A DNA stretch of 64,000 nt from Polytrichum commune (taxonomy: Eukaryota > Streptophyta > Polytrichopsida > Polytrichales > Polytrichaceae). The notes under the pieces were generated by a model. That model did not search any database. It saw only the letters and a list, made by a program, of their open reading frames with translations, and was not told the origin of the DNA. The position numbers and the translations under genes were made by a program. How positions within the stretch are numbered: position 1 is the stretch's first letter; each line of letters begins with the position of its first letter. Where the stretch lies: contig OX485804.1 in the NCBI GenBank assembly GCA_950295325.1, positions 23,190,001-23,254,000 of the forward strand, written 5' to 3'. Below are positions 1 to 64,000 of the stretch, in pieces.

Positions 1-157
1 CATTTTTCAAGGAGGAATGGTCTTGGGTATGAGCTACCATGCATGGTCCTGGAAAACTGTTTTAGGGAAACTAAATTGCACTTTTAGAGAGCAATTGAGC
101 ACTACTCTATTTGAATGCAACATACATCAGAAAAAGCCGGAATTTCTATTTTTCAGA

Positions 158-2411
158 TTACTGTTCCGGGTCGAAGACTGGGTTATCGTTGTGCGAATTC
201 CGCACCGAACATTTCTTACGAATCTGGCCTTGTGTGCCCGTCAGCACACCGATTTTGCCCATCTTTCGTAATGAAATGCCGAACTGCGCAAAGAACGCCT
301 TCTCGTGGCGAGCATAGTATTTCACCAACTTGAGTGTGCGGGGGTCATTAAACAATGTCTGGTCCGATGTAAATAGTGCAAGACCTTTCTTGAAGTTCTT
401 GAAGTACTGATTGTCGAAGACAAGAGGTGTGACAGGGTCCATGAAGAATTGCGTCTCATTGTTGAAGTTGGGGGCTTTGATTACCCCGTTGTCAGTGCAG
501 TTGGCCAGAAGCTCGCGCCCATACTTTTTCTTGTACTGGGGGTCTACGTGTGGGTAAATGCGGTCTACGATGCTGTTGCAATGGCCTTGGCCAATGGAAT
601 GTGCACCTGGAGGTCATGGTAGATCAATGATCAGAAACTGAGACCAAATCAAGATCGAAGCATCAAAATGGGCCAATGACTTTCTACATAACCAAACATC
701 AGAATCAGTGTGGCGCACCCTATGCTAGATGACAAGTCATGGAGACCATTCTAAAATAAACATAGCACAACAATTTTAATGCCACACTAAATTGGATATA
801 TCTTCTCTACAAAACTCTTCCATCAACAAGGAGGTTTTGGGGAATTTTCCACATGGGGAAACATGTACTGAAGTGGACAAAACCTGGGGGACGGGCCTCC
901 AGTCTCCAGGTTTTGCTGGTCCATCTCCCAGGTTTTGTCCATTGCTTTCCCACATGTTTCTCCATGTGAAAATTTCCAAAGTTCCTTGTGGTTTCAGTCC
1001 ATATTTCAGATGCAGCAAGCATCAGCTTGGATACGTTCAAAGCCATTTGGACTTTTCTATATGAGTGTGAGAAATTAAGAAAACTCGTAGAGGGTCAAGA
1101 CATTAAATGTACTTACCAGAGAGGACAACCAAGTCCACCAGGTTCAATCCAGCAGCTTCGAAATTTTCCAGTAGGCCGGACACATTGAGGTTAAATGGAG
1201 GCAAGTAAGTCTCCGAGTTTTCGGCGAAGGAAGTGAGTGAATCTCTCCGACCTAGTTCAATTGGGTACAATGGTCCGCCGGCCTGATCGCCCACAGTTAC
1301 AGATGATAACAAGTTAGCTTCGTTCAATTCCACGTATGCATAAAAATAAGCCCTCCCATCATGATCTCCAGCAGTCCTCTTCAGCCAAGAGCACACTCAC
1401 TCCAAGAGATTCCTTTCATATTTTCAATGCCTATTTGAATTTTCAATGCCTATCTTGATCAATGGTTCAATGGGGTGTAATGATCAGGCAGCCCAGTGAC
1501 CCACAAATGACAGTTAAATTCATTGTACTATGCATAGATTGCAGCAAGACACAAACCCTCCCACTGTGATCTCCAGCATAGTTACTCTTACAGGACACTC
1601 AAACCACAAAGTTTCACATTTTCCATGACCACATATATTTCAGAGAGCAGTCACTTCAGTTGGGCAAACGGTGAAGAGAACTTAGAAGACGATCAGTTAC
1701 CCTCATTAAATCTTATGTATGCTTACACGAATTCACTGTCCCATCATCCAGCATTATTTGTTAATCGAAAGAGGAGACTCCAAAGATGAAAATTTCGTTC
1801 TTTTATCACCACATGAATGTGAAGAGAATCTTCCCGATCGTTCCAACTTGCATGACTGTCAACAAAACCTTAAATAAAATGTTAGAAAAGAAGAAGAGGC
1901 AAGTATCCATTACCTGTGCAATGGAGTACACAGCCACAAGGGCCAGCACATCAGCACAAGACACGAGGCCCGGACACTCTTTCTCCAACACCTCCTTAAT
2001 CTCATCCACAATCTCAATATTGCCAATGCTAAAGTTAATGGGCGCCTCCTTCTCCCCCGTCCCTTTGGTAGAGTCCAGCAGCAGGGAGGCATCGCACCCC
2101 TGCACGAAGCAGTCGTGGAAGAACAAGCGAAGCAGGGGGGCTGGAGTGGTGGGATCGGTCTCCGTGTATTTCTGGATCACTCTCTTCACCACCGACCCCA
2201 GCTGCGGGCACTGCTTCTTGTAGTAGTGGAATTGCAAAGGGGGTGCGAGGTGAGCTCCCACATTCTGCATCCCCAGGTGCCGGTACTCCCTGGGCACAAA
2301 GTTGTAATGCCCAAAAACTCCACTCATCTGCTGCAACAACATGGAAATCAGCAGCAACAGCATTCTCCACAGATTTCCATTACAGGAATGACGCAGTACC
2401 ACTGTCCCCAT
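158..2411 (-). CDS. Class III secretory peroxidase, copy 1 (IR1 left arm)
   Basis: This gene encodes a haem peroxidase of the plant secretory pathway (EC 1.11.1.7), which oxidises phenolic substrates with H2O2 in the wall or apoplast. Three exons, 2411-1914, 1282-1117 and 606-158 (498+166+449 nt), join at GT-AG borders in phases 0 and 1 to give 370 residues, a little longer than the usual ~320-350. A hydrophobic signal peptide covers about residues 13-34. The distal haem motif RLFFHDCFVQGCD has Arg95 and His99; the proximal ligand in LSGAHSIGQGHC is His224. Eight cysteines at 68, 101, 106, 146, 152, 231, 258 and 354 fit the four family disulphides. The introns match canonical peroxidase introns 2 and 3; intron 1 is absent. 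About 30 residues lie between signal peptide and first Cys, more than usual. No lesion is seen. The right arm holds an apparently identical copy. Confidence 0.93.
828..987. repeat. Imperfect hairpin in peroxidase intron 2
   Basis: About 64 bp at 828-892 is the imperfect reverse complement of 925-987, around a short loop. Both arms carry versions of CACATGGRGAAACATGT followed by GGACAAAACCTGGG. It lies wholly in intron 2 of the peroxidase gene and has no open frame, so it is probably a small foldback or MITE-like insertion. The mirror copy is at 28185-28344. Confidence 0.7.
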
Positions 2412-2661
2412 TGATATCTACGATCCCACCTGAATGACTTTGCTGCCGATCGCGTCGAATCGAAGTTAACTTAACCCTGCATGCAGCAGTATTAAATACC
2501 GATCTAACTTGTGATGGTGACGAGTACTCCGTGTACTGATACGATGATCTGGTGCGTGCGGAGCTAAACTTGAAGCATTGGGAGCGGTTCCGATCAGGAA
2601 ACGCTGGTTGTTGATGCTTGTAGAGCTGATGTTGTGAGTCGTTGCGCGGTGAAGGTGTGTC

Positions 2662-2668
2662 ATATATA
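2662..2668 (-). promoter_or_regulatory. Putative TATA box of peroxidase copy 1
   Basis: On the minus strand the sequence reads TCCTATATATGACAC, about 250 bp upstream of the peroxidase ATG at 2411. It is the best TATA-like match in the promoter region. The implied 5' leader is long but plausible. The same box is at 26504-26510 in the other arm. Confidence 0.5.
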
Positions 2669-3049
2669 GGATTGAGGAGATGGGCAGGAGATTCTCCTGC
2701 GAGTGTGAGGGTTTATGGTGAGCTTGCCGCAGTGCTAGTGCCGCTTGCGCTGGGCACATGCCTTCTCTGGCGACCATCACCATGGCACATGCCCGGCTCA
2801 TAGTATCAAATATAGTCAACCCTAGGGCCTACTGCAAGCCTTATTGGTGGATGAGGAATCAGGATGCATGCATGAATGATTCACGGCTCACTTGTAGAAC
2901 TTTCTTAGAAGAAACTAACTTAACTTGTCGATTCCAAGCTCTAACCATCCGTTGCGATTCGTGGAGTGAAAACGCATAAAAACAATCAGTTTGGTTGCCG
3001 ATCGGAGGTTTTGGGTTGTCGGTTTTGCTAGATTCATGACCAAAAAATA

Positions 3050-3196
3050 CATAGCATTCTTCAGATCCATAACAATGTTCTATGGGACTGATAGTATTCT
3101 ACAATATATTCCCCGTACTTAGATTGAATGTGGGAAATATTTTGTAGAATATTGCCAGTCCCACAGATCATTGTTGTGGATCTGAATAATGCTATG
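3050..3196. repeat. Foldback (MITE-like) hairpin
   Basis: The segment starts CATAGCATT and ends AATGCTATG, and its two ~62-bp halves are imperfect reverse complements around a loop of about 17 nt. Differences between the halves show that it is older than the IR1 duplication. No clear target duplication is visible. The mirror copy is at 25976-26122. Confidence 0.7.
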
Positions 3197-3591
3197 ATGG
3201 CCTTATCAACTAAAATGAGCCAATTGGGCCATGATGAGACAGTCCTTTTGTCACATAACTACATTGCTTCACCCAAGTTTTTCAACTTGAATCTACCAGT
3301 GCAATGTACTCATGTGAGAATAAACAAAGTATAATTCTGAATAGAATCTCTCTTATTCCCGGCCCTATTTAGCGTACAAACTCAACTAGATAATGTTATG
3401 CATATACAACATACAAATCATGAATTTAACATGGTTTTATTGTATTTAATATCCATGTTCACTTTCTAATGAGAAAGTCATTGAACATTTTTTCATTAAT
3501 AGCATGTAACTCAACAATTGCATCAATCAAACAAAGACAATAGCATAATAACCTAGCCACAATTATGAGAGCAAAACTCAAGGGAGCCCAT

Positions 3592-3712
3592 AACACTATA
3601 TTAAACATTTCGGGACTTTGGCGTGAATATGGGACTTCTGGAGTGTCCATTGAGATGGCGATGGGAACGCGTTGGGAACGTATTGGGAACTCATTGGGAA
3701 CGCATTGGGAAC
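3592..3712. repeat. GGGAAC-rich dispersed repeat
   Basis: It opens with AACACTATATTAAACATTTC then GGGACTTT, and continues into four or five near-tandem TTGGGAACG-type units (period about 11-12 bp). A second member with the same opening lies at 21983-22165, directly abutting the inner edge of the right IR1 arm, so this is a dispersed family. The mirror copy is at 25460-25580. Confidence 0.6.
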
Positions 3713-4047
3713 AAAACCTGTGTTGTGTAACAGTGACCTCTAATGGACTCCCAGCTGATTGCAATACTACTTTGACCGGTTCAAATGTGTGGGTGAGTGG
3801 AGGCTACAGCCTTGTACTGGAAAGAAAAGAATTGGTAACTCATACACCAAGTTTGTAGAACAATTACTGTTTGAATTGAGATCTTTATTCCTGAAGCATA
3901 TGTCGAATGCTTCATTCTTAGGCTACTACATACATGTTTGTCTATATATGTCCCCACCGATATGTGGCTAAAGGGGACGCATTATCAACTAGAGTATTTA
4001 ATACATGTTGTGGCTTCTACAGGTCGCTCAATTGTAGTCCTGCCTCG

Positions 4048-6931
4048 TCAAGCGATACGATTATTTGCACGGTCACCCAATCCAGCCCGCAAAAGTCGAA
4101 CTGCCCTTGAATTAGGGCCTTGAGATTCAATGAGTGAAATTTGGTAGTCCCGTGTAGCAGCGGGGTGCACGATAGCCAAAGTTCCGCATGGAGGTGTTGA
4201 AGCATCTGCGAGGGTGCACATACTGGTGTCAACGCCCTCCACATGGTTAATGGTGGAAGGGAGCTTCGTCATGGCGGGTTGAGGGGCATAAGTCTTCCCA
4301 AGTCCTGCCAATCCAGCACGTAGAAGACGAACACCTCTTGAGTTAGGGCCTTGCGATTCGATTAGCGCAATTTGGTACTCGCGGGTAGGGGTGGGGCGCA
4401 TAATGGATAATGTATGGGCGGGTTGTGATCCATCATCCATTGGGGGGAGCATATTTAGGTCAACATCCTGCAGCCCGACATTGGCAAAAAACATTCTCCA
4501 ACTTATTGCCCCACAAATACCACCATCAACATTCATATACATGCACATACATTCCACGCCAAATGTTGGAGATTAGATAGAGATTGAAAAGGAGATTTGC
4601 AAATATTTATTTGGGTAAGAACATTCCCAGGTGAACAAAATGAGCTATATTTACCAGACTCTGTCCTTCAGGGGTTGCTTCAGCGAGGGGTGACACACTT
4701 TGAGAGTTAGCGACCCGGATAGCTTCTACGCCCATGTGGGCGACTGAGAAGGGATGGCGGGCCAGTACTACGTTGTGTTCATGCCGCGGGGTGAGACACA
4801 CGAATGCCGATCGCTTGGAAGTGGATGGTGTGTATCCAGTAGGAGGAAACTGAACAAAGCATATAATACACAATGTTACATGCCATACAATTCATGAACC
4901 TTACATCCCCTAACCTAAACCCTATATGCTAACTATCTTGGGACAACAGTTATAGGCAGCAAGTCGGGTCGATTGGAGTGCTTGTTGGCCATCATAAGTG
5001 ACTCCCTGACTGGATCGTTATGCGGGACCGGCGGTTGCCCAAATCTATGTGTGATCACAAAATCGCGTACGTCGCTCATTGTCGAATTGAACATACGTTG
5101 GAAGTAGGGGAGAAGAACTGCTCTCATATCCGCAGTTGCCTGTTTGTTGGTGGTGAAGGAATCGGGAAACAATACATTCCCGGGAGGATTACAAGCACCT
5201 TTGTAGGGGTTGTCATCCACAAGAACAGTGTTCTCAATAGTGGCAGTAACACGTCCGGAATCAAGAGATACAGGCGGCCACCAAAATGTTTTGTTTAAAC
5301 TCTTGAAGAACAATACTGATTCTGGCTTTAGGGGGTTCCTGATCTGATTGTCCCAAATGTCTTTGAATGTGATGCAATCCTCCTGGCCAAAAACTATTGC
5401 AGGTCTTGACATCCCATTGAATAGAAACTCCACCACGAGGTCCACAGTGGACTTTTTCATAGATGACCATATGCAAACATAGAACATTTGGGTCATTCTC
5501 TCCCAAAACTGCTTGTAACCCAGTCTAGGTAGGACAGCTTTGGGACCGACAATCGCCGGACCCTTGTCTGGCGCACGATCTTGCACCATCCATGTGGGGA
5601 AAGCGGAACGGCCGCGAGGAATACAATGACAAAATATGCCATTCAAATCGAACACCAGAATGAACCTTCGGTCGGGTACAGCAGCTAGCGCCTGGCGACA
5701 GGAATCCACTGTCAACTTCTCCTGCTTTACTCGAATTACATATAATGTTGCAACTAATGAAAATTGTGGAACTTCATATATTCAATAACTAACATTCATA
5801 TATTCAATAAGTGTATATATTGATATGGGGGTTTATAATGAACTACATATTAAAAGTTATTATGAACTGGGAAACCAATACCTCGAAAGTTATGGGATTG
5901 AATTCCCAGCGATCCGATGGTCCTAATGAAGGGTCTTGAGGGTCCCTAGAAATAAGTCTTTTAGCACACGCTATTCCCATCTCCCTCGTGAAAACTTGAG
6001 AGATGTTCCTATCGTACGTTGGGTAGTTGTCAGCGTAAACAAAAAGTTTATCATAAACAACGTGTGGGTTGAAGGGCGCATCCACAGTCGTTTGCGCACT
6101 TTGTCCACCCTGAACCCAAAACTACGCGGAGATGAATGTTTGGGACACAAATAAACCGGGTATATTGAAAAGAAAATCCAGTGGACCAAATGAAATTTTA
6201 TTGAGAAGGGGAAACGAAGCTTACACAAACTAAGTTTTTTGAGAAGGGGAAACGATGCTTACACAAACTGGGAGAGCTGGCCGCACACGCAGCTCTGGGC
6301 AAGTGACCTCGGAACGGCTGGCGTGCATAGCCCGCCAAGCCTCAAATGGACGTTCGGCTATTTTTGTATTGTCAGGGGGAAAGTCGGGGAACCTGTCGTC
6401 GCGTGGCCAACGTTCCACGACTTTCTTGACATGATGTGGGCCGACAGAAGATGAAGGCTCCGTTGGATCGACGACAGCGGGCTCCGTTGCATCAACGACA
6501 GGAGGCTCCTCACAATGTGGAGCCTCGGGTTGGCAAGGGCCTGCAGAAGAGGAAGGTTCCGTTGGCTCCACGGTAGCAGTACAGTAACAAGGTGGTGATA
6601 TTGGTTGCTGCAGGCCTGCAGATGATGACCCGGGCTCTGAATGTTCGATGACAGCCTGCTTCAGAGCAAGAGGTTTGATGGCAGCAATGTGGACCGGCGT
6701 GGGCGAAGGCGACTTGACCACATCATCGTCACTACCTATGGGCAAGAGGGGTGACCGATCCCCTTTGTCCAAAGGGGTGACGACAAGCGTTGGAGGACTT
6801 AGACATGTAGTGGCAATGGGGGCTTGCATGGGGCCAAATATAAGTGAGGTGTCCTCTTCGGCTGCACCCGTTTGCGGGACTGCTGCACATGGTGATTCTG
6901 GCCGTGTGAAATCAACGATTTGCAAACCAGC
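4048..6931 (-). CDS. NIF/FCP1-like HAD-domain protein, 3' exons (left copy)
   Basis: Exons read 6931-6263 (Pro/Ser/Glu-rich, 223 codons), 6109-5882, 5721-4933, then 4849-4655 and 4467-4048 beyond a TAG stop at 4933-4935. All borders are GT-AG in phase 0. The 5721-4933 exon has the FCP1/NIF (TIM50-type) HAD layout: a nucleophile-loop equivalent FDLNGIFCHC (Asp at exon residue 25), a CIWSSMKK motif II, a Lys in LKPESVLFF, and VLVDDNPYKGACNPP as motif IV. The usual DxDx(T/V) second Asp is Asn, as I recall for a plant FCP1-like subgroup, so phosphatase activity is doubtful. The last exon has two copies of a motif around LIESQGPNSRxVRLLRAGL, 77 residues apart. No donor precedes the TAG, so the last two exons may be 3' UTR, alternative or decayed. 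Upstream exons continue to 12.3 kb. Confidence 0.65.
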
Positions 6932-7248
6932 CTGTGAATTGAACATGCATTGTTAATGGCAGCCATTGCAGACAATGAATAGACGAAACACATTTCATTG
7001 AATGTAAAATGTACATCTTCCAAGTACCCAGTACATGGTGAGTTTGGCTACAACTAAAATGTCCTAAAGATTTTTAAGTCCAATGCTCTAGTCAGCCTTG
7101 GATTGCGATCTACAAACGGCTTCCTATTCTCCAAGTGGTTTGATTATGATGCGCGGCCTCCAACCTGGATCAAACATCCCGGCGGAGATTCAGTGACTAG
7201 CATGTTTAAAAACAATTGGAAAAGCGAGAATAGGTCAAGGATATTTAC

Positions 7249-8307
7249 CTCATCTTCAACAGGCTGGGAATCATGGGAAGGCCCCTCCACGCATCCGGCA
7301 TCTGCAGGTGAACTTTCCACTTCGTTCTTCTCGGCCGATTTCTCAGCAACCTCCGGTTGATCCACATGAGCTGGCTCGACTTGAGGAAGGACATCTTGGG
7401 GAGGGTCAGTACCAATGGGGACAGAAACAACCTCCGCATTTGCTGGTACAGGGGCCGGAGTAGGAATTGGCGTGGGCACGGCTTGAGAGGGTGGCATGGC
7501 TTGGGCCATGGCATCCTTGAACAGGCTCGTTAGTAAGCCTGGCAAATTTTTATTCAAAATGCCCATCATGAGAGGTTCCAAAACAGCCGTCGTAAGTGGG
7601 GGCTCCACGGGCTTACCATGGCGGCGTTTATGCCTATCCTTAGTTGAGGACCGACTTCGTGAGCGAGAGGACTTCCTATGTGGAGTGTCCATGGCACCAC
7701 TAGGACCAACATCGGTAGTACTGGGTCTGAGGGGACTCTGTGGAATGTCCATGGCACCACTAGGACCAACTTCGGCGGTACTGGGTCTCTGGGGACTACG
7801 TGCAGCAGGCTGTGGAGGTTGGTAGGTGTCGGGAATAGAACGAGGGGACTCCAAAACCACATCGACATCTTCGACGACATCTTCGACCTCCTCTTCGACA
7901 TCCTGGGCCTCTTGGATATCCTGATCCTCGTCAAGGGCATCCTGATCCTCTTCTTCGACATCCTGGTCCTCATCTTGGTGTTCCTCATCCTCCTGGTCCT
8001 CATCGTCAGCCGGGTCTTGGTCATCGCGGTCTTCGTCATCGAAGTCAAGTTGCTTCGCTCGCAGCGGCGAAGCACCGAGATCGCAGGCAGTCGACATATG
8101 CTCTTCCAACGGAGTCAAACCGCCAGTGGCATCATCGTCCGAGTGCTGGGACGTGTGGGGGGATTCGCCATGGCTCTCGACGTCGGTATCCCGTTCACTT
8201 GGAGGCTCTACAGACTCATCATCTTCATCGTCAGGAAGATCTTCCACATCGGAGGGGTTTCGGTCAATGTCCATGGCCTCGATCGGTTCGCGATCTTCGA
8301 CATCCTC
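7249..8307 (-). CDS. Acidic and RS-rich exon of the HAD-domain locus
   Basis: This 353-codon exon has acceptor TACACAG| and donor GAG|GTAAATA and is open throughout in phase 0. The first ~150 residues are dominated by Asp/Glu/Gln runs (DEDQD-type repeats). Next come two near-repeats containing RPSTxxVGPSGAMDxP, an RS/KR-rich basic patch with SRSRSRSSTKDRHKRR that could be a nuclear localisation signal, and a Pro/Ala/Val-rich tail. No folded domain is evident. It joins the Pro/Ser/Glu-rich exon at 6931-6263 across the intron in which the IR1 left arm ends, so this exon is single-copy here. From here to the HAD-exon stop the frame is open for 914 residues. It is probably a disordered linker of a nuclear protein (inference). 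Confidence 0.6.
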
Positions 8308-8411
8308 CTGTGTAGCAACCATACAATGTCAACAACTATCTCATATAAAGGGGGAGTGAGAAAATGATGATTTTCATAAACACAAGAAAGTAATTCATTA
8401 GCAATACTTAC

Positions 8412-10071
8412 CAAAAGCAAGGGTGGATCTGGGTTGAGGTCAGGGTGAATGTGGCCATCGTGGGCTTGGTACTCATCTTCATCTTCGGCTTGTTCAGCAA
8501 AATCCTTCAGCTTAAGTACGCGAACACGTTGAATCAACGCGTCCAGAATATGCAAGAATGCCGAATCCATGTAGGAAAAGACGTTGTAATCGTGCATCTG
8601 GAAAATCAATGAGGTTAGAAAAATGGAAGAGGGAAGAGGTGAAAGGGAACGAATTGAGATAGTTCAGATAGGTGGAACTCACCAACGCTGCAGCAACTGG
8701 TTTCAAGTCCCCAAATAGATTGAGAACCATGCCTCCGGCGGAGCCCATGTACTCCAAGAATTTAATATAGACCTCTATTCTGAGCTCCCCTCGATTCACT
8801 TCATATGTCAACTCAGACCAATCCTTGGGTTTTACTTTGTATCGGCGCGAATCCGGGGCTAGCATTGGACATGCAATTACCTTCCACTTGGGAAATTTAT
8901 CTGGGACAATGAGGTGGTCGATGTAGAGGGCAGGGGTTTGCCTCTTTCCATCTATTTCTTTGGGGTCGGCTAATTCCTCTGCAGGACAAGGGAAATAGAA
9001 CGACGGGACGATCACAAACGTATTGGGATATCTGCGCATAAGCGACGACATGAATATGAGCGAGGCATCGTGGCTACGCAAGTCGGAGACAATCATCCAA
9101 GCTGGAACAGATTTCACCCCTGGTGTCCATTCCGGAGAGCACAAGTATTTAACCAAGAACTCCACAACTTCAGGAGGGATTGGTTCATCTACACATCCAG
9201 GGATGAACCTGAAGTCCAGAAACCCCGCGGCAATGATGTTTCCCTCAATCCACTCAACATCACTGGAATCTTGCTTGGGAATCACCAATCGTTTCTTAAT
9301 GGCATTATGCGACACCCACCGCGTGATCACTTGCCCTGTGCATTCGTTGAAATCTGTTTGCAGCCAGTCGCGAAGCAATCGGTCTAATGCCGGCTATACC
9401 GGCAAGGACTTGTTGTTAGTTGCCATTTTCTTGTTCAGCCAATCTGAAGTCGCAACCTGGTAGAACTTTACCCATTTCGGCTTTGTAATTCCATGCTCCC
9501 GTTTGAATTTTGTCCATACGTCGCGATCGAGGAACCCATGCCCCTCATCATCTTTCTTCCACAAGCAAACTTTATTGGGATCCCGCCTATCCAACTCCTG
9601 CAGCAAGATATTCTTCTACTTGCGGAAATTGCACCATGACTTCAGTGTCACGACTTTGCTGTTCTTGCAAGTCCTAAGAGTGACACTAGGAACGCCGTCC
9701 TCTCCCCTCCCTTCTAGAAGCCGTCTCGCTTCCAGGTGAAAGTCAGGCTTTGTGAGTCATGACATGTTCTTGAACGTCTCCCTTGTAAGGGGTTTAGTCA
9801 CGAAAGGTTTCTCCTCGAAGGGTGTTCCTGCCTTGGACTTCTCGTGGCGAGCTCACAATTTTTGCTGAGCCTCCACATGATCTTCCAGGTATGTGCGTCC
9901 TGGCTTGTCCGGGTTGATAAATAAACCCTTCTCGTGCGACACGAACACTTTCTTCCACAATCTTGATGTTTCCTCAGGGGCCATAATTAACGTGAGTTCC
10001 GCTTTAAGATCGTTATGCGTGATCCCTCTTGCGATTGCGGTGAATGATGCCTCCATGCTGGTAGTGAAGTT
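8412..10071 (-). pseudogene. Degenerate permuted DNA methylase-like exons
   Basis: Exon 10071-8683 (463 codons, acceptor TGTGCAG|, donor TTG|GTGAGT) joins exon 8597-8412 (62 codons), both phase 0. Coding-like sequence runs across four in-frame stops at 9853-9855 (TGA), 9757-9759 (TGA), 9616-9618 (TAG) and 9394-9396 (TAG). The 3' part resembles a beta-type amino-methylase: WMIVSDLRSHD sits where SDPPY is expected, and GGMVLNLFGDLKPVAAAL, followed by MHDYNVFSYM, resembles the glycine-rich SAM motif placed C-terminally. Both motifs have lost key residues, so catalysis is unlikely. It follows a ParB-like segment, as in prokaryotic ParB-methylase fusions. The domain call is a motif-level inference. 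Confidence 0.5.
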
Positions 10072-10126
10072 CTGCACATCACGGATACAGAAGTGAGATT
10101 CATGATGAACACAATGTGAAGGCTCA

Positions 10127-10154
10127 CCACTTTCACTCGATCGAGTGAAAGTGG
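10127..10154. repeat. 26-bp palindrome family, isolated copy
   Basis: A perfect 28-bp palindrome made of CCACTTTCACTCGA followed by its reverse complement. It lies in the intron between the ParB-like exon (ends 10217) and the methylase-like exon (starts 10071). The central 26 bp match the clustered copies at 11693-12086, about 1.5 kb away in another intron of the same locus. Confidence 0.95.
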
Positions 10155-10216
10155 TGTGAGGCCATGGTCACCACTTGAGGGAGCAGATGAATTAAGGGGA
10201 GCAGAGAGTAACATAC

Positions 10217-11635
10217 CTTCCAAGCCAATGCTTTCTCAGGGTCCTGTGTGGCCTCAGAGGCGTTCGCACGTTGCTTTTCGGGCTTGTTCAATTTCACCCA
10301 TACCCTACGACAATACAGAATTTGTGTAGTCCATGTTGGTGTGAACTTGTTGAACGAGTTCGAATTGTTCAATGTATATGAAAGCCTGACGGTCATGCTG
10401 GGGTCCTCTGTCCACACAATTGTGCAGGGCCACACCTTCAACTTTTCCTTGAGCTTAGGATCCGTATCTCTATGAGCAATTATTTCCGTAGATGCGGCTA
10501 TAGTATGTTGCCCATTGATTATGGCGAATTGCATGTTCTTGATGTCATCCCTTCTCGCCATGTCTCACCTTTCTTAAACTTCGGCATCAAACACAGATTG
10601 TGTTGAGGCCATGCAGGTGGGGTTTGGATGAGGTAGTTATTCATGAGGTTCACCCCACTTGGATCCAGCGGCCGCGTAACCTGATAAGCTTTTGCGCCCT
10701 TCATTTGCTTGATGGGTACACGGAATATCGATTCTGCGCCGAATGGATAAATGTGCCCAAAAGTTGCAAAAACTTCTTCCTATCCAGAGCAGCTTCCTCA
10801 AGGCTGGGTTGTTGACCTTGCGATATAACTCGACCCTTCTCCGCTTGAATCAAGACCAGTGGGGTGTCCTCATGCATAACATCGTCTTGCTTCATTTTCT
10901 TTTGCTTTGGTTTCTTCTCGGGTGACAATGCCCTCTTTCCTTTCTTTTTCCTTCCACTCCCGGCATCCCCAGCATCCCTCTCCGTGTTCTGAGTATCTGG
11001 TGCAACGTGGGGCTCCACCTCGTGAGGCTTCTCTCTCTCCGTCTCCTTTGATGCAGTTCGCTCTTCAGTTTGTTTCCCCTTCTTTGCCTTCGATTTTTGT
11101 CCAATAGAGTTGCCACCTTCGTCGGCCTTGGACTTCAATATACCCTCGGCTTGCTTCTTCTTTTGCTGCCTTGATTCTTCACGTGTAGCTGCCTCTCTAC
11201 TGTTGATGTCTTCCAATGTCTCCAACACAAAGTTTATGGCTCTTTTGGTTATTCCAGATGACATCACCTTCTCTATCTCTTCCTTCTCCTTTGAAGGGAG
11301 TGAGGCTACGGACTCATAAAATGGCACCAAGAGAAATGTATGCTTCTTGCAATCTATAGATAAAATTCTCTCTTCCACCCCCTCCATAACCGAAACCTCT
11401 AGCCTATCCCTCGCTCCCACATGAGCGATGGTAATTGGATTTCCAGGGTTCGGAATCCAACTATTGTTTACCTTGTACGTGAATATAAGGTCGTACCCTG
11501 GAGATTGGTTTTTCTTGTTAATAGCCAGTGACCACTTCTGCAAATGGGAGTCCCTAATTACCCATTGAGGACCATTTGGCCCTGCTTGTCTGGATCCAAC
11601 TAGATCTGTCCATAAAACAACTTTGTCCATTCTTC
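10217..11635 (-). pseudogene. ParB-like domain exon with Lys/Glu-rich region, frameshifted
   Basis: The acceptor is TTTGCAG| at 11636 and the donor is TGGAAG|GTATGT after 10217. The first ~150 codons (WTDLVGSRQAG, NSWIPNPGNPITIAH) match no family I know. A long Lys/Glu/Arg-rich stretch follows (KKKGKRALSPEKKPKQKK), probably disordered and nuclear. The end resembles a ParB/sulfiredoxin-type fold: IFRVPIKQMKGAKAYQVTRP, then LDPSGVNLMNNYL, then FAIINGQHTIAAS in place of the xxDGQHR box. Two single-base disruptions break it: near 10738-10745 (the frame ends in TGA at 10701 while the conserved frame continues) and near 10545-10555 (between FKKGETWRE and DDIKNMQF). It is single-copy in this window and joins the methylase-like exon in phase 0. 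Confidence 0.5.
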
Positions 11636-11692
11636 CTGCAAAGTCCCCCAATAAGTTAGGAAACCACATAACTCCACAATCCATCCAGCCAG

Positions 11693-12097
11693 CACTTTCA
11701 CTCGATCGAGTGAAAGTGGGGCTTGGCCATCAAGCAAGCAAGCCAGCCATCTACTGGCCACTTTCACGCGATCGAGTGAAAGTGGCCAGTAGATGGCTGG
11801 CTGCAGCACTTTCACTCGATCGCGTGAAAGTGCTAGCTTCTCCTCTTTCTCTCTGGCTGGCTAGCCAAGCCCCACTTTCACTCGATCGAGTGAAAGTGTT
11901 GGCTTGTCTTGCGAGCCAGTAAGCCAACCAGCCAGCCATCCATCCAGCTAGCCAACACGAGCCACACTTTCACTCGATCGAGTGAAAGTTCCGGCTGGCT
12001 TGTCTTGGCTAGCTTGATGGATGGCTGACTGGTTGGCTTACTGGCTCGCAAGACAAGCCACACTTTCACTCGATCGAGTGAAAGTGTGGCTTGTCTT
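11693..12097. repeat. Cluster of six 26-bp palindromes in nested inverted repeats
   Basis: Six copies of the palindrome (CACTTTCACTCGA plus its reverse complement) lie at 11693-11718, 11759-11784, 11807-11832, 11873-11898, 11965-11990 and 12061-12086. Four are perfect or differ at one edge base; two have a CGCG variant near the centre. Linkers are built from AGCCAGCC/GGCTGGCT words and are mutually inverted. The 11759 copy is centred in a ~60-bp palindrome, the 12061 copy in a perfect 48-bp palindrome (12050-12097), and the linkers on either side of the 11965 copy are reverse complements over ~70 bp. All lie in the 467-bp intron 11636-12102. Open frames here encode only the repeat-derived peptide LSLDRVKV and are not genes. 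Confidence 0.95.
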
Positions 12098-12102
12098 GAA
12101 AC

Positions 12103-12320
12103 CATGTTGGTTGTCCGTACAGTTCCAGGTGTGAACACGGATATTTCCAGCCTCAATGTAAAGAAACACTTCGACCATAAGCAATGCATGTAAGATTATG
12201 AATGTTTGGTATATTGCTTGACATTTAATGCAAGCTATGAAATTACCTGATTTGTGTGAACAATCTGGTTGTGGATTTGCAACTCAGGCTCCAATTGCAC
12301 GAACTCCGCGTTGGTGTCTA
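12103..12320 (-). CDS. Putative upstream exons of the ParB-like locus
   Basis: Coding-like sequence on the minus strand ends at 12103 (CATG|GTTTCA). It contains VFLYIEAGNIRVHTWNCTD and joins the next exon at 11635 in phase 1, keeping the frame open across the palindrome cluster. A further candidate exon is 12320-12247 (acceptor CTAACAG|, donor CAAATCAG|GTAATT). The acceptor of the first exon is unclear, no start codon can be fixed, and the function is unknown. Confidence 0.3.
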
Positions 12321-12994
12321 CTGTTAGATAGTTATAATCAACAATTAGAGAGCATTGCTGGATAATTTACATGTGATTTGTGAGGTGTCTACATAAATGA
12401 AGATGGATGCAATTTCATATTCGGGGAAGGGTTTGGCCATTCTGAATATCTTGTGCCTCTGGATTTAGGGGCCTGGAGTGAAAAAAACGAACCGGATTGT
12501 TTATGGATCAGGTTGGAAAAACCTCAAAAAGTGAACAACGTGCTTATTCTGAAAATTCAATATGCCGAGATCCTTGAGAAGAAGTTTAGGATGCTGTGTG
12601 TGAAGATTGCAGGTGCATAACAAACAATGAATGTAGAACACAAAAGTTGAGTAGGTTCGAGGCTCCAGGCGCATTCAGTGATGAATAGACATCACTGAAT
12701 AGTTGAGCAATTGCGTTGAATGAATAGACATCACTGAATAGTTGATCAATGAATAGTTGAGCATTTCCATAGAAATTTGACTAATATATTTGAACAAACA
12801 AATAGAGAATGACAAACATCAAGCAAAATGCATACACACTGAAATGAATAAAAACAGCATGCTCTTTGTGAACATACTAGGTGGCTCCCAGGTGAGGAGG
12901 GCAGTTTAGGAAGATTGAGAATGTTGAGGGACCAGCGAAAAGGGAGATGATGCAGAAAGTTTGTGGAAAAGGGAAGATTCAGATTCTTGGGCAA
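12321..12994. other. Non-coding stretch upstream of the ParB-like locus
   Basis: No supported gene is present. A short direct repeat (GAATAGACATCACTGAATAG, twice) lies at about 12683-12741. This region could hold the promoter or first exons of the minus-strand locus, but nothing can be fixed. Confidence 0.4.
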
Positions 12995-13267
12995 TGTGCA
13001 TACTAGAGGCAGAGCTCAACCAGATCTTAGTAAAGCCAGTTGCATACTAGAGGAGGAGATCAACCACATTTGAGTGAAGCAAGGTGCATGCCAGAATTGA
13101 GTGAAGCAATGTGCATACTAGAGCAAGAGATAAACCAGATTTGAAGCTATCAATGTGCATACTAGAGCAAGAGATAAACCAAGTTTGAAGCTATCAATAT
13201 GCAGACTAGAGCAAGAGATAAACCAAGTTTGAAACTATCAATGTGCATACTAAAGCAAGAGATGAAG
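12995..13267. repeat. 44-bp minisatellite
   Basis: Units start at 13111, 13155, 13199 and 13243, each beginning GTGCATACTAGAGCAAGAGA or a one- or two-base variant. Degenerate forerunner units extend back to about 12995. Unit length is 44 bp, and the last unit is partial. Confidence 0.85.
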
Positions 13268-13805
13268 AAGCAAGGTGCATAGACAAAGCCAGTAGCAGAA
13301 TGTTGGGGAGCCAGGGGCGAGGAGGGAGGAGAAAGGAGGAGAAACAATCTGAAAGGCATGGACGGGGGAGGTCATTCTGGACACTGCTTGGGAACGGCCA
13401 CGTCCCTTCGCGATCTCCCGATGGTCAGGATTCCGCCGTCAAAGATGGACGGTCCAGATCCGAGACACCTTCCCATGATAACTCTGCACTTGTGAGTAGG
13501 TTAGGGTGGTGTAGTCTCACCCGTTCTCATTAAGGAGGGTGTGGGTTAATAGGTAGAGTACTTCCTACTAATTGTAGAGGGTACTGATTGCAGTGTATGT
13601 TGTTAGTTGGTGATTTATGATTCCATTACCATACCAAATGGTCTTTCATCCAAATTTCATAATTCCAAGACACTGGTTCTTCAATTTAGGCGATTTAAAA
13701 GAGATTGGACTATGTATTGAAACATTGATAACTACTCTACTCAAAAAAGTTACCACAATTGAAAGGACCTATATACGCAGCTCAAAAATCGACGAACATA
13801 CACTT

Positions 13806-14165
13806 TCGATAACCATATATATACGTTATATATATTACACATTTATAGTATATATAACTTGCCGTTATATAACTTGCAAGTTTTATAGACTTATAACGTA
13901 TATATACTATAATAATAACTGATATATATAAGACCTATATGTATAAGGCAAGTTATATATACTTATATATAATAATATATAAGTATGGTATATAATATAT
14001 AATAATATATATTATATACCATACTTATATATAATAATATATGTATGTAATATATATATATAATATATGTATGTATATATAATAATATACAATTATACTT
14101 AATATAATTCATAATATACTTATAATTATACTTAATATACTTAATATACTTAGAAATTTTATTAA
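13806..14165. repeat. AT-rich TATA-dinucleotide block with large palindrome
   Basis: About 360 bp is almost entirely A/T with TATATA and AATAATATAT runs. A long palindrome centred near 14002 has arms containing ATAAGTATGGTATATAATAT and its complement. This is a cruciform-prone low-complexity region. Open frames in it are compositional artefacts. Confidence 0.8.
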
Positions 14166-14171
14166 TTATAC

Positions 14172-14346
14172 TAAAATAAATTAAAAAATCCACATTAGGA
14201 CATTGAGAGTAGCACATTCAATTTAAATTGGGATACTTTGGATGACAATCATGCGTTTTAGTATGTAAGGGGAAGATATTATTAATATTTTGGAATGCAA
14301 AAGGAAGATATATATGCAGCTCATAAATTATACATATACACATACA

Positions 14347-14378
<32 letters not shown>

Positions 14379-14775
14379 CATGTATGTATATGTATATTTT
14401 TATGACTCAGAGTGGATTACGTGCTTAAAAGTTTTTAATGATACTAGTTTGCATAGTCAAATGCGATTGAATTACTCAATCTATCTATGTGCACTAGAAC
14501 TACACCGTTTATGATGTTAAATTAGTGTCAAGTGCACAATTTACGAAGGGCCTAAACTAGATGCCTAGGGGTCTCAAAGTGTCAAGTCTACTAATTGCCC
14601 AATGGCATATGATACAATTCATCAACATAAGTAACATCTTTAAGCAAAAAAATTAAATAAAAAATCCACATTATGACATTCAGAGTAGCACATTCCAATA
14701 CTCTAGATGACAATCTTGCGTTTTAGTGTGTTCAATTTAGATTATATTAAAAATTTAGAATGCAAAAGGAAGATA
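14172..14775. repeat. Degenerate direct duplication
   Basis: Segments 14172-14315 and 14649-14775 share blocks such as AAAAAATCCACATTA, GAGTAGCACATTC, GATGACAATC, TGCGTTTTAGT and GAATGCAAAAGGAAGATAT in the same order. The intervening sequence contains a TACA microsatellite. Confidence 0.7.
14331..14397. repeat. (CATA)n/(TATG)n microsatellite
   Basis: About nine uninterrupted CATA units, then a mirrored TATACATGTATGTATATG segment. Simple sequence repeat only. Confidence 0.9.
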
Positions 14776-14784
14776 TTCTCAAAA

Positions 14785-14873
14785 GGCATACTAATGGCAA
14801 GTGTCATACTAGGCATACTAATGGCAAGTGTCATACTAGGCATACTAATGGCAAGTGTCATACTAGGCATACA
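14785..14873. repeat. 27-bp tandem repeat, 3.3 copies
   Basis: Three perfect tandem units start at 14785, 14812 and 14839, each beginning GGCATACTAATGGCAAGTGT, followed by a partial fourth. The perfect identity suggests recent expansion. Confidence 0.95.
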
Positions 14874-17800
14874 GTCTAATGAACTTGTAGACCATTGTGT
14901 AACATAGGCATGCACCTCGTGACATTGTATGTGACACTACATTCCACACTAGATTGTGTAGTGGTCGGTTCTCTCTATTGATTGCTCTTCAGACGCTTAA
15001 TAAACATTTCTAGGATTTCATTTCAAATAGTGACATTACATAAACCAATTCAAAAATGGATGTTGCATAAAATTAGACATGATAGTTAGGTGCTTTGTTC
15101 AAGTACTGTAACTTTTGATGAAAGTTTACCGTTGCCACCTGGTCCAATTAATAATAATGATCCCACATAAGCTAGGCATACCCAAAACTAGGCCAAGGAT
15201 GCATCAGGGTTCGGGAGACTTTGGAGCTCAACCAGCTCAAATCCGCCCCTTCACAACTTCTACCGGTTTCTTCAGGATTTGACCGGTTGCAAACTTGTTG
15301 CCATTGATTTGGACCGGCGGTGAACCCATCTTTTTTTTCAAGTGCCGGTTAATTTCTTCTTCATTGTAATGACGACCAGCCAAGAACTTGGGTATTGATA
15401 AGTAAGCCATGCCTCCAATGTAGCAAAATTATGAATAGCAATAAAGAAGCAAAAGCTTCGCTTATTCGCCATTCACCAAATCGCTACAAGCCTACAATGC
15501 ACAAATAACCTAAACCCTAGAACCAGATGATATTGTGTAGATGAATCAAACCGGATGAAATTTGCCTATTTCACAATTCATCCGGGTAAGAATCCTCCTC
15601 CTGAAAATGGTTGCCGGTTGAAATCCGTTGTGTTTTCAAAAGCACCGGTTTACACTAAATGCCGGTTGGACCCGGAGATTGGGATGCATGCCATTCAAGC
15701 AAGTTGAAGGTGAATTTCAAACGATTCAAAAACCCTTGTAGAGTCTTAAATGCCCCCATATGATCAACGCAATTTCTAATGACAGATGGGTGCTCGAAGA
15801 TTGGTGCCATTGGAACATGTTTCGGTTCCTTCTCTTAAAAATAACACTTCTATTGAATAACTAAGTGCAGATCTACAAATAAACACCAATTTGAAAATCA
15901 CATATTATATGTACTAGGCAAGATTGGACCAAGTGCCCCAAACTTAAGTGTCACTTCCTATTTGGATTATACGAGGCTATATGTAGTGTAGACCGAGAAT
16001 CTCCCAGCTTAAGTTAACTTTGTTTTGGCAAGGAAAGTTCTCTAACCACACGTAGAAAATATTTATTGCAGGAAGAGTGCGCTCTTTTCCAAAGTGAGCA
16101 GTGCTATGAGTGAGACGAAGCCCATAATAACATCATCCGACAAGTCGTCACTTCTGAATCATTGCTTTTGAATCATTGAATAAGATCTTCCGTACTCCAA
16201 GCTGGATGATGTAGGCCCCAAGGTTAAATTAATTTGATAATCATGGTGGTAACTAGGTGGAGGATGATAGAACCACCTATAAAATGATTCTTCGGTAAAG
16301 CCCTGGTTAGTGGTCTGAAGACCATGTTTTCCAAATGAACTCCATGTCATATCCTTAAAGCAACTGATATTTAAGTGAAATTGAGCTAATTCCACTCCAT
16401 CTAAAATTGTAAGATGTTCAATTCCATCCAACATAAAAACCCTAAAATAGTATGTTGTTCGAAGGATACGATTTTGAGTTGATTTGGCATTGGAAGTAGC
16501 TTGCTTCTACAACCCCGAATTAGACTAAGCCAAGTCATTTTGCATATGTTGGATTAATGAAAGGAATGCTTAATATGCAAATAATTCTTTCCGTCCAATG
16601 TTCAAGTTTTGAAGTAAGCACACCTAGTTCAATTGCTCAACTTCAATAGACACCTATATTTGATAGGGTCTGTAGTCAAGTACGGATAAGTTGTTTGAAA
16701 AAGGGATTGAACTACATGCTTCATTTTTTCCAGAAGGTTCTAGGCCCTTTAATCAACATGCGGGGGTGGGGACAGTAATTCGATCATTTCAGAAGGAAAA
16801 AATATCTTCACTTTTGCATTGTATTAGATACATGTACAAGCTTCAAATATAATGAGGAAAACAATGATGGGCATGATATGGATTTGCTAATAATCTTGCA
16901 CTAATTGCGTATTGTAAGTACGACAGTATGTAGGGAGTAGAAGATAGTTAACATTTAGAGAGGCATGACAGTTATAGGTGTAACATTTATATCGTGACCG
17001 GTGGCCTGTAGTGGGTTCTGAATATATATCTATATTTCCCCTAATTTTAAGTTACGGAGCCCATTATAACCAACATATATCTTCACCATGACCGACAACA
17101 ACTATTTCGACCCTAAACCCTCCACTCCATAAGGTCCTCACGTCTATAATATACAAATATCGACTTCTCACGTTTACAATATCAATCTATCGACTTCTAG
17201 GGTTTGCCATGCGCGTTCATGCATCGGTCTACTTATCGGTGATGGGTGCGTTAATATCGGTTATGGGTGTCTATTGCCTCAAGCCTGCACGACGGTGTAA
17301 GGATGTTGAGTGTTCGTAGTACTACGCATAAGTTTCATGAAGCTCTTAATTGCAAGGTGTTACACTGTTGGTTATAACATAACAGTTGGTATGTATTTAA
17401 TTTGTGGTATTGATTATAACATATTATGGTGAAAGTGGGTGTCGCAAGGGTTAGCCCTCCATCCCATATTAATATTGTGCACTTTCATAAGGCTACTAGT
17501 AGGCAAATTGAATCCGCTGGCAAGTCTTTCAGACCGTCTAGTTGTGCATGATCGTCGTCCTATTAATGGTTAGTGGTCTATAGACTGTGGTGCATATATG
17601 TCCCAACCCACTCTAGGTACACTAAATATGATATTTAGTGTTAGATACACAAAATACGAACGCATACACTAAATATTAGTAACCCTAGATGAAAGTAAGT
17701 AACATTAATTGTGAACTATATGAATTAATCCACATATTGCACACTATAAAATTAATGTTAAACGTGTTAACTGTTTACAAAATGGTACTCCCTTCTTTGT

Positions 17801-18610
17801 AAATTTGACTCTATAAATGTTAACGAATGAAATACAACCATAATATTCCATCCTATGGTGACATACAATCTAGTTTTGGTACCATTAGAAGGTACATGGC
17901 TACACGTTCATGTGATGTGTCCAAGTATGTGGGTTTGTTCTTGGTGCAGATTGAGAAATATTTGGAAGTTGTGGAATCAATGCAAATGAATCTCACCAAA
18001 GGACCATTGATTCATACTTCACCCGTGATTTGTAAACTTGTGTTTCAATATAATTATAGTTTTGATTGGGGATTGTAATTTTATGAACGGTATTCACCCA
18101 CAAGGACTCTTAACAATTGCGTCTATTTACAAATGTGGAATTTTGTATATTGCTCAAAAAAGTAATTTTATAACTGTGTTATGTCAATGTTATGTTATGT
18201 TAACATGTCATGTTATGTCAATATGACATTCAGATAAATTGGAGCACACCCTGTGGCCCTATTACTTATATCTCGCGCAACCAAGTGTGTCAAGTCAAGA
18301 AAGTTGCATCAAAATGTTGTACACACATACTTACTAGGCTAAGCAGGCTAACAAGGAATGATCATAATATAGTTGCATTTGACACTCTTCAAACTTTGTC
18401 CATTTTTATTGAGAGCTATCAGTTTTTAACATCATCATGGTATCTACTAGGGTCATGCATAACATTCATTTGCAGATTTTGTCACTTGAAACCCTTTATT
18501 GAGTTGGATGAAGCGTGGCATTCAACAATTTGAATGCACTTTCTAAATTTGTAATTGCAAGACTTCATCCATATATTAATATGCTTTGACAAGTTTACTC
18601 CACAAGTTTA
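14874..18610. other. Gene-poor spacer DNA
   Basis: No supported gene is present. Six CCGGTT motifs, mostly in ACCGGTT or GCCGGTT form, cluster between 15263 and 15667. A palindrome (ACACTAAATAT/ATATTTAGTGT type) at about 17622-17650 belongs to a short dispersed family also seen near 44188 and 63900. The open frames are short and featureless. Confidence 0.5.
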
Positions 18611-18618
18611 CTAGTAGG

Positions 18619-18636
18619 GTTTAGGGTACCCTAAAC
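18619..18636. repeat. Head-to-head telomere-type palindrome
   Basis: The 18-bp sequence GTTTAGGGTACCCTAAAC is a perfect palindrome formed by TTTAGGG and CCCTAAA units meeting at GTAC. It is the first of three telomere-like sites between 18.6 and 20.7 kb. Confidence 0.8.
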
Positions 18637-19039
18637 TTGAATAAGCATTGTTTGCTACCCCAAACAATACATTGTGCTCTATTAAACACTCCAAACAGTG
18701 GGTGCTCATGTGGATCATTAGCCCTAAGCCGATGTGGCATCACAATTTAACTTCTAATGAATGACATCGCTGGGTAAACGCCATTCATCGCTCAATATCA
18801 CGACACTTGATGAGTAACATAATTCCCTACATGCATAATACTAGCTTAAGGGTTGCCCCACACTTTTACGGTGACCATACAAAGAAGACTTAAATCACAA
18901 AGATTGCATACAAACAAACTTCTCATCCATCAACATAAGGAACACTTGGCTCACATGATAGGATTGTGGCCACAGACCTGATCATGATATCAATCAAAGT
19001 ATTCAAAGCCAGTATGGAGTTCACTAAAGTACCTTAACC

Positions 19040-19120
19040 AAAAAACCCTAAACCCTAAACCCAAACACAGACCCAAACCCAGACCCTAAACCCTAAACCC
19101 TACAAACGAAACCCAAACCC
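19040..19120. repeat. Interstitial CCCTAAA-type telomeric repeats
   Basis: Two short runs of perfect CCCTAAACCCTAAA are separated and followed by degenerate ACCCAAA/CAGACCC units. It is a short degenerate interstitial telomere-like array with the C-rich strand on plus. Confidence 0.75.
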
Positions 19121-20709
19121 ATACACAATGGATGTATAGTAGAACCCATGAATTACTCCATAAACAATATGTGGAGACATAGCATGAATTGCATAGCACA
19201 CATGAAGAGCCATGATGACAGTGTTCTGTGCAATGTACGGCCAGTACATCGGTTTAGTAACGAGCCGGCTGATAGTTTTGCGGTAATTTCCAATTGATTA
19301 TGGACTGATTCGGGATGGGGTACCGTGACATGTGTATCATGTTGAGGTCGGAAACCTACCGATTCCAGCTGGTGAGTTGAGGGGACAACGACCAGTTGAG
19401 GGATTTACTTCATAGTCCAGGAATGTTACGAAGTCCACTTAGCCATTAGAGGCAAGTAGCCGAAGGGACTAGGGATAGGGCGGAAATGTTTCTAGTGTTC
19501 ATAGTCTTTAGTATAGTCAATATGACACCTTTGGGGAGCGCAGAAAGCCACCCTAAACCAGCTAAAATTCCTATTATGACAGGTGATCTAGAATCTTCTA
19601 ATCTGATAGTAGGGAATACAAACATGTAAGCAATATGTCATTGAGCTTAAAAACATATACAACTTGGTCAAACAATATAGATGGAATTTATAATATACAT
19701 GTGACAATATATTCAAATAATTTGAAATATACATGTGACAATATAGATTGAAGAGTTATAGGATCTATGGTGTTGCCTACCTAAGTTGTGAACTGTCATC
19801 TTATATTTTAAATTCCTTAATAGCGTTTGAAAACTAAAAAATTTATTAACACCAAAATGTAAAGAGTTGTCCGATTAAGAGTTACACAACAATGTATAAT
19901 GACGTAACGCATCACTAGTAAGATTCACCGTAGGTGGTTGGTGTGAACATTATCATGATCCACATCTCTTCAATGCACATGAACATTGAGATGAAAGCCG
20001 TGTGCACGATTTCTCAATTTTGGGTCAGTAATCCCTTCCCATTCCATCCGAATATAACTTAGTCTCGAATGACATCTAGTAATCATCATAATTCAGGGGT
20101 TAGCTCCTAGTTCATATTTAATTCAGACAATTTTGGCTTGAGAATGTTTCGATCCAATGGCATGATTATTATAGTATATGGCTTAGCCCTCCATCCCATA
20201 ATGTGTCAGCTCTTGGACCTAACATAATATGAAACTATACATTGTGACCAAATTGAATGGTGGATCCGAAGCATTAATTTACCATTGTGAGCGGAACCCC
20301 TTGGAATGCCACACTGAAATTTCACATCAATACATTAATTGTCTTTCCTTATGAACACATTAATTTTAAATTATGTTGGAGATTGGGCTTGGTCCAATAA
20401 TTAGATTTAGGCAGCTGTAGCCAGGGACCATTATATTAATTGGTAAAACAAACTAACAAATCACCTCATGTTTAGCACATTGTAAGCCTTTTGTGAGAAA
20501 ATCCTGGCGTGCAAGGAATTTTCAGACATAGCACTTAATATGAATAACTTGGAAGTTGAGGAACCTAGTAGGAAATTTGTAAATCCATATACAAATTGAA
20601 TGTATTTGGGATCGTTTTTGTAATCGTAGCCTGAGTTGGGGTTTTTTTTTGGTTTCCCATTCATTGTAATTTGCTCAAAATGCAAACCAAAGTGGCACTT
20701 AGAGTGTAA

Positions 20710-20733
20710 TTAGGGTTTAGGGTTTAGGGTTTA
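20710..20733. repeat. Interstitial TTTAGGG run, opposite orientation
   Basis: Three near-perfect TTTAGGG units with the G-rich strand on plus, opposite to the array at 19040-19120. Single TTTAGGG units recur near 20843 and 20855. Confidence 0.75.
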
Positions 20734-21982
20734 CGGTGAGGAGTAGGGTTGATGGGCCTCCGGAGGCTACTCAATCTTAACTAATATTTAACTCACACAT
20801 CAACTTTTCGCCTATTGGTTACACTATTGGAGTCAATTTGTTTAGGGTACAAGGGTTTAGGGTCAATTTGAGACGGCATCCTCTAATGTTAGTTGGCGGC
20901 ACAAATTTCGAATGTTAGTTGGAGGCACAATTTCCGAATGTTTGTTTGTCAGCGCAAAATTGAAATTGTTGTTGATTCAGAAATGTTTTCTGTTTACGAA
21001 ATACCCCAGAGATGTTGTTGATCACAAATGTTGTTGGTTTCACATTTGCAAACTTTAAGGTGACTAACCCAAACATCATGATCAAGGTTGCAAATACCAA
21101 GTATTACTCACCCGCCAAGTTAAAGCGATCATTATACCACCGATAAGAAGCCAAATGAAAAGACGTCCAAGTGAGGACTCCGAGGCTAACCAATGAGGTT
21201 CATTTCCCTAGGTTACTAAGGCAGATGGTCCACAATCCACTCAAATTTCAGTCTCAGATTGTCAATAAAGCACCTTTAACTCCGACCATATTAAATACAA
21301 CCCAAAACCCTCAATAGCACAGCGATCATCACAATTTTGTGACTTACCATTGAAAACGTCTGTCATTCTGAAATGGAACTCAAATTAGGATGTTTATTCT
21401 ATAGCAGATTAGTTGATAGCACACCACTTTCACAAATTATTCACATTCAACTAATTGAATGTAATTACGTATAAATAACCTTAACTAATCTCAATAAATA
21501 AGAAAGTATGCTTCACATATTGCATGTAAAACAATTAACACTAGCAAATTGATGTTTATCTATAAATCAGACCATCACAACCGGGTCATCTGTAACCCGC
21601 GTTTGGCAGTCATGGATTACGATTTAGCAACGAGAACCACAAAAAATCAAAATTGAAAGTAATACCCCTGTGGAAAATAGTGGTTGTTCGCACCTATATC
21701 CCCATTTTTTTAACACACTGAGTGAACCCAGAGATGTTATTGTGTTGTGACATGGCCCGAGCTCGTTGAATTGGGTGAACCCAAAATTATGGGCCAAACC
21801 TTGGCGTAGGGGCCAATTGAATGTCATATTTCACATCAAAACAAAATCCTTACATCTAGTATCGTTTATAGCGAACTAGATCCATTGGATTATGTGGAAA
21901 TTTATACTACTCTTTCCCAAATTAGTTCTTGAACATTTGGGTCACTGAATTGGCCTAGCGTCTTGACCCTAAAGCCTTTAAC

Positions 21983-22165
21983 ACTATATTAAACATTTCG
22001 GGACTTTTGGGAGTCCCAAAGTGAAGATTTTTTTACATTTTGGGGACATGGGAACATATTTATTGCTCCCAGGAACATGCAACTAGCTTGTGGGAACGTG
22101 GGAACAATGAAGTTAGACCATGTGAATGCCAGATGCGCACGTGGGAGCCTATGTATGGGAACGTG
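21983..22165. repeat. GGGAAC-family repeat abutting the IR1 inner edge
   Basis: It begins AACACTATATTAAACATTTC then GGGACTTTTGGGAGTCCC, and continues with several GGGAACR motifs to ATGGGAACGTG. The next base (22166) is the first base of the right IR1 arm. The opening matches the family member at 3592-3712 inside the arm. Its position makes it a candidate for the sequence at which the duplication joined. Confidence 0.65.
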
Positions 22166-22240
22166 TACATTCAATGAAATGTGTTTCGTCTATTCATTGT
22201 CTGCAATGGCTGCCATTAACAATGCATGTTCAATTCACAG

Positions 22241-25124
22241 GCTGGTTTGCAAATCGTTGATTTCACACGGCCAGAATCACCATGTGCAGCAGTCCCGCAA
22301 ACGGGTGCAGCCGAAGAGGACACCTCACTTATATTTGGCCCCATGCAAGCCCCCATTGCCACTACATGTCTAAGTCCTCCAACGCTTGTCGTCACCCCTT
22401 TGGACAAAGGGGATCGGTCACCCCTCTTGCCCATAGGTAGTGACGATGATGTGGTCAAGTCGCCTTCGCCCACGCCGGTCCACATTGCTGCCATCAAACC
22501 TCTTGCTCTGAAGCAGGCTGTCATCGAACATTCAGAGCCCGGGTCATCATCTGCAGGCCTGCAGCAACCAATATCACCACCTTGTTACTGTACTGCTACC
22601 GTGGAGCCAACGGAACCTTCCTCTTCTGCAGGCCCTTGCCAACCCGAGGCTCCACATTGTGAGGAGCCTCCTGTCGTTGATGCAACGGAGCCCGCTGTCG
22701 TCGATCCAACGGAGCCTTCATCTTCTGTCGGCCCACATCATGTCAAGAAAGTCGTGGAACGTTGGCCACGCGACGACAGGTTCCCCGACTTTCCCCCTGA
22801 CAATACAAAAATAGCCGAACGTCCATTTGAGGCTTGGCGGGCTATGCACGCCAGCCGTTCCGAGGTCACTTGCCCAGAGCTGCGTGTGCGGCCAGCTCTC
22901 CCAGTTTGTGTAAGCATCGTTTCCCCTTCTCAAAAAACTTAGTTTGTGTAAGCTTCGTTTCCCCTTCTCAATAAAATTTCATTTGGTCCACTGGATTTTC
23001 TTTTCAATATACCCGGTTTATTTGTGTCCCAAACATTCATCTCCGCGTAGTTTTGGGTTCAGGGTGGACAAAGTGCGCAAACGACTGTGGATGCGCCCTT
23101 CAACCCACACGTTGTTTATGATAAACTTTTTGTTTACGCTGACAACTACCCAACGTACGATAGGAACATCTCTCAAGTTTTCACGAGGGAGATGGGAATA
23201 GCGTGTGCTAAAAGACTTATTTCTAGGGACCCTCAAGACCCTTCATTAGGACCATCGGATCGCTGGGAATTCAATCCCATAACTTTCGAGGTATTGGTTT
23301 CCCAGTTCATAATAACTTTTAATATGTAGTTCATTATAAACCCCCATATCAATATATACACTTATTGAATATATGAATGTTAGTTATTGAATATATGAAG
23401 TTCCACAATTTTCATTAGTTGCAACATTATATGTAATTCGAGTAAAGCAGGAGAAGTTGACAGTGGATTCCTGTCGCCAGGCGCTAGCTGCTGTACCCGA
23501 CCGAAGGTTCATTCTGGTGTTCGATTTGAATGGCATATTTTGTCATTGTATTCCTCGCGGCCGTTCCGCTTTCCCCACATGGATGGTGCAAGATCGTGCG
23601 CCAGACAAGGGTCCGGCGATTGTCGGTCCCAAAGCTGTCCTACCTAGACTGGGTTACAAGCAGTTTTGGGAGAGAATGACCCAAATGTTCTATGTTTGCA
23701 TATGGTCATCTATGAAAAAGTCCACTGTGGACCTCGTGGTGGAGTTTCTATTCAATGGGATGTCAAGACCTGCAATAGTTTTTGGCCAGGAGGATTGCAT
23801 CACATTCAAAGACATTTGGGACAATCAGATCAGGAACCCCCTAAAGCCAGAATCAGTATTGTTCTTCAAGAGTTTAAACAAAACATTTTGGTGGCCGCCT
23901 GTATCTCTTGATTCCGGACGTGTTACTGCCACTATTGAGAACACTGTTCTTGTGGATGACAACCCCTACAAAGGTGCTTGTAATCCTCCCGGGAATGTAT
24001 TGTTTCCCGATTCCTTCACCACCAACAAACAGGCAACTGCGGATATGAGAGCAGTTCTTCTCCCCTACTTCCAACGTATGTTCAATTCGACAATGAGCGA
24101 CGTACGCGATTTTGTGATCACACATAGATTTGGGCAACCGCCGGTCCCGCATAACGATCCAGTCAGGGAGTCACTTATGATGGCCAACAAGCACTCCAAT
24201 CGACCCGACTTGCTGCCTATAACTGTTGTCCCAAGATAGTTAGCATATAGGGTTTAGGTTAGGGGATGTAAGGTTCATGAATTGTATGGCATGTAACATT
24301 GTGTATTATATGCTTTGTTCAGTTTCCTCCTACTGGATACACACCATCCACTTCCAAGCGATCGGCATTCGTGTGTCTCACCCCGCGGCATGAACACAAC
24401 GTAGTACTGGCCCGCCATCCCTTCTCAGTCGCCCACATGGGCGTAGAAGCTATCCGGGTCGCTAACTCTCAAAGTGTGTCACCCCTCGCTGAAGCAACCC
24501 CTGAAGGACAGAGTCTGGTAAATATAGCTCATTTTGTTCACCTGGGAATGTTCTTACCCAAATAAATATTTGCAAATCTCCTTTTCAATCTCTATCTAAT
24601 CTCCAACATTTGGCGTGGAATGTATGTGCATGTATATGAATGTTGATGGTGGTATTTGTGGGGCAATAAGTTGGAGAATGTTTTTTGCCAATGTCGGGCT
24701 GCAGGATGTTGACCTAAATATGCTCCCCCCAATGGATGATGGATCACAACCCGCCCATACATTATCCATTATGCGCCCCACCCCTACCCGCGAGTACCAA
24801 ATTGCGCTAATCGAATCGCAAGGCCCTAACTCAAGAGGTGTTCGTCTTCTACGTGCTGGATTGGCAGGACTTGGGAAGACTTATGCCCCTCAACCCGCCA
24901 TGACGAAGCTCCCTTCCACCATTAACCATGTGGAGGGCGTTGACACCAGTATGTGCACCCTCGCAGATGCTTCAACACCTCCATGCGGAACTTTGGCTAT
25001 CGTGCACCCCGCTGCTACACGGGACTACCAAATTTCACTCATTGAATCTCAAGGCCCTAATTCAAGGGCAGTTCGACTTTTGCGGGCTGGATTGGGTGAC
25101 CGTGCAAATAATCGTATCGCTTGA
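22241..25124 (+). pseudogene. 5'-truncated copy of the NIF/FCP1-like HAD-domain locus
   Basis: Exons 22241-22909, 23063-23290, 23451-24239 (HAD domain, ends TAG), 24323-24517 and 24705-25124 match those of the left copy. The acidic exon, methylase-like and ParB-like exons are absent because IR1 ends at 22166, inside the preceding intron. The first remaining exon has its acceptor (AATTCACAG|) but no upstream donor, start codon or native promoter. It is therefore a fragment unless transcription starts in the spacer. The HAD exon itself is uninterrupted, with FDLNG and VLVDDNPYKG intact. Confidence 0.65.
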
Positions 25125-26503
25125 CGAGGCAGGACTACAATTGAGCGACCTGTAGAAGCCACAACATGTATTAAATACTCTAGTTGATAATGCGTCCCCT
25201 TTAGCCACATATCGGTGGGGACATATATAGACAAACATGTATGTAGTAGCCTAAGAATGAAGCATTCGACATATGCTTCAGGAATAAAGATCTCAATTCA
25301 AACAGTAATTGTTCTACAAACTTGGTGTATGAGTTACCAATTCTTTTCTTTCCAGTACAAGGCTGTAGCCTCCACTCACCCACACATTTGAACCGGTCAA
25401 AGTAGTATTGCAATCAGCTGGGAGTCCATTAGAGGTCACTGTTACACAACACAGGTTTTGTTCCCAATGCGTTCCCAATGAGTTCCCAATACGTTCCCAA
25501 CGCGTTCCCATCGCCATCTCAATGGACACTCCAGAAGTCCCATATTCACGCCAAAGTCCCGAAATGTTTAATATAGTGTTATGGGCTCCCTTGAGTTTTG
25601 CTCTCATAATTGTGGCTAGGTTATTATGCTATTGTCTTTGTTTGATTGATGCAATTGTTGAGTTACATGCTATTAATGAAAAAATGTTCAATGACTTTCT
25701 CATTAGAAAGTGAACATGGATATTAAATACAATAAAACCATGTTAAATTCATGATTTGTATGTTGTATATGCATAACATTATCTAGTTGAGTTTGTACGC
25801 TAAATAGGGCCGGGAATAAGAGAGATTCTATTCAGAATTATACTTTGTTTATTCTCACATGAGTACATTGCACTGGTAGATTCAAGTTGAAAAACTTGGG
25901 TGAAGCAATGTAGTTATGTGACAAAAGGACTGTCTCATCATGGCCCAATTGGCTCATTTTAGTTGATAAGGCCATCATAGCATTATTCAGATCCACAACA
26001 ATGATCTGTGGGACTGGCAATATTCTACAAAATATTTCCCACATTCAATCTAAGTACGGGGAATATATTGTAGAATACTATCAGTCCCATAGAACATTGT
26101 TATGGATCTGAAGAATGCTATGTATTTTTTGGTCATGAATCTAGCAAAACCGACAACCCAAAACCTCCGATCGGCAACCAAACTGATTGTTTTTATGCGT
26201 TTTCACTCCACGAATCGCAACGGATGGTTAGAGCTTGGAATCGACAAGTTAAGTTAGTTTCTTCTAAGAAAGTTCTACAAGTGAGCCGTGAATCATTCAT
26301 GCATGCATCCTGATTCCTCATCCACCAATAAGGCTTGCAGTAGGCCCTAGGGTTGACTATATTTGATACTATGAGCCGGGCATGTGCCATGGTGATGGTC
26401 GCCAGAGAAGGCATGTGCCCAGCGCAAGCGGCACTAGCACTGCGGCAAGCTCACCATAAACCCTCACACTCGCAGGAGAATCTCCTGCCCATCTCCTCAA
26501 TCC

Positions 26504-26510
26504 TATATAT
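26504..26510 (+). promoter_or_regulatory. Putative TATA box of peroxidase copy 2
   Basis: TCCTATATATGACAC, 251 bp upstream of the ATG at 26761, is identical to the box of copy 1. The two copies are transcribed divergently, outward from the spacer. Confidence 0.5.
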
Positions 26511-26760
26511 GACACACCTTCACCGCGCAACGACTCACAACATCAGCTCTACAAGCATCAACAACCAGCGTTTCCTGATCGGAACCGCTCCCAATGCTTC
26601 AAGTTTAGCTCCGCACGCACCAGATCATCGTATCAGTACACGGAGTACTCGTCACCATCACAAGTTAGATCGGTATTTAATACTGCTGCATGCAGGGTTA
26701 AGTTAACTTCGATTCGACGCGATCGGCAGCAAAGTCATTCAGGTGGGATCGTAGATATCA

Positions 26761-29014
26761 ATGGGGACAGTGGTACTGCGTCATTCCTGTAATGGAAATC
26801 TGTGGAGAATGCTGTTGCTGCTGATTTCCATGTTGTTGCAGCAGATGAGTGGAGTTTTTGGGCATTACAACTTTGTGCCCAGGGAGTACCGGCACCTGGG
26901 GATGCAGAATGTGGGAGCTCACCTCGCACCCCCTTTGCAATTCCACTACTACAAGAAGCAGTGCCCGCAGCTGGGGTCGGTGGTGAAGAGAGTGATCCAG
27001 AAATACACGGAGACCGATCCCACCACTCCAGCCCCCCTGCTTCGCTTGTTCTTCCACGACTGCTTCGTGCAGGGGTGCGATGCCTCCCTGCTGCTGGACT
27101 CTACCAAAGGGACGGGGGAGAAGGAGGCGCCCATTAACTTTAGCATTGGCAATATTGAGATTGTGGATGAGATTAAGGAGGTGTTGGAGAAAGAGTGTCC
27201 GGGCCTCGTGTCTTGTGCTGATGTGCTGGCCCTTGTGGCTGTGTACTCCATTGCACAGGTAATGGATACTTGCCTCTTCTTCTTTTCTAACATTTTATTT
27301 AAGGTTTTGTTGACAGTCATGCAAGTTGGAACGATCGGGAAGATTCTCTTCACATTCATGTGGTGATAAAAGAACGAAATTTTCATCTTTGGAGTCTCCT
27401 CTTTCGATTAACAAATAATGCTGGATGATGGGACAGTGAATTCGTGTAAGCATACATAAGATTTAATGAGGGTAACTGATCGTCTTCTAAGTTCTCTTCA
27501 CCGTTTGCCCAACTGAAGTGACTGCTCTCTGAAATATATGTGGTCATGGAAAATGTGAAACTTTGTGGTTTGAGTGTCCTGTAAGAGTAACTATGCTGGA
27601 GATCACAGTGGGAGGGTTTGTGTCTTGCTGCAATCTATGCATAGTACAATGAATTTAACTGTCATTTGTGGGTCACTGGGCTGCCTGATCATTACACCCC
27701 ATTGAACCATTGATCAAGATAGGCATTGAAAATTCAAATAGGCATTGAAAATATGAAAGGAATCTCTTGGAGTGAGTGTGCTCTTGGCTGAAGAGGACTG
27801 CTGGAGATCATGATGGGAGGGCTTATTTTTATGCATACGTGGAATTGAACGAAGCTAACTTGTTATCATCTGTAACTGTGGGCGATCAGGCCGGCGGACC
27901 ATTGTACCCAATTGAACTAGGTCGGAGAGATTCACTCACTTCCTTCGCCGAAAACTCGGAGACTTACTTGCCTCCATTTAACCTCAATGTGTCCGGCCTA
28001 CTGGAAAATTTCGAAGCTGCTGGATTGAACCTGGTGGACTTGGTTGTCCTCTCTGGTAAGTACATTTAATGTCTTGACCCTCTACGAGTTTTCTTAATTT
28101 CTCACACTCATATAGAAAAGTCCAAATGGCTTTGAACGTATCCAAGCTGATGCTTGCTGCATCTGAAATATGGACTGAAACCACAAGGAACTTTGGAAAT
28201 TTTCACATGGAGAAACATGTGGGAAAGCAATGGACAAAACCTGGGAGATGGACCAGCAAAACCTGGAGACTGGAGGCCCGTCCCCCAGGTTTTGTCCACT
28301 TCAGTACATGTTTCCCCATGTGGAAAATTCCCCAAAACCTCCTTGTTGATGGAAGAGTTTTGTAGAGAAGATATATCCAATTTAGTGTGGCATTAAAATT
28401 GTTGTGCTATGTTTATTTTAGAATGGTCTCCATGACTTGTCATCTAGCATAGGGTGCGCCACACTGATTCTGATGTTTGGTTATGTAGAAAGTCATTGGC
28501 CCATTTTGATGCTTCGATCTTGATTTGGTCTCAGTTTCTGATCATTGATCTACCATGACCTCCAGGTGCACATTCCATTGGCCAAGGCCATTGCAACAGC
28601 ATCGTAGACCGCATTTACCCACACGTAGACCCCCAGTACAAGAAAAAGTATGGGCGCGAGCTTCTGGCCAACTGCACTGACAACGGGGTAATCAAAGCCC
28701 CCAACTTCAACAATGAGACGCAATTCTTCATGGACCCTGTCACACCTCTTGTCTTCGACAATCAGTACTTCAAGAACTTCAAGAAAGGTCTTGCACTATT
28801 TACATCGGACCAGACATTGTTTAATGACCCCCGCACACTCAAGTTGGTGAAATACTATGCTCGCCACGAGAAGGCGTTCTTTGCGCAGTTCGGCATTTCA
28901 TTACGAAAGATGGGCAAAATCGGTGTGCTGACGGGCACACAAGGCCAGATTCGTAAGAAATGTTCGGTGCGGAATTCGCACAACGATAACCCAGTCTTCG
29001 ACCCGGAACAGTAA
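26761..29014 (+). CDS. Class III secretory peroxidase, copy 2 (IR1 right arm)
   Basis: The exons are 26761-27258, 27890-28055 and 28566-29014, joined at CAG|GTAATG...GATCAG|GCC and TCTG|GTAAGT...CTCCAG|GTG. They encode the same 370-residue secreted haem peroxidase as the left arm, with distal Arg95/His99, proximal His224 and eight conserved Cys. Introns are 631 and 510 bp. The ATG at 26761 opens a hydrophobic leader (WRMLLLLISMLLQQM). The segment after exon 1 reads AGGPLYPIELGRRDS, so the frequent family wording ARD before the GGP motif is replaced by VYSIAQ. No disabling change is seen. Promoter and UTRs lie inside the arm, so both copies could be expressed equally. Confidence 0.93.
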
Positions 29015-29171
29015 TCTGAAAAATAGAAATTCCGGCTTTTTCTGATGTATGTTGCATTCAAATAGAGTAGTGCTCAATTGCTCTCTAAAAGTGCAATTTA
29101 GTTTCCCTAAAACAGTTTTCCAGGACCATGCATGGTAGCTCATACCCAAGACCATTCCTCCTTGAAAAATG

Positions 29172-30623
29172 AGAAGAGTCCTGATTGATATGGGGGAGGA
29201 ATATTCAGATACTCAATGATGTGACGATTTATCAAAGAAATAAGTTGTCAAAGATGTAACCATATTTGTATACAAATGCGTCTACTTGGCTGCCTGGAAG
29301 GTTTCCCTCCCACATTGGTTTTTGTCGTATCAAATTTTCACCATTTTATGTATGAGTCAATGCTTTGGAGGCTAGGTTTCAGAGAATTTCGGCTCTAATA
29401 TCTATTCCACTCCAGAATATAAGCCTTATCTGCATCATACGTATTGAATATATTCCACTCCAGAAAATAAGCCTATCAAACCATAATCTACTTTCCCTAA
29501 GAAAGCCAGGACCCTCTCAAAAGTTCAGGGCCGACCGAGGTCCACATTTTGTGAAGGGTATAAGAAACTCTGGAATTGTAGTGTTTAACACATACTTGGG
29601 ATTTCAGCTTAACATGTCTTTGAACAATCTAGTCCTGTTCCACTGTTCAATACATCAACGTACACCAGTGAGTGTTCTTGAGACTGGTGTGCCAACAGCC
29701 ATATCCCTGATATGTGATCTCTAAGCATCTGTAGAAATCCTGTTGCAAGCGGCATCGGTTAATGGGCGAGTCAAGCACCATAGCCACTCTAAATATGTGG
29801 TGGCTGATGTCCTGAACAACATGTAGTATTATTGGGAGATTATAAAATCCACTGGACTTCAATTGCAAGTATGGCAGCGTGCGTGCAGAATTATGTCAAA
29901 TACTTATTAACAGCCTACCTAGTTGAGGAATAAGGTGGGCGTGCCTTAGATGAGTACTTTTCTCTCTGCACCCACTTCTCGTAGGATATGAAACACGCAA
30001 TAAGTGCAAGATGATCAGCAAAATCCAAGTCCTGCCCGTAGCCAGTTGCCTCATAATTCTTGGAGCTCATATGAATATCTTATTCATTATCAAATTGATG
30101 ATTCTAGTGCTCATTAAGTGGTCATACAGGCCCCCCAGTCATACTGACTATTGAGACTTAGAATGGTTGACATTGAATCGAGCACATGGTCTAATCTCTT
30201 TTAAACGCATGTCTTTTTGGTGCCACACCTAACCCACATATCACTCATATATGGGGTGTCCAGATTATTGTTGTGTTTGATTTAGGCATGTTTACCTTAG
30301 TGCAAGTGTTCCAACACTTATTTACCTTTGTGCATGCTGCCCACACTTGCAGGGTGATTCACAGCTGTGAAGTGGCTCAGATACTCTGATGTTGAAATTG
30401 ACGGCTTAGGCATCGAATTCCTCAAATTGACAACATAATAATCACCTACCTTAGCACAAAACTGGATGTTTGAAGTAAGGTATGTGGCCCTAATATTCTG
30501 GGCACTTAACAACTCAATAGACATTTACGGCCGTTGTATTGAATCAGGATTTGTTCTCATCCAAGTTCCAAGTTCCAAATCAGAGAAAAGATGCAAACGT
30601 TTTAAGAGTTTAATTGCTCGTGC
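29172..30623. other. Intergenic DNA beyond the right IR1 arm
   Basis: No supported gene is present. A short direct repeat (TATTCCACTCCAGAA, twice) lies at 29400-29475. The first part is the peroxidase 3' flank. Confidence 0.45.
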
Positions 30624-30631
30624 TTCCCATG

Positions 30632-31788
30632 CACGGGTAGGTCACTCTAAGGCATTTTTGCGCACCACGTGCGGCTGGGGGTTTTTTGTTTTGGGGCTAT
30701 TTACCCCGGGTACGCAACTCCCATATTATACGCAGGGGGCATCGTACTTAAAACGGCTTAGAGGACGGCTTTTGTAAAAATTATATCAATTATATCAAAT
30801 TAAAATGATTAAAAAGTTGGGTGAAGGCCAAATTAAATAAAATGAGATGGAAAAAAAGTTGGGTAAAGACCAAATTAAATAAAATGAGATGAAAAAAAAG
30901 TTGGATGAAGACCAAATTAAATAAATGAGATGAAAAAAAAGTTGGGTTGCATATTTATTAAGCTTCCCATTAAAATTATAAGCCACGAATAGTTGCCTCC
31001 CATTAAAATTATAATTCATTCACAATGTTAAAATTTTATTAAAAAGCCCAAAAAGTTGGGTAGTTTGACCTATGGTACCTGTATTAAAAAAATCATATAA
31101 TTAGGTTTTTAATGCAATTATATGCTTCAAAATATATTCATTTCCTATATATAATTACATTTTTGGATTCCTTGTTAGAAGGGCTACAAGGGTTTCCTAC
31201 ATTAAAACAAATTGTATCACTCAATATTGGACTAAAACGCATTATAAGTGATTATAATCAGGACCATATAATACGGGAGGTGCGTACCCGGGCTATTTAC
31301 CTTCAAGGGCTAAATTAAAGCCTCCCTATAATTACTTAAATTTCAAAAATGGCCCATTTGTTTGCACCCTTCCATTACTTATATTGTCCAAGTCACTGCA
31401 ATTTTTTGTACTATATATTCCTTTTAAGTAATAAAAGCTAATCTACTTCCTAACGCCTTGACAAGTGTTAAGGGAAACCATGGAAACAAAGAAGGGTGCA
31501 AACAGTAATATCATTGCAAACAAAGTTATGAAGAAAACACATAGGAGATCATAGCAAACATACTAAACATACCTTCTAGGATCCTTATCTTCAGCCCCTA
31601 TATTAATTTTACAAAAAAATAATGACCCACATTTTATGTCCATCTAACTTACTTATAATGGGATTGTCTACATTTAATGGCCCCTTCATTATTTGGAATT
31701 CCTTTATAATTTTTATTTCAAATGATTTTCATCCTCTCTATATTATGCCGCACGTCGTTTTTAAAATGCACTAAGTGACCTACCCGTG
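30632..31788. mobile_element. Non-autonomous hAT-like element with 8-bp target duplication
   Basis: The ends are imperfect terminal inverted repeats starting CACGGGTAGGTCACT, with similarity continuing about 45 bp. The element is flanked by an 8-bp direct duplication, TTCCCATG (30624-30631 and 31789-31796), the length typical of hAT transposons. The 1.16-kb interior is AT-rich and non-coding. It holds a 42-bp tandem repeat and an inner inverted pair around CCGGGTACGCA near 30700 and 31285, possibly a nested insertion. Confidence 0.7.
30812..30946. repeat. 42-bp tandem repeat inside the hAT-like element
   Basis: Units begin at about 30812, 30854 and 30896 with AAAGTTGGGTGAAGGCCAAA or variants and end in poly-A-rich ATGAGATGAAAAA. 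A partial fourth unit follows. Confidence 0.85.
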
Positions 31789-31796
31789 TTCCCATG

Positions 31797-32655
31797 TTTT
31801 CTATGAGAAGCAAAAATGTGGCCTTGCAAACCTGAGTTGCATGCTCAAGCTCTTCACTTATTAAAAAACCTAGAGCCATGGCTGTGGCAGCTTAATTTAG
31901 CACTGACAACAGAATGAGGACTTCGTAATAGGGTGCTTTATTGAGCTCCAACACACGTTGCTATCATTTCAACAGCTGCAAAGACTTTTGAAACACCATT
32001 GAGTTAAGACGTGTCATTCAGTGGTATTCCAAAACCTGATGAATTGAGCTCGTAGAAAGTAGAAATGTTCAAAGCTTGTGCACGAGCGACTAAATGCTTA
32101 CATGTCATTTGCTTAGATGACAACATTTTATAAGCTTAAATCACATAGATGAAAGTTTACATTTTTTTGGAAATTATGAACTCATGGAGAGGTGTTTTCT
32201 TTCCCATTTTCCATCAATGCATCAATATCCATGAAGCTACTCTTCTAAAAGACTGCATTATGGTATAAAGTTATCAGAGCTTGACATTTTCATTCACGTA
32301 CTACATGCTTGTAGAGGACCGTCATTGGAATCACTTACTTGACAGATTATTGAATCCTAGTGAATTCATTGGGCTTGGATTTCGTCTCGTCCAGTTAGCA
32401 ATTGCGAATCATAAATACTATCAATTCACGTTTCAAAATCAGAATAGAGATGTAGAAGTTATAAGAGTCCAAAGTGAGGATTGTTCCTTTAAACAATCCA
32501 AGGCCCTCCCAACTGTGGTCATTGTTGAAGCTAAAAGGGAGGCCTTACAATGAACAATATATTGTGAGCACATTGAAGCATCTTTGGGTTATGCATCCAT
32601 CAAAGTCACGTGCTTTGTTTGAGGAATGTTGTTTCAGGAGCCTATTGACATAAGT
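31797..32655. other. Intergenic DNA
   Basis: No recognised gene. A 90-codon open frame at 32281-32553 matches nothing I know and lacks supporting context. Confidence 0.4.
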
Positions 32656-34500
32656 TTTTTTTTTTTTTTTTTTTTTTTTTGAGACAGAAGGCCAACCCAG
32701 CCAACGCCAAATGAATTGAAACCAAAAGAAAAACCGCACCCATCACCGGGGGAGGCGGAACCCCCCGGGGGAGGCGGAACCCCCCGGGTGCGGGACACCA
32801 CCACGTAAACGGAACCAAGAGCCAAACCCGACCACAGACAACCCCCCGACCCCACCAAACCAAGGATCCCCCCCCCCAATCCACTTGCCAAGGACACCCC
32901 CCAAACCACCTCCCCGCCCCGGAGGCAGGGCAACCACTACCTACCAACTATGTCTCTTCCAATTCCACTCAATATGTAAATTCCTTCTCCTACATAAAAC
33001 ATTCCTGGCCCCCCAAGTTTTGTCGAAACCTTAAAGCATAGCCACCGCCGAAAAGCTACTAATTTTGATGTGTTCAAGTACCGGGTTCCACACCGTCTTG
33101 GCGTAAATGATAAGGTCATCCCAAATTCTTTGCTTAACTTTAGACGCATACCGTTGTTCTTGGTTGAACACTCTATCATTACGCTCGATCCAAATGATCC
33201 AAAGTGTGATCCCTCTAAGGAGGTGCCAGATTTTAATCAGTTTGCCATATCTTTTAGGAATTCTTTCCCGGAACAAGGCTTGTTTCCAATTGAAACAATC
33301 GTAGTTACCCGTTCTCACCCCGCATAGCTCGTGCATGATGAACGTGGCCCATCTCCATGCCCTTTTAGCTTGGATACAGTCCCATGATTTATATTTGACC
33401 GACTCGCTAGTATTAGGGAGGCAAAATATACATTATTTAGATATAGAGGCCGGAGCAATGCGGGCCCTCCACTCGTTGACGGCAACCGCCTTGTGCCAAA
33501 TTGACCAGATGAACGCCGCTTCTTTTTCGGCTCGCAATGGGTCCCAGACTTGTGACCAATAGAACCTGTAGTTGCCCGGGTAGTAACCCTGTCATTTCTC
33601 AGCCGCATGGGTGGTGCCCGGATTTCTGTTAATGATGACGTCCCTTCCATTCTTGGTGGTGTAGTCCAGAAAGTGACCTCCATCAATCCACCGCCACCTG
33701 TCTGGGTCCCATCCAAGTGTAGCCAGTTTGCCATAGAAGAAGATGATATTTTCTCTTTCCCCTTCTTTTTTCGGACCCCTATTTGTGTGAATAATCTTCA
33801 CCTTGTGGAAGTAGCCTTCTATCTCTCCAAGTGGCCTTTCCCACACTCTAAGACATCTAGAGTGAGTGCCCACCGTATAGCATTGCATAGGGAAGGGGAG
33901 GGTAGCATTATGCCACTATAGGCATTCTGGTGTGAAACATTCTTCACATTGAAAGACACAGACCGGGTCTTCTGCGTCCTTCATATAGAATTTGAGTCAT
34001 TGTCCGGGGTATGCAGTATCCTCATCCTCCTCTAGGATATTACGCCATTGTTCAGAGATCTTGTTGGTCAATTCTTCCCAATCACCCTGCTTCGTATTCC
34101 TAAGTCTGAATTTCTCTTGCGCTCTTTCCCATGTGTGGAAATTATGTTGATTGCTATCCCATATGTCATCAACACATCTGATCCCTTTGCGGTAAAGGTT
34201 GATGCCTTTATGGTACTCAAACCCCTTGGTTAGAAGTTCCACCCCCTCTGACCACCAGATGTTGGAATTAAGTACTTCCATCCTTGTGCGTAGTGGAATT
34301 TGGTACAACCCTTTGACCATGATTTTCCATGCCTTGCTAATATGCCCCCAAATTTTGGATCCCGGAAATCCTTGTGGATTGTTAAAGCAATGGAGCTTGA
34401 CATAAATATTATGGGGATCTTGTGAACTTGGTTATAGAAATATTGCATGTCCCAAAAAATGGGTAATAGGGACCTACTCATGATCATATACATATCCTAG
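32656..34500 (-). mobile_element. 5'-truncated LINE retrotransposon
   Basis: A T-run of about 25-29 bp at 32655-32683 is the poly-A tail of a minus-strand element. Next comes a GC-rich 3' UTR with a 20-bp duplication around GGGGGAGGCGGAACCCCCCG. Upstream on the minus strand is broken coding sequence typical of the C-terminal part of plant LINE ORF2. The reverse transcriptase core is missing. The 5' edge near 34.5 kb is approximate, and no target duplication was found. A 104-bp relative of its 3' end lies at 51815-51918. Confidence 0.75.
33031..33888 (-). pseudogene. LINE ORF2 C-terminus with zf-RVT-like domain
   Basis: Conceptual minus-strand pieces include LGWDPDRWRWIDGGHFLDYT, FIWSIWHKAVAVNEWRARIA, a Cys pair in CIFCLP, WDCIQAKRAWRWA and WHLLRGITLWIIWIERNDR. 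The last is a hallmark of the reverse-transcriptase zinc-binding region of plant LINEs. The frame is broken by a TAA just before the CIFC pair and by another stop near 33592, so it is not functional. Related debris continues upstream to about 34.4 kb. Confidence 0.7.
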
Positions 34501-35020
34501 CTTCTCGTTGCTTTGTTCCTTTAATATCCATGTCAAGAGGTTTAATCTCAGGAATATAAGATGATGTGTAGGTTTAAATGTAGTAAAACCACCAATTGTT
34601 TATGTGAAAAAGACCATCACAAACTTGTCCATGAGGTATGCCAATGTCGTCAACCAATAATATCAAATATCCAATGTCATTATGGAAAGTGCAAACTCTT
34701 GATTTAACTCTAACATGAATACGAAATGGATGGAAGAGATGGAGTACACTTTACCCAAGGTTCGAAGACTCTATGATCTTGTTGAATTATTCTCTTAGTT
34801 AAAATTTTACCTCACCATGTCTCCAATACTAGACATTAGTCCAACATCGTGGCTTTCCCAAGGTCTATGACAAAGAGGAATTGAACATACAGTGATATAT
34901 GGGACAATGGTGATCAAATGTACATGGTGTGCACTTAAATCTATAATGTCATTTGTGCCAAAGTCTAATTAAAAACTTCCTTTTGATATATGTGTTGGTC
35001 TTTTTTGATACATTGGTACC
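34501..35020. other. Intergenic DNA
   Basis: No gene or clear repeat is seen. Confidence 0.4.
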
Positions 35021-35210
35021 ATTAAGGGCATCGCCAACCCATTCCCGGCAACGGTAACTACCGGGAATAGTGAGCCCGGGCTCGGGCCAACGGGCTTGGT
35101 ACCCAGCCCGTTATGCACAAGGTCCCTGTAAAGCTACTCCCGCTCTCGGCACATTTTTCGAGTTTGCCGAGAGAAGTTGTCCTCCCGCTACGGTCGTGGC
35201 AGAGGCCACC

Positions 35211-36556
35211 ATGGCACACCAAATGGCGGGAAAGCCACGCAAGGGAAGAAATTTCAGTGCCGATGAGGAGAGAAGCTTGTGTAGGAGTTTTCTTGTTGTT
35301 TCGCAAGACCCAATTTGTGGCAATGGTCAACGCAATTCTGCATTCTGGGATCGCATCACCGCTCATTTCAATCAGAGCAAACCACGCTCAAATCCTGTGA
35401 GACCAGCTAGGTCGCTAGAGACAAAATGGGGTCAAATCAAGCACGATGTGGGCAAATTCAGTGGGGCGTACAAGCAAGTGTTTGATTGCAGAGAGTCCGG
35501 CGCCTCCCTTGACGATGTTGTTGACAAATCGCTCCAATTTTATCGGGATAGGCATCCCAAACACCAAAAATTTGCTTACTTGCATTGCTGGCATGTTTTG
35601 AAGGAGATTCCGAGGTGGTGGGATTCCCCTATGGATGTGCAACGGCGATCAACGGAGATTTGCCCTAGAGGGCAAAGCATGGGCAAGCGGAAATCTCCTT
35701 CTCCTCCGACAATTGCTAGTGAGGTTGGCATGGCGGATGAACCAAGTGCCGAAGAAGATGAGGTCCTCGTTGCAGATGAACCAAGTGCACAGAGGTTTGT
35801 CGTCGCGAGTCCCATAGGGTTTCCCCCCGTCCCACCAGGCCACAGGGTTCGAAGTCGGCAAAGGTGGATCTCTTGCAGCAGAAGAAACGGGAGAAGGTGT
35901 TGCAATGTCAAGCTCGGGCTACAGAAACCATGGCGGAAGCGAGCCTCCGCAAGGCAAATGCACTGCAGGATCAGTGTGCAATGTCTCTCTTCACCATGCC
36001 GTTGGAAGAGGGCATGACCGAGGAGGCAAGAAGATATTTCACCCTCCGTCGGCAGGAGGAGATTGAAAGACTGGAGCGACGCATGAGGGTGGAGAGGCGT
36101 GCTGCGGAGCTAGAGGAGCTTGAACACGCGAAGCTCATCAAGGACCGCAACTTGGAGTCGAGGACTAGAAGGAATCGCGCCGTTGCAGTCCCTGTGGTGG
36201 CCTTCGACACGCCTGCACCACCGTGGGCACCCTCTCCGACCAATTTGGAATCTGGCGCTGCAGTTGCGGATGAGACTCCTCGAAATTTGCCCGTCTTCAC
36301 AGGTGAATGCCGAAACCCTGGGTTGACATTGTTGGGAGTAGGGTTTCCTGTTGTCTGCTGGGATTACGGGTTTAGTTTTAGGGTGCTGGGATTGTTGGTT
36401 GTGGGTTTAGAGGGTTTTTGCAGTTGGAATTCGCCGAATGCTGGGTGCCGACAACACCTACGAATTCGCCGAATGCTTGGAGTGTCAATTGTGAACTCTC
36501 GAGGTGCTGCTGATTCAGTGTTGGCGAAGGAGTCTCCCCTAATCGACATGAGGTGA
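35211..36556 (+). pseudogene. Trihelix/NAM-associated-type protein, frameshifted
   Basis: The ATG at 35211 has a strong context (GCCACCATGG). The first frame has the trihelix (Myb/SANT-like) pattern of plant proteins related to PIF/Harbinger ORF1 and NAM-associated families: KGRNFSADEERSLCRSFLVV, then SLETKWGQIKHDVGKFSGAY, and a CWHVLKEIPRWW segment. The conserved C-terminal half (RPQGSKSAKVDLLQQKKREK, then MTEEARRYFTLRRQEEIERL, a probable coiled coil) lies in another frame. The switch is near 35835-35850, so one base is missing or extra there. After the coiled coil the frame runs into non-conserved sequence to 36556. A GGGCATCGCCAACCC motif after TTAA at 35022-35040 could be one transposon terminus; no matching end was found. 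It is a domesticated or decayed transposon gene. Confidence 0.6.
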
Positions 36557-37510
36557 ATCTTTCTTTCTTTTGCCAAAGCAAAACATAAAGCTTATGTGAG
36601 GGGAAAAAACCCATCAATAAACTCAAGAAAAGTACATAGTAGTGGTAGTCACGTCGTCTTAGCATTACTTTTGCTGTGCGATCTGGAAGTGCCTCTGAAC
36701 GTAGAAGTTCATCAGATTCACATTGCCATCCATGTTATTACAGAGCTCACATCCATAAAAGATAACTCCCTCTTCTTGTTGTTTCCTCGCCGTGTGCTTC
36801 CGGAGGACTTTCGTGGAGCATTCGGTCGATGAAAACGACTCCCGTTTCGAGAAGTGAGCATCTGACGTGGAGCTCATCGAAATGTGTTGATGTTGTTGTT
36901 GTTGTTAGGCAAGAAGACGTCATTGCGTCCGATCACCTTCAGGACTCGGAGCTCCAACAATCTGAAGTTCATTGTGAGTTCCCGAGATTTCGTTCAACTT
37001 CATGTAATGTCCGTCGTTCACGATGCATCTAGACATTGAGCTATATTGGCAGGAAGTAAGCACTCGCAGGCTGAGTCCACTTTCAGATTGCTAAGACGAT
37101 GTGGCATTCGAGCTTCTTTTCTCAAATTCATCAGACGCAGCTATGGCATAGCTTAGGTTTGACTGTGTCTGATGTTGGCGAACTTGGTAGAGTCATACTC
37201 CCCAAAGTAAGATTCCAACATATGTTCAGGTCTCTCATTTTAGTGTTACTACATCGGCACAGGCCGGTTGATCATTTAGCGTTGCTAAAACATGCAGTCC
37301 TTGCCTAGTCTCTCCTTTACCTTTGTCAGAACTGAGGGTAGACAGCCAGCATAATGTAGTAACTGGTATTCATGAATATTTCGCTATGGGAAAACCAATT
37401 GGGGCTGGTGTATTAAGGATGGAATGCCAAGAAAGCGTACAGGAGCTGCTGTGTGATACTGAATGAAGAGGTATTGAACTTCTAAACAAATGTGTTAAAC
37501 CTGTTCAATT
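36557..37510. other. Region without a recognised gene
   Basis: Only short frames are present, with a GTTGTTGTTGTT run near 36890. It could contain upstream exons of the delta-COP-like fragment, but I cannot identify any. Confidence 0.4.
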
Positions 37511-39070
37511 TTGCAGAAAGGTGCAGAATGCCATCTTCCACAGGTGGATGTTAAGGAGGATGTATTGATGCCGATGATGCATTCAATGAGATTTGATAAT
37601 GGCTTCAGTGACATCAATACCTCTGGTGGTGGAGGTTTTGGAAACAATGCATCAAGTTTTGGCATGGATGCAGATACCTTTAAGCCTAAAGGTATGCGAG
37701 TTCACAGTGATCTTGACTATATGCTATGGCACTGGAAGCCACTGTGGCAACCGAGATTTCAGCAGTTACCTGTAGAATATTCCTTCAAGCTGTCAGCTTA
37801 AAATTTTGTTCCAGTCTGTATCTTAGGGGATTCTGGGTTTGCTGAGAACTGTGTTTTGTGACTTTTGCAACAGCCCGTCCCACCTCTGCCTCAGCTCCTG
37901 CCAAGGGATCTGGCATGCAATTGGGCAAGTCGACCAAGACAAATCAATTCCTGGAGTCACTCAAAGCTGAAGGCGAGGTTATAGTTGAAGATGTGGCTCC
38001 TGGTCCAGCACGAGCAGCTGCTGTGCCTGTGAGCTCAGATCCCATAACAGTGGGAGTGGAGGAGAAGCTTGTAGTTCAATTGAAGAAGGATGGTGGTGTT
38101 GAGAATCTGGAAGTACAGGGTAGTACGTCTCTTGTTGTGCAGAAAGAAGAGGATGCTTACATTCGAGTGCAGGTACATCTTCATTATGACATCTTTGATT
38201 TTTGTTTTACGTCATCTTAGTAATGATGAAACAATTTCTGTACACTCTGATGGATGTGACTTTGTGGTGAGAGAGTGCTCCCTTTGTTGAGATAGATCAG
38301 AAGAATATACAGTTAAAATGTACATACTTCAAAACTGCATGTATTTGTATCTGAGGAGAATTCTTGTATGGTCATGCAGTCTTTAAAAGATTGCATAAAT
38401 AGATGTGTAATGCTGCTGTGGTCTAAATTATTATGGCTTGTCTACAGGTTGAGTCAAGTGCTAACAGAGCATTTGTTTTCAAGACACATCCCAACATCGA
38501 CAAGAACTTATATTCTGACAAAAATATTCTGGGGTTAAAGGATCCCAGCCGACCATTCCCCACAGGAAATCCTCTTGGTATCTTAAAGTGGCGTATGCAA
38601 AGCAAACAAGATTCTCTGGTTCCTCTGAGCAGTACGTGATCATGAATGTGTAGAGTGGCTTATTCATGCCTATTTCTACTTTTTTGTTTTCAACCTAGTG
38701 TCTCAACGAAGTCTGGAAACTGTTATATGATTCTACAAGGATGTATGTGTATTTCATGTTACAAATATTGTGTGCTGCTCTGTCTAAGAGGATCAAGAAT
38801 GGTATTTCTTGATATTATTGAGTGATTTTCTTTCAGCACAAAGATTGTTGCTTGTTTAGAATGACAGCAGATAACTTTGTGCTGATGATAAATACTTATA
38901 TGTTTTCATGTTGCAGTCAATTGCTGGCCATCAGTATCTGGTGGAGAATCATATGTGAATATCGAATATGAAGCCTCTAAATCATTTGAACTTCAAAACG
39001 TTATTATTCACATTCCTTTGCCTGCCCTCCGTGATGTGCCTATGGTGAACCAAGTGGATGGAGAATGGAG
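37511..39070 (+). pseudogene. Coatomer subunit delta (delta-COP) C-terminal exons, partial
   Basis: Delta-COP is a COPI coat subunit at the Golgi. Exons ending 37691 (SSFGMDADTFKPK), then 37874-38172 (GMQLGKSTKTNQFLESLKAE, VEEKLVVQLKKDGGVENLEV), 38448-38631 (FVFKTHPNIDKNLYSDKNIL, then GLKDPSRPFPTGNP) and 38917-39070 ([35 protein letters not shown]) join at GT-AG borders with compatible phases. They cover the linker and most of the mu-homology domain. A candidate next exon at about 39617 starts in frame (SYDEQH) but soon diverges. The conserved C-terminal end and the N-terminal longin-like half are not found. It is probably a gene fragment or decayed copy, since preserved introns argue against a processed pseudogene. 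Confidence 0.75.
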
Positions 39071-40328
39071 GTAAGTTTTCCTGTGGCTCCCAACGACCTC
39101 CAAGCAGCGATCGCTCAGGAACCTTGGTATGCATCCCCAGTGTGGCAAAATGAGAGAAGCTCTTTTGGGAATTCTATGCGCTCAATTTTGAAAATCTTGT
39201 TAAAATCTACAGTCATATGCTTTGAGAGTTGTCAAAAGTAAATGTGTATTCTGGAGTAATTGTGTCATCCTTGTGGTAAATTCATTTGTTAGTGGAAGCA
39301 CTAGAGTTTTACTCTTCTCACAAATTATGTGGGCTTGTAGACATTGGCCAAGGGACTGTCCACAAATCTGGTAATCAACACTGGTTCATCTCATGAAACC
39401 TTTCCAAGTTCGGCACCAGCCAAATTGGGCCTCCGCTGATTTAGTTATGGTTATTGGAAGTGTATGTTTGTTGATTCTTAACTGAATTCATAAGTCCTCC
39501 AATTGTGTTCAATATTCAGTGTGGAGTAGTTAATAAAAAGTGACGATGTAGTTTAATCTCTCTTAAATATGCGTCTTTATGGTGTATGTTCTTTGATCCT
39601 CATCTGACCATGCAGTTACGATGAGCAACATCTCCCTTCGAAAGTTTTGGTTCAAGCTGAAAGTAACAACAGGGACAGTCCATATTTGAAGAACCAATTA
39701 GGAAGGACTTAATTTGTTTATAACTTAAATGTGTCAGCTAGTTGCAGAACTTAAGATCATGGCGATCATGGGGATGGAGACATATTTGATGCCCCAATAT
39801 TTTTGTCTCATTATACTGTTTTGAGCCTGTCAATATGAGAATTCTATGTGTCTCGATAAACACGAAAATAATGACATCACTGTATTGTGTTACAGACCAA
39901 CACAATGAAGAGCGCATTTGAAGATTGACTTTCGAGGATTTGGCAATTCAGGAAAAGGAAACCACTCTTTCTGAGATAGAACCTCCTACTCAAACCCAAT
40001 CTCCTACAAGAATGTGGCTCTCTGAGCATGACAATGACGATCAGGTGACCAATTTCTCTTCCTCAGGGAAATTTATCATGGCTGCTCGAACATTGATACT
40101 GAGTGGCGTGCGTATTTTCATAGTTTCTTTTACTGGCCTCCTGTTTATATTCTACTTTTACTTTACTATGCGATAGCTTTTGATTTTTATTGTCGAAGAG
40201 ACGGCCCTGATGATTCGTGACCATTGTGGATAACTCCATGCAAGAGCGCACTTGTTACTTTGACACGGAGTTTAGGGTTGTGTGGATTGAGTTCTGATTT
40301 GGGTGATAAATTTGATATTTTGGTGCAG
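39071..40328. other. Region between delta-COP and RPSA fragments
   Basis: A candidate delta-COP exon at ~39617-39710 is degenerate. A 41-codon open stretch at 39925-40044 (LSEIEPPTQTQSPTRMWLSE) ends at a possible donor CAG|GTGACC but has no recognised identity. Confidence 0.4.
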
Positions 40329-40448
40329 CCCATCATGGAAGCAGCTCTTGGAAACATCCCACAGATCCAGATTTGTGACACCGACTCGCCCATGAGCCAT
40401 GTGGACATCGGCATCCCTGCCAACAACAAGGGAAAGCACAGCATCTGA
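40329..40448 (+). pseudogene. RPSA: Ribosomal protein SA (uS2) exon fragment
   Basis: After an acceptor (TTGGTGCAG|) the frame reads [20 protein letters not shown], then a segment ending [15 protein letters not shown]. This is the highly conserved uS2/RPSA segment of the cytosolic 40S subunit. The expected next Gly codon is TGA (40446-40448), after which ALFWLQ still resembles the family before homology is lost. Flanking exons are not found. It is a fragment with a nonsense change, 1.3 kb downstream of delta-COP exons on the same strand. An acceptor at about 40506 precedes an Arg/Lys-rich frame of unknown identity. Confidence 0.75.
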
Positions 40449-41352
40449 GCTCTGTTCTGGTTACAGAGTGGTGTTTGACATTCGTGTAACTTGCATGTGA
40501 TTGCAGGAGATCAAGAGGACTCGAACTGGGGCGACACGGAGGCAATCCCGGACACCCAAGCTACTGCAGGGGAGTCACAACCCGACGAGACGCTCGGTGG
40601 CAGCCAAGACAGAAGACTCGAAGGACCAAGCCAGTGTAGAGCTTTTAGAGCAGGGTTAAGTGTAGAAGTGCCACAAACTGATTATGTGTGCTCCTAGCCT
40701 AGTGCATTTGGACATACAAATGTTATGTATGGTTTGCATAGTGTAGGTTTAAGTCAAAATCAAGGTGCCTTTAATGAGAATCACATGATGGGTTACAGAA
40801 AATGGTGGGACTGGTCTTAACCTCAATGCCCAATTTTTTTCACAATAAAGAGAGTCTCATATTATCAGAATTCAAATTTGCAGCCCTATGGTGTAAATCT
40901 AAGTCTGCAGCCCTCCTTTCACCGTCCACAAGTGTTGAATGAGATCATTGCGCAAAGCAAAGTGTGCCTCAACATTCTCAAGTTCCCTAGTGCCTGATCG
41001 CAACTCTCGAAATGATAGCGGATGCCTCACCCGCTCAACCGGAAGGCCCCAATCACCAAAAGCCTCTAGTGACAATCCTTGCTCATCTTCTGGATATAGA
41101 ACCGATTTCTGGGCCTGGAAATTGTGCCATGGCCAGGCTTTCTACCTCAACTCGTGAAGGGCTTTCATGCAACTGGAACCCTCTTTGCAATGACATCCTC
41201 GAACTCATCATCTCAAGCGCTGGCATTCCAAACCTCACGATTTCCCGAATAAACAAGGCCGGCAGCCCTCCATGTGATCGATCAAGTGTGGTGAACTGCT
41301 TCTGGTTGCAATAATTGGCCACAAATTCTTGGGCACCATTCGACAAAATCCG
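40449..41352. other. Region without a recognised gene
   Basis: Short frames on both strands (for example 41083-41346 minus) carry no identifiable domain. Confidence 0.4.
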
Positions 41353-41500
41353 AGTGTTTCCAAGTCCAACCGGTCACATGTTGTGATCTTTTGGGTTTTC
41401 TTTTATTAATTTGAGGCATATTCCATACATTCCCTTAAGATGATCTGTGATTTTCCTGAGGTCTTGGACTTCAACCGGTTCATTTGTAATCAACGGTTGG
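41353..41500. repeat. Dispersed repeat, copy A
   Basis: It begins AGTGTTTCCAAGT and ends near TCAACCGGTTCATTTGTAA. The same ordered blocks recur at 45503-45690, so this is a dispersed repeat of unknown class. Confidence 0.6.
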
Positions 41501-41590
41501 CTCTCCCCGTTCCTTGCTTCCAAGGGAAGTGTTGAATTGCCACTAAGTTTATAAGTCTCTTCTTCTTTCAGTTGGCAAAGTAGGGATGTA

Positions 41591-41612
41591 TCATATATAT
41601 ATATATATATAT
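41591..41612. repeat. (AT)n microsatellite
   Basis: About ten perfect AT dinucleotides. Confidence 0.9.
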
Positions 41613-43723
41613 AAGGTCGAGGGATCCACGGTTGACTATGGATATATAACCACTCACTATGGTTATGTAGAGTTGACATGGATGGAGTTAAGGTTTATGT
41701 GGTGACCCAACTTGTGATTGATGACCCGCATAAGAGATTAGACAACTGTCGTAGCCAAGCCTTGGAATTTAGATGAGCGATTATGGATTAACCTATAGAT
41801 TGACTATGTGTTACCCTAACTCTACTGCTTCAAAATTTGTAGCAATTACCATATTCAAAAGTCTTTTGAATTATTCTTTGCACTCTCCTTAGTGCACAAA
41901 TCCTGCAAGGGTTTCGAGTGTTTCTCCAAAATTGCCTCGGAACTTAATTAGATCAAACTGCACGAGGCAATAACAAGGCAACACAAACATCTTCCCACGG
42001 ACGCATACGAGGTCCCGCGCGTGTCGTGGCGGAGTTGCACCTATCGTTGAAGTTGAAGCAAAAAGTGTGTCAATAGAGGCGGGCAATGAAGAGAAGGGGC
42101 AAAAGAAGAAAAATGAAGGAAACCGAGAGCCTACATTTACCATTACTATGATACCGTAGTTGGGTGCACTACTACCCCAGAGCATCACGAAGGGAGACGT
42201 GGATGGCACCGGACAAATCTTTGACCAAGATTGGCAACCACCAACGTCGGGCCAAATCATATTTCCCATCCCTTATGCAATTACAATCTCCACATGTAGT
42301 GCAAAAGCACACGCCCGAGCCTCCAAAACCGGGCACGAACCACGTCTACGAGTCACCGTTGCCTCACTAGGTTGTTCGGGACCCGACCCGACCACCAACC
42401 GCTTAAATGAATGGACTCGGGTGATGAATCGTCCAGTGAAACCCTAGACCATAATGCTAGCTCATTGGTTAGAACTAGGATCGTGTAGTTTAAGTAGAGT
42501 ACAATTTGTGTGTGTGCTAGAATCTAAGAAAATGTCAATGTCAATGACACGCGATTTATTTCCACTTGATTGACCGTGATAGGTAGAAGTTATACGGCTC
42601 AAAAGGTTAAGTGTGGTAAAAGGTGAAAGTTTTTAGGGCATGAGAACTACATAACATTGCTTTTGTAAGATTTGCACGTTGCCTCCTAAAGTAGAGCTTG
42701 TTGGTCGGTTATAGATCATGATGGAAGCAAGGGGTAAGGTACAATGATATCAATGTTGTTGGGCCAAAGGGTCATTAGGCAAGAGAAGGGGGTTAGTAGA
42801 TGTAGGAAGTGGGGGGGGGGGACAACAACATATAAAATGATGATACATGCTAAGGTGGAGGCTCGTTAGTTTTCCTATAGACATGGCCCGTTCACAATCT
42901 CAAGAGGGAATGTCAATGAACATAAGACCGTTGAAGAGAAAATATCAAAACATGAGGGTATCGATAAGAATATGCCATATGGTGATTAAAACAACTGCAA
43001 ACCAGTGAACATGGAGAAGTTTGAGCTAGCTCACTCACTATCCTTACTTCCGTATTATCAGTCGGCTCTCCATTGAAATGCTTCAGTGATTCCTTGTGTT
43101 TTCACTTACAACATACATTTTTCTAAACACATGATTAAATTAGTTTCTTAAAATAAATACTTTGAATCAATAATTTGGGACAATGAACCGGTTCATCTAT
43201 AACTAGATGAGGTACTTATATGCGTGGGTGAATATAATTGGCATGGATAACAATTGCACGAGTCCAAGACCACTAGTATTTTTTGAGACTTTCAACCAAC
43301 ATCTCACAGAAAATAAACAAACGCCTTACATCAAAATTACGATAAAAATAAGATGTTCACCCACATTGATTTCCTAGAACATAAATGATTGTGGCCCATG
43401 CTGATTTTAAACTAGAGATTTAGCATGGGGTGGAAAGTTAATGTGGGCTCTACAAAACCACTTTGGCCCCCACGCCAGCTTAGGCCTATTTAGGCCTACT
43501 TGAACAACTTGAAAGGAATTTGCTGACTCCTGAATACAAGAAAGATTGAATGGCAGAAATTTCATGGCGACAAAAGAGTAGAATGAGGCGGTGGCCACAC
43601 TACTACTGTTGATGCACTTCGAAGAGAGTGAGAAGTTAGTGGCTGCTCACTTTTGACTTCAACTCCAACAAAGTTAGTGCACACAGCTTCTCAAGGAAGC
43701 ATAGTTGTTTCATCACAGATATT
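41613..43723. other. Region without a recognised gene
   Basis: No convincing coding region was found. A G10 homopolymer lies near 42811. Confidence 0.4.
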
Positions 43724-44041
43724 AGAGTTATCCTTTAACTCAAAGGAGTTTGGTAGGGAGTTTCTTACAAAACCTTCCATGTTTGGCAAGCTTGAGGTGC
43801 ATGCGTCGGAGGTCGTGTGGAGGTTTGAACCAATAACATTCTATATCGGTTCATTGAGGGTCAAACTCATTTTAGCACCGCATGCGTTGCTAAAATGAGT
43901 TTGACCCTCAATTCCCTCATGTAGAATGTTATTGGTTCAAACCTCCACACGACCTCCGACGCATGCACCTCAAGCTTGCCAAACATGGAAGGTTTTGTAA
44001 GAAACTCCCTACCAAACTCCTTTGAGTTAAAGGATAACTCT
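43724..44041. repeat. 318-bp foldback element
   Basis: Base x pairs with 87765-x over about 154 bp per arm around a 10-bp loop near 43882. Only a few mismatches occur, in the segment near the inner ends (TATATCGGTTCA versus ACATGAGGGAATT in reverse complement). Mirrored open frames around the peptide EFGREFLTKPSMFGKLEVHA are just both strands of the hairpin. It is a foldback transposon or very young palindrome. Confidence 0.9.
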
Positions 44042-45502
44042 ATTAGCTTAAACTTCATGTGGCCTGAGAGTGAGTCGTATATATAACTTAGGGAAGGTGG
44101 GTTTCCACCAGATTCTAGTGGGAATAAGGACAAACTTGTCCAAATGCAGATGGAATTTGGTGGGGGTAGGGTTCATATGTGCCAACTACACTAAATATTA
44201 TATTTAGTGTCACTTTATTATTTGGAGTTACACATTGCTATTTTTTTTTAAATGCAATTTCATATCAAGTAGAGATGTTGATGCTCCGTAATGTTCAAAT
44301 AACCAATTTGACCTTTGTTGACCAAATATCAAGTATACAATAAATAGTTTTGTATAGCATTGTGTAGTTCCAAATAATAAGTGATGCTAAGTACAATAAT
44401 TAGTGTAGCTACTCTCATCTTCTCAAATCGGGGTCCAACTACTAACTCCCTCCTTCATGTTACCAAGGATGGAGTTCTAGACCATCAGTGTTCAAATCCT
44501 TTGGTGACTGGCTCTTGTAGGTTAAGAAGTGCTTTAGTGAATGCATGAAAATCTAGCAGCATGTGTCCACGGCCATCCACATTTTAGTAGATCACTATTA
44601 TTAGGCTCTAGCATGCAAGCAGCCTACATGGAAACGTACCGTTAATGTTCATTCGTAATAGAGATCTTAAATATGTTGGAGGTCTGTGTTTGTGGCCCCG
44701 TAACTTGAAGGATAACATTAAAAGGTTGTGGCACTGACTTAGCTTAATTATATTAAGCTTCCCAAAGGGCACGTTGACTGTCATGTCAACTGAAATCAGT
44801 AGAAACCTTACCCTCCTGGTCCAGCCCTTTCCTTTGTAGTTACAGTATATATATACCTACCCGTACATTTATTAAAGAATTCACTGCTCACACTATGGCC
44901 ATTTATCTGTCAGAAGACAGATGCAATATACTTTGCAACTTCCTACAATGCAGAGCAGGAAGCGGAAGAAGAGGAAGCTGCTTCCTTCCTCCTACAAAGA
45001 AGCCGGATTTGAAATTCGCCTCATTCCACGTTCATGCCAGCGCTTGTATGGCATATCCTCTAACCTGTTACAATAAGTTACTCATAACATTCTTTAGGGC
45101 TTAGTATTCGTGGCAAAGGGTCAAGAGGTTAAGGGTACGAAGCTTCGCCCTCATAGGTTTCGGGTTGACTCATCTCAGTTTGACGCCATTCGACTGCACC
45201 TTTTTGTCTAATTAGTGTGGGTTATCATTTGGAATTACGTGTCGCTATAACCTTTGTTACTGATATTATCATATTCTACCAACTATGTTGTATCATATTC
45301 TTCAGTGTGCATACTGACTACTCATGTTATTTGGGTAAAAAAGATACTCTCAGTCAGATGTTATAGCAATGCGTAAATCCAAATGGTAACACACACACTA
45401 ATTCGACACAAAACTTGTAGTTCAGGGTGCTTTGAGGTTGACTGCTAGGATCTATGGTTCAGTGTCCCAGGGAGATTTTTGGGCTTAAGCTGTCGAAATC
45501 CT
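44042..45502. other. Region without a recognised gene
   Basis: The CTACACTAAATATTATATTT repeat at 44188-44230 recurs near 63900. No supported gene is present. Confidence 0.4.
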
Positions 45503-45690
45503 AGTGTTTCCAAGTGTAACCGCTGACACGTTGACATCTTTTGGTTTATCTTTATTAATATTACATGTTTTAAAGTACGTTCTAGAATAAATTCCTCTAA
45601 AATGATCAGCAATCTTCCCAAAAGTCTTCAAACTTGAACCAATGATTCTTGAAATTCAACCGGTTCACCTGTAAGTAGCAGTCGTTGTGG
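45503..45690. repeat. Dispersed repeat, copy B
   Basis: Ordered similarity to 41353-41500 (AGTGTTTCCAAGT, CTTTTGGTTT, TCAACCGGTTCA), same orientation, with indels. Confidence 0.6.
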
Positions 45691-45758
45691 TTGCCATGTA
45701 AGTTGAGGGTTAAATCATTGGAACAAGAGGTAACTGAGATTACTACATTAACTCAATA

Positions 45759-46323
45759 CTACACCATTTATGGTATTCAATGTCACATGCATAATACTGT
45801 CACTTATCCTATTTTGAGGCGTATGTTAGGTTACACTTATGGTTAACAACTTCATCATATTAAGTGTCACTTCATGATATTTGACATTCAAGTGCATTTA
45901 CTAATACCTTGGCATGAGTGTCTTTAGTAGTGTTATGAGGTGCATGTTTATGTTACACAACAACTCAATAACTCAACCAATGGTACAAATTTCACATGTT
46001 TCTCCATCAATATGGATGAATTCTCAAAGACATACTTGAGCCACTTTCAAGGAAACCCCACACACTAAAAATGCACCAAAAGACACTTGAAGAGTTATTC
46101 CTACGTTACACTACACTAGTTTATGATATTTACCACATGCATGATGGGGTCACATGCGTAATAGTATCACTTTATTTTGAGGCGTATTCTAGGTTACATT
46201 AACGATCAACAACTTCACCATTTGTGTCACCTCATGACAATTGGTGTTCAAGTTGGCTTACTAATATCTTAGCATGAGTATGTTCCATAGTGTTATGAGG
46301 TGTATGCCTGTGTTACACAATGG
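45759..46323. repeat. Degenerate ~350-bp tandem duplication
   Basis: Segments 45759-45968 and 46111-46323 share TTTTGAGGCGTAT, AACAACTTCA, GTGTTATGAGGTG and GTGTTACACAA-type blocks in the same order. Non-coding. Confidence 0.65.
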
Positions 46324-46684
46324 TCTACCAATTGACTAAAGTGGACACAAATGACACTTGCCCATTAGTATGCTCCAAAATATCTCCCTCTTGGATACTA
46401 AAATAAAAACACATGAAACTTGCCATTAAGGTAGGAGCACCTTAAACTAAGAAGTCAAGGTATTTGACATACATGTGGTAGTTGTTTGAACCAAAAAATA
46501 TCATTCCCATATAGAAATAAAAATAAACGACCATGTGCACTCCAAGTTTTCTTTAGTTTTTTCCTTCTTCCCGATATTGAAGTAAATACAAAAATTTGAA
46601 GTGAAATTTGTGTTGGTACCCAAAATTGTTGGGGGGGAGGGGTGGCTGATGTTCACAAGGTGAACAATCTCAAATCAACATGTA

Positions 46685-46700
46685 CTCCCTCCGTCCCAAA
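46685..46700 (+). mobile_element. Stowaway-type MITE terminus, orphan
   Basis: CTCCCTCCGTCCCAAA after a TA dinucleotide is the canonical Stowaway (Tc1/mariner) end. No matching inverted end follows within about 500 bp, so this is a truncated element. A complete one lies at 55110-55333. Confidence 0.65.
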
Positions 46701-47305
46701 TAATATAAAAGTATCTAGATTTCAACATCTACAAATTAGGCATAAATATATCAAGGACTACATAGAGTTTGGCAAAAACAACATAGCATAGAACAGAAAT
46801 AAATCAATATTTTTCTCTTCCTTTATTGACAAATTTGTGGAGTTAGCATCACTCCCCCTAACATGAATGCCACTGATCCCAAGTTCACATTGCTTCTCAA
46901 TGTTCATGTAAGTTCAAGACAGACACCATTTATGGTGTGTTTTCTTTTCCTTCATTATTTGGTCGGCACCCAAATTTAATACTAAAGATCAAGCTCAAAT
47001 GAGTGCAAAGAAATGGAGTCTATGGGATCCCCGTCACTGAGGCGCTGTGAATGAGCCTCTTGATTTCGCGAGCATGGTGCATCCGGACCGTTGATCCACC
47101 AAGGCCCATCCAAGGGCCTCAATGATCCTAGGTGGCGAGGGGGTGGGGGTGGTGCTTGCCACCAAGGTAGGTGGGGGCCGGGGTGGTGCTTGCCACCAAG
47201 GCGGGGTGGGGCCGTGGGCCTCATGTCTTTTTTCGGGGAGGCCGGCTTTAGGGTGGTGTCGGGCCTAGTGGCTAGGCGGGCTCGGTGGGCTAGGCAGCTA
47301 GGTAG

Positions 47306-47482
47306 GCCTACTTACTAACTAACTATTTGGTTACCCTTACTCTACTTACTAAATAACTAGTTGGTTGGTAACCCTTACTCTACTTACCAAATAACTAGTT
47401 GGTTATCCTTACTCTACTTACTAAATAACTAGTTGGTTACCCTTACTCTACTTACTAAATAACTAGTTGGTTACCCTTACTT
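47306..47482. repeat. 34-bp minisatellite in left MULE TIR
   Basis: About five units beginning ACTAAATAACTAGTTGGTTA, followed by CCCTTACTCTACTT. The same array is inverted at 51249-51425 with the same unit variants in the same order. Confidence 0.9.
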
Positions 47483-47487
47483 GCTAA

Positions 47488-48748
47488 GGGCCACTTCACA
47501 CACGAGCCAAGAGCCATGACCGTGAAATAGTGAGAGCCCACAAGAAAGTGTCTAAAGGCCGTCCCAAGACACCTCCAAAATCATGTAGTGCGGTCACGGA
47601 TCCTCAAGTGTACTGTGAAGTCATATGTACCGGGCCCTCAACCAAATGCTATTTCATTGAATTCCTATTCATGCGGTGTCGTGGAGAGAGGGGTCCGCTT
47701 TAGGAAAGCACGGGGCTTCTGGCTGCAACTGGTTTCGCTCGCCGGACCGTCGAATCTTCAATTGTCCTCAAAACTTCCTCAATCTTTCAAATCTTTACAA
47801 AACAAATCTATCAATAAGTCTTACTCTTTCAAAGGATTGTTGCCAACAAAGACTTGTCCGTCTTTTTGTGGACGGTCGAAGTCTCAGCTCTTTCTATGCA
47901 AGAGCTAGCAAACTTCCCTCCACTCAAACTAGCACAACTTTGTTTTCGCTCACTCTCCTTCAAGCATGTAAACACTCAAGATAAAACAATCACATGAAAA
48001 AACTCAATTGCATATTTTATTTCAAGTTTTCTTCTCCAAAAAAAATACACAACAACCGTCGAGCTTTCAACAACAACAAAAAACTTGTCTCTCCCCACTC
48101 TCTTCTCCTCAACCACATATATCTTCAACCACACATGTGAGATAAGGCCTCAAATCCTCCTCTTATCCTCATCACATGGTTTCTAATTATCCATTGGTCT
48201 AAAAATAAACTAAGGATAAAACTAGAAATAAGGCTAAAAGGGTAATAAGACTAAACTAAGAGTAACAAATATAGATAAGAATAAAACATATAAACTAAAA
48301 GTCACTAAGAATAACTATGAGTAAACAAAAAGGTAATCTAATTCTACTCCCTTTTACTTTCCTCCAAATGAAAGAATCGTAATGCAACACAAAATAAGTT
48401 CACATGTAAATGGTGTACGCATTTACACTACGACAGCGGGTCCTCACACATGATAAAATAGAATAAACCAACGGTTGTGAGCGTTCGGAATGCGATGGTC
48501 TCCTAATTTTGTGTTAGGCCTACCTCCAAGATGTGGTTTTTGAAAGTAGTCCAAGTGACCATGAAACGTGACCCATTTGATGCCATGTAGGAATCAATGT
48601 AGACTTTACATCCATCTTGCATTCACTTACTCTATTGGTCCTTCAAACGTAATGTGAAGTGAACTTGGACCGGCTCCGCCTTTTCCACCAATAAGAGTGC
48701 TCAAAGTGTAAGGGTCACAAGCTCTCAGTCTCGTGTGTGAAGTGGCCC
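47488..48748. mobile_element. Tourist-like MITE in left TIR, interrupted
   Basis: The ends are GGGCCACTTCACACACGAG and its complement, flanked by TAA on both sides (47485-47487 and 48749-48751), typical of PIF/Harbinger-derived Tourist MITEs. Without the LTR-like insertion it is 498 bp, the same as the right-TIR copy. Confidence 0.8.
47677..48435. mobile_element. Solo-LTR-like insertion
   Basis: The 759-bp segment begins TGTCGTGG and ends CTACGACA (TG...CA ends, inverted TGTCG/CGACA). It is flanked by the direct duplication GCGG (47673-47676 and 48436-48439). The right TIR carries the empty site with a single GCGG. It contains no coding sequence. A solo LTR fits best; a small TIR transposon is an alternative. 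Confidence 0.75.
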
Positions 48749-48791
48749 TAAGTGGCAAGAAGGACATTTAGAAATAATTGATCCATATAGT

Positions 48792-50059
48792 ATGGAATTT
48801 TTGGTTCGAAGTCAAACAAATCCAAATGTTTGGTATGCATTAAACCTAGGTTCTGAGTGTTGTGTGTGCAACGACCGAGTGCACATATGTAAGCATATGT
48901 TGGTTGTACGCATGATATTGGATCGAGAGTTAAAACATTTGAAGATATTACTACTATCATCGAACGAAGAGGGATTTTTACATGTTGTATATGAAAATTT
49001 TGAGGTTGAAGCTTCAACTGAAGCGGGAAGGCCAATAAAAAATGACACATTATTTGACGACGAAGAAAGCAATCCAATAGGTATGTCAGAAACTCAACTC
49101 ATATACAAACTAGGTATTATTTGGAATTGAAAAATGATTAGCTACATATTATAAGGAGAATGTTAACGTAGTTAACGCGAGTGGTAGAGTTTTTGTGGCC
49201 GTCTAATGAGATATGTGGGAAACTTTGATATATAAGTATAGAATGGGTTGATATCGAGATATTGACATTGCATAATTTATTAAATTACGTTATGATTTAA
49301 GTTATTGATCGTAAAATCATTTGTTTTGCAGAGGCAGTTACGGAGGCTGAAGGTGAAGAGGACATAATATGTAATGATGCAAATGTCAGTATGCTTCCAT
49401 TATCTTTGGAAGATGAACCCATGGAAGATTTGGGCACCCAAGTTAGTCAAGGGACTAATATTACTGTTGATTCCATAAATGATAGGATTCAAGCCATTAT
49501 GCGTGATTTTTTCATGCGAGATAAAATCTATTTACTAACTCAACCACAACTTGATGCCTTGGATAAAGAAGTTAAGGTGTTCAGGAGAACCACGAAATCA
49601 ATATTTAATCCTAGGGTTACACCCAAAGCAATTAGTCTACCTCGTGCAGGAACTAATATTTCTTCTATCCAAGCTCATGTGACTAGGACAAGATTTGGTC
49701 ATGGGAGGCCTTGGAGGGGAGAGGACACAATGGTCACCATGGAAGATGATATGACCCAACCTTCTACTACAACCGAGATAAGTACGCAAGGTTTACAAAG
49801 GCCAAATAATACAAGGGAAAAACACCAACGACAATATGTTGCCCAAAAACGAAAGCGCGTACAATTTCCAAAGGTTTTCAAGCAAAAATGTTGTGTGTGC
49901 AGAGACTATAATATCATTTTATCTAGTTATGATTCCACCTCGTGTAGGATTTGTGCTTCGCAAGTGACTAGAGGCGAGTTAGAATTTGGAACAATTGGCA
50001 TTGATGGGTCATTGGTTGGAAAGTTGGTGGAGATTTTCAATGACAAAACAAACAAATAG
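48792..50059 (+). CDS. SWIM zinc-finger protein of the MULE (transposase remnant)
   Basis: Exons end at 49080 (CCAATAG|GTATGT) and run 49332-50059 (TTTTGCAG|AGGCA), joining in phase 1. The first exon has a SWIM-type CxCx(n)CxH finger in ECCVCNDRVHICKHMLVVR, found downstream of the catalytic domain in MULE and FAR1/FHY3-type transposases. The C-terminus has a basic stretch (KRKRVQFPKVFKQK) and a CxxC-x14-CxxC pair (KCCVCRDYN ... SCRICA). The upstream frame is open to the edge of the nested MITE, so the ATG at 48792 is a convenience start. The DDE core and N-terminal zinc finger are missing, consistent with an internal deletion. It may instead be a domesticated or accessory MULE gene. Confidence 0.6.
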
Positions 50060-50745
50060 TATATTGGTAGGCTATCATGTTACAACCATTGCAAGGAGGG
50101 AGACTATCCACAATCATATAGCATAGAATTACAATATAATGGTAATGTCATTAGAGGCATTACATTTCCAGATAAAAATATTCGATTTGCTTGACAATAG
50201 GCATAATACATATATTATGTAATATAGGTGACACTAAGTATGATACAATTATTTACAAATGTATATGGGCCTTTTGTGGTCACTCTTCTTAATTGGACAT
50301 GTATATTTGAGTGGTATATGTGCAAGTCTTGAAGTTAGGTATAGATACCAAAATGCATGTCTTGAAAAGATAGAGGACATCGTGTTGAGAACTTATTAAC
50401 CATGCTAAATGGAACAAATCTCATAATTTGGGATGCCTAAATGGTAATTGTTTTAACTTATGGAATGTTCATTTTGATAGTGAATAGAATATTCACATGA
50501 GCTCCTCAAATTATGAGGAAAATGGGCATGGGCACAAATTGGATGTGCTAATCATCTCGCATTAATTACATATTTGGCATCCTAGTATCTTAGTACAAGT
50601 GGGTGAAAAAAAAGAATGTCCGTTTAAGATGCGGTTACCTTACAATGTTGGGGGAAGTTGGAAGTGCCCACATTGCTTTGAAGTGTAAATTCATGTATGA
50701 GTACGTAAAAGAAATGACCCAGCCTTAGCCGTCCCTTGCCACTTA

Positions 50746-51243
50746 GGGCCACTTCACACACGAGACTGAGAGCTTGTGACCCTTACACTTTGAGCACTCT
50801 TATTGGTGGAAAAGGCGGAGCCGGTCCAAGTTCACTTCACATTACATTTGAAGGACCCACAGAGTAAGTGAATGCAAGATGGATGTAAAGTCTACATTGA
50901 TTCCTACATGGCATCAAATGGGTCACGTTTCATGGTCACTTGGATTACTTTCAAAAACCACATCTTGGAGGTAGGCCTAACACAAAATTGGGAGACCATC
51001 ACATTCCAAACGCTCACAACCGTTGGTTTATTCTATTTTATCATGTGTGAGGACCCGCATGAATAGGAATTCAATGAAATAGCATTTGGTTGAGGGCCCG
51101 GTACATATGACTTCACAGTACACTTGAGGATCCGTGACCGCACTACATGATTTTGGAGGTGTCTTGGGACGGCCTTTAGACACTTTCTTGTGGGCTCTCA
51201 CTATTTCACGGTCATGGCTCTTGGCTCGTGTGTGAAGTGGCCC
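50746..51243. mobile_element. Tourist-like MITE in right TIR, intact
   Basis: 498 bp with ends GGGCCACTTCACACACGAG and complement, flanked by TTA (50743-50745 and 51244-51246). It is the inverted counterpart of 47488-48748. Related copies lie at 61951-62456 and 62999-63283. Confidence 0.85.
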
Positions 51244-51248
51244 TTAGC

Positions 51249-51425
51249 AAGTAAGGGTAACCAACTAGTTATTTAGTAAGTAGAGTAAGGGTAACCAACT
51301 AGTTATTTAGTAAGTAGAGTAAGGATAACCAACTAGTTATTTGGTAAGTAGAGTAAGGGTTACCAACCAACTAGTTATTTAGTAAGTAGAGTAAGGGTAA
51401 CCAAATAGTTAGTTAGTAAGTAGGC
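51249..51425. repeat. 34-bp minisatellite in right MULE TIR
   Basis: Reverse complement of 47306-47482, with the same unit variants in the same order. Confidence 0.9.
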
Positions 51426-51798
51426 CTACCTAGCTGCCTAGCCCACCGAGCCCGCCTAGCCACTAGGCCCGACACCACCCTAAAGCCGGCCTCCCCGAAA
51501 AAAGACATGAGGCCCACGGCCCCACCCCGCCTTGGTGGCAAGCACCACCCCGGCCCCCACCTACCTTGGTGGCAAGCACCACCCCCACCCCCTCGCCACC
51601 TAGGATCATTGAGGCCCTTGGATGGGCCTTGGTGGATCAACGGTCCGGATGCACCATGCTCGCGAAATCAAGAGGCTCATTCACAGCGCCTCAGTGACGG
51701 GGCTATGGGATGGATCCACTACAAACTCTTAGGGAGCATGTTCTTCCTAGAAACACCAAACTAATGAATTATTTGGAAGGTGGATAAGGCCCGGGCAG

Positions 51799-51934
51799 GC
51801 AACTTCCATATTCTTTTTTTTTGAGAGACAGGAGGTCAATCGACCAACGCCAAAAATGAATAAAAAGCAAGAAGGACACGCCCTCACCGGGGGGAGGCGG
51901 AACCCCCCGGGCGTGAACGCAACTTCCATATTCT
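51799..51934 (-). mobile_element. Short LINE 3'-end insertion with 16-bp target duplication
   Basis: A 104-bp insert (51815-51918) starts with a short T-run, then GAGAGACAGGAGGTCAAT and a GGGGAGGCGGAACCCCCC block. It resembles the 3' UTR of the LINE at 32.7 kb. It is flanked by the direct duplication GCAACTTCCATATTCT (51799-51814 and 51919-51934). This is a severely 5'-truncated LINE, or a SINE sharing the LINE tail. Confidence 0.85.
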
Positions 51935-52852
51935 ATGATACCACTTCTACAGCATGCTAGCTAATTAATGCCACTTGAAGTGTTGGTAGAAACTCCAGCG
52001 CCATGGATTTGTGGTAAAATAATCTCAAATGGGCCTCGTTGACTGATTATGGCCCTCTGATGCTAATTCTGGGCTCAAACAGTATGAGCATATGGGAATT
52101 CCATTTGAAGCTGGATCCCTGAAAGCTGGACTACCGATAATGATCATGCGGGTTGACTTCGTGCTGTGCACTGCAGTGTGTGTGTTGCCGAATTAGCCGG
52201 CACAATTACGCCGTGCAGGTTGCTTCCTATTAATTAATTATGAAACAAAATTTAGCTTCTGAGCACCGCTGCCCCACCAAAGACCGAAGACGGCACTACA
52301 TATATAAGTAGTATGCAGTATACCTTCCATCGGTGCAGGGAGTGGGCAGCATCTCCGAAGCATCACAACTTGCAGCAAGTTCTTAAGTTGATTATGTGAA
52401 CTTCTGAAGTGCGGCCTCCTCCAGTAGTACTTAAACTGCTGCTCATCATACGTAGTGGTCAATACTAGAAAGTCTGTCAGCAGGAGCGTGACTTAGCATA
52501 GGTCATCATCAATCATCATCTCCCTTACAACACAGTTTTGTTTTGCTGCCGGAAGCAAGCCGATCAGTTGCTCGCCCATTTCACTCTCACTCCTCGGCAG
52601 CCATAACAGTAAGGTCACGATCATCGAGCAGCCGCGTCCGCTCGAGGAATCCTCTGGGAAGTTAGTAGTTAGCTTGCCCTCGTCAGTAGCTGCTGCACTG
52701 AGGAGCTCCTGTATGCTTAGAATTCGCAGCGTCGTTCCACATTCCACCAGCGATCATAGGTATCTATAGGTCTAGGTATCACACAAAAAGGATCGAATCC
52801 ACCTGTGGAAAAAGACTAGGCCAGTGGGATCATCGATCAGGTGGGTTGCACG
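51935..52852. other. Upstream region of peroxidase B
   Basis: This is probable promoter and 5' leader; no other gene is supported. A TATA-like box lies at 52301-52308. Confidence 0.5.
52301..52308 (+). promoter_or_regulatory. Putative TATA box of peroxidase B
   Basis: TATATAAG about 550 bp upstream of the ATG at 52853. It is the best TATA match upstream, but the distance implies a long leader or a leader intron. Confidence 0.4.
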
Positions 52853-55800
52853 ATGGGGAGCAGAGGGTGCTATGGAGGGAACATTAGTGGGGTGGTGCTA
52901 GCTCTAGTGGTGGCGGCTAGTGTGGTGCAACTAGTGACTGTAGGTGATGCGCATTTCATCGTTCCCAGAAACATCAGGAAGCTGGCAGAAGATCCAGACA
53001 GTGTGCCTGAATATCTTGCGCCTCCTTTGAAGCTGCATTACTACGAGAAGCAGTGTCCTGAGCTGCAAAGCATTGTGAAGAAGGTGGTGGCGAAGTACTC
53101 CAAGTTGGACCCCACTAACCCTGCGCCTCTGCTTCGATTGTTCTTCCACGACTGCTTTGTACAGGGTTGTGACGGGTCCGTCCTGTTGAACTCCAGCCGG
53201 ACTAGTGTGGCGGAGAAGGATGCGGCCATCAACTTCAGCCTGACGGACTTCAACATCATTGACGAGATGAAGGCGGAGTTGGAGGAGACGTGCCCGGGGG
53301 TGGTGTCGTGTGCTGATGTGCTGGCCGTTACCGCTGTCTACTCCGTCCACCAGGTGAGCTGGGATGGGGTCATTTTGGTAACCAATACTAATGATGTGAC
53401 AGTGTTTAAGTGAGCTTTTCAGTTTTTTGGGGGGTCTGATTTCCTCATCGGATATTGATGGAACTGTGTGGTCTGGAAGTTAGTGCAATTCATCATGAAG
53501 ACTGTATAGTGTTTGTCAAGGTTTTTGTCTTGGAGGGTTAAGTTACTCTCTTTTTCAGGGAATGTTGCAATGTTCTTTCGTGCCTTTCCCAGTCAATGGA
53601 TCTTGATGGAAATGCTCTGGAAGTATGTTGCAAGCAAGTTGAAATCATCATGACATAATTATATGAAACATTCTATTGTAATGGTTGTAAGGTCTTAGGA
53701 AGAGGTTCATTCTTTAGTCTTTCCGAGTCATGAGATCTTGTTGGAACAGCTCCTGGGACATTAATCCAATTCATCTTTAATCATCCAATGAATCCAATTA
53801 ATTTAACTTGATTAATACTCTCTTTCTGTTGGAATGCAGTTGCATTCTTTTGTTTTGCCTCATCTGGTCTGGATGGAACTACTGCTTTGAAGGAACTCTG
53901 GAAATGAATAGTGTAATAAAGCAAGACATTGAACTGTTGTCTTGATGATTAGCTGTGTTTCTTCTCCAAGGAATTTGCAATGTTGCTTTGTCTGGTTTCC
54001 TCCTTGGATCTCGATGGAACTGCTGTCTGGCAACCTATTACTCTGAAAAATATATCGTAGTGCAATTCATCCAGACATGTCAGTAGCGCAAGTAGGAGTC
54101 AAGGCATGGAGGCATTCATTACATTCAAACGTTAACCCTTTGAATTGGGGGAATATTGCCTTACTTGTCTTTTTTTCATCGATTGTTGCAATGCTCATTT
54201 CATCGATTATTACAGTGCTCATTTTCCAGCTTAGTCAATCTGGAAAGTTGCATTAAACTGACGAATGAGAATGAAATTTCTTCCGGTGCTGCAGGCGGGT
54301 GGTCCACTGTATCCGATTGAACTGGGACGCAAGGATGCACTCACTTCCTACGCTCCGAGCTCGCAGACTCTCTTGCCCGCTTTCAGTCTTAACGTGTCCG
54401 GCCTTTTGGAAGACTTCCACAATGTGGGCCTTGACCTTGTCGACCTCGTCACTCTCTCCGGTGAGTAAGCTGAATGACCTAACACCCTACCTGCTGTTCT
54501 AATCTGTCTTGCCTGCTTTGTCGATCGGTCATTGATTGCTTGAAGATTTTTCCCCATCGAACATATCCAAACTCAAGTTCTTGGTCTTCTCGAGTATTTG
54601 CAAATCCGTGGTGTAGATTGATGAAATTTGGTTATTTCACAAAAGACGAGGGGGTTGGTGTTGAGAGGAATCCATGGCTACCATTTGTGTCTGAATTAGA
54701 AAAGGTTTACCCTGTCGAACATCAGAGGCACTTCCACGACATATTTATAAATTAGGGGTACTAACCACCCAGTATTAAAATTGAACAGTCTTAAAATTTT
54801 CGTGACGATGTGAAAGCACCTCCAGAACACCTATATCATTGTAGCTATTAAATCGTTGGAGCAGCTCCGAATGGGGTTGTACTATAAACAATAATCCATG
54901 CACGGGGTGCGCCAGCTATGTAGAGTATATAAACTGGTGTGCCATGTGGAGTAGAGCACCCAGAGGTAAATAATCAGAAGTGGTGTAATTGTGTAATTGC
55001 ATCCTTCCCAACCATTTCCTGTGCCCCCCATTTGATTGTTACACACTTTATGGTTTAGGGTTGTAACAGATTATTGTACATAGTGTTGGACAGAGTTGGT
55101 TTTGTGTTACTCCTTCCATCCCGTAATGTTTGTCCTACACCCCGGAGTAATCTGTCCCAAAATGATTGTCCGAAATCAAATGTTTATAGATTTTGTTAAT
55201 GTAGAAATTGTTTGGTACACAAGATTGTTTGGGAAAAAAATTTACATCAACAAAATCAATAAACATTTGAAATCGGACAATCATTCTGGAACAGAAAACT
55301 CCGGGTAGGACAAGCATTTTGGGACGGAGGGAGTATGTGTTAGGTTTGGCGCGGTTTGCCTACGTCGGTAACTGCTGCTTCGTACCCAAACCCGAATTGA
55401 GTCCTGATGTTGTTCAGTATTTGGGGTGACACCCTCTGCCAAATTGACTGTTACTGAGTAATTTGTGGTTTGGATTGTCGTGGTGTATTTGCGCAGGTGC
55501 GCACACAATCGGCCAAGGTCATTGCTCCAGTATTAGCGACCGGATCTACCCACACGTAGACCCCCAATACCAGGAACCTTATGGACGCGAACTCCTCGCC
55601 AACTGCACTGACAACGGCGTCCTCAAGGCCCCCAACTTCGACCCCAACACCCAGTTCTTCCAGGACCCCGTGACACCCCTCAAGTTCGATAACCAGTACT
55701 TCAAGAATCTCGAGACCGGCTTGGGGCTGTTCACATCCGACAAATCTCTGTTCAATGACCCCCGGACAGTAAAACTGGTGAAGCGGTTCGCCAAGGACCA

Positions 55801-55945
55801 GAAGGCCTTCTTTGAGCAGTTTGGAATCTCACTCAGGAAGATGGGCAAGATCGGCGTTCTGACGGGCACCCAGGGCCAGATTCGGAAGCAGTGCTGGGTG
55901 AGGAACTCCCATAATCAGGACCCAGCCATGAATCCCACCTCCTAA
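52853..55945 (+). CDS. Class III secretory peroxidase B
   Basis: Exons 52853-53353, 54295-54460 and 55497-55945 (501+166+449 nt) join at CAG|GTGAGC...GCTGCAG|GCG and TCCG|GTGAGT...GCGCAG|GTG to give 371 residues. A signal peptide covers about residues 12-33 (VVLALVVAASVVQLV). Distal Arg95/His99 lie in RLFFHDCFVQGCDG, proximal His225 in LSGAHTIGQGHC, and eight family cysteines are present. Intron positions and phases, and the exon 2 and 3 lengths, equal those of the IR1 peroxidase, so they are paralogues; both share the ~30-residue extension before the first Cys. It is single-copy here. The ATG at 52853 is preferred; the frame also extends upstream through a GTG. Introns are 941 and 1036 bp; the second carries a Stowaway MITE. 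No lesion is seen. Confidence 0.94.
55110..55333. mobile_element. Stowaway MITE in peroxidase B intron 2
   Basis: The 224-bp element begins CTCCTTCCATCCC and ends GGGACGGAGGGAG, flanked by TA on both sides. Inner sequences around TGTCCTAC.CCCGGAGT and ATTGTCCGAAATCAAATGTT are also inverted, so the whole element folds back. Confidence 0.9.
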
Positions 55946-56038
55946 ACCCCATGCGTCAAATACTTAGTATGGACTGTTAGGATTTCGTAAAACCTTGGGA
56001 AGAGAATTTTACTTGCCAAGGTGCGACATTCTTTGGGG

Positions 56039-56044
56039 AATAAA
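56039..56044 (+). terminator. Putative polyadenylation signal of peroxidase B
   Basis: AATAAA about 95 bp after the stop codon at 55945. Confidence 0.5.
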
Positions 56045-56543
56045 GCATCTGGATTGCCTAGATGAAGGCCTAGTATACAAATTTTTTTTTGTCATCTACG
56101 GCCTTGCTTAGAATCAGAGGGATCGCAGATGTATCTTGGATGAGAAAGTGGCAAGAAAATTGAACCAGGATACGACCAAATTTTTGTTACTGCCGATCTT
56201 GTAGCCCTATTAATGTTGTGAGTATGGATGTTCTGAATGTCCATGGAACTCACTTTGTGCTATGAATTGTGTACAACCTCATCCGAATACAACTTTGGAC
56301 TCGGTTTGGCAGACATCTCAACCCCTATTTTCATAATGTGATGATGCTCTGCTCTTGGGCCAGCGTTTGATGTCGTCGAAAAAATACCCAGAAATACTAC
56401 GCCAAAAATACTGCGCGATCACATTTGTATACTTATTCTAAGAGAAAGTGACCCCCGTGTGTGCACAGGTAATTAAAAGCATTTTCCCGATTTTTAACTA
56501 ATTAATTTAATTACTTTACATTCTCTTTAGATCATATAACTAA

Positions 56544-57930
56544 TTGACCATGGTCCCTTTTGCAAAACTTGAAGGAAAACTATCGATGTTTATATTGAAG
56601 CTGGTTGACGAAGTTGGGATAATACACGGCCAAAAACTAGAACGAGCCTCCATATCTGTCATGAATCGAGCTTTGAAGCCTGACATCCAAAAAGGTTGTC
56701 CTCTGTACTTCTTAGTACAATCTGAGTGAGATATTCACTATAGCATCTTTTCAAGTCATCAAGAGTCATAAAACATTCTGAAGTGGGTCTTTGATCATAC
56801 TCAAATACGGAAGTTGATCAAAGCAGTGGTTGGCCAGTTCTTTGAAGTAAGTGGGTTAAGAAGATTTGATATACATTGGCATATGAGTGGCGATGTGAAA
56901 ACGTTGAAATGCATGTATGTATTGAAATCTGGTCCAAATGCTGGACACTCTTGTATTTATTGCATGCAAGCAACGGAAAACCAGTTGTGACCACAATGAA
57001 GCAAGCGGAGGAATTGTTGAAGGAACCATGGTCATTCTTGGGAAGGCGGTATGTTCTCTAATCACATGTGTGGTGCACCTGTACAAGATGGGCCGAATTT
57101 GAAGCGCTGGAGAACGGTTCTTTCCATCCCCCTTCATAGAGTTCATACTTGTACTTTGCATGTGCACTTGCGCTATCAATTTGTTTGGATAATCAAAGGC
57201 AAAAATTTGCAGGCCAAGGCGACTGAGGCCATAGAGAAAGTCGTGTCTGCATGTGGGAATGTCAAAAGTCTTCAAAGATGCCGAGATGTCTGGAATAGCT
57301 AATAGTGTGGCAAATCAGCCATCCTTCACCGCTATTAATGCCATAATATATTCAGACCTTCCACTGGAGCGAGTTCTTTTGATGTAGAAGGCAATCTCAT
57401 TCGACCCCTTTGGCTGGACATTCTAGATGCTGAGCACAATCGATTTGAAAACGGAGCAAGTCGTTGTTGAGCAAGGATTGAATTGTGGACTGCTACTGAC
57501 GAGTTGCGGAAAGTACTTGAGAAGCTTAACTTTCACTGAAGAACAAACCTTGCAATTCAGAAGTGTTGCTATGAATTGAACCGACCGTACATTGATATTT
57601 TGCTGAGGTGAGCAACATGTGACAAATTATATGGTAAGCTAGTTCAATCCTGAAGCTATGTCGTAAATTCAATTAAGCGATTGTTCCATCAGTTCTTTGA
57701 TTTTACATGAAGCTCAATTAGTCAAAGACTGGTATCAGATAATTCAACACCACTTTTTTTTATCAAAAGACTTCGAGAAACATCAATCTCAATCATTGAC
57801 CAGTGAACAGATTCTAGATGATGCAATCATACAAGCACGCATTAAGGCAAGAAGGGAAGCATCCATGGAGCTTTATAGTTGTAATATGAAGTGTGAATGG
57901 CAAGCCATACATATCCAAGAAGGAAAATGA
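56544..57930 (+). pseudogene. Decayed transposon-protein relic
   Basis: Several frames hold coding-like pieces: VDEVGIIHGQKLERASISVM; a stretch with HWHMSGDVKTLKCMYVLKSG and a CIYC pair; and IPLHRVHTCTLHVHLRYQF. The middle piece resembles the GDxKxLxxxxGxxxANAxxxCxxC pattern of some DDE-type transposase-derived proteins. Stops and frameshifts separate the pieces. The family cannot be fixed by eye, and this could also be a decayed host gene. Confidence 0.35.
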
Positions 57931-58649
57931 TACCTTCCTATTCATAATGAAGAACAAACAACCTCCAGTGAACTAGAAGAGGACCTTCCTGAGTGAACTG
58001 ACCCATCAAGAAAAGGAATTGATTCTCAGTCTTTAGAAGGTTAGATGTGTTTGGCTGTAAACTTGTCTTCATTTCGTCTATTCACCTTCGCATGCATGTT
58101 GTCTTCAGACCCACTTCATTCACCTGCTTCCAATTGCCCATTTCAGATGTAACTTAACCATCACTGTTGACTCCCATTGATCAATTGCCTCCCATTGCTT
58201 GCTTGTCTGATTGAAGCGCATGCAATTGAATTGAAAATTGCAGTATAAAATACTTTGTCCAAAATAGTACATGAAATCTATCGACATCTTATCCACAGTA
58301 TATCAGACGACATTTCCAATTGTAACCTTCTCATGCCGTTTGTTGTCCATGAGTGAGCTCATCAAATCATCTGATGGTTTCTTGAAGATAAAGAATGTTG
58401 CGGTTTTGTGGACTGAATGTGCCACTGCAAATAGATCCATAGAGATGCCGATTGGTTTAAACCATTATAGGTGTGTCACTCTTGATTCAATGTTAGTTCC
58501 TTTATTTTGGATCGCTTGAGATTTACAAGAAAAGAAATCTATACATTAGCGACCAACGACGCAAAAATGTAAAAGGTGATGCAGAAATGGCAATTTCAAA
58601 GCAAAGAAATGAAAAACATCGATTTTTTAGTCAACGTGAATGCGAGCCC
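57931..58649. other. Region without a recognised gene
   Basis: Short frames without domains (for example 58271-58519). No repeat is recognised. Confidence 0.4.
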
Positions 58650-60300
58650 CTTGGCCTTGCCATGTTCATGTTTTACCAAGCTACATCATAAGGATTATAA
58701 CTTTTCTTTCAAGAGGTGGCTCTTTAGGGTCAAATAGTAGGAGAGTTGGGGTGGGGGAAGGGGGGGGGGGGAAGGGAATTATGTATATTATGGGCATGGT
58801 CATGGTGGTGGGTTGGCCATGGGGTCTAGATGAGGTATATGAGGTATTTTATGGCATTTTTATGGTTGGAGTTCATGATATTTTTGATCGTGGATTTGAG
58901 GTGTTCTATTTTTGCCTTTGAATGTTCATGGACGGCTCCTCTTATTCCTGCCATGATGATTATGAGTGGGTTTACATTCCATCTTTGTTGCCTTAGGGTG
59001 TCTATTAGGGGGTCATATTTTATGTGTTTGGCTTCCAGGGTTGTTTCTGGAATATGTAAATTCTAGAAGTTGAATTGTGTGATTGTGGGTTGGAGTTGGT
59101 GGGATTTGGTTGTGCTTTTGTGCTCCTATTATGTATAATATGTTTGGTCTTAGTTGTGCTTGGGATTGGCATGTGGTGGTAGAGCACATGCATGGTAGTA
59201 GCCGGTCATGTATGGTTGAGTATGGAGGTTGGTCATTAAAGGTCCCCACGTTTGTTAGAGTGTAGGATCTTGTGTCTTTATTGGCTTTTAGGGCTTGCAC
59301 TATGAGGTGAACTGCTTTATTGTGTTAGGCTATTCTGAGGCCTTTGATGTATTGATTGGTGCAGTGCAATAGTAGATGTGGCCATGTATCTCCGTCATTT
59401 GGGACATAAGGTGCAGTTGAGGTTTGGATGCATTAGTGGCTAGAAGATATATTTACGGTGGTTGCTATATATTATGCGTGTTGGAATTTTAAGTGTTTGG
59501 GAGATTTGTGTATCGGTGGTACTTGGTGTTTTCCCAAAGGAGTTGGATAATTTGTGGTTGAGTTTTTCGTTGAATAGCCATTTATCTACCTAGGGAAATT
59601 TGTGTTTAGCATTGTCAGCCTAGTGTTGGTTTCATTTTGTTTATGGGCTTTGGTGATGAATGCGTGGAGATCTCGAATTGATCATCACATGTGGTGGAGG
59701 GTCTGTTTGTTAGCCAATATGGGTTGAGTGAGTGGTGTGGATGTATGAGGTGGAGGTTTCTTTATCTTTGGTGGCTCCCTCATTGGCTAGCTTGTTGGCT
59801 ATTTTGTATGCGCTCGTTGCCGGTGATTCTTGTATGTGCCCTTACTTTTTGTATTGTAATGTTTTGTTTGGTCCAAGATATTTCTTGGGTGATGGCCATG
59901 ATTAGGAGTTTCTCTAGATGGTGTTGTTGCGATGATGGCCTTATGTGGTTGTTAAGTAAAGATATGTTGTTGAGGTTGTCGGTGATAATGTATGTGTCTT
60001 GGTGGGTGGTTTGTATGGCTTCAATGGCTAGTAGTATGACATATAGTTCCGCTTTAAGGATGTTTGGTAATCATGGGAGTATGTTTGCTATGTGGAGCTT
60101 GTATTGGGGTTCTATATTCATGAGCCTGCTATATTGCCTATCATGTGGCCTTTTGCAATTTTAGTGGGAGGGATAAAGGAATCATCCATGTAGATACATT
60201 GTGTTGGGATGTATTTGATGATGTGGGCGGAATTGTATTTGTTTGGTAGCAGTGTCAATGGTTGGCGTCGTTTTGTTGGCAAATTCACTCTTGGGGCTTG
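58650..60300 (-). pseudogene. Decayed LINE with RNase H-like domain
   Basis: The plus strand is G/T-rich because the minus strand is a C/A-rich LINE coding strand. Minus-strand pieces are YMDDSFIPPTKIAKGHMIGN (start of an RNase H domain), then ILKAELYVILLAIEAIQTTH, YIITDNLNNISLL and IQKVRAHTRITGNE. Together these give the E, D and final D/N-type motifs of LINE RNase HI. Further along are NILYIIGAQKHNQIP and KYDPLI...NVNPLI...AGIRGAVHEHS-like segments from the C-terminal tail. Stops interrupt the frame. The reverse transcriptase is not found in this window. Confidence 0.55.
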
Positions 60301-61950
60301 TTTCCATTGGTACGAGAAGTTGATGTTGTAGTTTGGGGGAGGGGGGGTTGGTCTTATAGGGGTTAGTCGAAGCAAAAGTGGAGTTGTGAGGCATGAATGC
60401 AAGTAATACATGGTTGGCATGCAAAGTGAGAAGGGATGATGCAAGAGGCAACACTCAAGTGCATTAAGCTTGGAGTCTTCCCATTTGCTATGACTGGCTT
60501 TGACATGACAAATTGGTGGTGTGAGTTCCAACAAGGAAAAGACATTGGGCATGCTACTCATTGCACTCAAGATGCTTGGAAAGTCATAGCCCTTTGGTAG
60601 CCCCAACTTGCTTCTAATGCCACAATATGACCAATACATGGGCAATCAAAGGAAACACAACATGTGGCCCACTAAATTCTCATGCCCCCTTTACCACCTA
60701 TGCCCACTACAAGCCGCCGACACATGCCTCCTCTCCATGTGCATTAAACCCACCATCATAACTACTGAAACCTTTTTCACCATTTTTTTTTTCATGATAC
60801 CCCACATCTTGTCAAAGTTTGTACTAATTATTAAGCAAGATTCAAACATTACCAAATTTTGAGTTTAAAACAATTATGCGTCAAATCTCCTTAATTATTT
60901 GTGAACTACAAAGAAACCTTTGAAATTTGTTGTTTTTCTTATTTAAAATCTTTGTTGGATGCTCACGCATTCTCATTTGTTTCCAAGAGATTGTAAACGA
61001 AGAAATACAAACTCAACAATACCAAGCAAACGATTTGTCCATCTATAATCACGCTAAATAGACTCCACCACTTGGGCCTACACAAATAATATATGATATT
61101 CTTCTTTATTGTGCCCACTTCATTGTGAAAGATACACCCAATACCATAAACTATGTGGACCTCATACATATAGTAAAGTTACACCTAGTTGTAATCATTG
61201 CCCAAAATGATGCCTACACACTCTTCTCTAAACTGAACAAGGATTGGTTATAGATACCCAAGCTATAACTAAATCTTCCAAAATTCACAGCTTATTCATA
61301 TGATGTCCAAAAACTACACTAACAGTCCTGATATCGCAGGCCACATAAATTCTCATGAGCCCATTCTAATCCTCATAATGAGAATTAATGTGGGTCACGT
61401 TAATTTCCAACCCAAGCCAAATTTCTAGTTGACAATTATTGTGGATGAATACATTTATTTGGTGTACTATTTTTATCCTATATCTAATATGCAATGTGTT
61501 GGTTGGAAGTCTTTGTAAAGACTTAGGGGACCCTCGCTCATTCCATCTTGACTAGAAAATAGTGTGACCCATTCTAACTACTTCCATGCTAATTTTTCAT
61601 CCCCACTAATAAGACTATTTAGTGTACATGCTAAGCACCAATCCACTCGGGCTCCCAAGTTCCAAGTCCCAAATCCCACTCATTTCAGTAAGTCCCAACA
61701 TAAAGGCAAAGTCCCAACTTCTGAGCCTCATGAAACCATAAAAGTATGGTTAATTTTCATTGAAGTTGGATCTTGATTTAATTAATGTAAAAACATTCAC
61801 GGGGTTTGTGTTGAGGGTTGGGTCTAGCTTTTTGCTCGACCAAACTCTCAACACAAGTCCCAAACCTCACCTCCAAAAAAGTGTTGTCATGTAGGCATCC
61901 ATGTCATACTTGGGACTTATGACTTGGGACCGCGTGTGAACCGGCACTAA
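60301..61950. other. Region without a recognised gene
   Basis: No supported gene is present. A short hairpin (GTTTGTGTTGAGGGTTGGGTC and an imperfect complement) lies at about 61803-61860, and AGTCCCAA-type motifs recur from 61640 to 61930. Confidence 0.4.
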
Positions 61951-62456
61951 GGGCCACTTCACACACGAACCAAGAGTCATGAACATTAAATTGCGAGAGC
62001 CCAAAAGAAAGTGGTAAAGGTTGTCCCAACACACCTCCAAAATCATGTAGTGTGGTCACGGATCCTCAAGTGTAGTGTGAAACCATATTATGTGACCGCG
62101 CCCTCAACCAAATGCTATTTCAATGAATCTTTATTCATGCGGGTCCTCACACGTGATAAAACAAAATAAACCAAATGGTTGTGAGCATTCGGAGTGCCAT
62201 GGTCTCCCAGTTTTGTGTTCGGCCTACCTCCAATAGGTGGTTTTTGATAAATAATCCAGGCGACCATGAAACATGATCCATTCGATGCCATGTAGGAACC
62301 CATGTCGACTTTACATCCATCTTGCATTCACATACTCCGTTGGTCCCTCAAGCGCACTGGGAAGCGAACTTGGACCACCGGCTCCACCTTTTCCACCAAT
62401 GAGAGTGCTTGAAGCATGATGGTCACGGGCTCTCAGTCTCGTGTGTGACGTGGCCC
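61951..62456. mobile_element. Tourist-like MITE, third copy
   Basis: The ends are GGGCCACTTCACACACGAA and CTCGTGTGTGACGTGGCCC. It is collinear with the MITE copies in the MULE TIRs but more diverged. TAA precedes it, while TCC then TAA follows, so its target duplication is imperfect. Confidence 0.8.
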
Positions 62457-62856
62457 TCCTAAGATGCATTGAACCCTTGTTTTGATTGCCAACAAGACCC
62501 TCAAAAGATCAAGGTTATCTAGAACTAAGTAACACCACTCACATTCTTCAATGGACGACGAGTTTGGGTGTAGTGAGCATACCCCTGAATCAGTGGAAGC
62601 TAAAGTTGCCCGAATCCAATAAGTCCTGGCCTGACCCTTGGTTTTGTCCAAGGGGGGAAACCCCACCACTTATGTGAGGTGTGAATGGAGCTGCTCTGTA
62701 GTAGGTAGAAAGCAAGTTCATGAAGGAAGTTATCCAGAATTGATCAGGGTTTCATGATTCCTACTTACTTTCATCCCCCCTCATTCATCCATCCATCCAC
62801 CTCTAAAAGCTCCCATTGAAATGCTGTGGAAGTGAAGGCGGTGGAGGCTATGGGTT

Positions 62857-62967
62857 AGTTCCCATATAGGCCGCTCGCCCACCATATTCTAGTGGAGATG
62901 TAGATTCCATCTGGTGGCATCTACATTTCCACTAGAATGTGGTGGGCGAGCGGCCTACATGGAAACT
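62857..62967. repeat. Short foldback hairpin
   Basis: Arms of about 48 bp containing GGCCGCTCGCCCACCA and its complement flank a ~15-bp loop; the arms are imperfect. Confidence 0.85.
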
Positions 62968-62998
62968 GATCGTTAGTTTGTCAAAACTTGCTAACTTA

Positions 62999-63283
62999 GG
63001 GTCACTTCATACGCGAGACTATTGGCGTGTGACCATTATGATCTAAGAACTGTTGTTGGTCGAAAAAACCGAAACCGTCCAAGTCCATTGCGCTAGCATG
63101 TGAAGACCTAAGGGCCTAGAGAAATGATTGTGGATGAAAAGTCTACATGGATCCCTTACATGCAGATCGTGTCAGCTAAACAATTGTAAGTTCGTGGCAA
63201 GCTCATGGTATGGCCTTTGAATGAGAATCAACGGCCTTCACAATTATATGTTCATGGCCCTTGGCTCGTGTGTGAAGTGACCC
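62999..63283. mobile_element. Short diverged Tourist-like MITE, fourth copy
   Basis: 285 bp with ends GGGTCACTTCATACGCGAG and CTCGTGTGTGAAGTGACCC, flanked by TTA on both sides (62996-62998 and 63284-63286). The termini match the family but the interior is shorter and different. Confidence 0.8.
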
Positions 63284-64000
63284 TTAGTATGTACTACCAA
63301 AGAGTGTTGTACGTATGGATCATCACACTACTAGGGTCCAAGACCAAAGAAGCTCCAAATTCAAGAGTTCTCATTGGTAGAGAGTCAAATTTTGGACCCG
63401 AGGAGATTACACTAGGGTCATGGGTCTTAGGTATGAAAACATGAAGTGACACCAATATGGCATCACTTACCCGCCAAATCTTGTTGGTCTCCAGTCAAGA
63501 GAACACACTCCTTCCCATTTGAGCCTAACCAATTTCCAAGCTTAGGTCCAATCTTGAGGCCAAAAACATGGTACATTTTAAGGGTTGTTTTGGACCAAGT
63601 TTCATACACCTCGATCCTAATGTAAACCGACCCTTAGAGGGTCAACCTATGTCAATTTCCACATGGGATTCAACATGTCCTTGATCAATGTGTGCACGAC
63701 ATATGGCAAACTCCTTCCAAATGAGAATCCTTGTATGTCATTCACCCGACAACAACACCATACGATGTGGATATCTTCCATTCACAACATCAACTATCGA
63801 TCATCAATCATGATTCGTCTTAAATTTTTCATGCATCGAGGCTTGCAGTAGACCCAAAGGTTGACTATATTGGATACCACCAACAGGCTCCCTAGGTTCG
63901 CTACACTAAATATTGTATCTAGTGTCACTTACTATTTAGAATTATGCGAAGCTATAACTATTTGTTGTATATCTCATTTCTTTGCCAACAAAGGTCAAAT
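63284..64000. other. Window end without a recognised gene
   Basis: A segment around 63840-63880 (GCTTGCAGTAG then GGTTGACTATATT) resembles sequence at 26335-26372 in the IR1 right arm. A CTACACTAAATATTGTAT repeat at 63900 matches 44188. No gene is supported. Confidence 0.45.

Follow-up and report, generated by a model that had tools for sequence, protein, structure and literature searches.

The seven palindromes studied here lie inside a large DNA transposon with terminal inverted repeats (TIRs), represented in this DNA by a decayed copy. Judged from their sequence, they probably serve as family-specific sites for a dimeric protein, itself likely element-encoded, that would control or protect the element's own genes. 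The window, by which we mean the whole 64,000-nucleotide stretch of Polytrichum commune DNA under analysis, corresponds to C2:23190001-23254000 of the 408-Mb genome.

As a sequence-only reading of this DNA had claimed, the window holds seven 26-bp palindromes; on closer inspection, four of them are perfect and three have one mismatch. One perfect copy stands apart at 10128..10153; the other six form a cluster at 11693..11718 (perfect), 11759..11784 and 11807..11832 (one mismatch each), 11873..11898 (perfect), 11965..11990 (one mismatch) and 12061..12086 (perfect), none being assigned a strand. The 13-bp half-site, allowing two mismatches, has 14 matches in the window, all 14 within the seven palindromes, as compared with a mean of 1.15 and a largest value of 4 in 100 shuffled windows. 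The linkers were also described as inverted copies of each other, and this is borne out: linker 11785-11806 aligns in inverted orientation to 11719-11758 with a score of 36 (maximum of 200 shuffles, 16), and linker 11991-12060 to 11899-11964 with a score of 110 (shuffle maximum, 22). Whichever way it is turned, a palindrome is homologous to itself, so that recombination between two sites can leave a linker duplicated or inverted; the nested palindromes may be a by-product of such exchange.

Two parts of that reading need revision. First, the sites had been assigned to two introns. This stands for the site at 10128, which lies in a GT...AG intron between exons 1 and 2 of the partner gene described below; the cluster of six is found upstream of the earliest coding exon that was recognised, in what may be either a promoter or an intron of the 5'-UTR. 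Second, the 26-mer had been seen nowhere else. That is true inside the window, but a genome-wide search allowing three mismatches returned 255 sites (reversed-pattern control, 0); confinement to this locus, the outcome that would have counted against the family, was thus not observed.

The element to which the palindromes belong is represented by a copy on C1 (copy E, C1:63187271-63210330), which spans 23,060 bp between 28-bp inverted repeats, AACACTATATTAAACATTTCGGGACTTT. In the window, the partner-side (right) end of the element is at 3592..3619 on the minus strand, the plus strand reading AACACTATATTAAACATTTCGGGACTTT. Genome-wide, the 28-bp TIR has 70 + 62 matches at up to three mismatches. 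Exact 4-bp target duplications were found at 15 of the 18 end pairs tested, and these 15 elements measure 22.2-31.5 kb, 11 of them less than 24.5 kb. The three remaining pairs have unequal flanks: two belong to the window locus, with its inverted and duplicated copies, and in the third, on C6, each flank is the reverse complement of the other. We shall refer to these elements as family A. They carry a DUF7869 gene and, divergent from it, a partner gene in which no domain was recognised, together with a frame for a NIF-type phosphatase. The left-gene protein matches DUF7869 with E = 4e-40 and 137.9 bits, the Pfam cut-off being 26 bits, and is presumed to be the transposase. At least 69 genome matches were obtained for the DUF7869 protein and at least 87 for the second exon of the partner. 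In the window, the phosphatase frame is at 4933..5781 on the minus strand (PF03031, E = 3.9e-10), and an acidic open reading frame lies inside the element, downstream of the partner exons, at 7144..8328 on the same strand.

The surroundings of the window copy are rearranged. Window positions 1-7006 and 22166-29171 form an inverted duplication with 100.000% identity across 7,006 bp, which may reflect a very recent event, gene conversion or an artefact of assembly. On a larger scale, window 3592-25580 and C2:23261352-23283298 are the arms, about 22 kb long and 99.9% identical, of a large palindrome centred near window position 48445. The element flanks at this palindrome (ATGG, CTTT) look exchanged, which suggests ectopic recombination or alternative transposition. 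Peroxidase-type frames sit beside transposon copies at window positions 1806-2417, 26755-27366 and 52820-53413, the first recognised by Pfam and the others by eye.

Could the palindromes be a separate, hairpin-mobilised intron invader that landed at this locus, as had been suggested? Palindromes and nested palindromes certainly exist here. Nevertheless, the palindromes are internal to a TIR transposon, and among the 50 family A sites listed, all on C1, 45 have an element-protein match within 10 kb and 49 have one within 50 kb, the 10-kb zones round such matches making up about 0.8% of C1. Likewise, for the second family, B, 63 of the 100 sites listed, again from C1, fall within TIR pairs, 18 have a single end at a distance of 20 kb or less, and 19 are near no listed end. 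We regard the invader as highly improbable.

Alternatively, the palindromes might be required for movement, like the subterminal repeats of other transposons. Their being element-specific and repeated is what would be expected of such sites. Against this, all 20 palindromes of copy E are kilobases from the ends, none being closer than 4.2 kb to the left end or 6.8 kb to the right. Moreover, two short forms are free of palindromes, that is, they have no palindrome core at up to three mismatches, and show equal 4-bp flanks. One of these consists of 185 bp of the left end and 3.4 kb of the right end; its copy in the window (21980..25580, plus strand) has the unequal flanks CTTT/ATGG, and its inverted copy, at 71352-74952 in extended coordinates outside the window, has AAAG on both flanks. 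The other is at C1:53390548-53393042, flanked by CTAA. A deletion in the middle of the element after insertion would look alike, so these forms are no proof of palindrome-free movement. On balance, a role in transposition appears unlikely.

In the copies examined, the palindromes are regularly placed relative to the genes. In copy E they occupy three places: one lies upstream of the DUF7869 gene, another upstream of the partner's first coding exon, and the third in the intron that separates exons 1 and 2 of the partner. Two further subfamily elements, at C2:50.16 Mb and C4:16.46 Mb, of which both sides were fetched, have palindromes in all three of these places.

The internal design of the sites is equally regular. 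Family A arms vary by subfamily (TTTCACTCG, TTCCACTCG and TTCCTCTCG), and the family pattern, TTYCWCTCGNNCGAGWGRAA, has 653 exact sites in the genome (control, 0). Spacer lengths from 0 to 20 bp were tested between the arms at the family A loci scanned. At one mismatch or fewer, every site (125/125) has a 2-bp spacer; at up to two mismatches, 141 sites have 2 bp and two have 20 bp; and at up to three, 145 have 2 bp and 35 matches have other lengths. Sites in one array are copies of each other, and all these counts therefore exaggerate the independent evidence. The two spacer bases themselves are free to vary, 47 of the 144 family A sites scanned having a non-palindromic centre. Each palindrome is thus a twofold-symmetric pair of half-sites set 2 bp apart, the geometry that would be expected for a dimeric DNA-binding protein, and this spacing, together with arms that stay constant and spacer bases that vary freely, fits a dimeric protein on double-stranded DNA. 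Of the three options offered by the sequence-only reading, a dimeric protein-binding array would be the best fit to the near-invariant spacer length and its variable bases.

The third of those options, an intronic RNA hairpin, would mean that the palindromes work within the RNA, where they might, for instance, affect how it is spliced or how stable it is; the hairpins would share a loop of four bases, G-NN-C or similar. A 2-bp spacer would indeed yield such a loop, and one array is intronic in families A, B and D. The arms, however, argue otherwise. Among 1,395 arm pairs from 155 family A sites, mismatches include 18 G-U and 16 A-C pairs; wobble pairs are thus not favoured, which makes RNA hairpins less likely. 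Furthermore, within a family the arm sequence itself is constant, beyond mere complementarity. We consider action as RNA improbable.

A more mundane possibility is that the arrays are passive minisatellites, spread by slippage and unequal exchange and devoid of function. Palindrome copy number does vary between elements, and the linkers are inverted and duplicated, both of which agree with this idea. It does not account for arms that stay constant when linkers and spacer bases vary, or for placement conserved across families whose palindromes are unrelated in sequence, and we view it as quite unlikely. Hence, with binding by a dimeric protein preferred, control of the element's own genes would most likely be what remains as the function.

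The conservation across families just mentioned comes from DUF7869 loci outside family A. Eleven such loci were fetched, those of families B, D and E being picked from matches above the Pfam cut-off; the DUF7869 score of family C is 158.2 bits. Palindrome arrays were present within the fetched stretch at 7 of the 11. No array was found in the stretch fetched at the remaining four (L067, L074, L075 and L077); according to genome listings, there are family E sites some 1.2 kb past the edge of L074, and L075 has a family C site some 0.5 kb outside it. The palindromes are TTTGGGTCG-NN-CGACCCAAA in family B, CCACGGGYG-NN-CRCCCGTGG in family C, TTTACGGACG-NN-CGTCCGTAAA in family D and GGTGAGGCA-NN-TGCCTCACC in family E. 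Thus, the five families have unrelated palindrome sequences in a common format: arms of 9-10 bp, almost always a 2-bp spacer, and variable spacer bases. Among exact sites in the fetched loci, with spacers of 0-15 bp tested, the 2-bp spacer was found in 57/57 cases for B, 14/14 for D and 9/9 for C. Exact matches in the genome number 9,731 for B, 1,063 for C, 1,147 for D and 155 for E, with all reversed-pattern controls at 0; together with family A, this amounts to more than 12,000 exact palindrome sites in one genome. Family B arms with spacers of 3-12 bp occur 172 times in the genome. The 50 such long-spacer sites listed have one common 11-bp spacer or its one-base variant, and with a spacer so nearly constant they look like one separate repeat, 29 bp long, seen at C1:1020528-1020556 and 49 further listed places.

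Family B resembles family A at its termini as well. One of its ends has AACACTATATT in common with family A, the 11-bp TIR start being identical. Its TIR occurs 393 + 407 times at up to one mismatch, and 4-bp duplications were found at all 10 pairs tested. A NIF phosphatase match is present in families A, B, C and D. Two other frames in the fetched loci may be recorded here: a frame of 398 residues beside the family E palindromes and opposite to the DUF7869 frame (L073:5798-6991), with no match to the partner profiles, and a frame of 886 residues near a family B element (L066:6343-9000), which by eye resembles a Ty3/gypsy-type polyprotein.

Comparison of the partner gene between families supplies the strongest of these observations. 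In the window it is decayed, and all of its parts are on the minus strand. The first coding exon, with an NGQHT motif, covers 10217..11635 (the latter coordinate is approximate), and its frame is broken at about 10700; the second covers 8515..10071, with four in-frame stops in the match. Between them, the palindrome-bearing intron at 10072..10216 runs from GTATGT to GTGCAG, splice signals that were assigned by eye from the DNA. Partner genes were recognised in family B (E = 2e-26 and 1.4e-20) and, with family A profiles, in family D (E = 2.5e-18 and 5.1e-22), these E-values being computed over the frames of a single locus; the proteins are 24-27% identical to those of family A. In A, B and D the same partner intron starts one codon past a conserved tryptophan codon and has GT/AG bounds, as read from DNA only, and in B and D it contains the palindromes of those families. 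The homologous intron has therefore kept its position, and the palindrome sequence within it is wholly turned over across the three families. Searches of the stretches fetched for family C, of 18.0 and 15.6 kb, and of 7 kb from family E turned up no homologue of the partner.

What kind of protein the partner is was addressed by several searches. Against Pfam, NCBIfam and the PDB, no family was matched at E < 0.01, so that no DNA-binding domain was recognised in the partner; weaker matches include YEATS, at E 0.02 in one of five members. Searches of PHROGs gave weak matches only (best E, 0.027), and two scans of viral contigs with profiles, which yielded 54 and 68 pattern matches, revealed no relative. 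A single PDB profile match at E 0.43 was taken as chance. Two candidates noted by eye gained no support, ParB-like from a GQH motif and N6/N4 methyltransferase from an NxFGG motif, since neither a profile nor a structure of the respective type was matched up to E 10. Structure prediction for a partner piece, window 8629-9390, was uninformative (pLDDT 34). The dN of the partner is 0.22-0.34, as opposed to 0.07-0.11 for the DUF7869 gene; synonymous sites of the partner are saturated, so dN/dS is not computable and the higher dN may reflect history rather than selection. The family A sequence TTTCAC...GTGAAA presumably resembles bacterial parS; in families B to E, the arms used for searching do not contain it.

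Having weighed these alternatives, we propose that a dimeric binder, most likely the partner protein, would occupy the arrays, and that this binding would activate or de-silence the element's genes. The presence of different palindromes near the genes of related DUF7869 families suggests, at the level of sequence comparison, a family-specific recognition code. Going one step further, and tentatively, one might imagine a superfamily of eukaryotic transposons with a private palindromic address code, in which a dimer of the partner, possibly a ParB-like clamp, keeps its own family active against silencing, and in which co-change of protein and palindrome gives rise to new families; we hold this extended version to be of rather low probability. 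Were the proposal correct, these five families, with their different palindromes in one format, would allow a direct test of how a DNA-binding protein and its target co-evolve, and a link would be drawn between DUF7869, as yet a domain of unknown function, and a group of transposons that have 4-bp duplications.

How do these elements compare with known systems? Among the papers listed in the literature searched, coverage of which is incomplete, none was found on such palindromes, nor on DUF7869. CACTA/En-Spm transposons have subterminal protein-binding repeats, 3-bp duplications and CACTA termini, and they encode another protein in addition to their transposase. The DUF7869 elements likewise have repeated motifs and a second gene. 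They differ in that En-Spm motifs are subterminal and duplications there are 3 bp, whereas the DUF7869 elements have arrays kilobases inside, 4-bp duplications and AACACTA ends.

Chapaev/CMC transposons are described as having 3-4 bp target duplications, termini of 5'-CAC...GTG-3', and a transposase with C(2)C and H(4)H motifs (PMC4079192). The 4-bp duplications of families A and B fall in this range. A candidate C(2)C motif is invariant in four aligned DUF7869 proteins, and a candidate H(4)H motif reads HDKMDH in A, A2 and B and HDKMDY in C. Compared with this description, the DUF7869 elements differ in having internal palindrome arrays and ends of AACAC...GTGTT, not CAC...GTG; with such ends, they lack a defining Chapaev feature. 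Passages of a further paper (PMC12730594) deal with other transposons.

The closest parallel is with the VANDAL transposons of Arabidopsis. As described in two reports (PMC5735166; PMC10398659), the VANC protein causes loss of DNA methylation and binds short motifs that are located in introns as well as upstream; the motifs, which are 8-9 bp long and described as arrayed in one orientation, differ between related VANDAL families. The DUF7869 elements also have arrays of family-specific motifs in their noncoding parts, both within an intron and upstream of the genes, and here too each family has a motif of its own. By that description of the VANC motifs, the two systems differ in architecture, half-sites being paired 2 bp apart in the one and all motifs running in the same orientation in the other. 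They differ too in that binding and demethylation are established for VANC, whereas for the DUF7869 elements they would be predictions from sequence. A profile search with the partner exons of A, B and D gave no Pfam match at E < 0.01. Though no relationship of protein or site was detected, the system, if our proposal is right, would work like VANC and its targets, and family-specific self-activation or anti-silencing would have evolved in transposons other than VANDALs.
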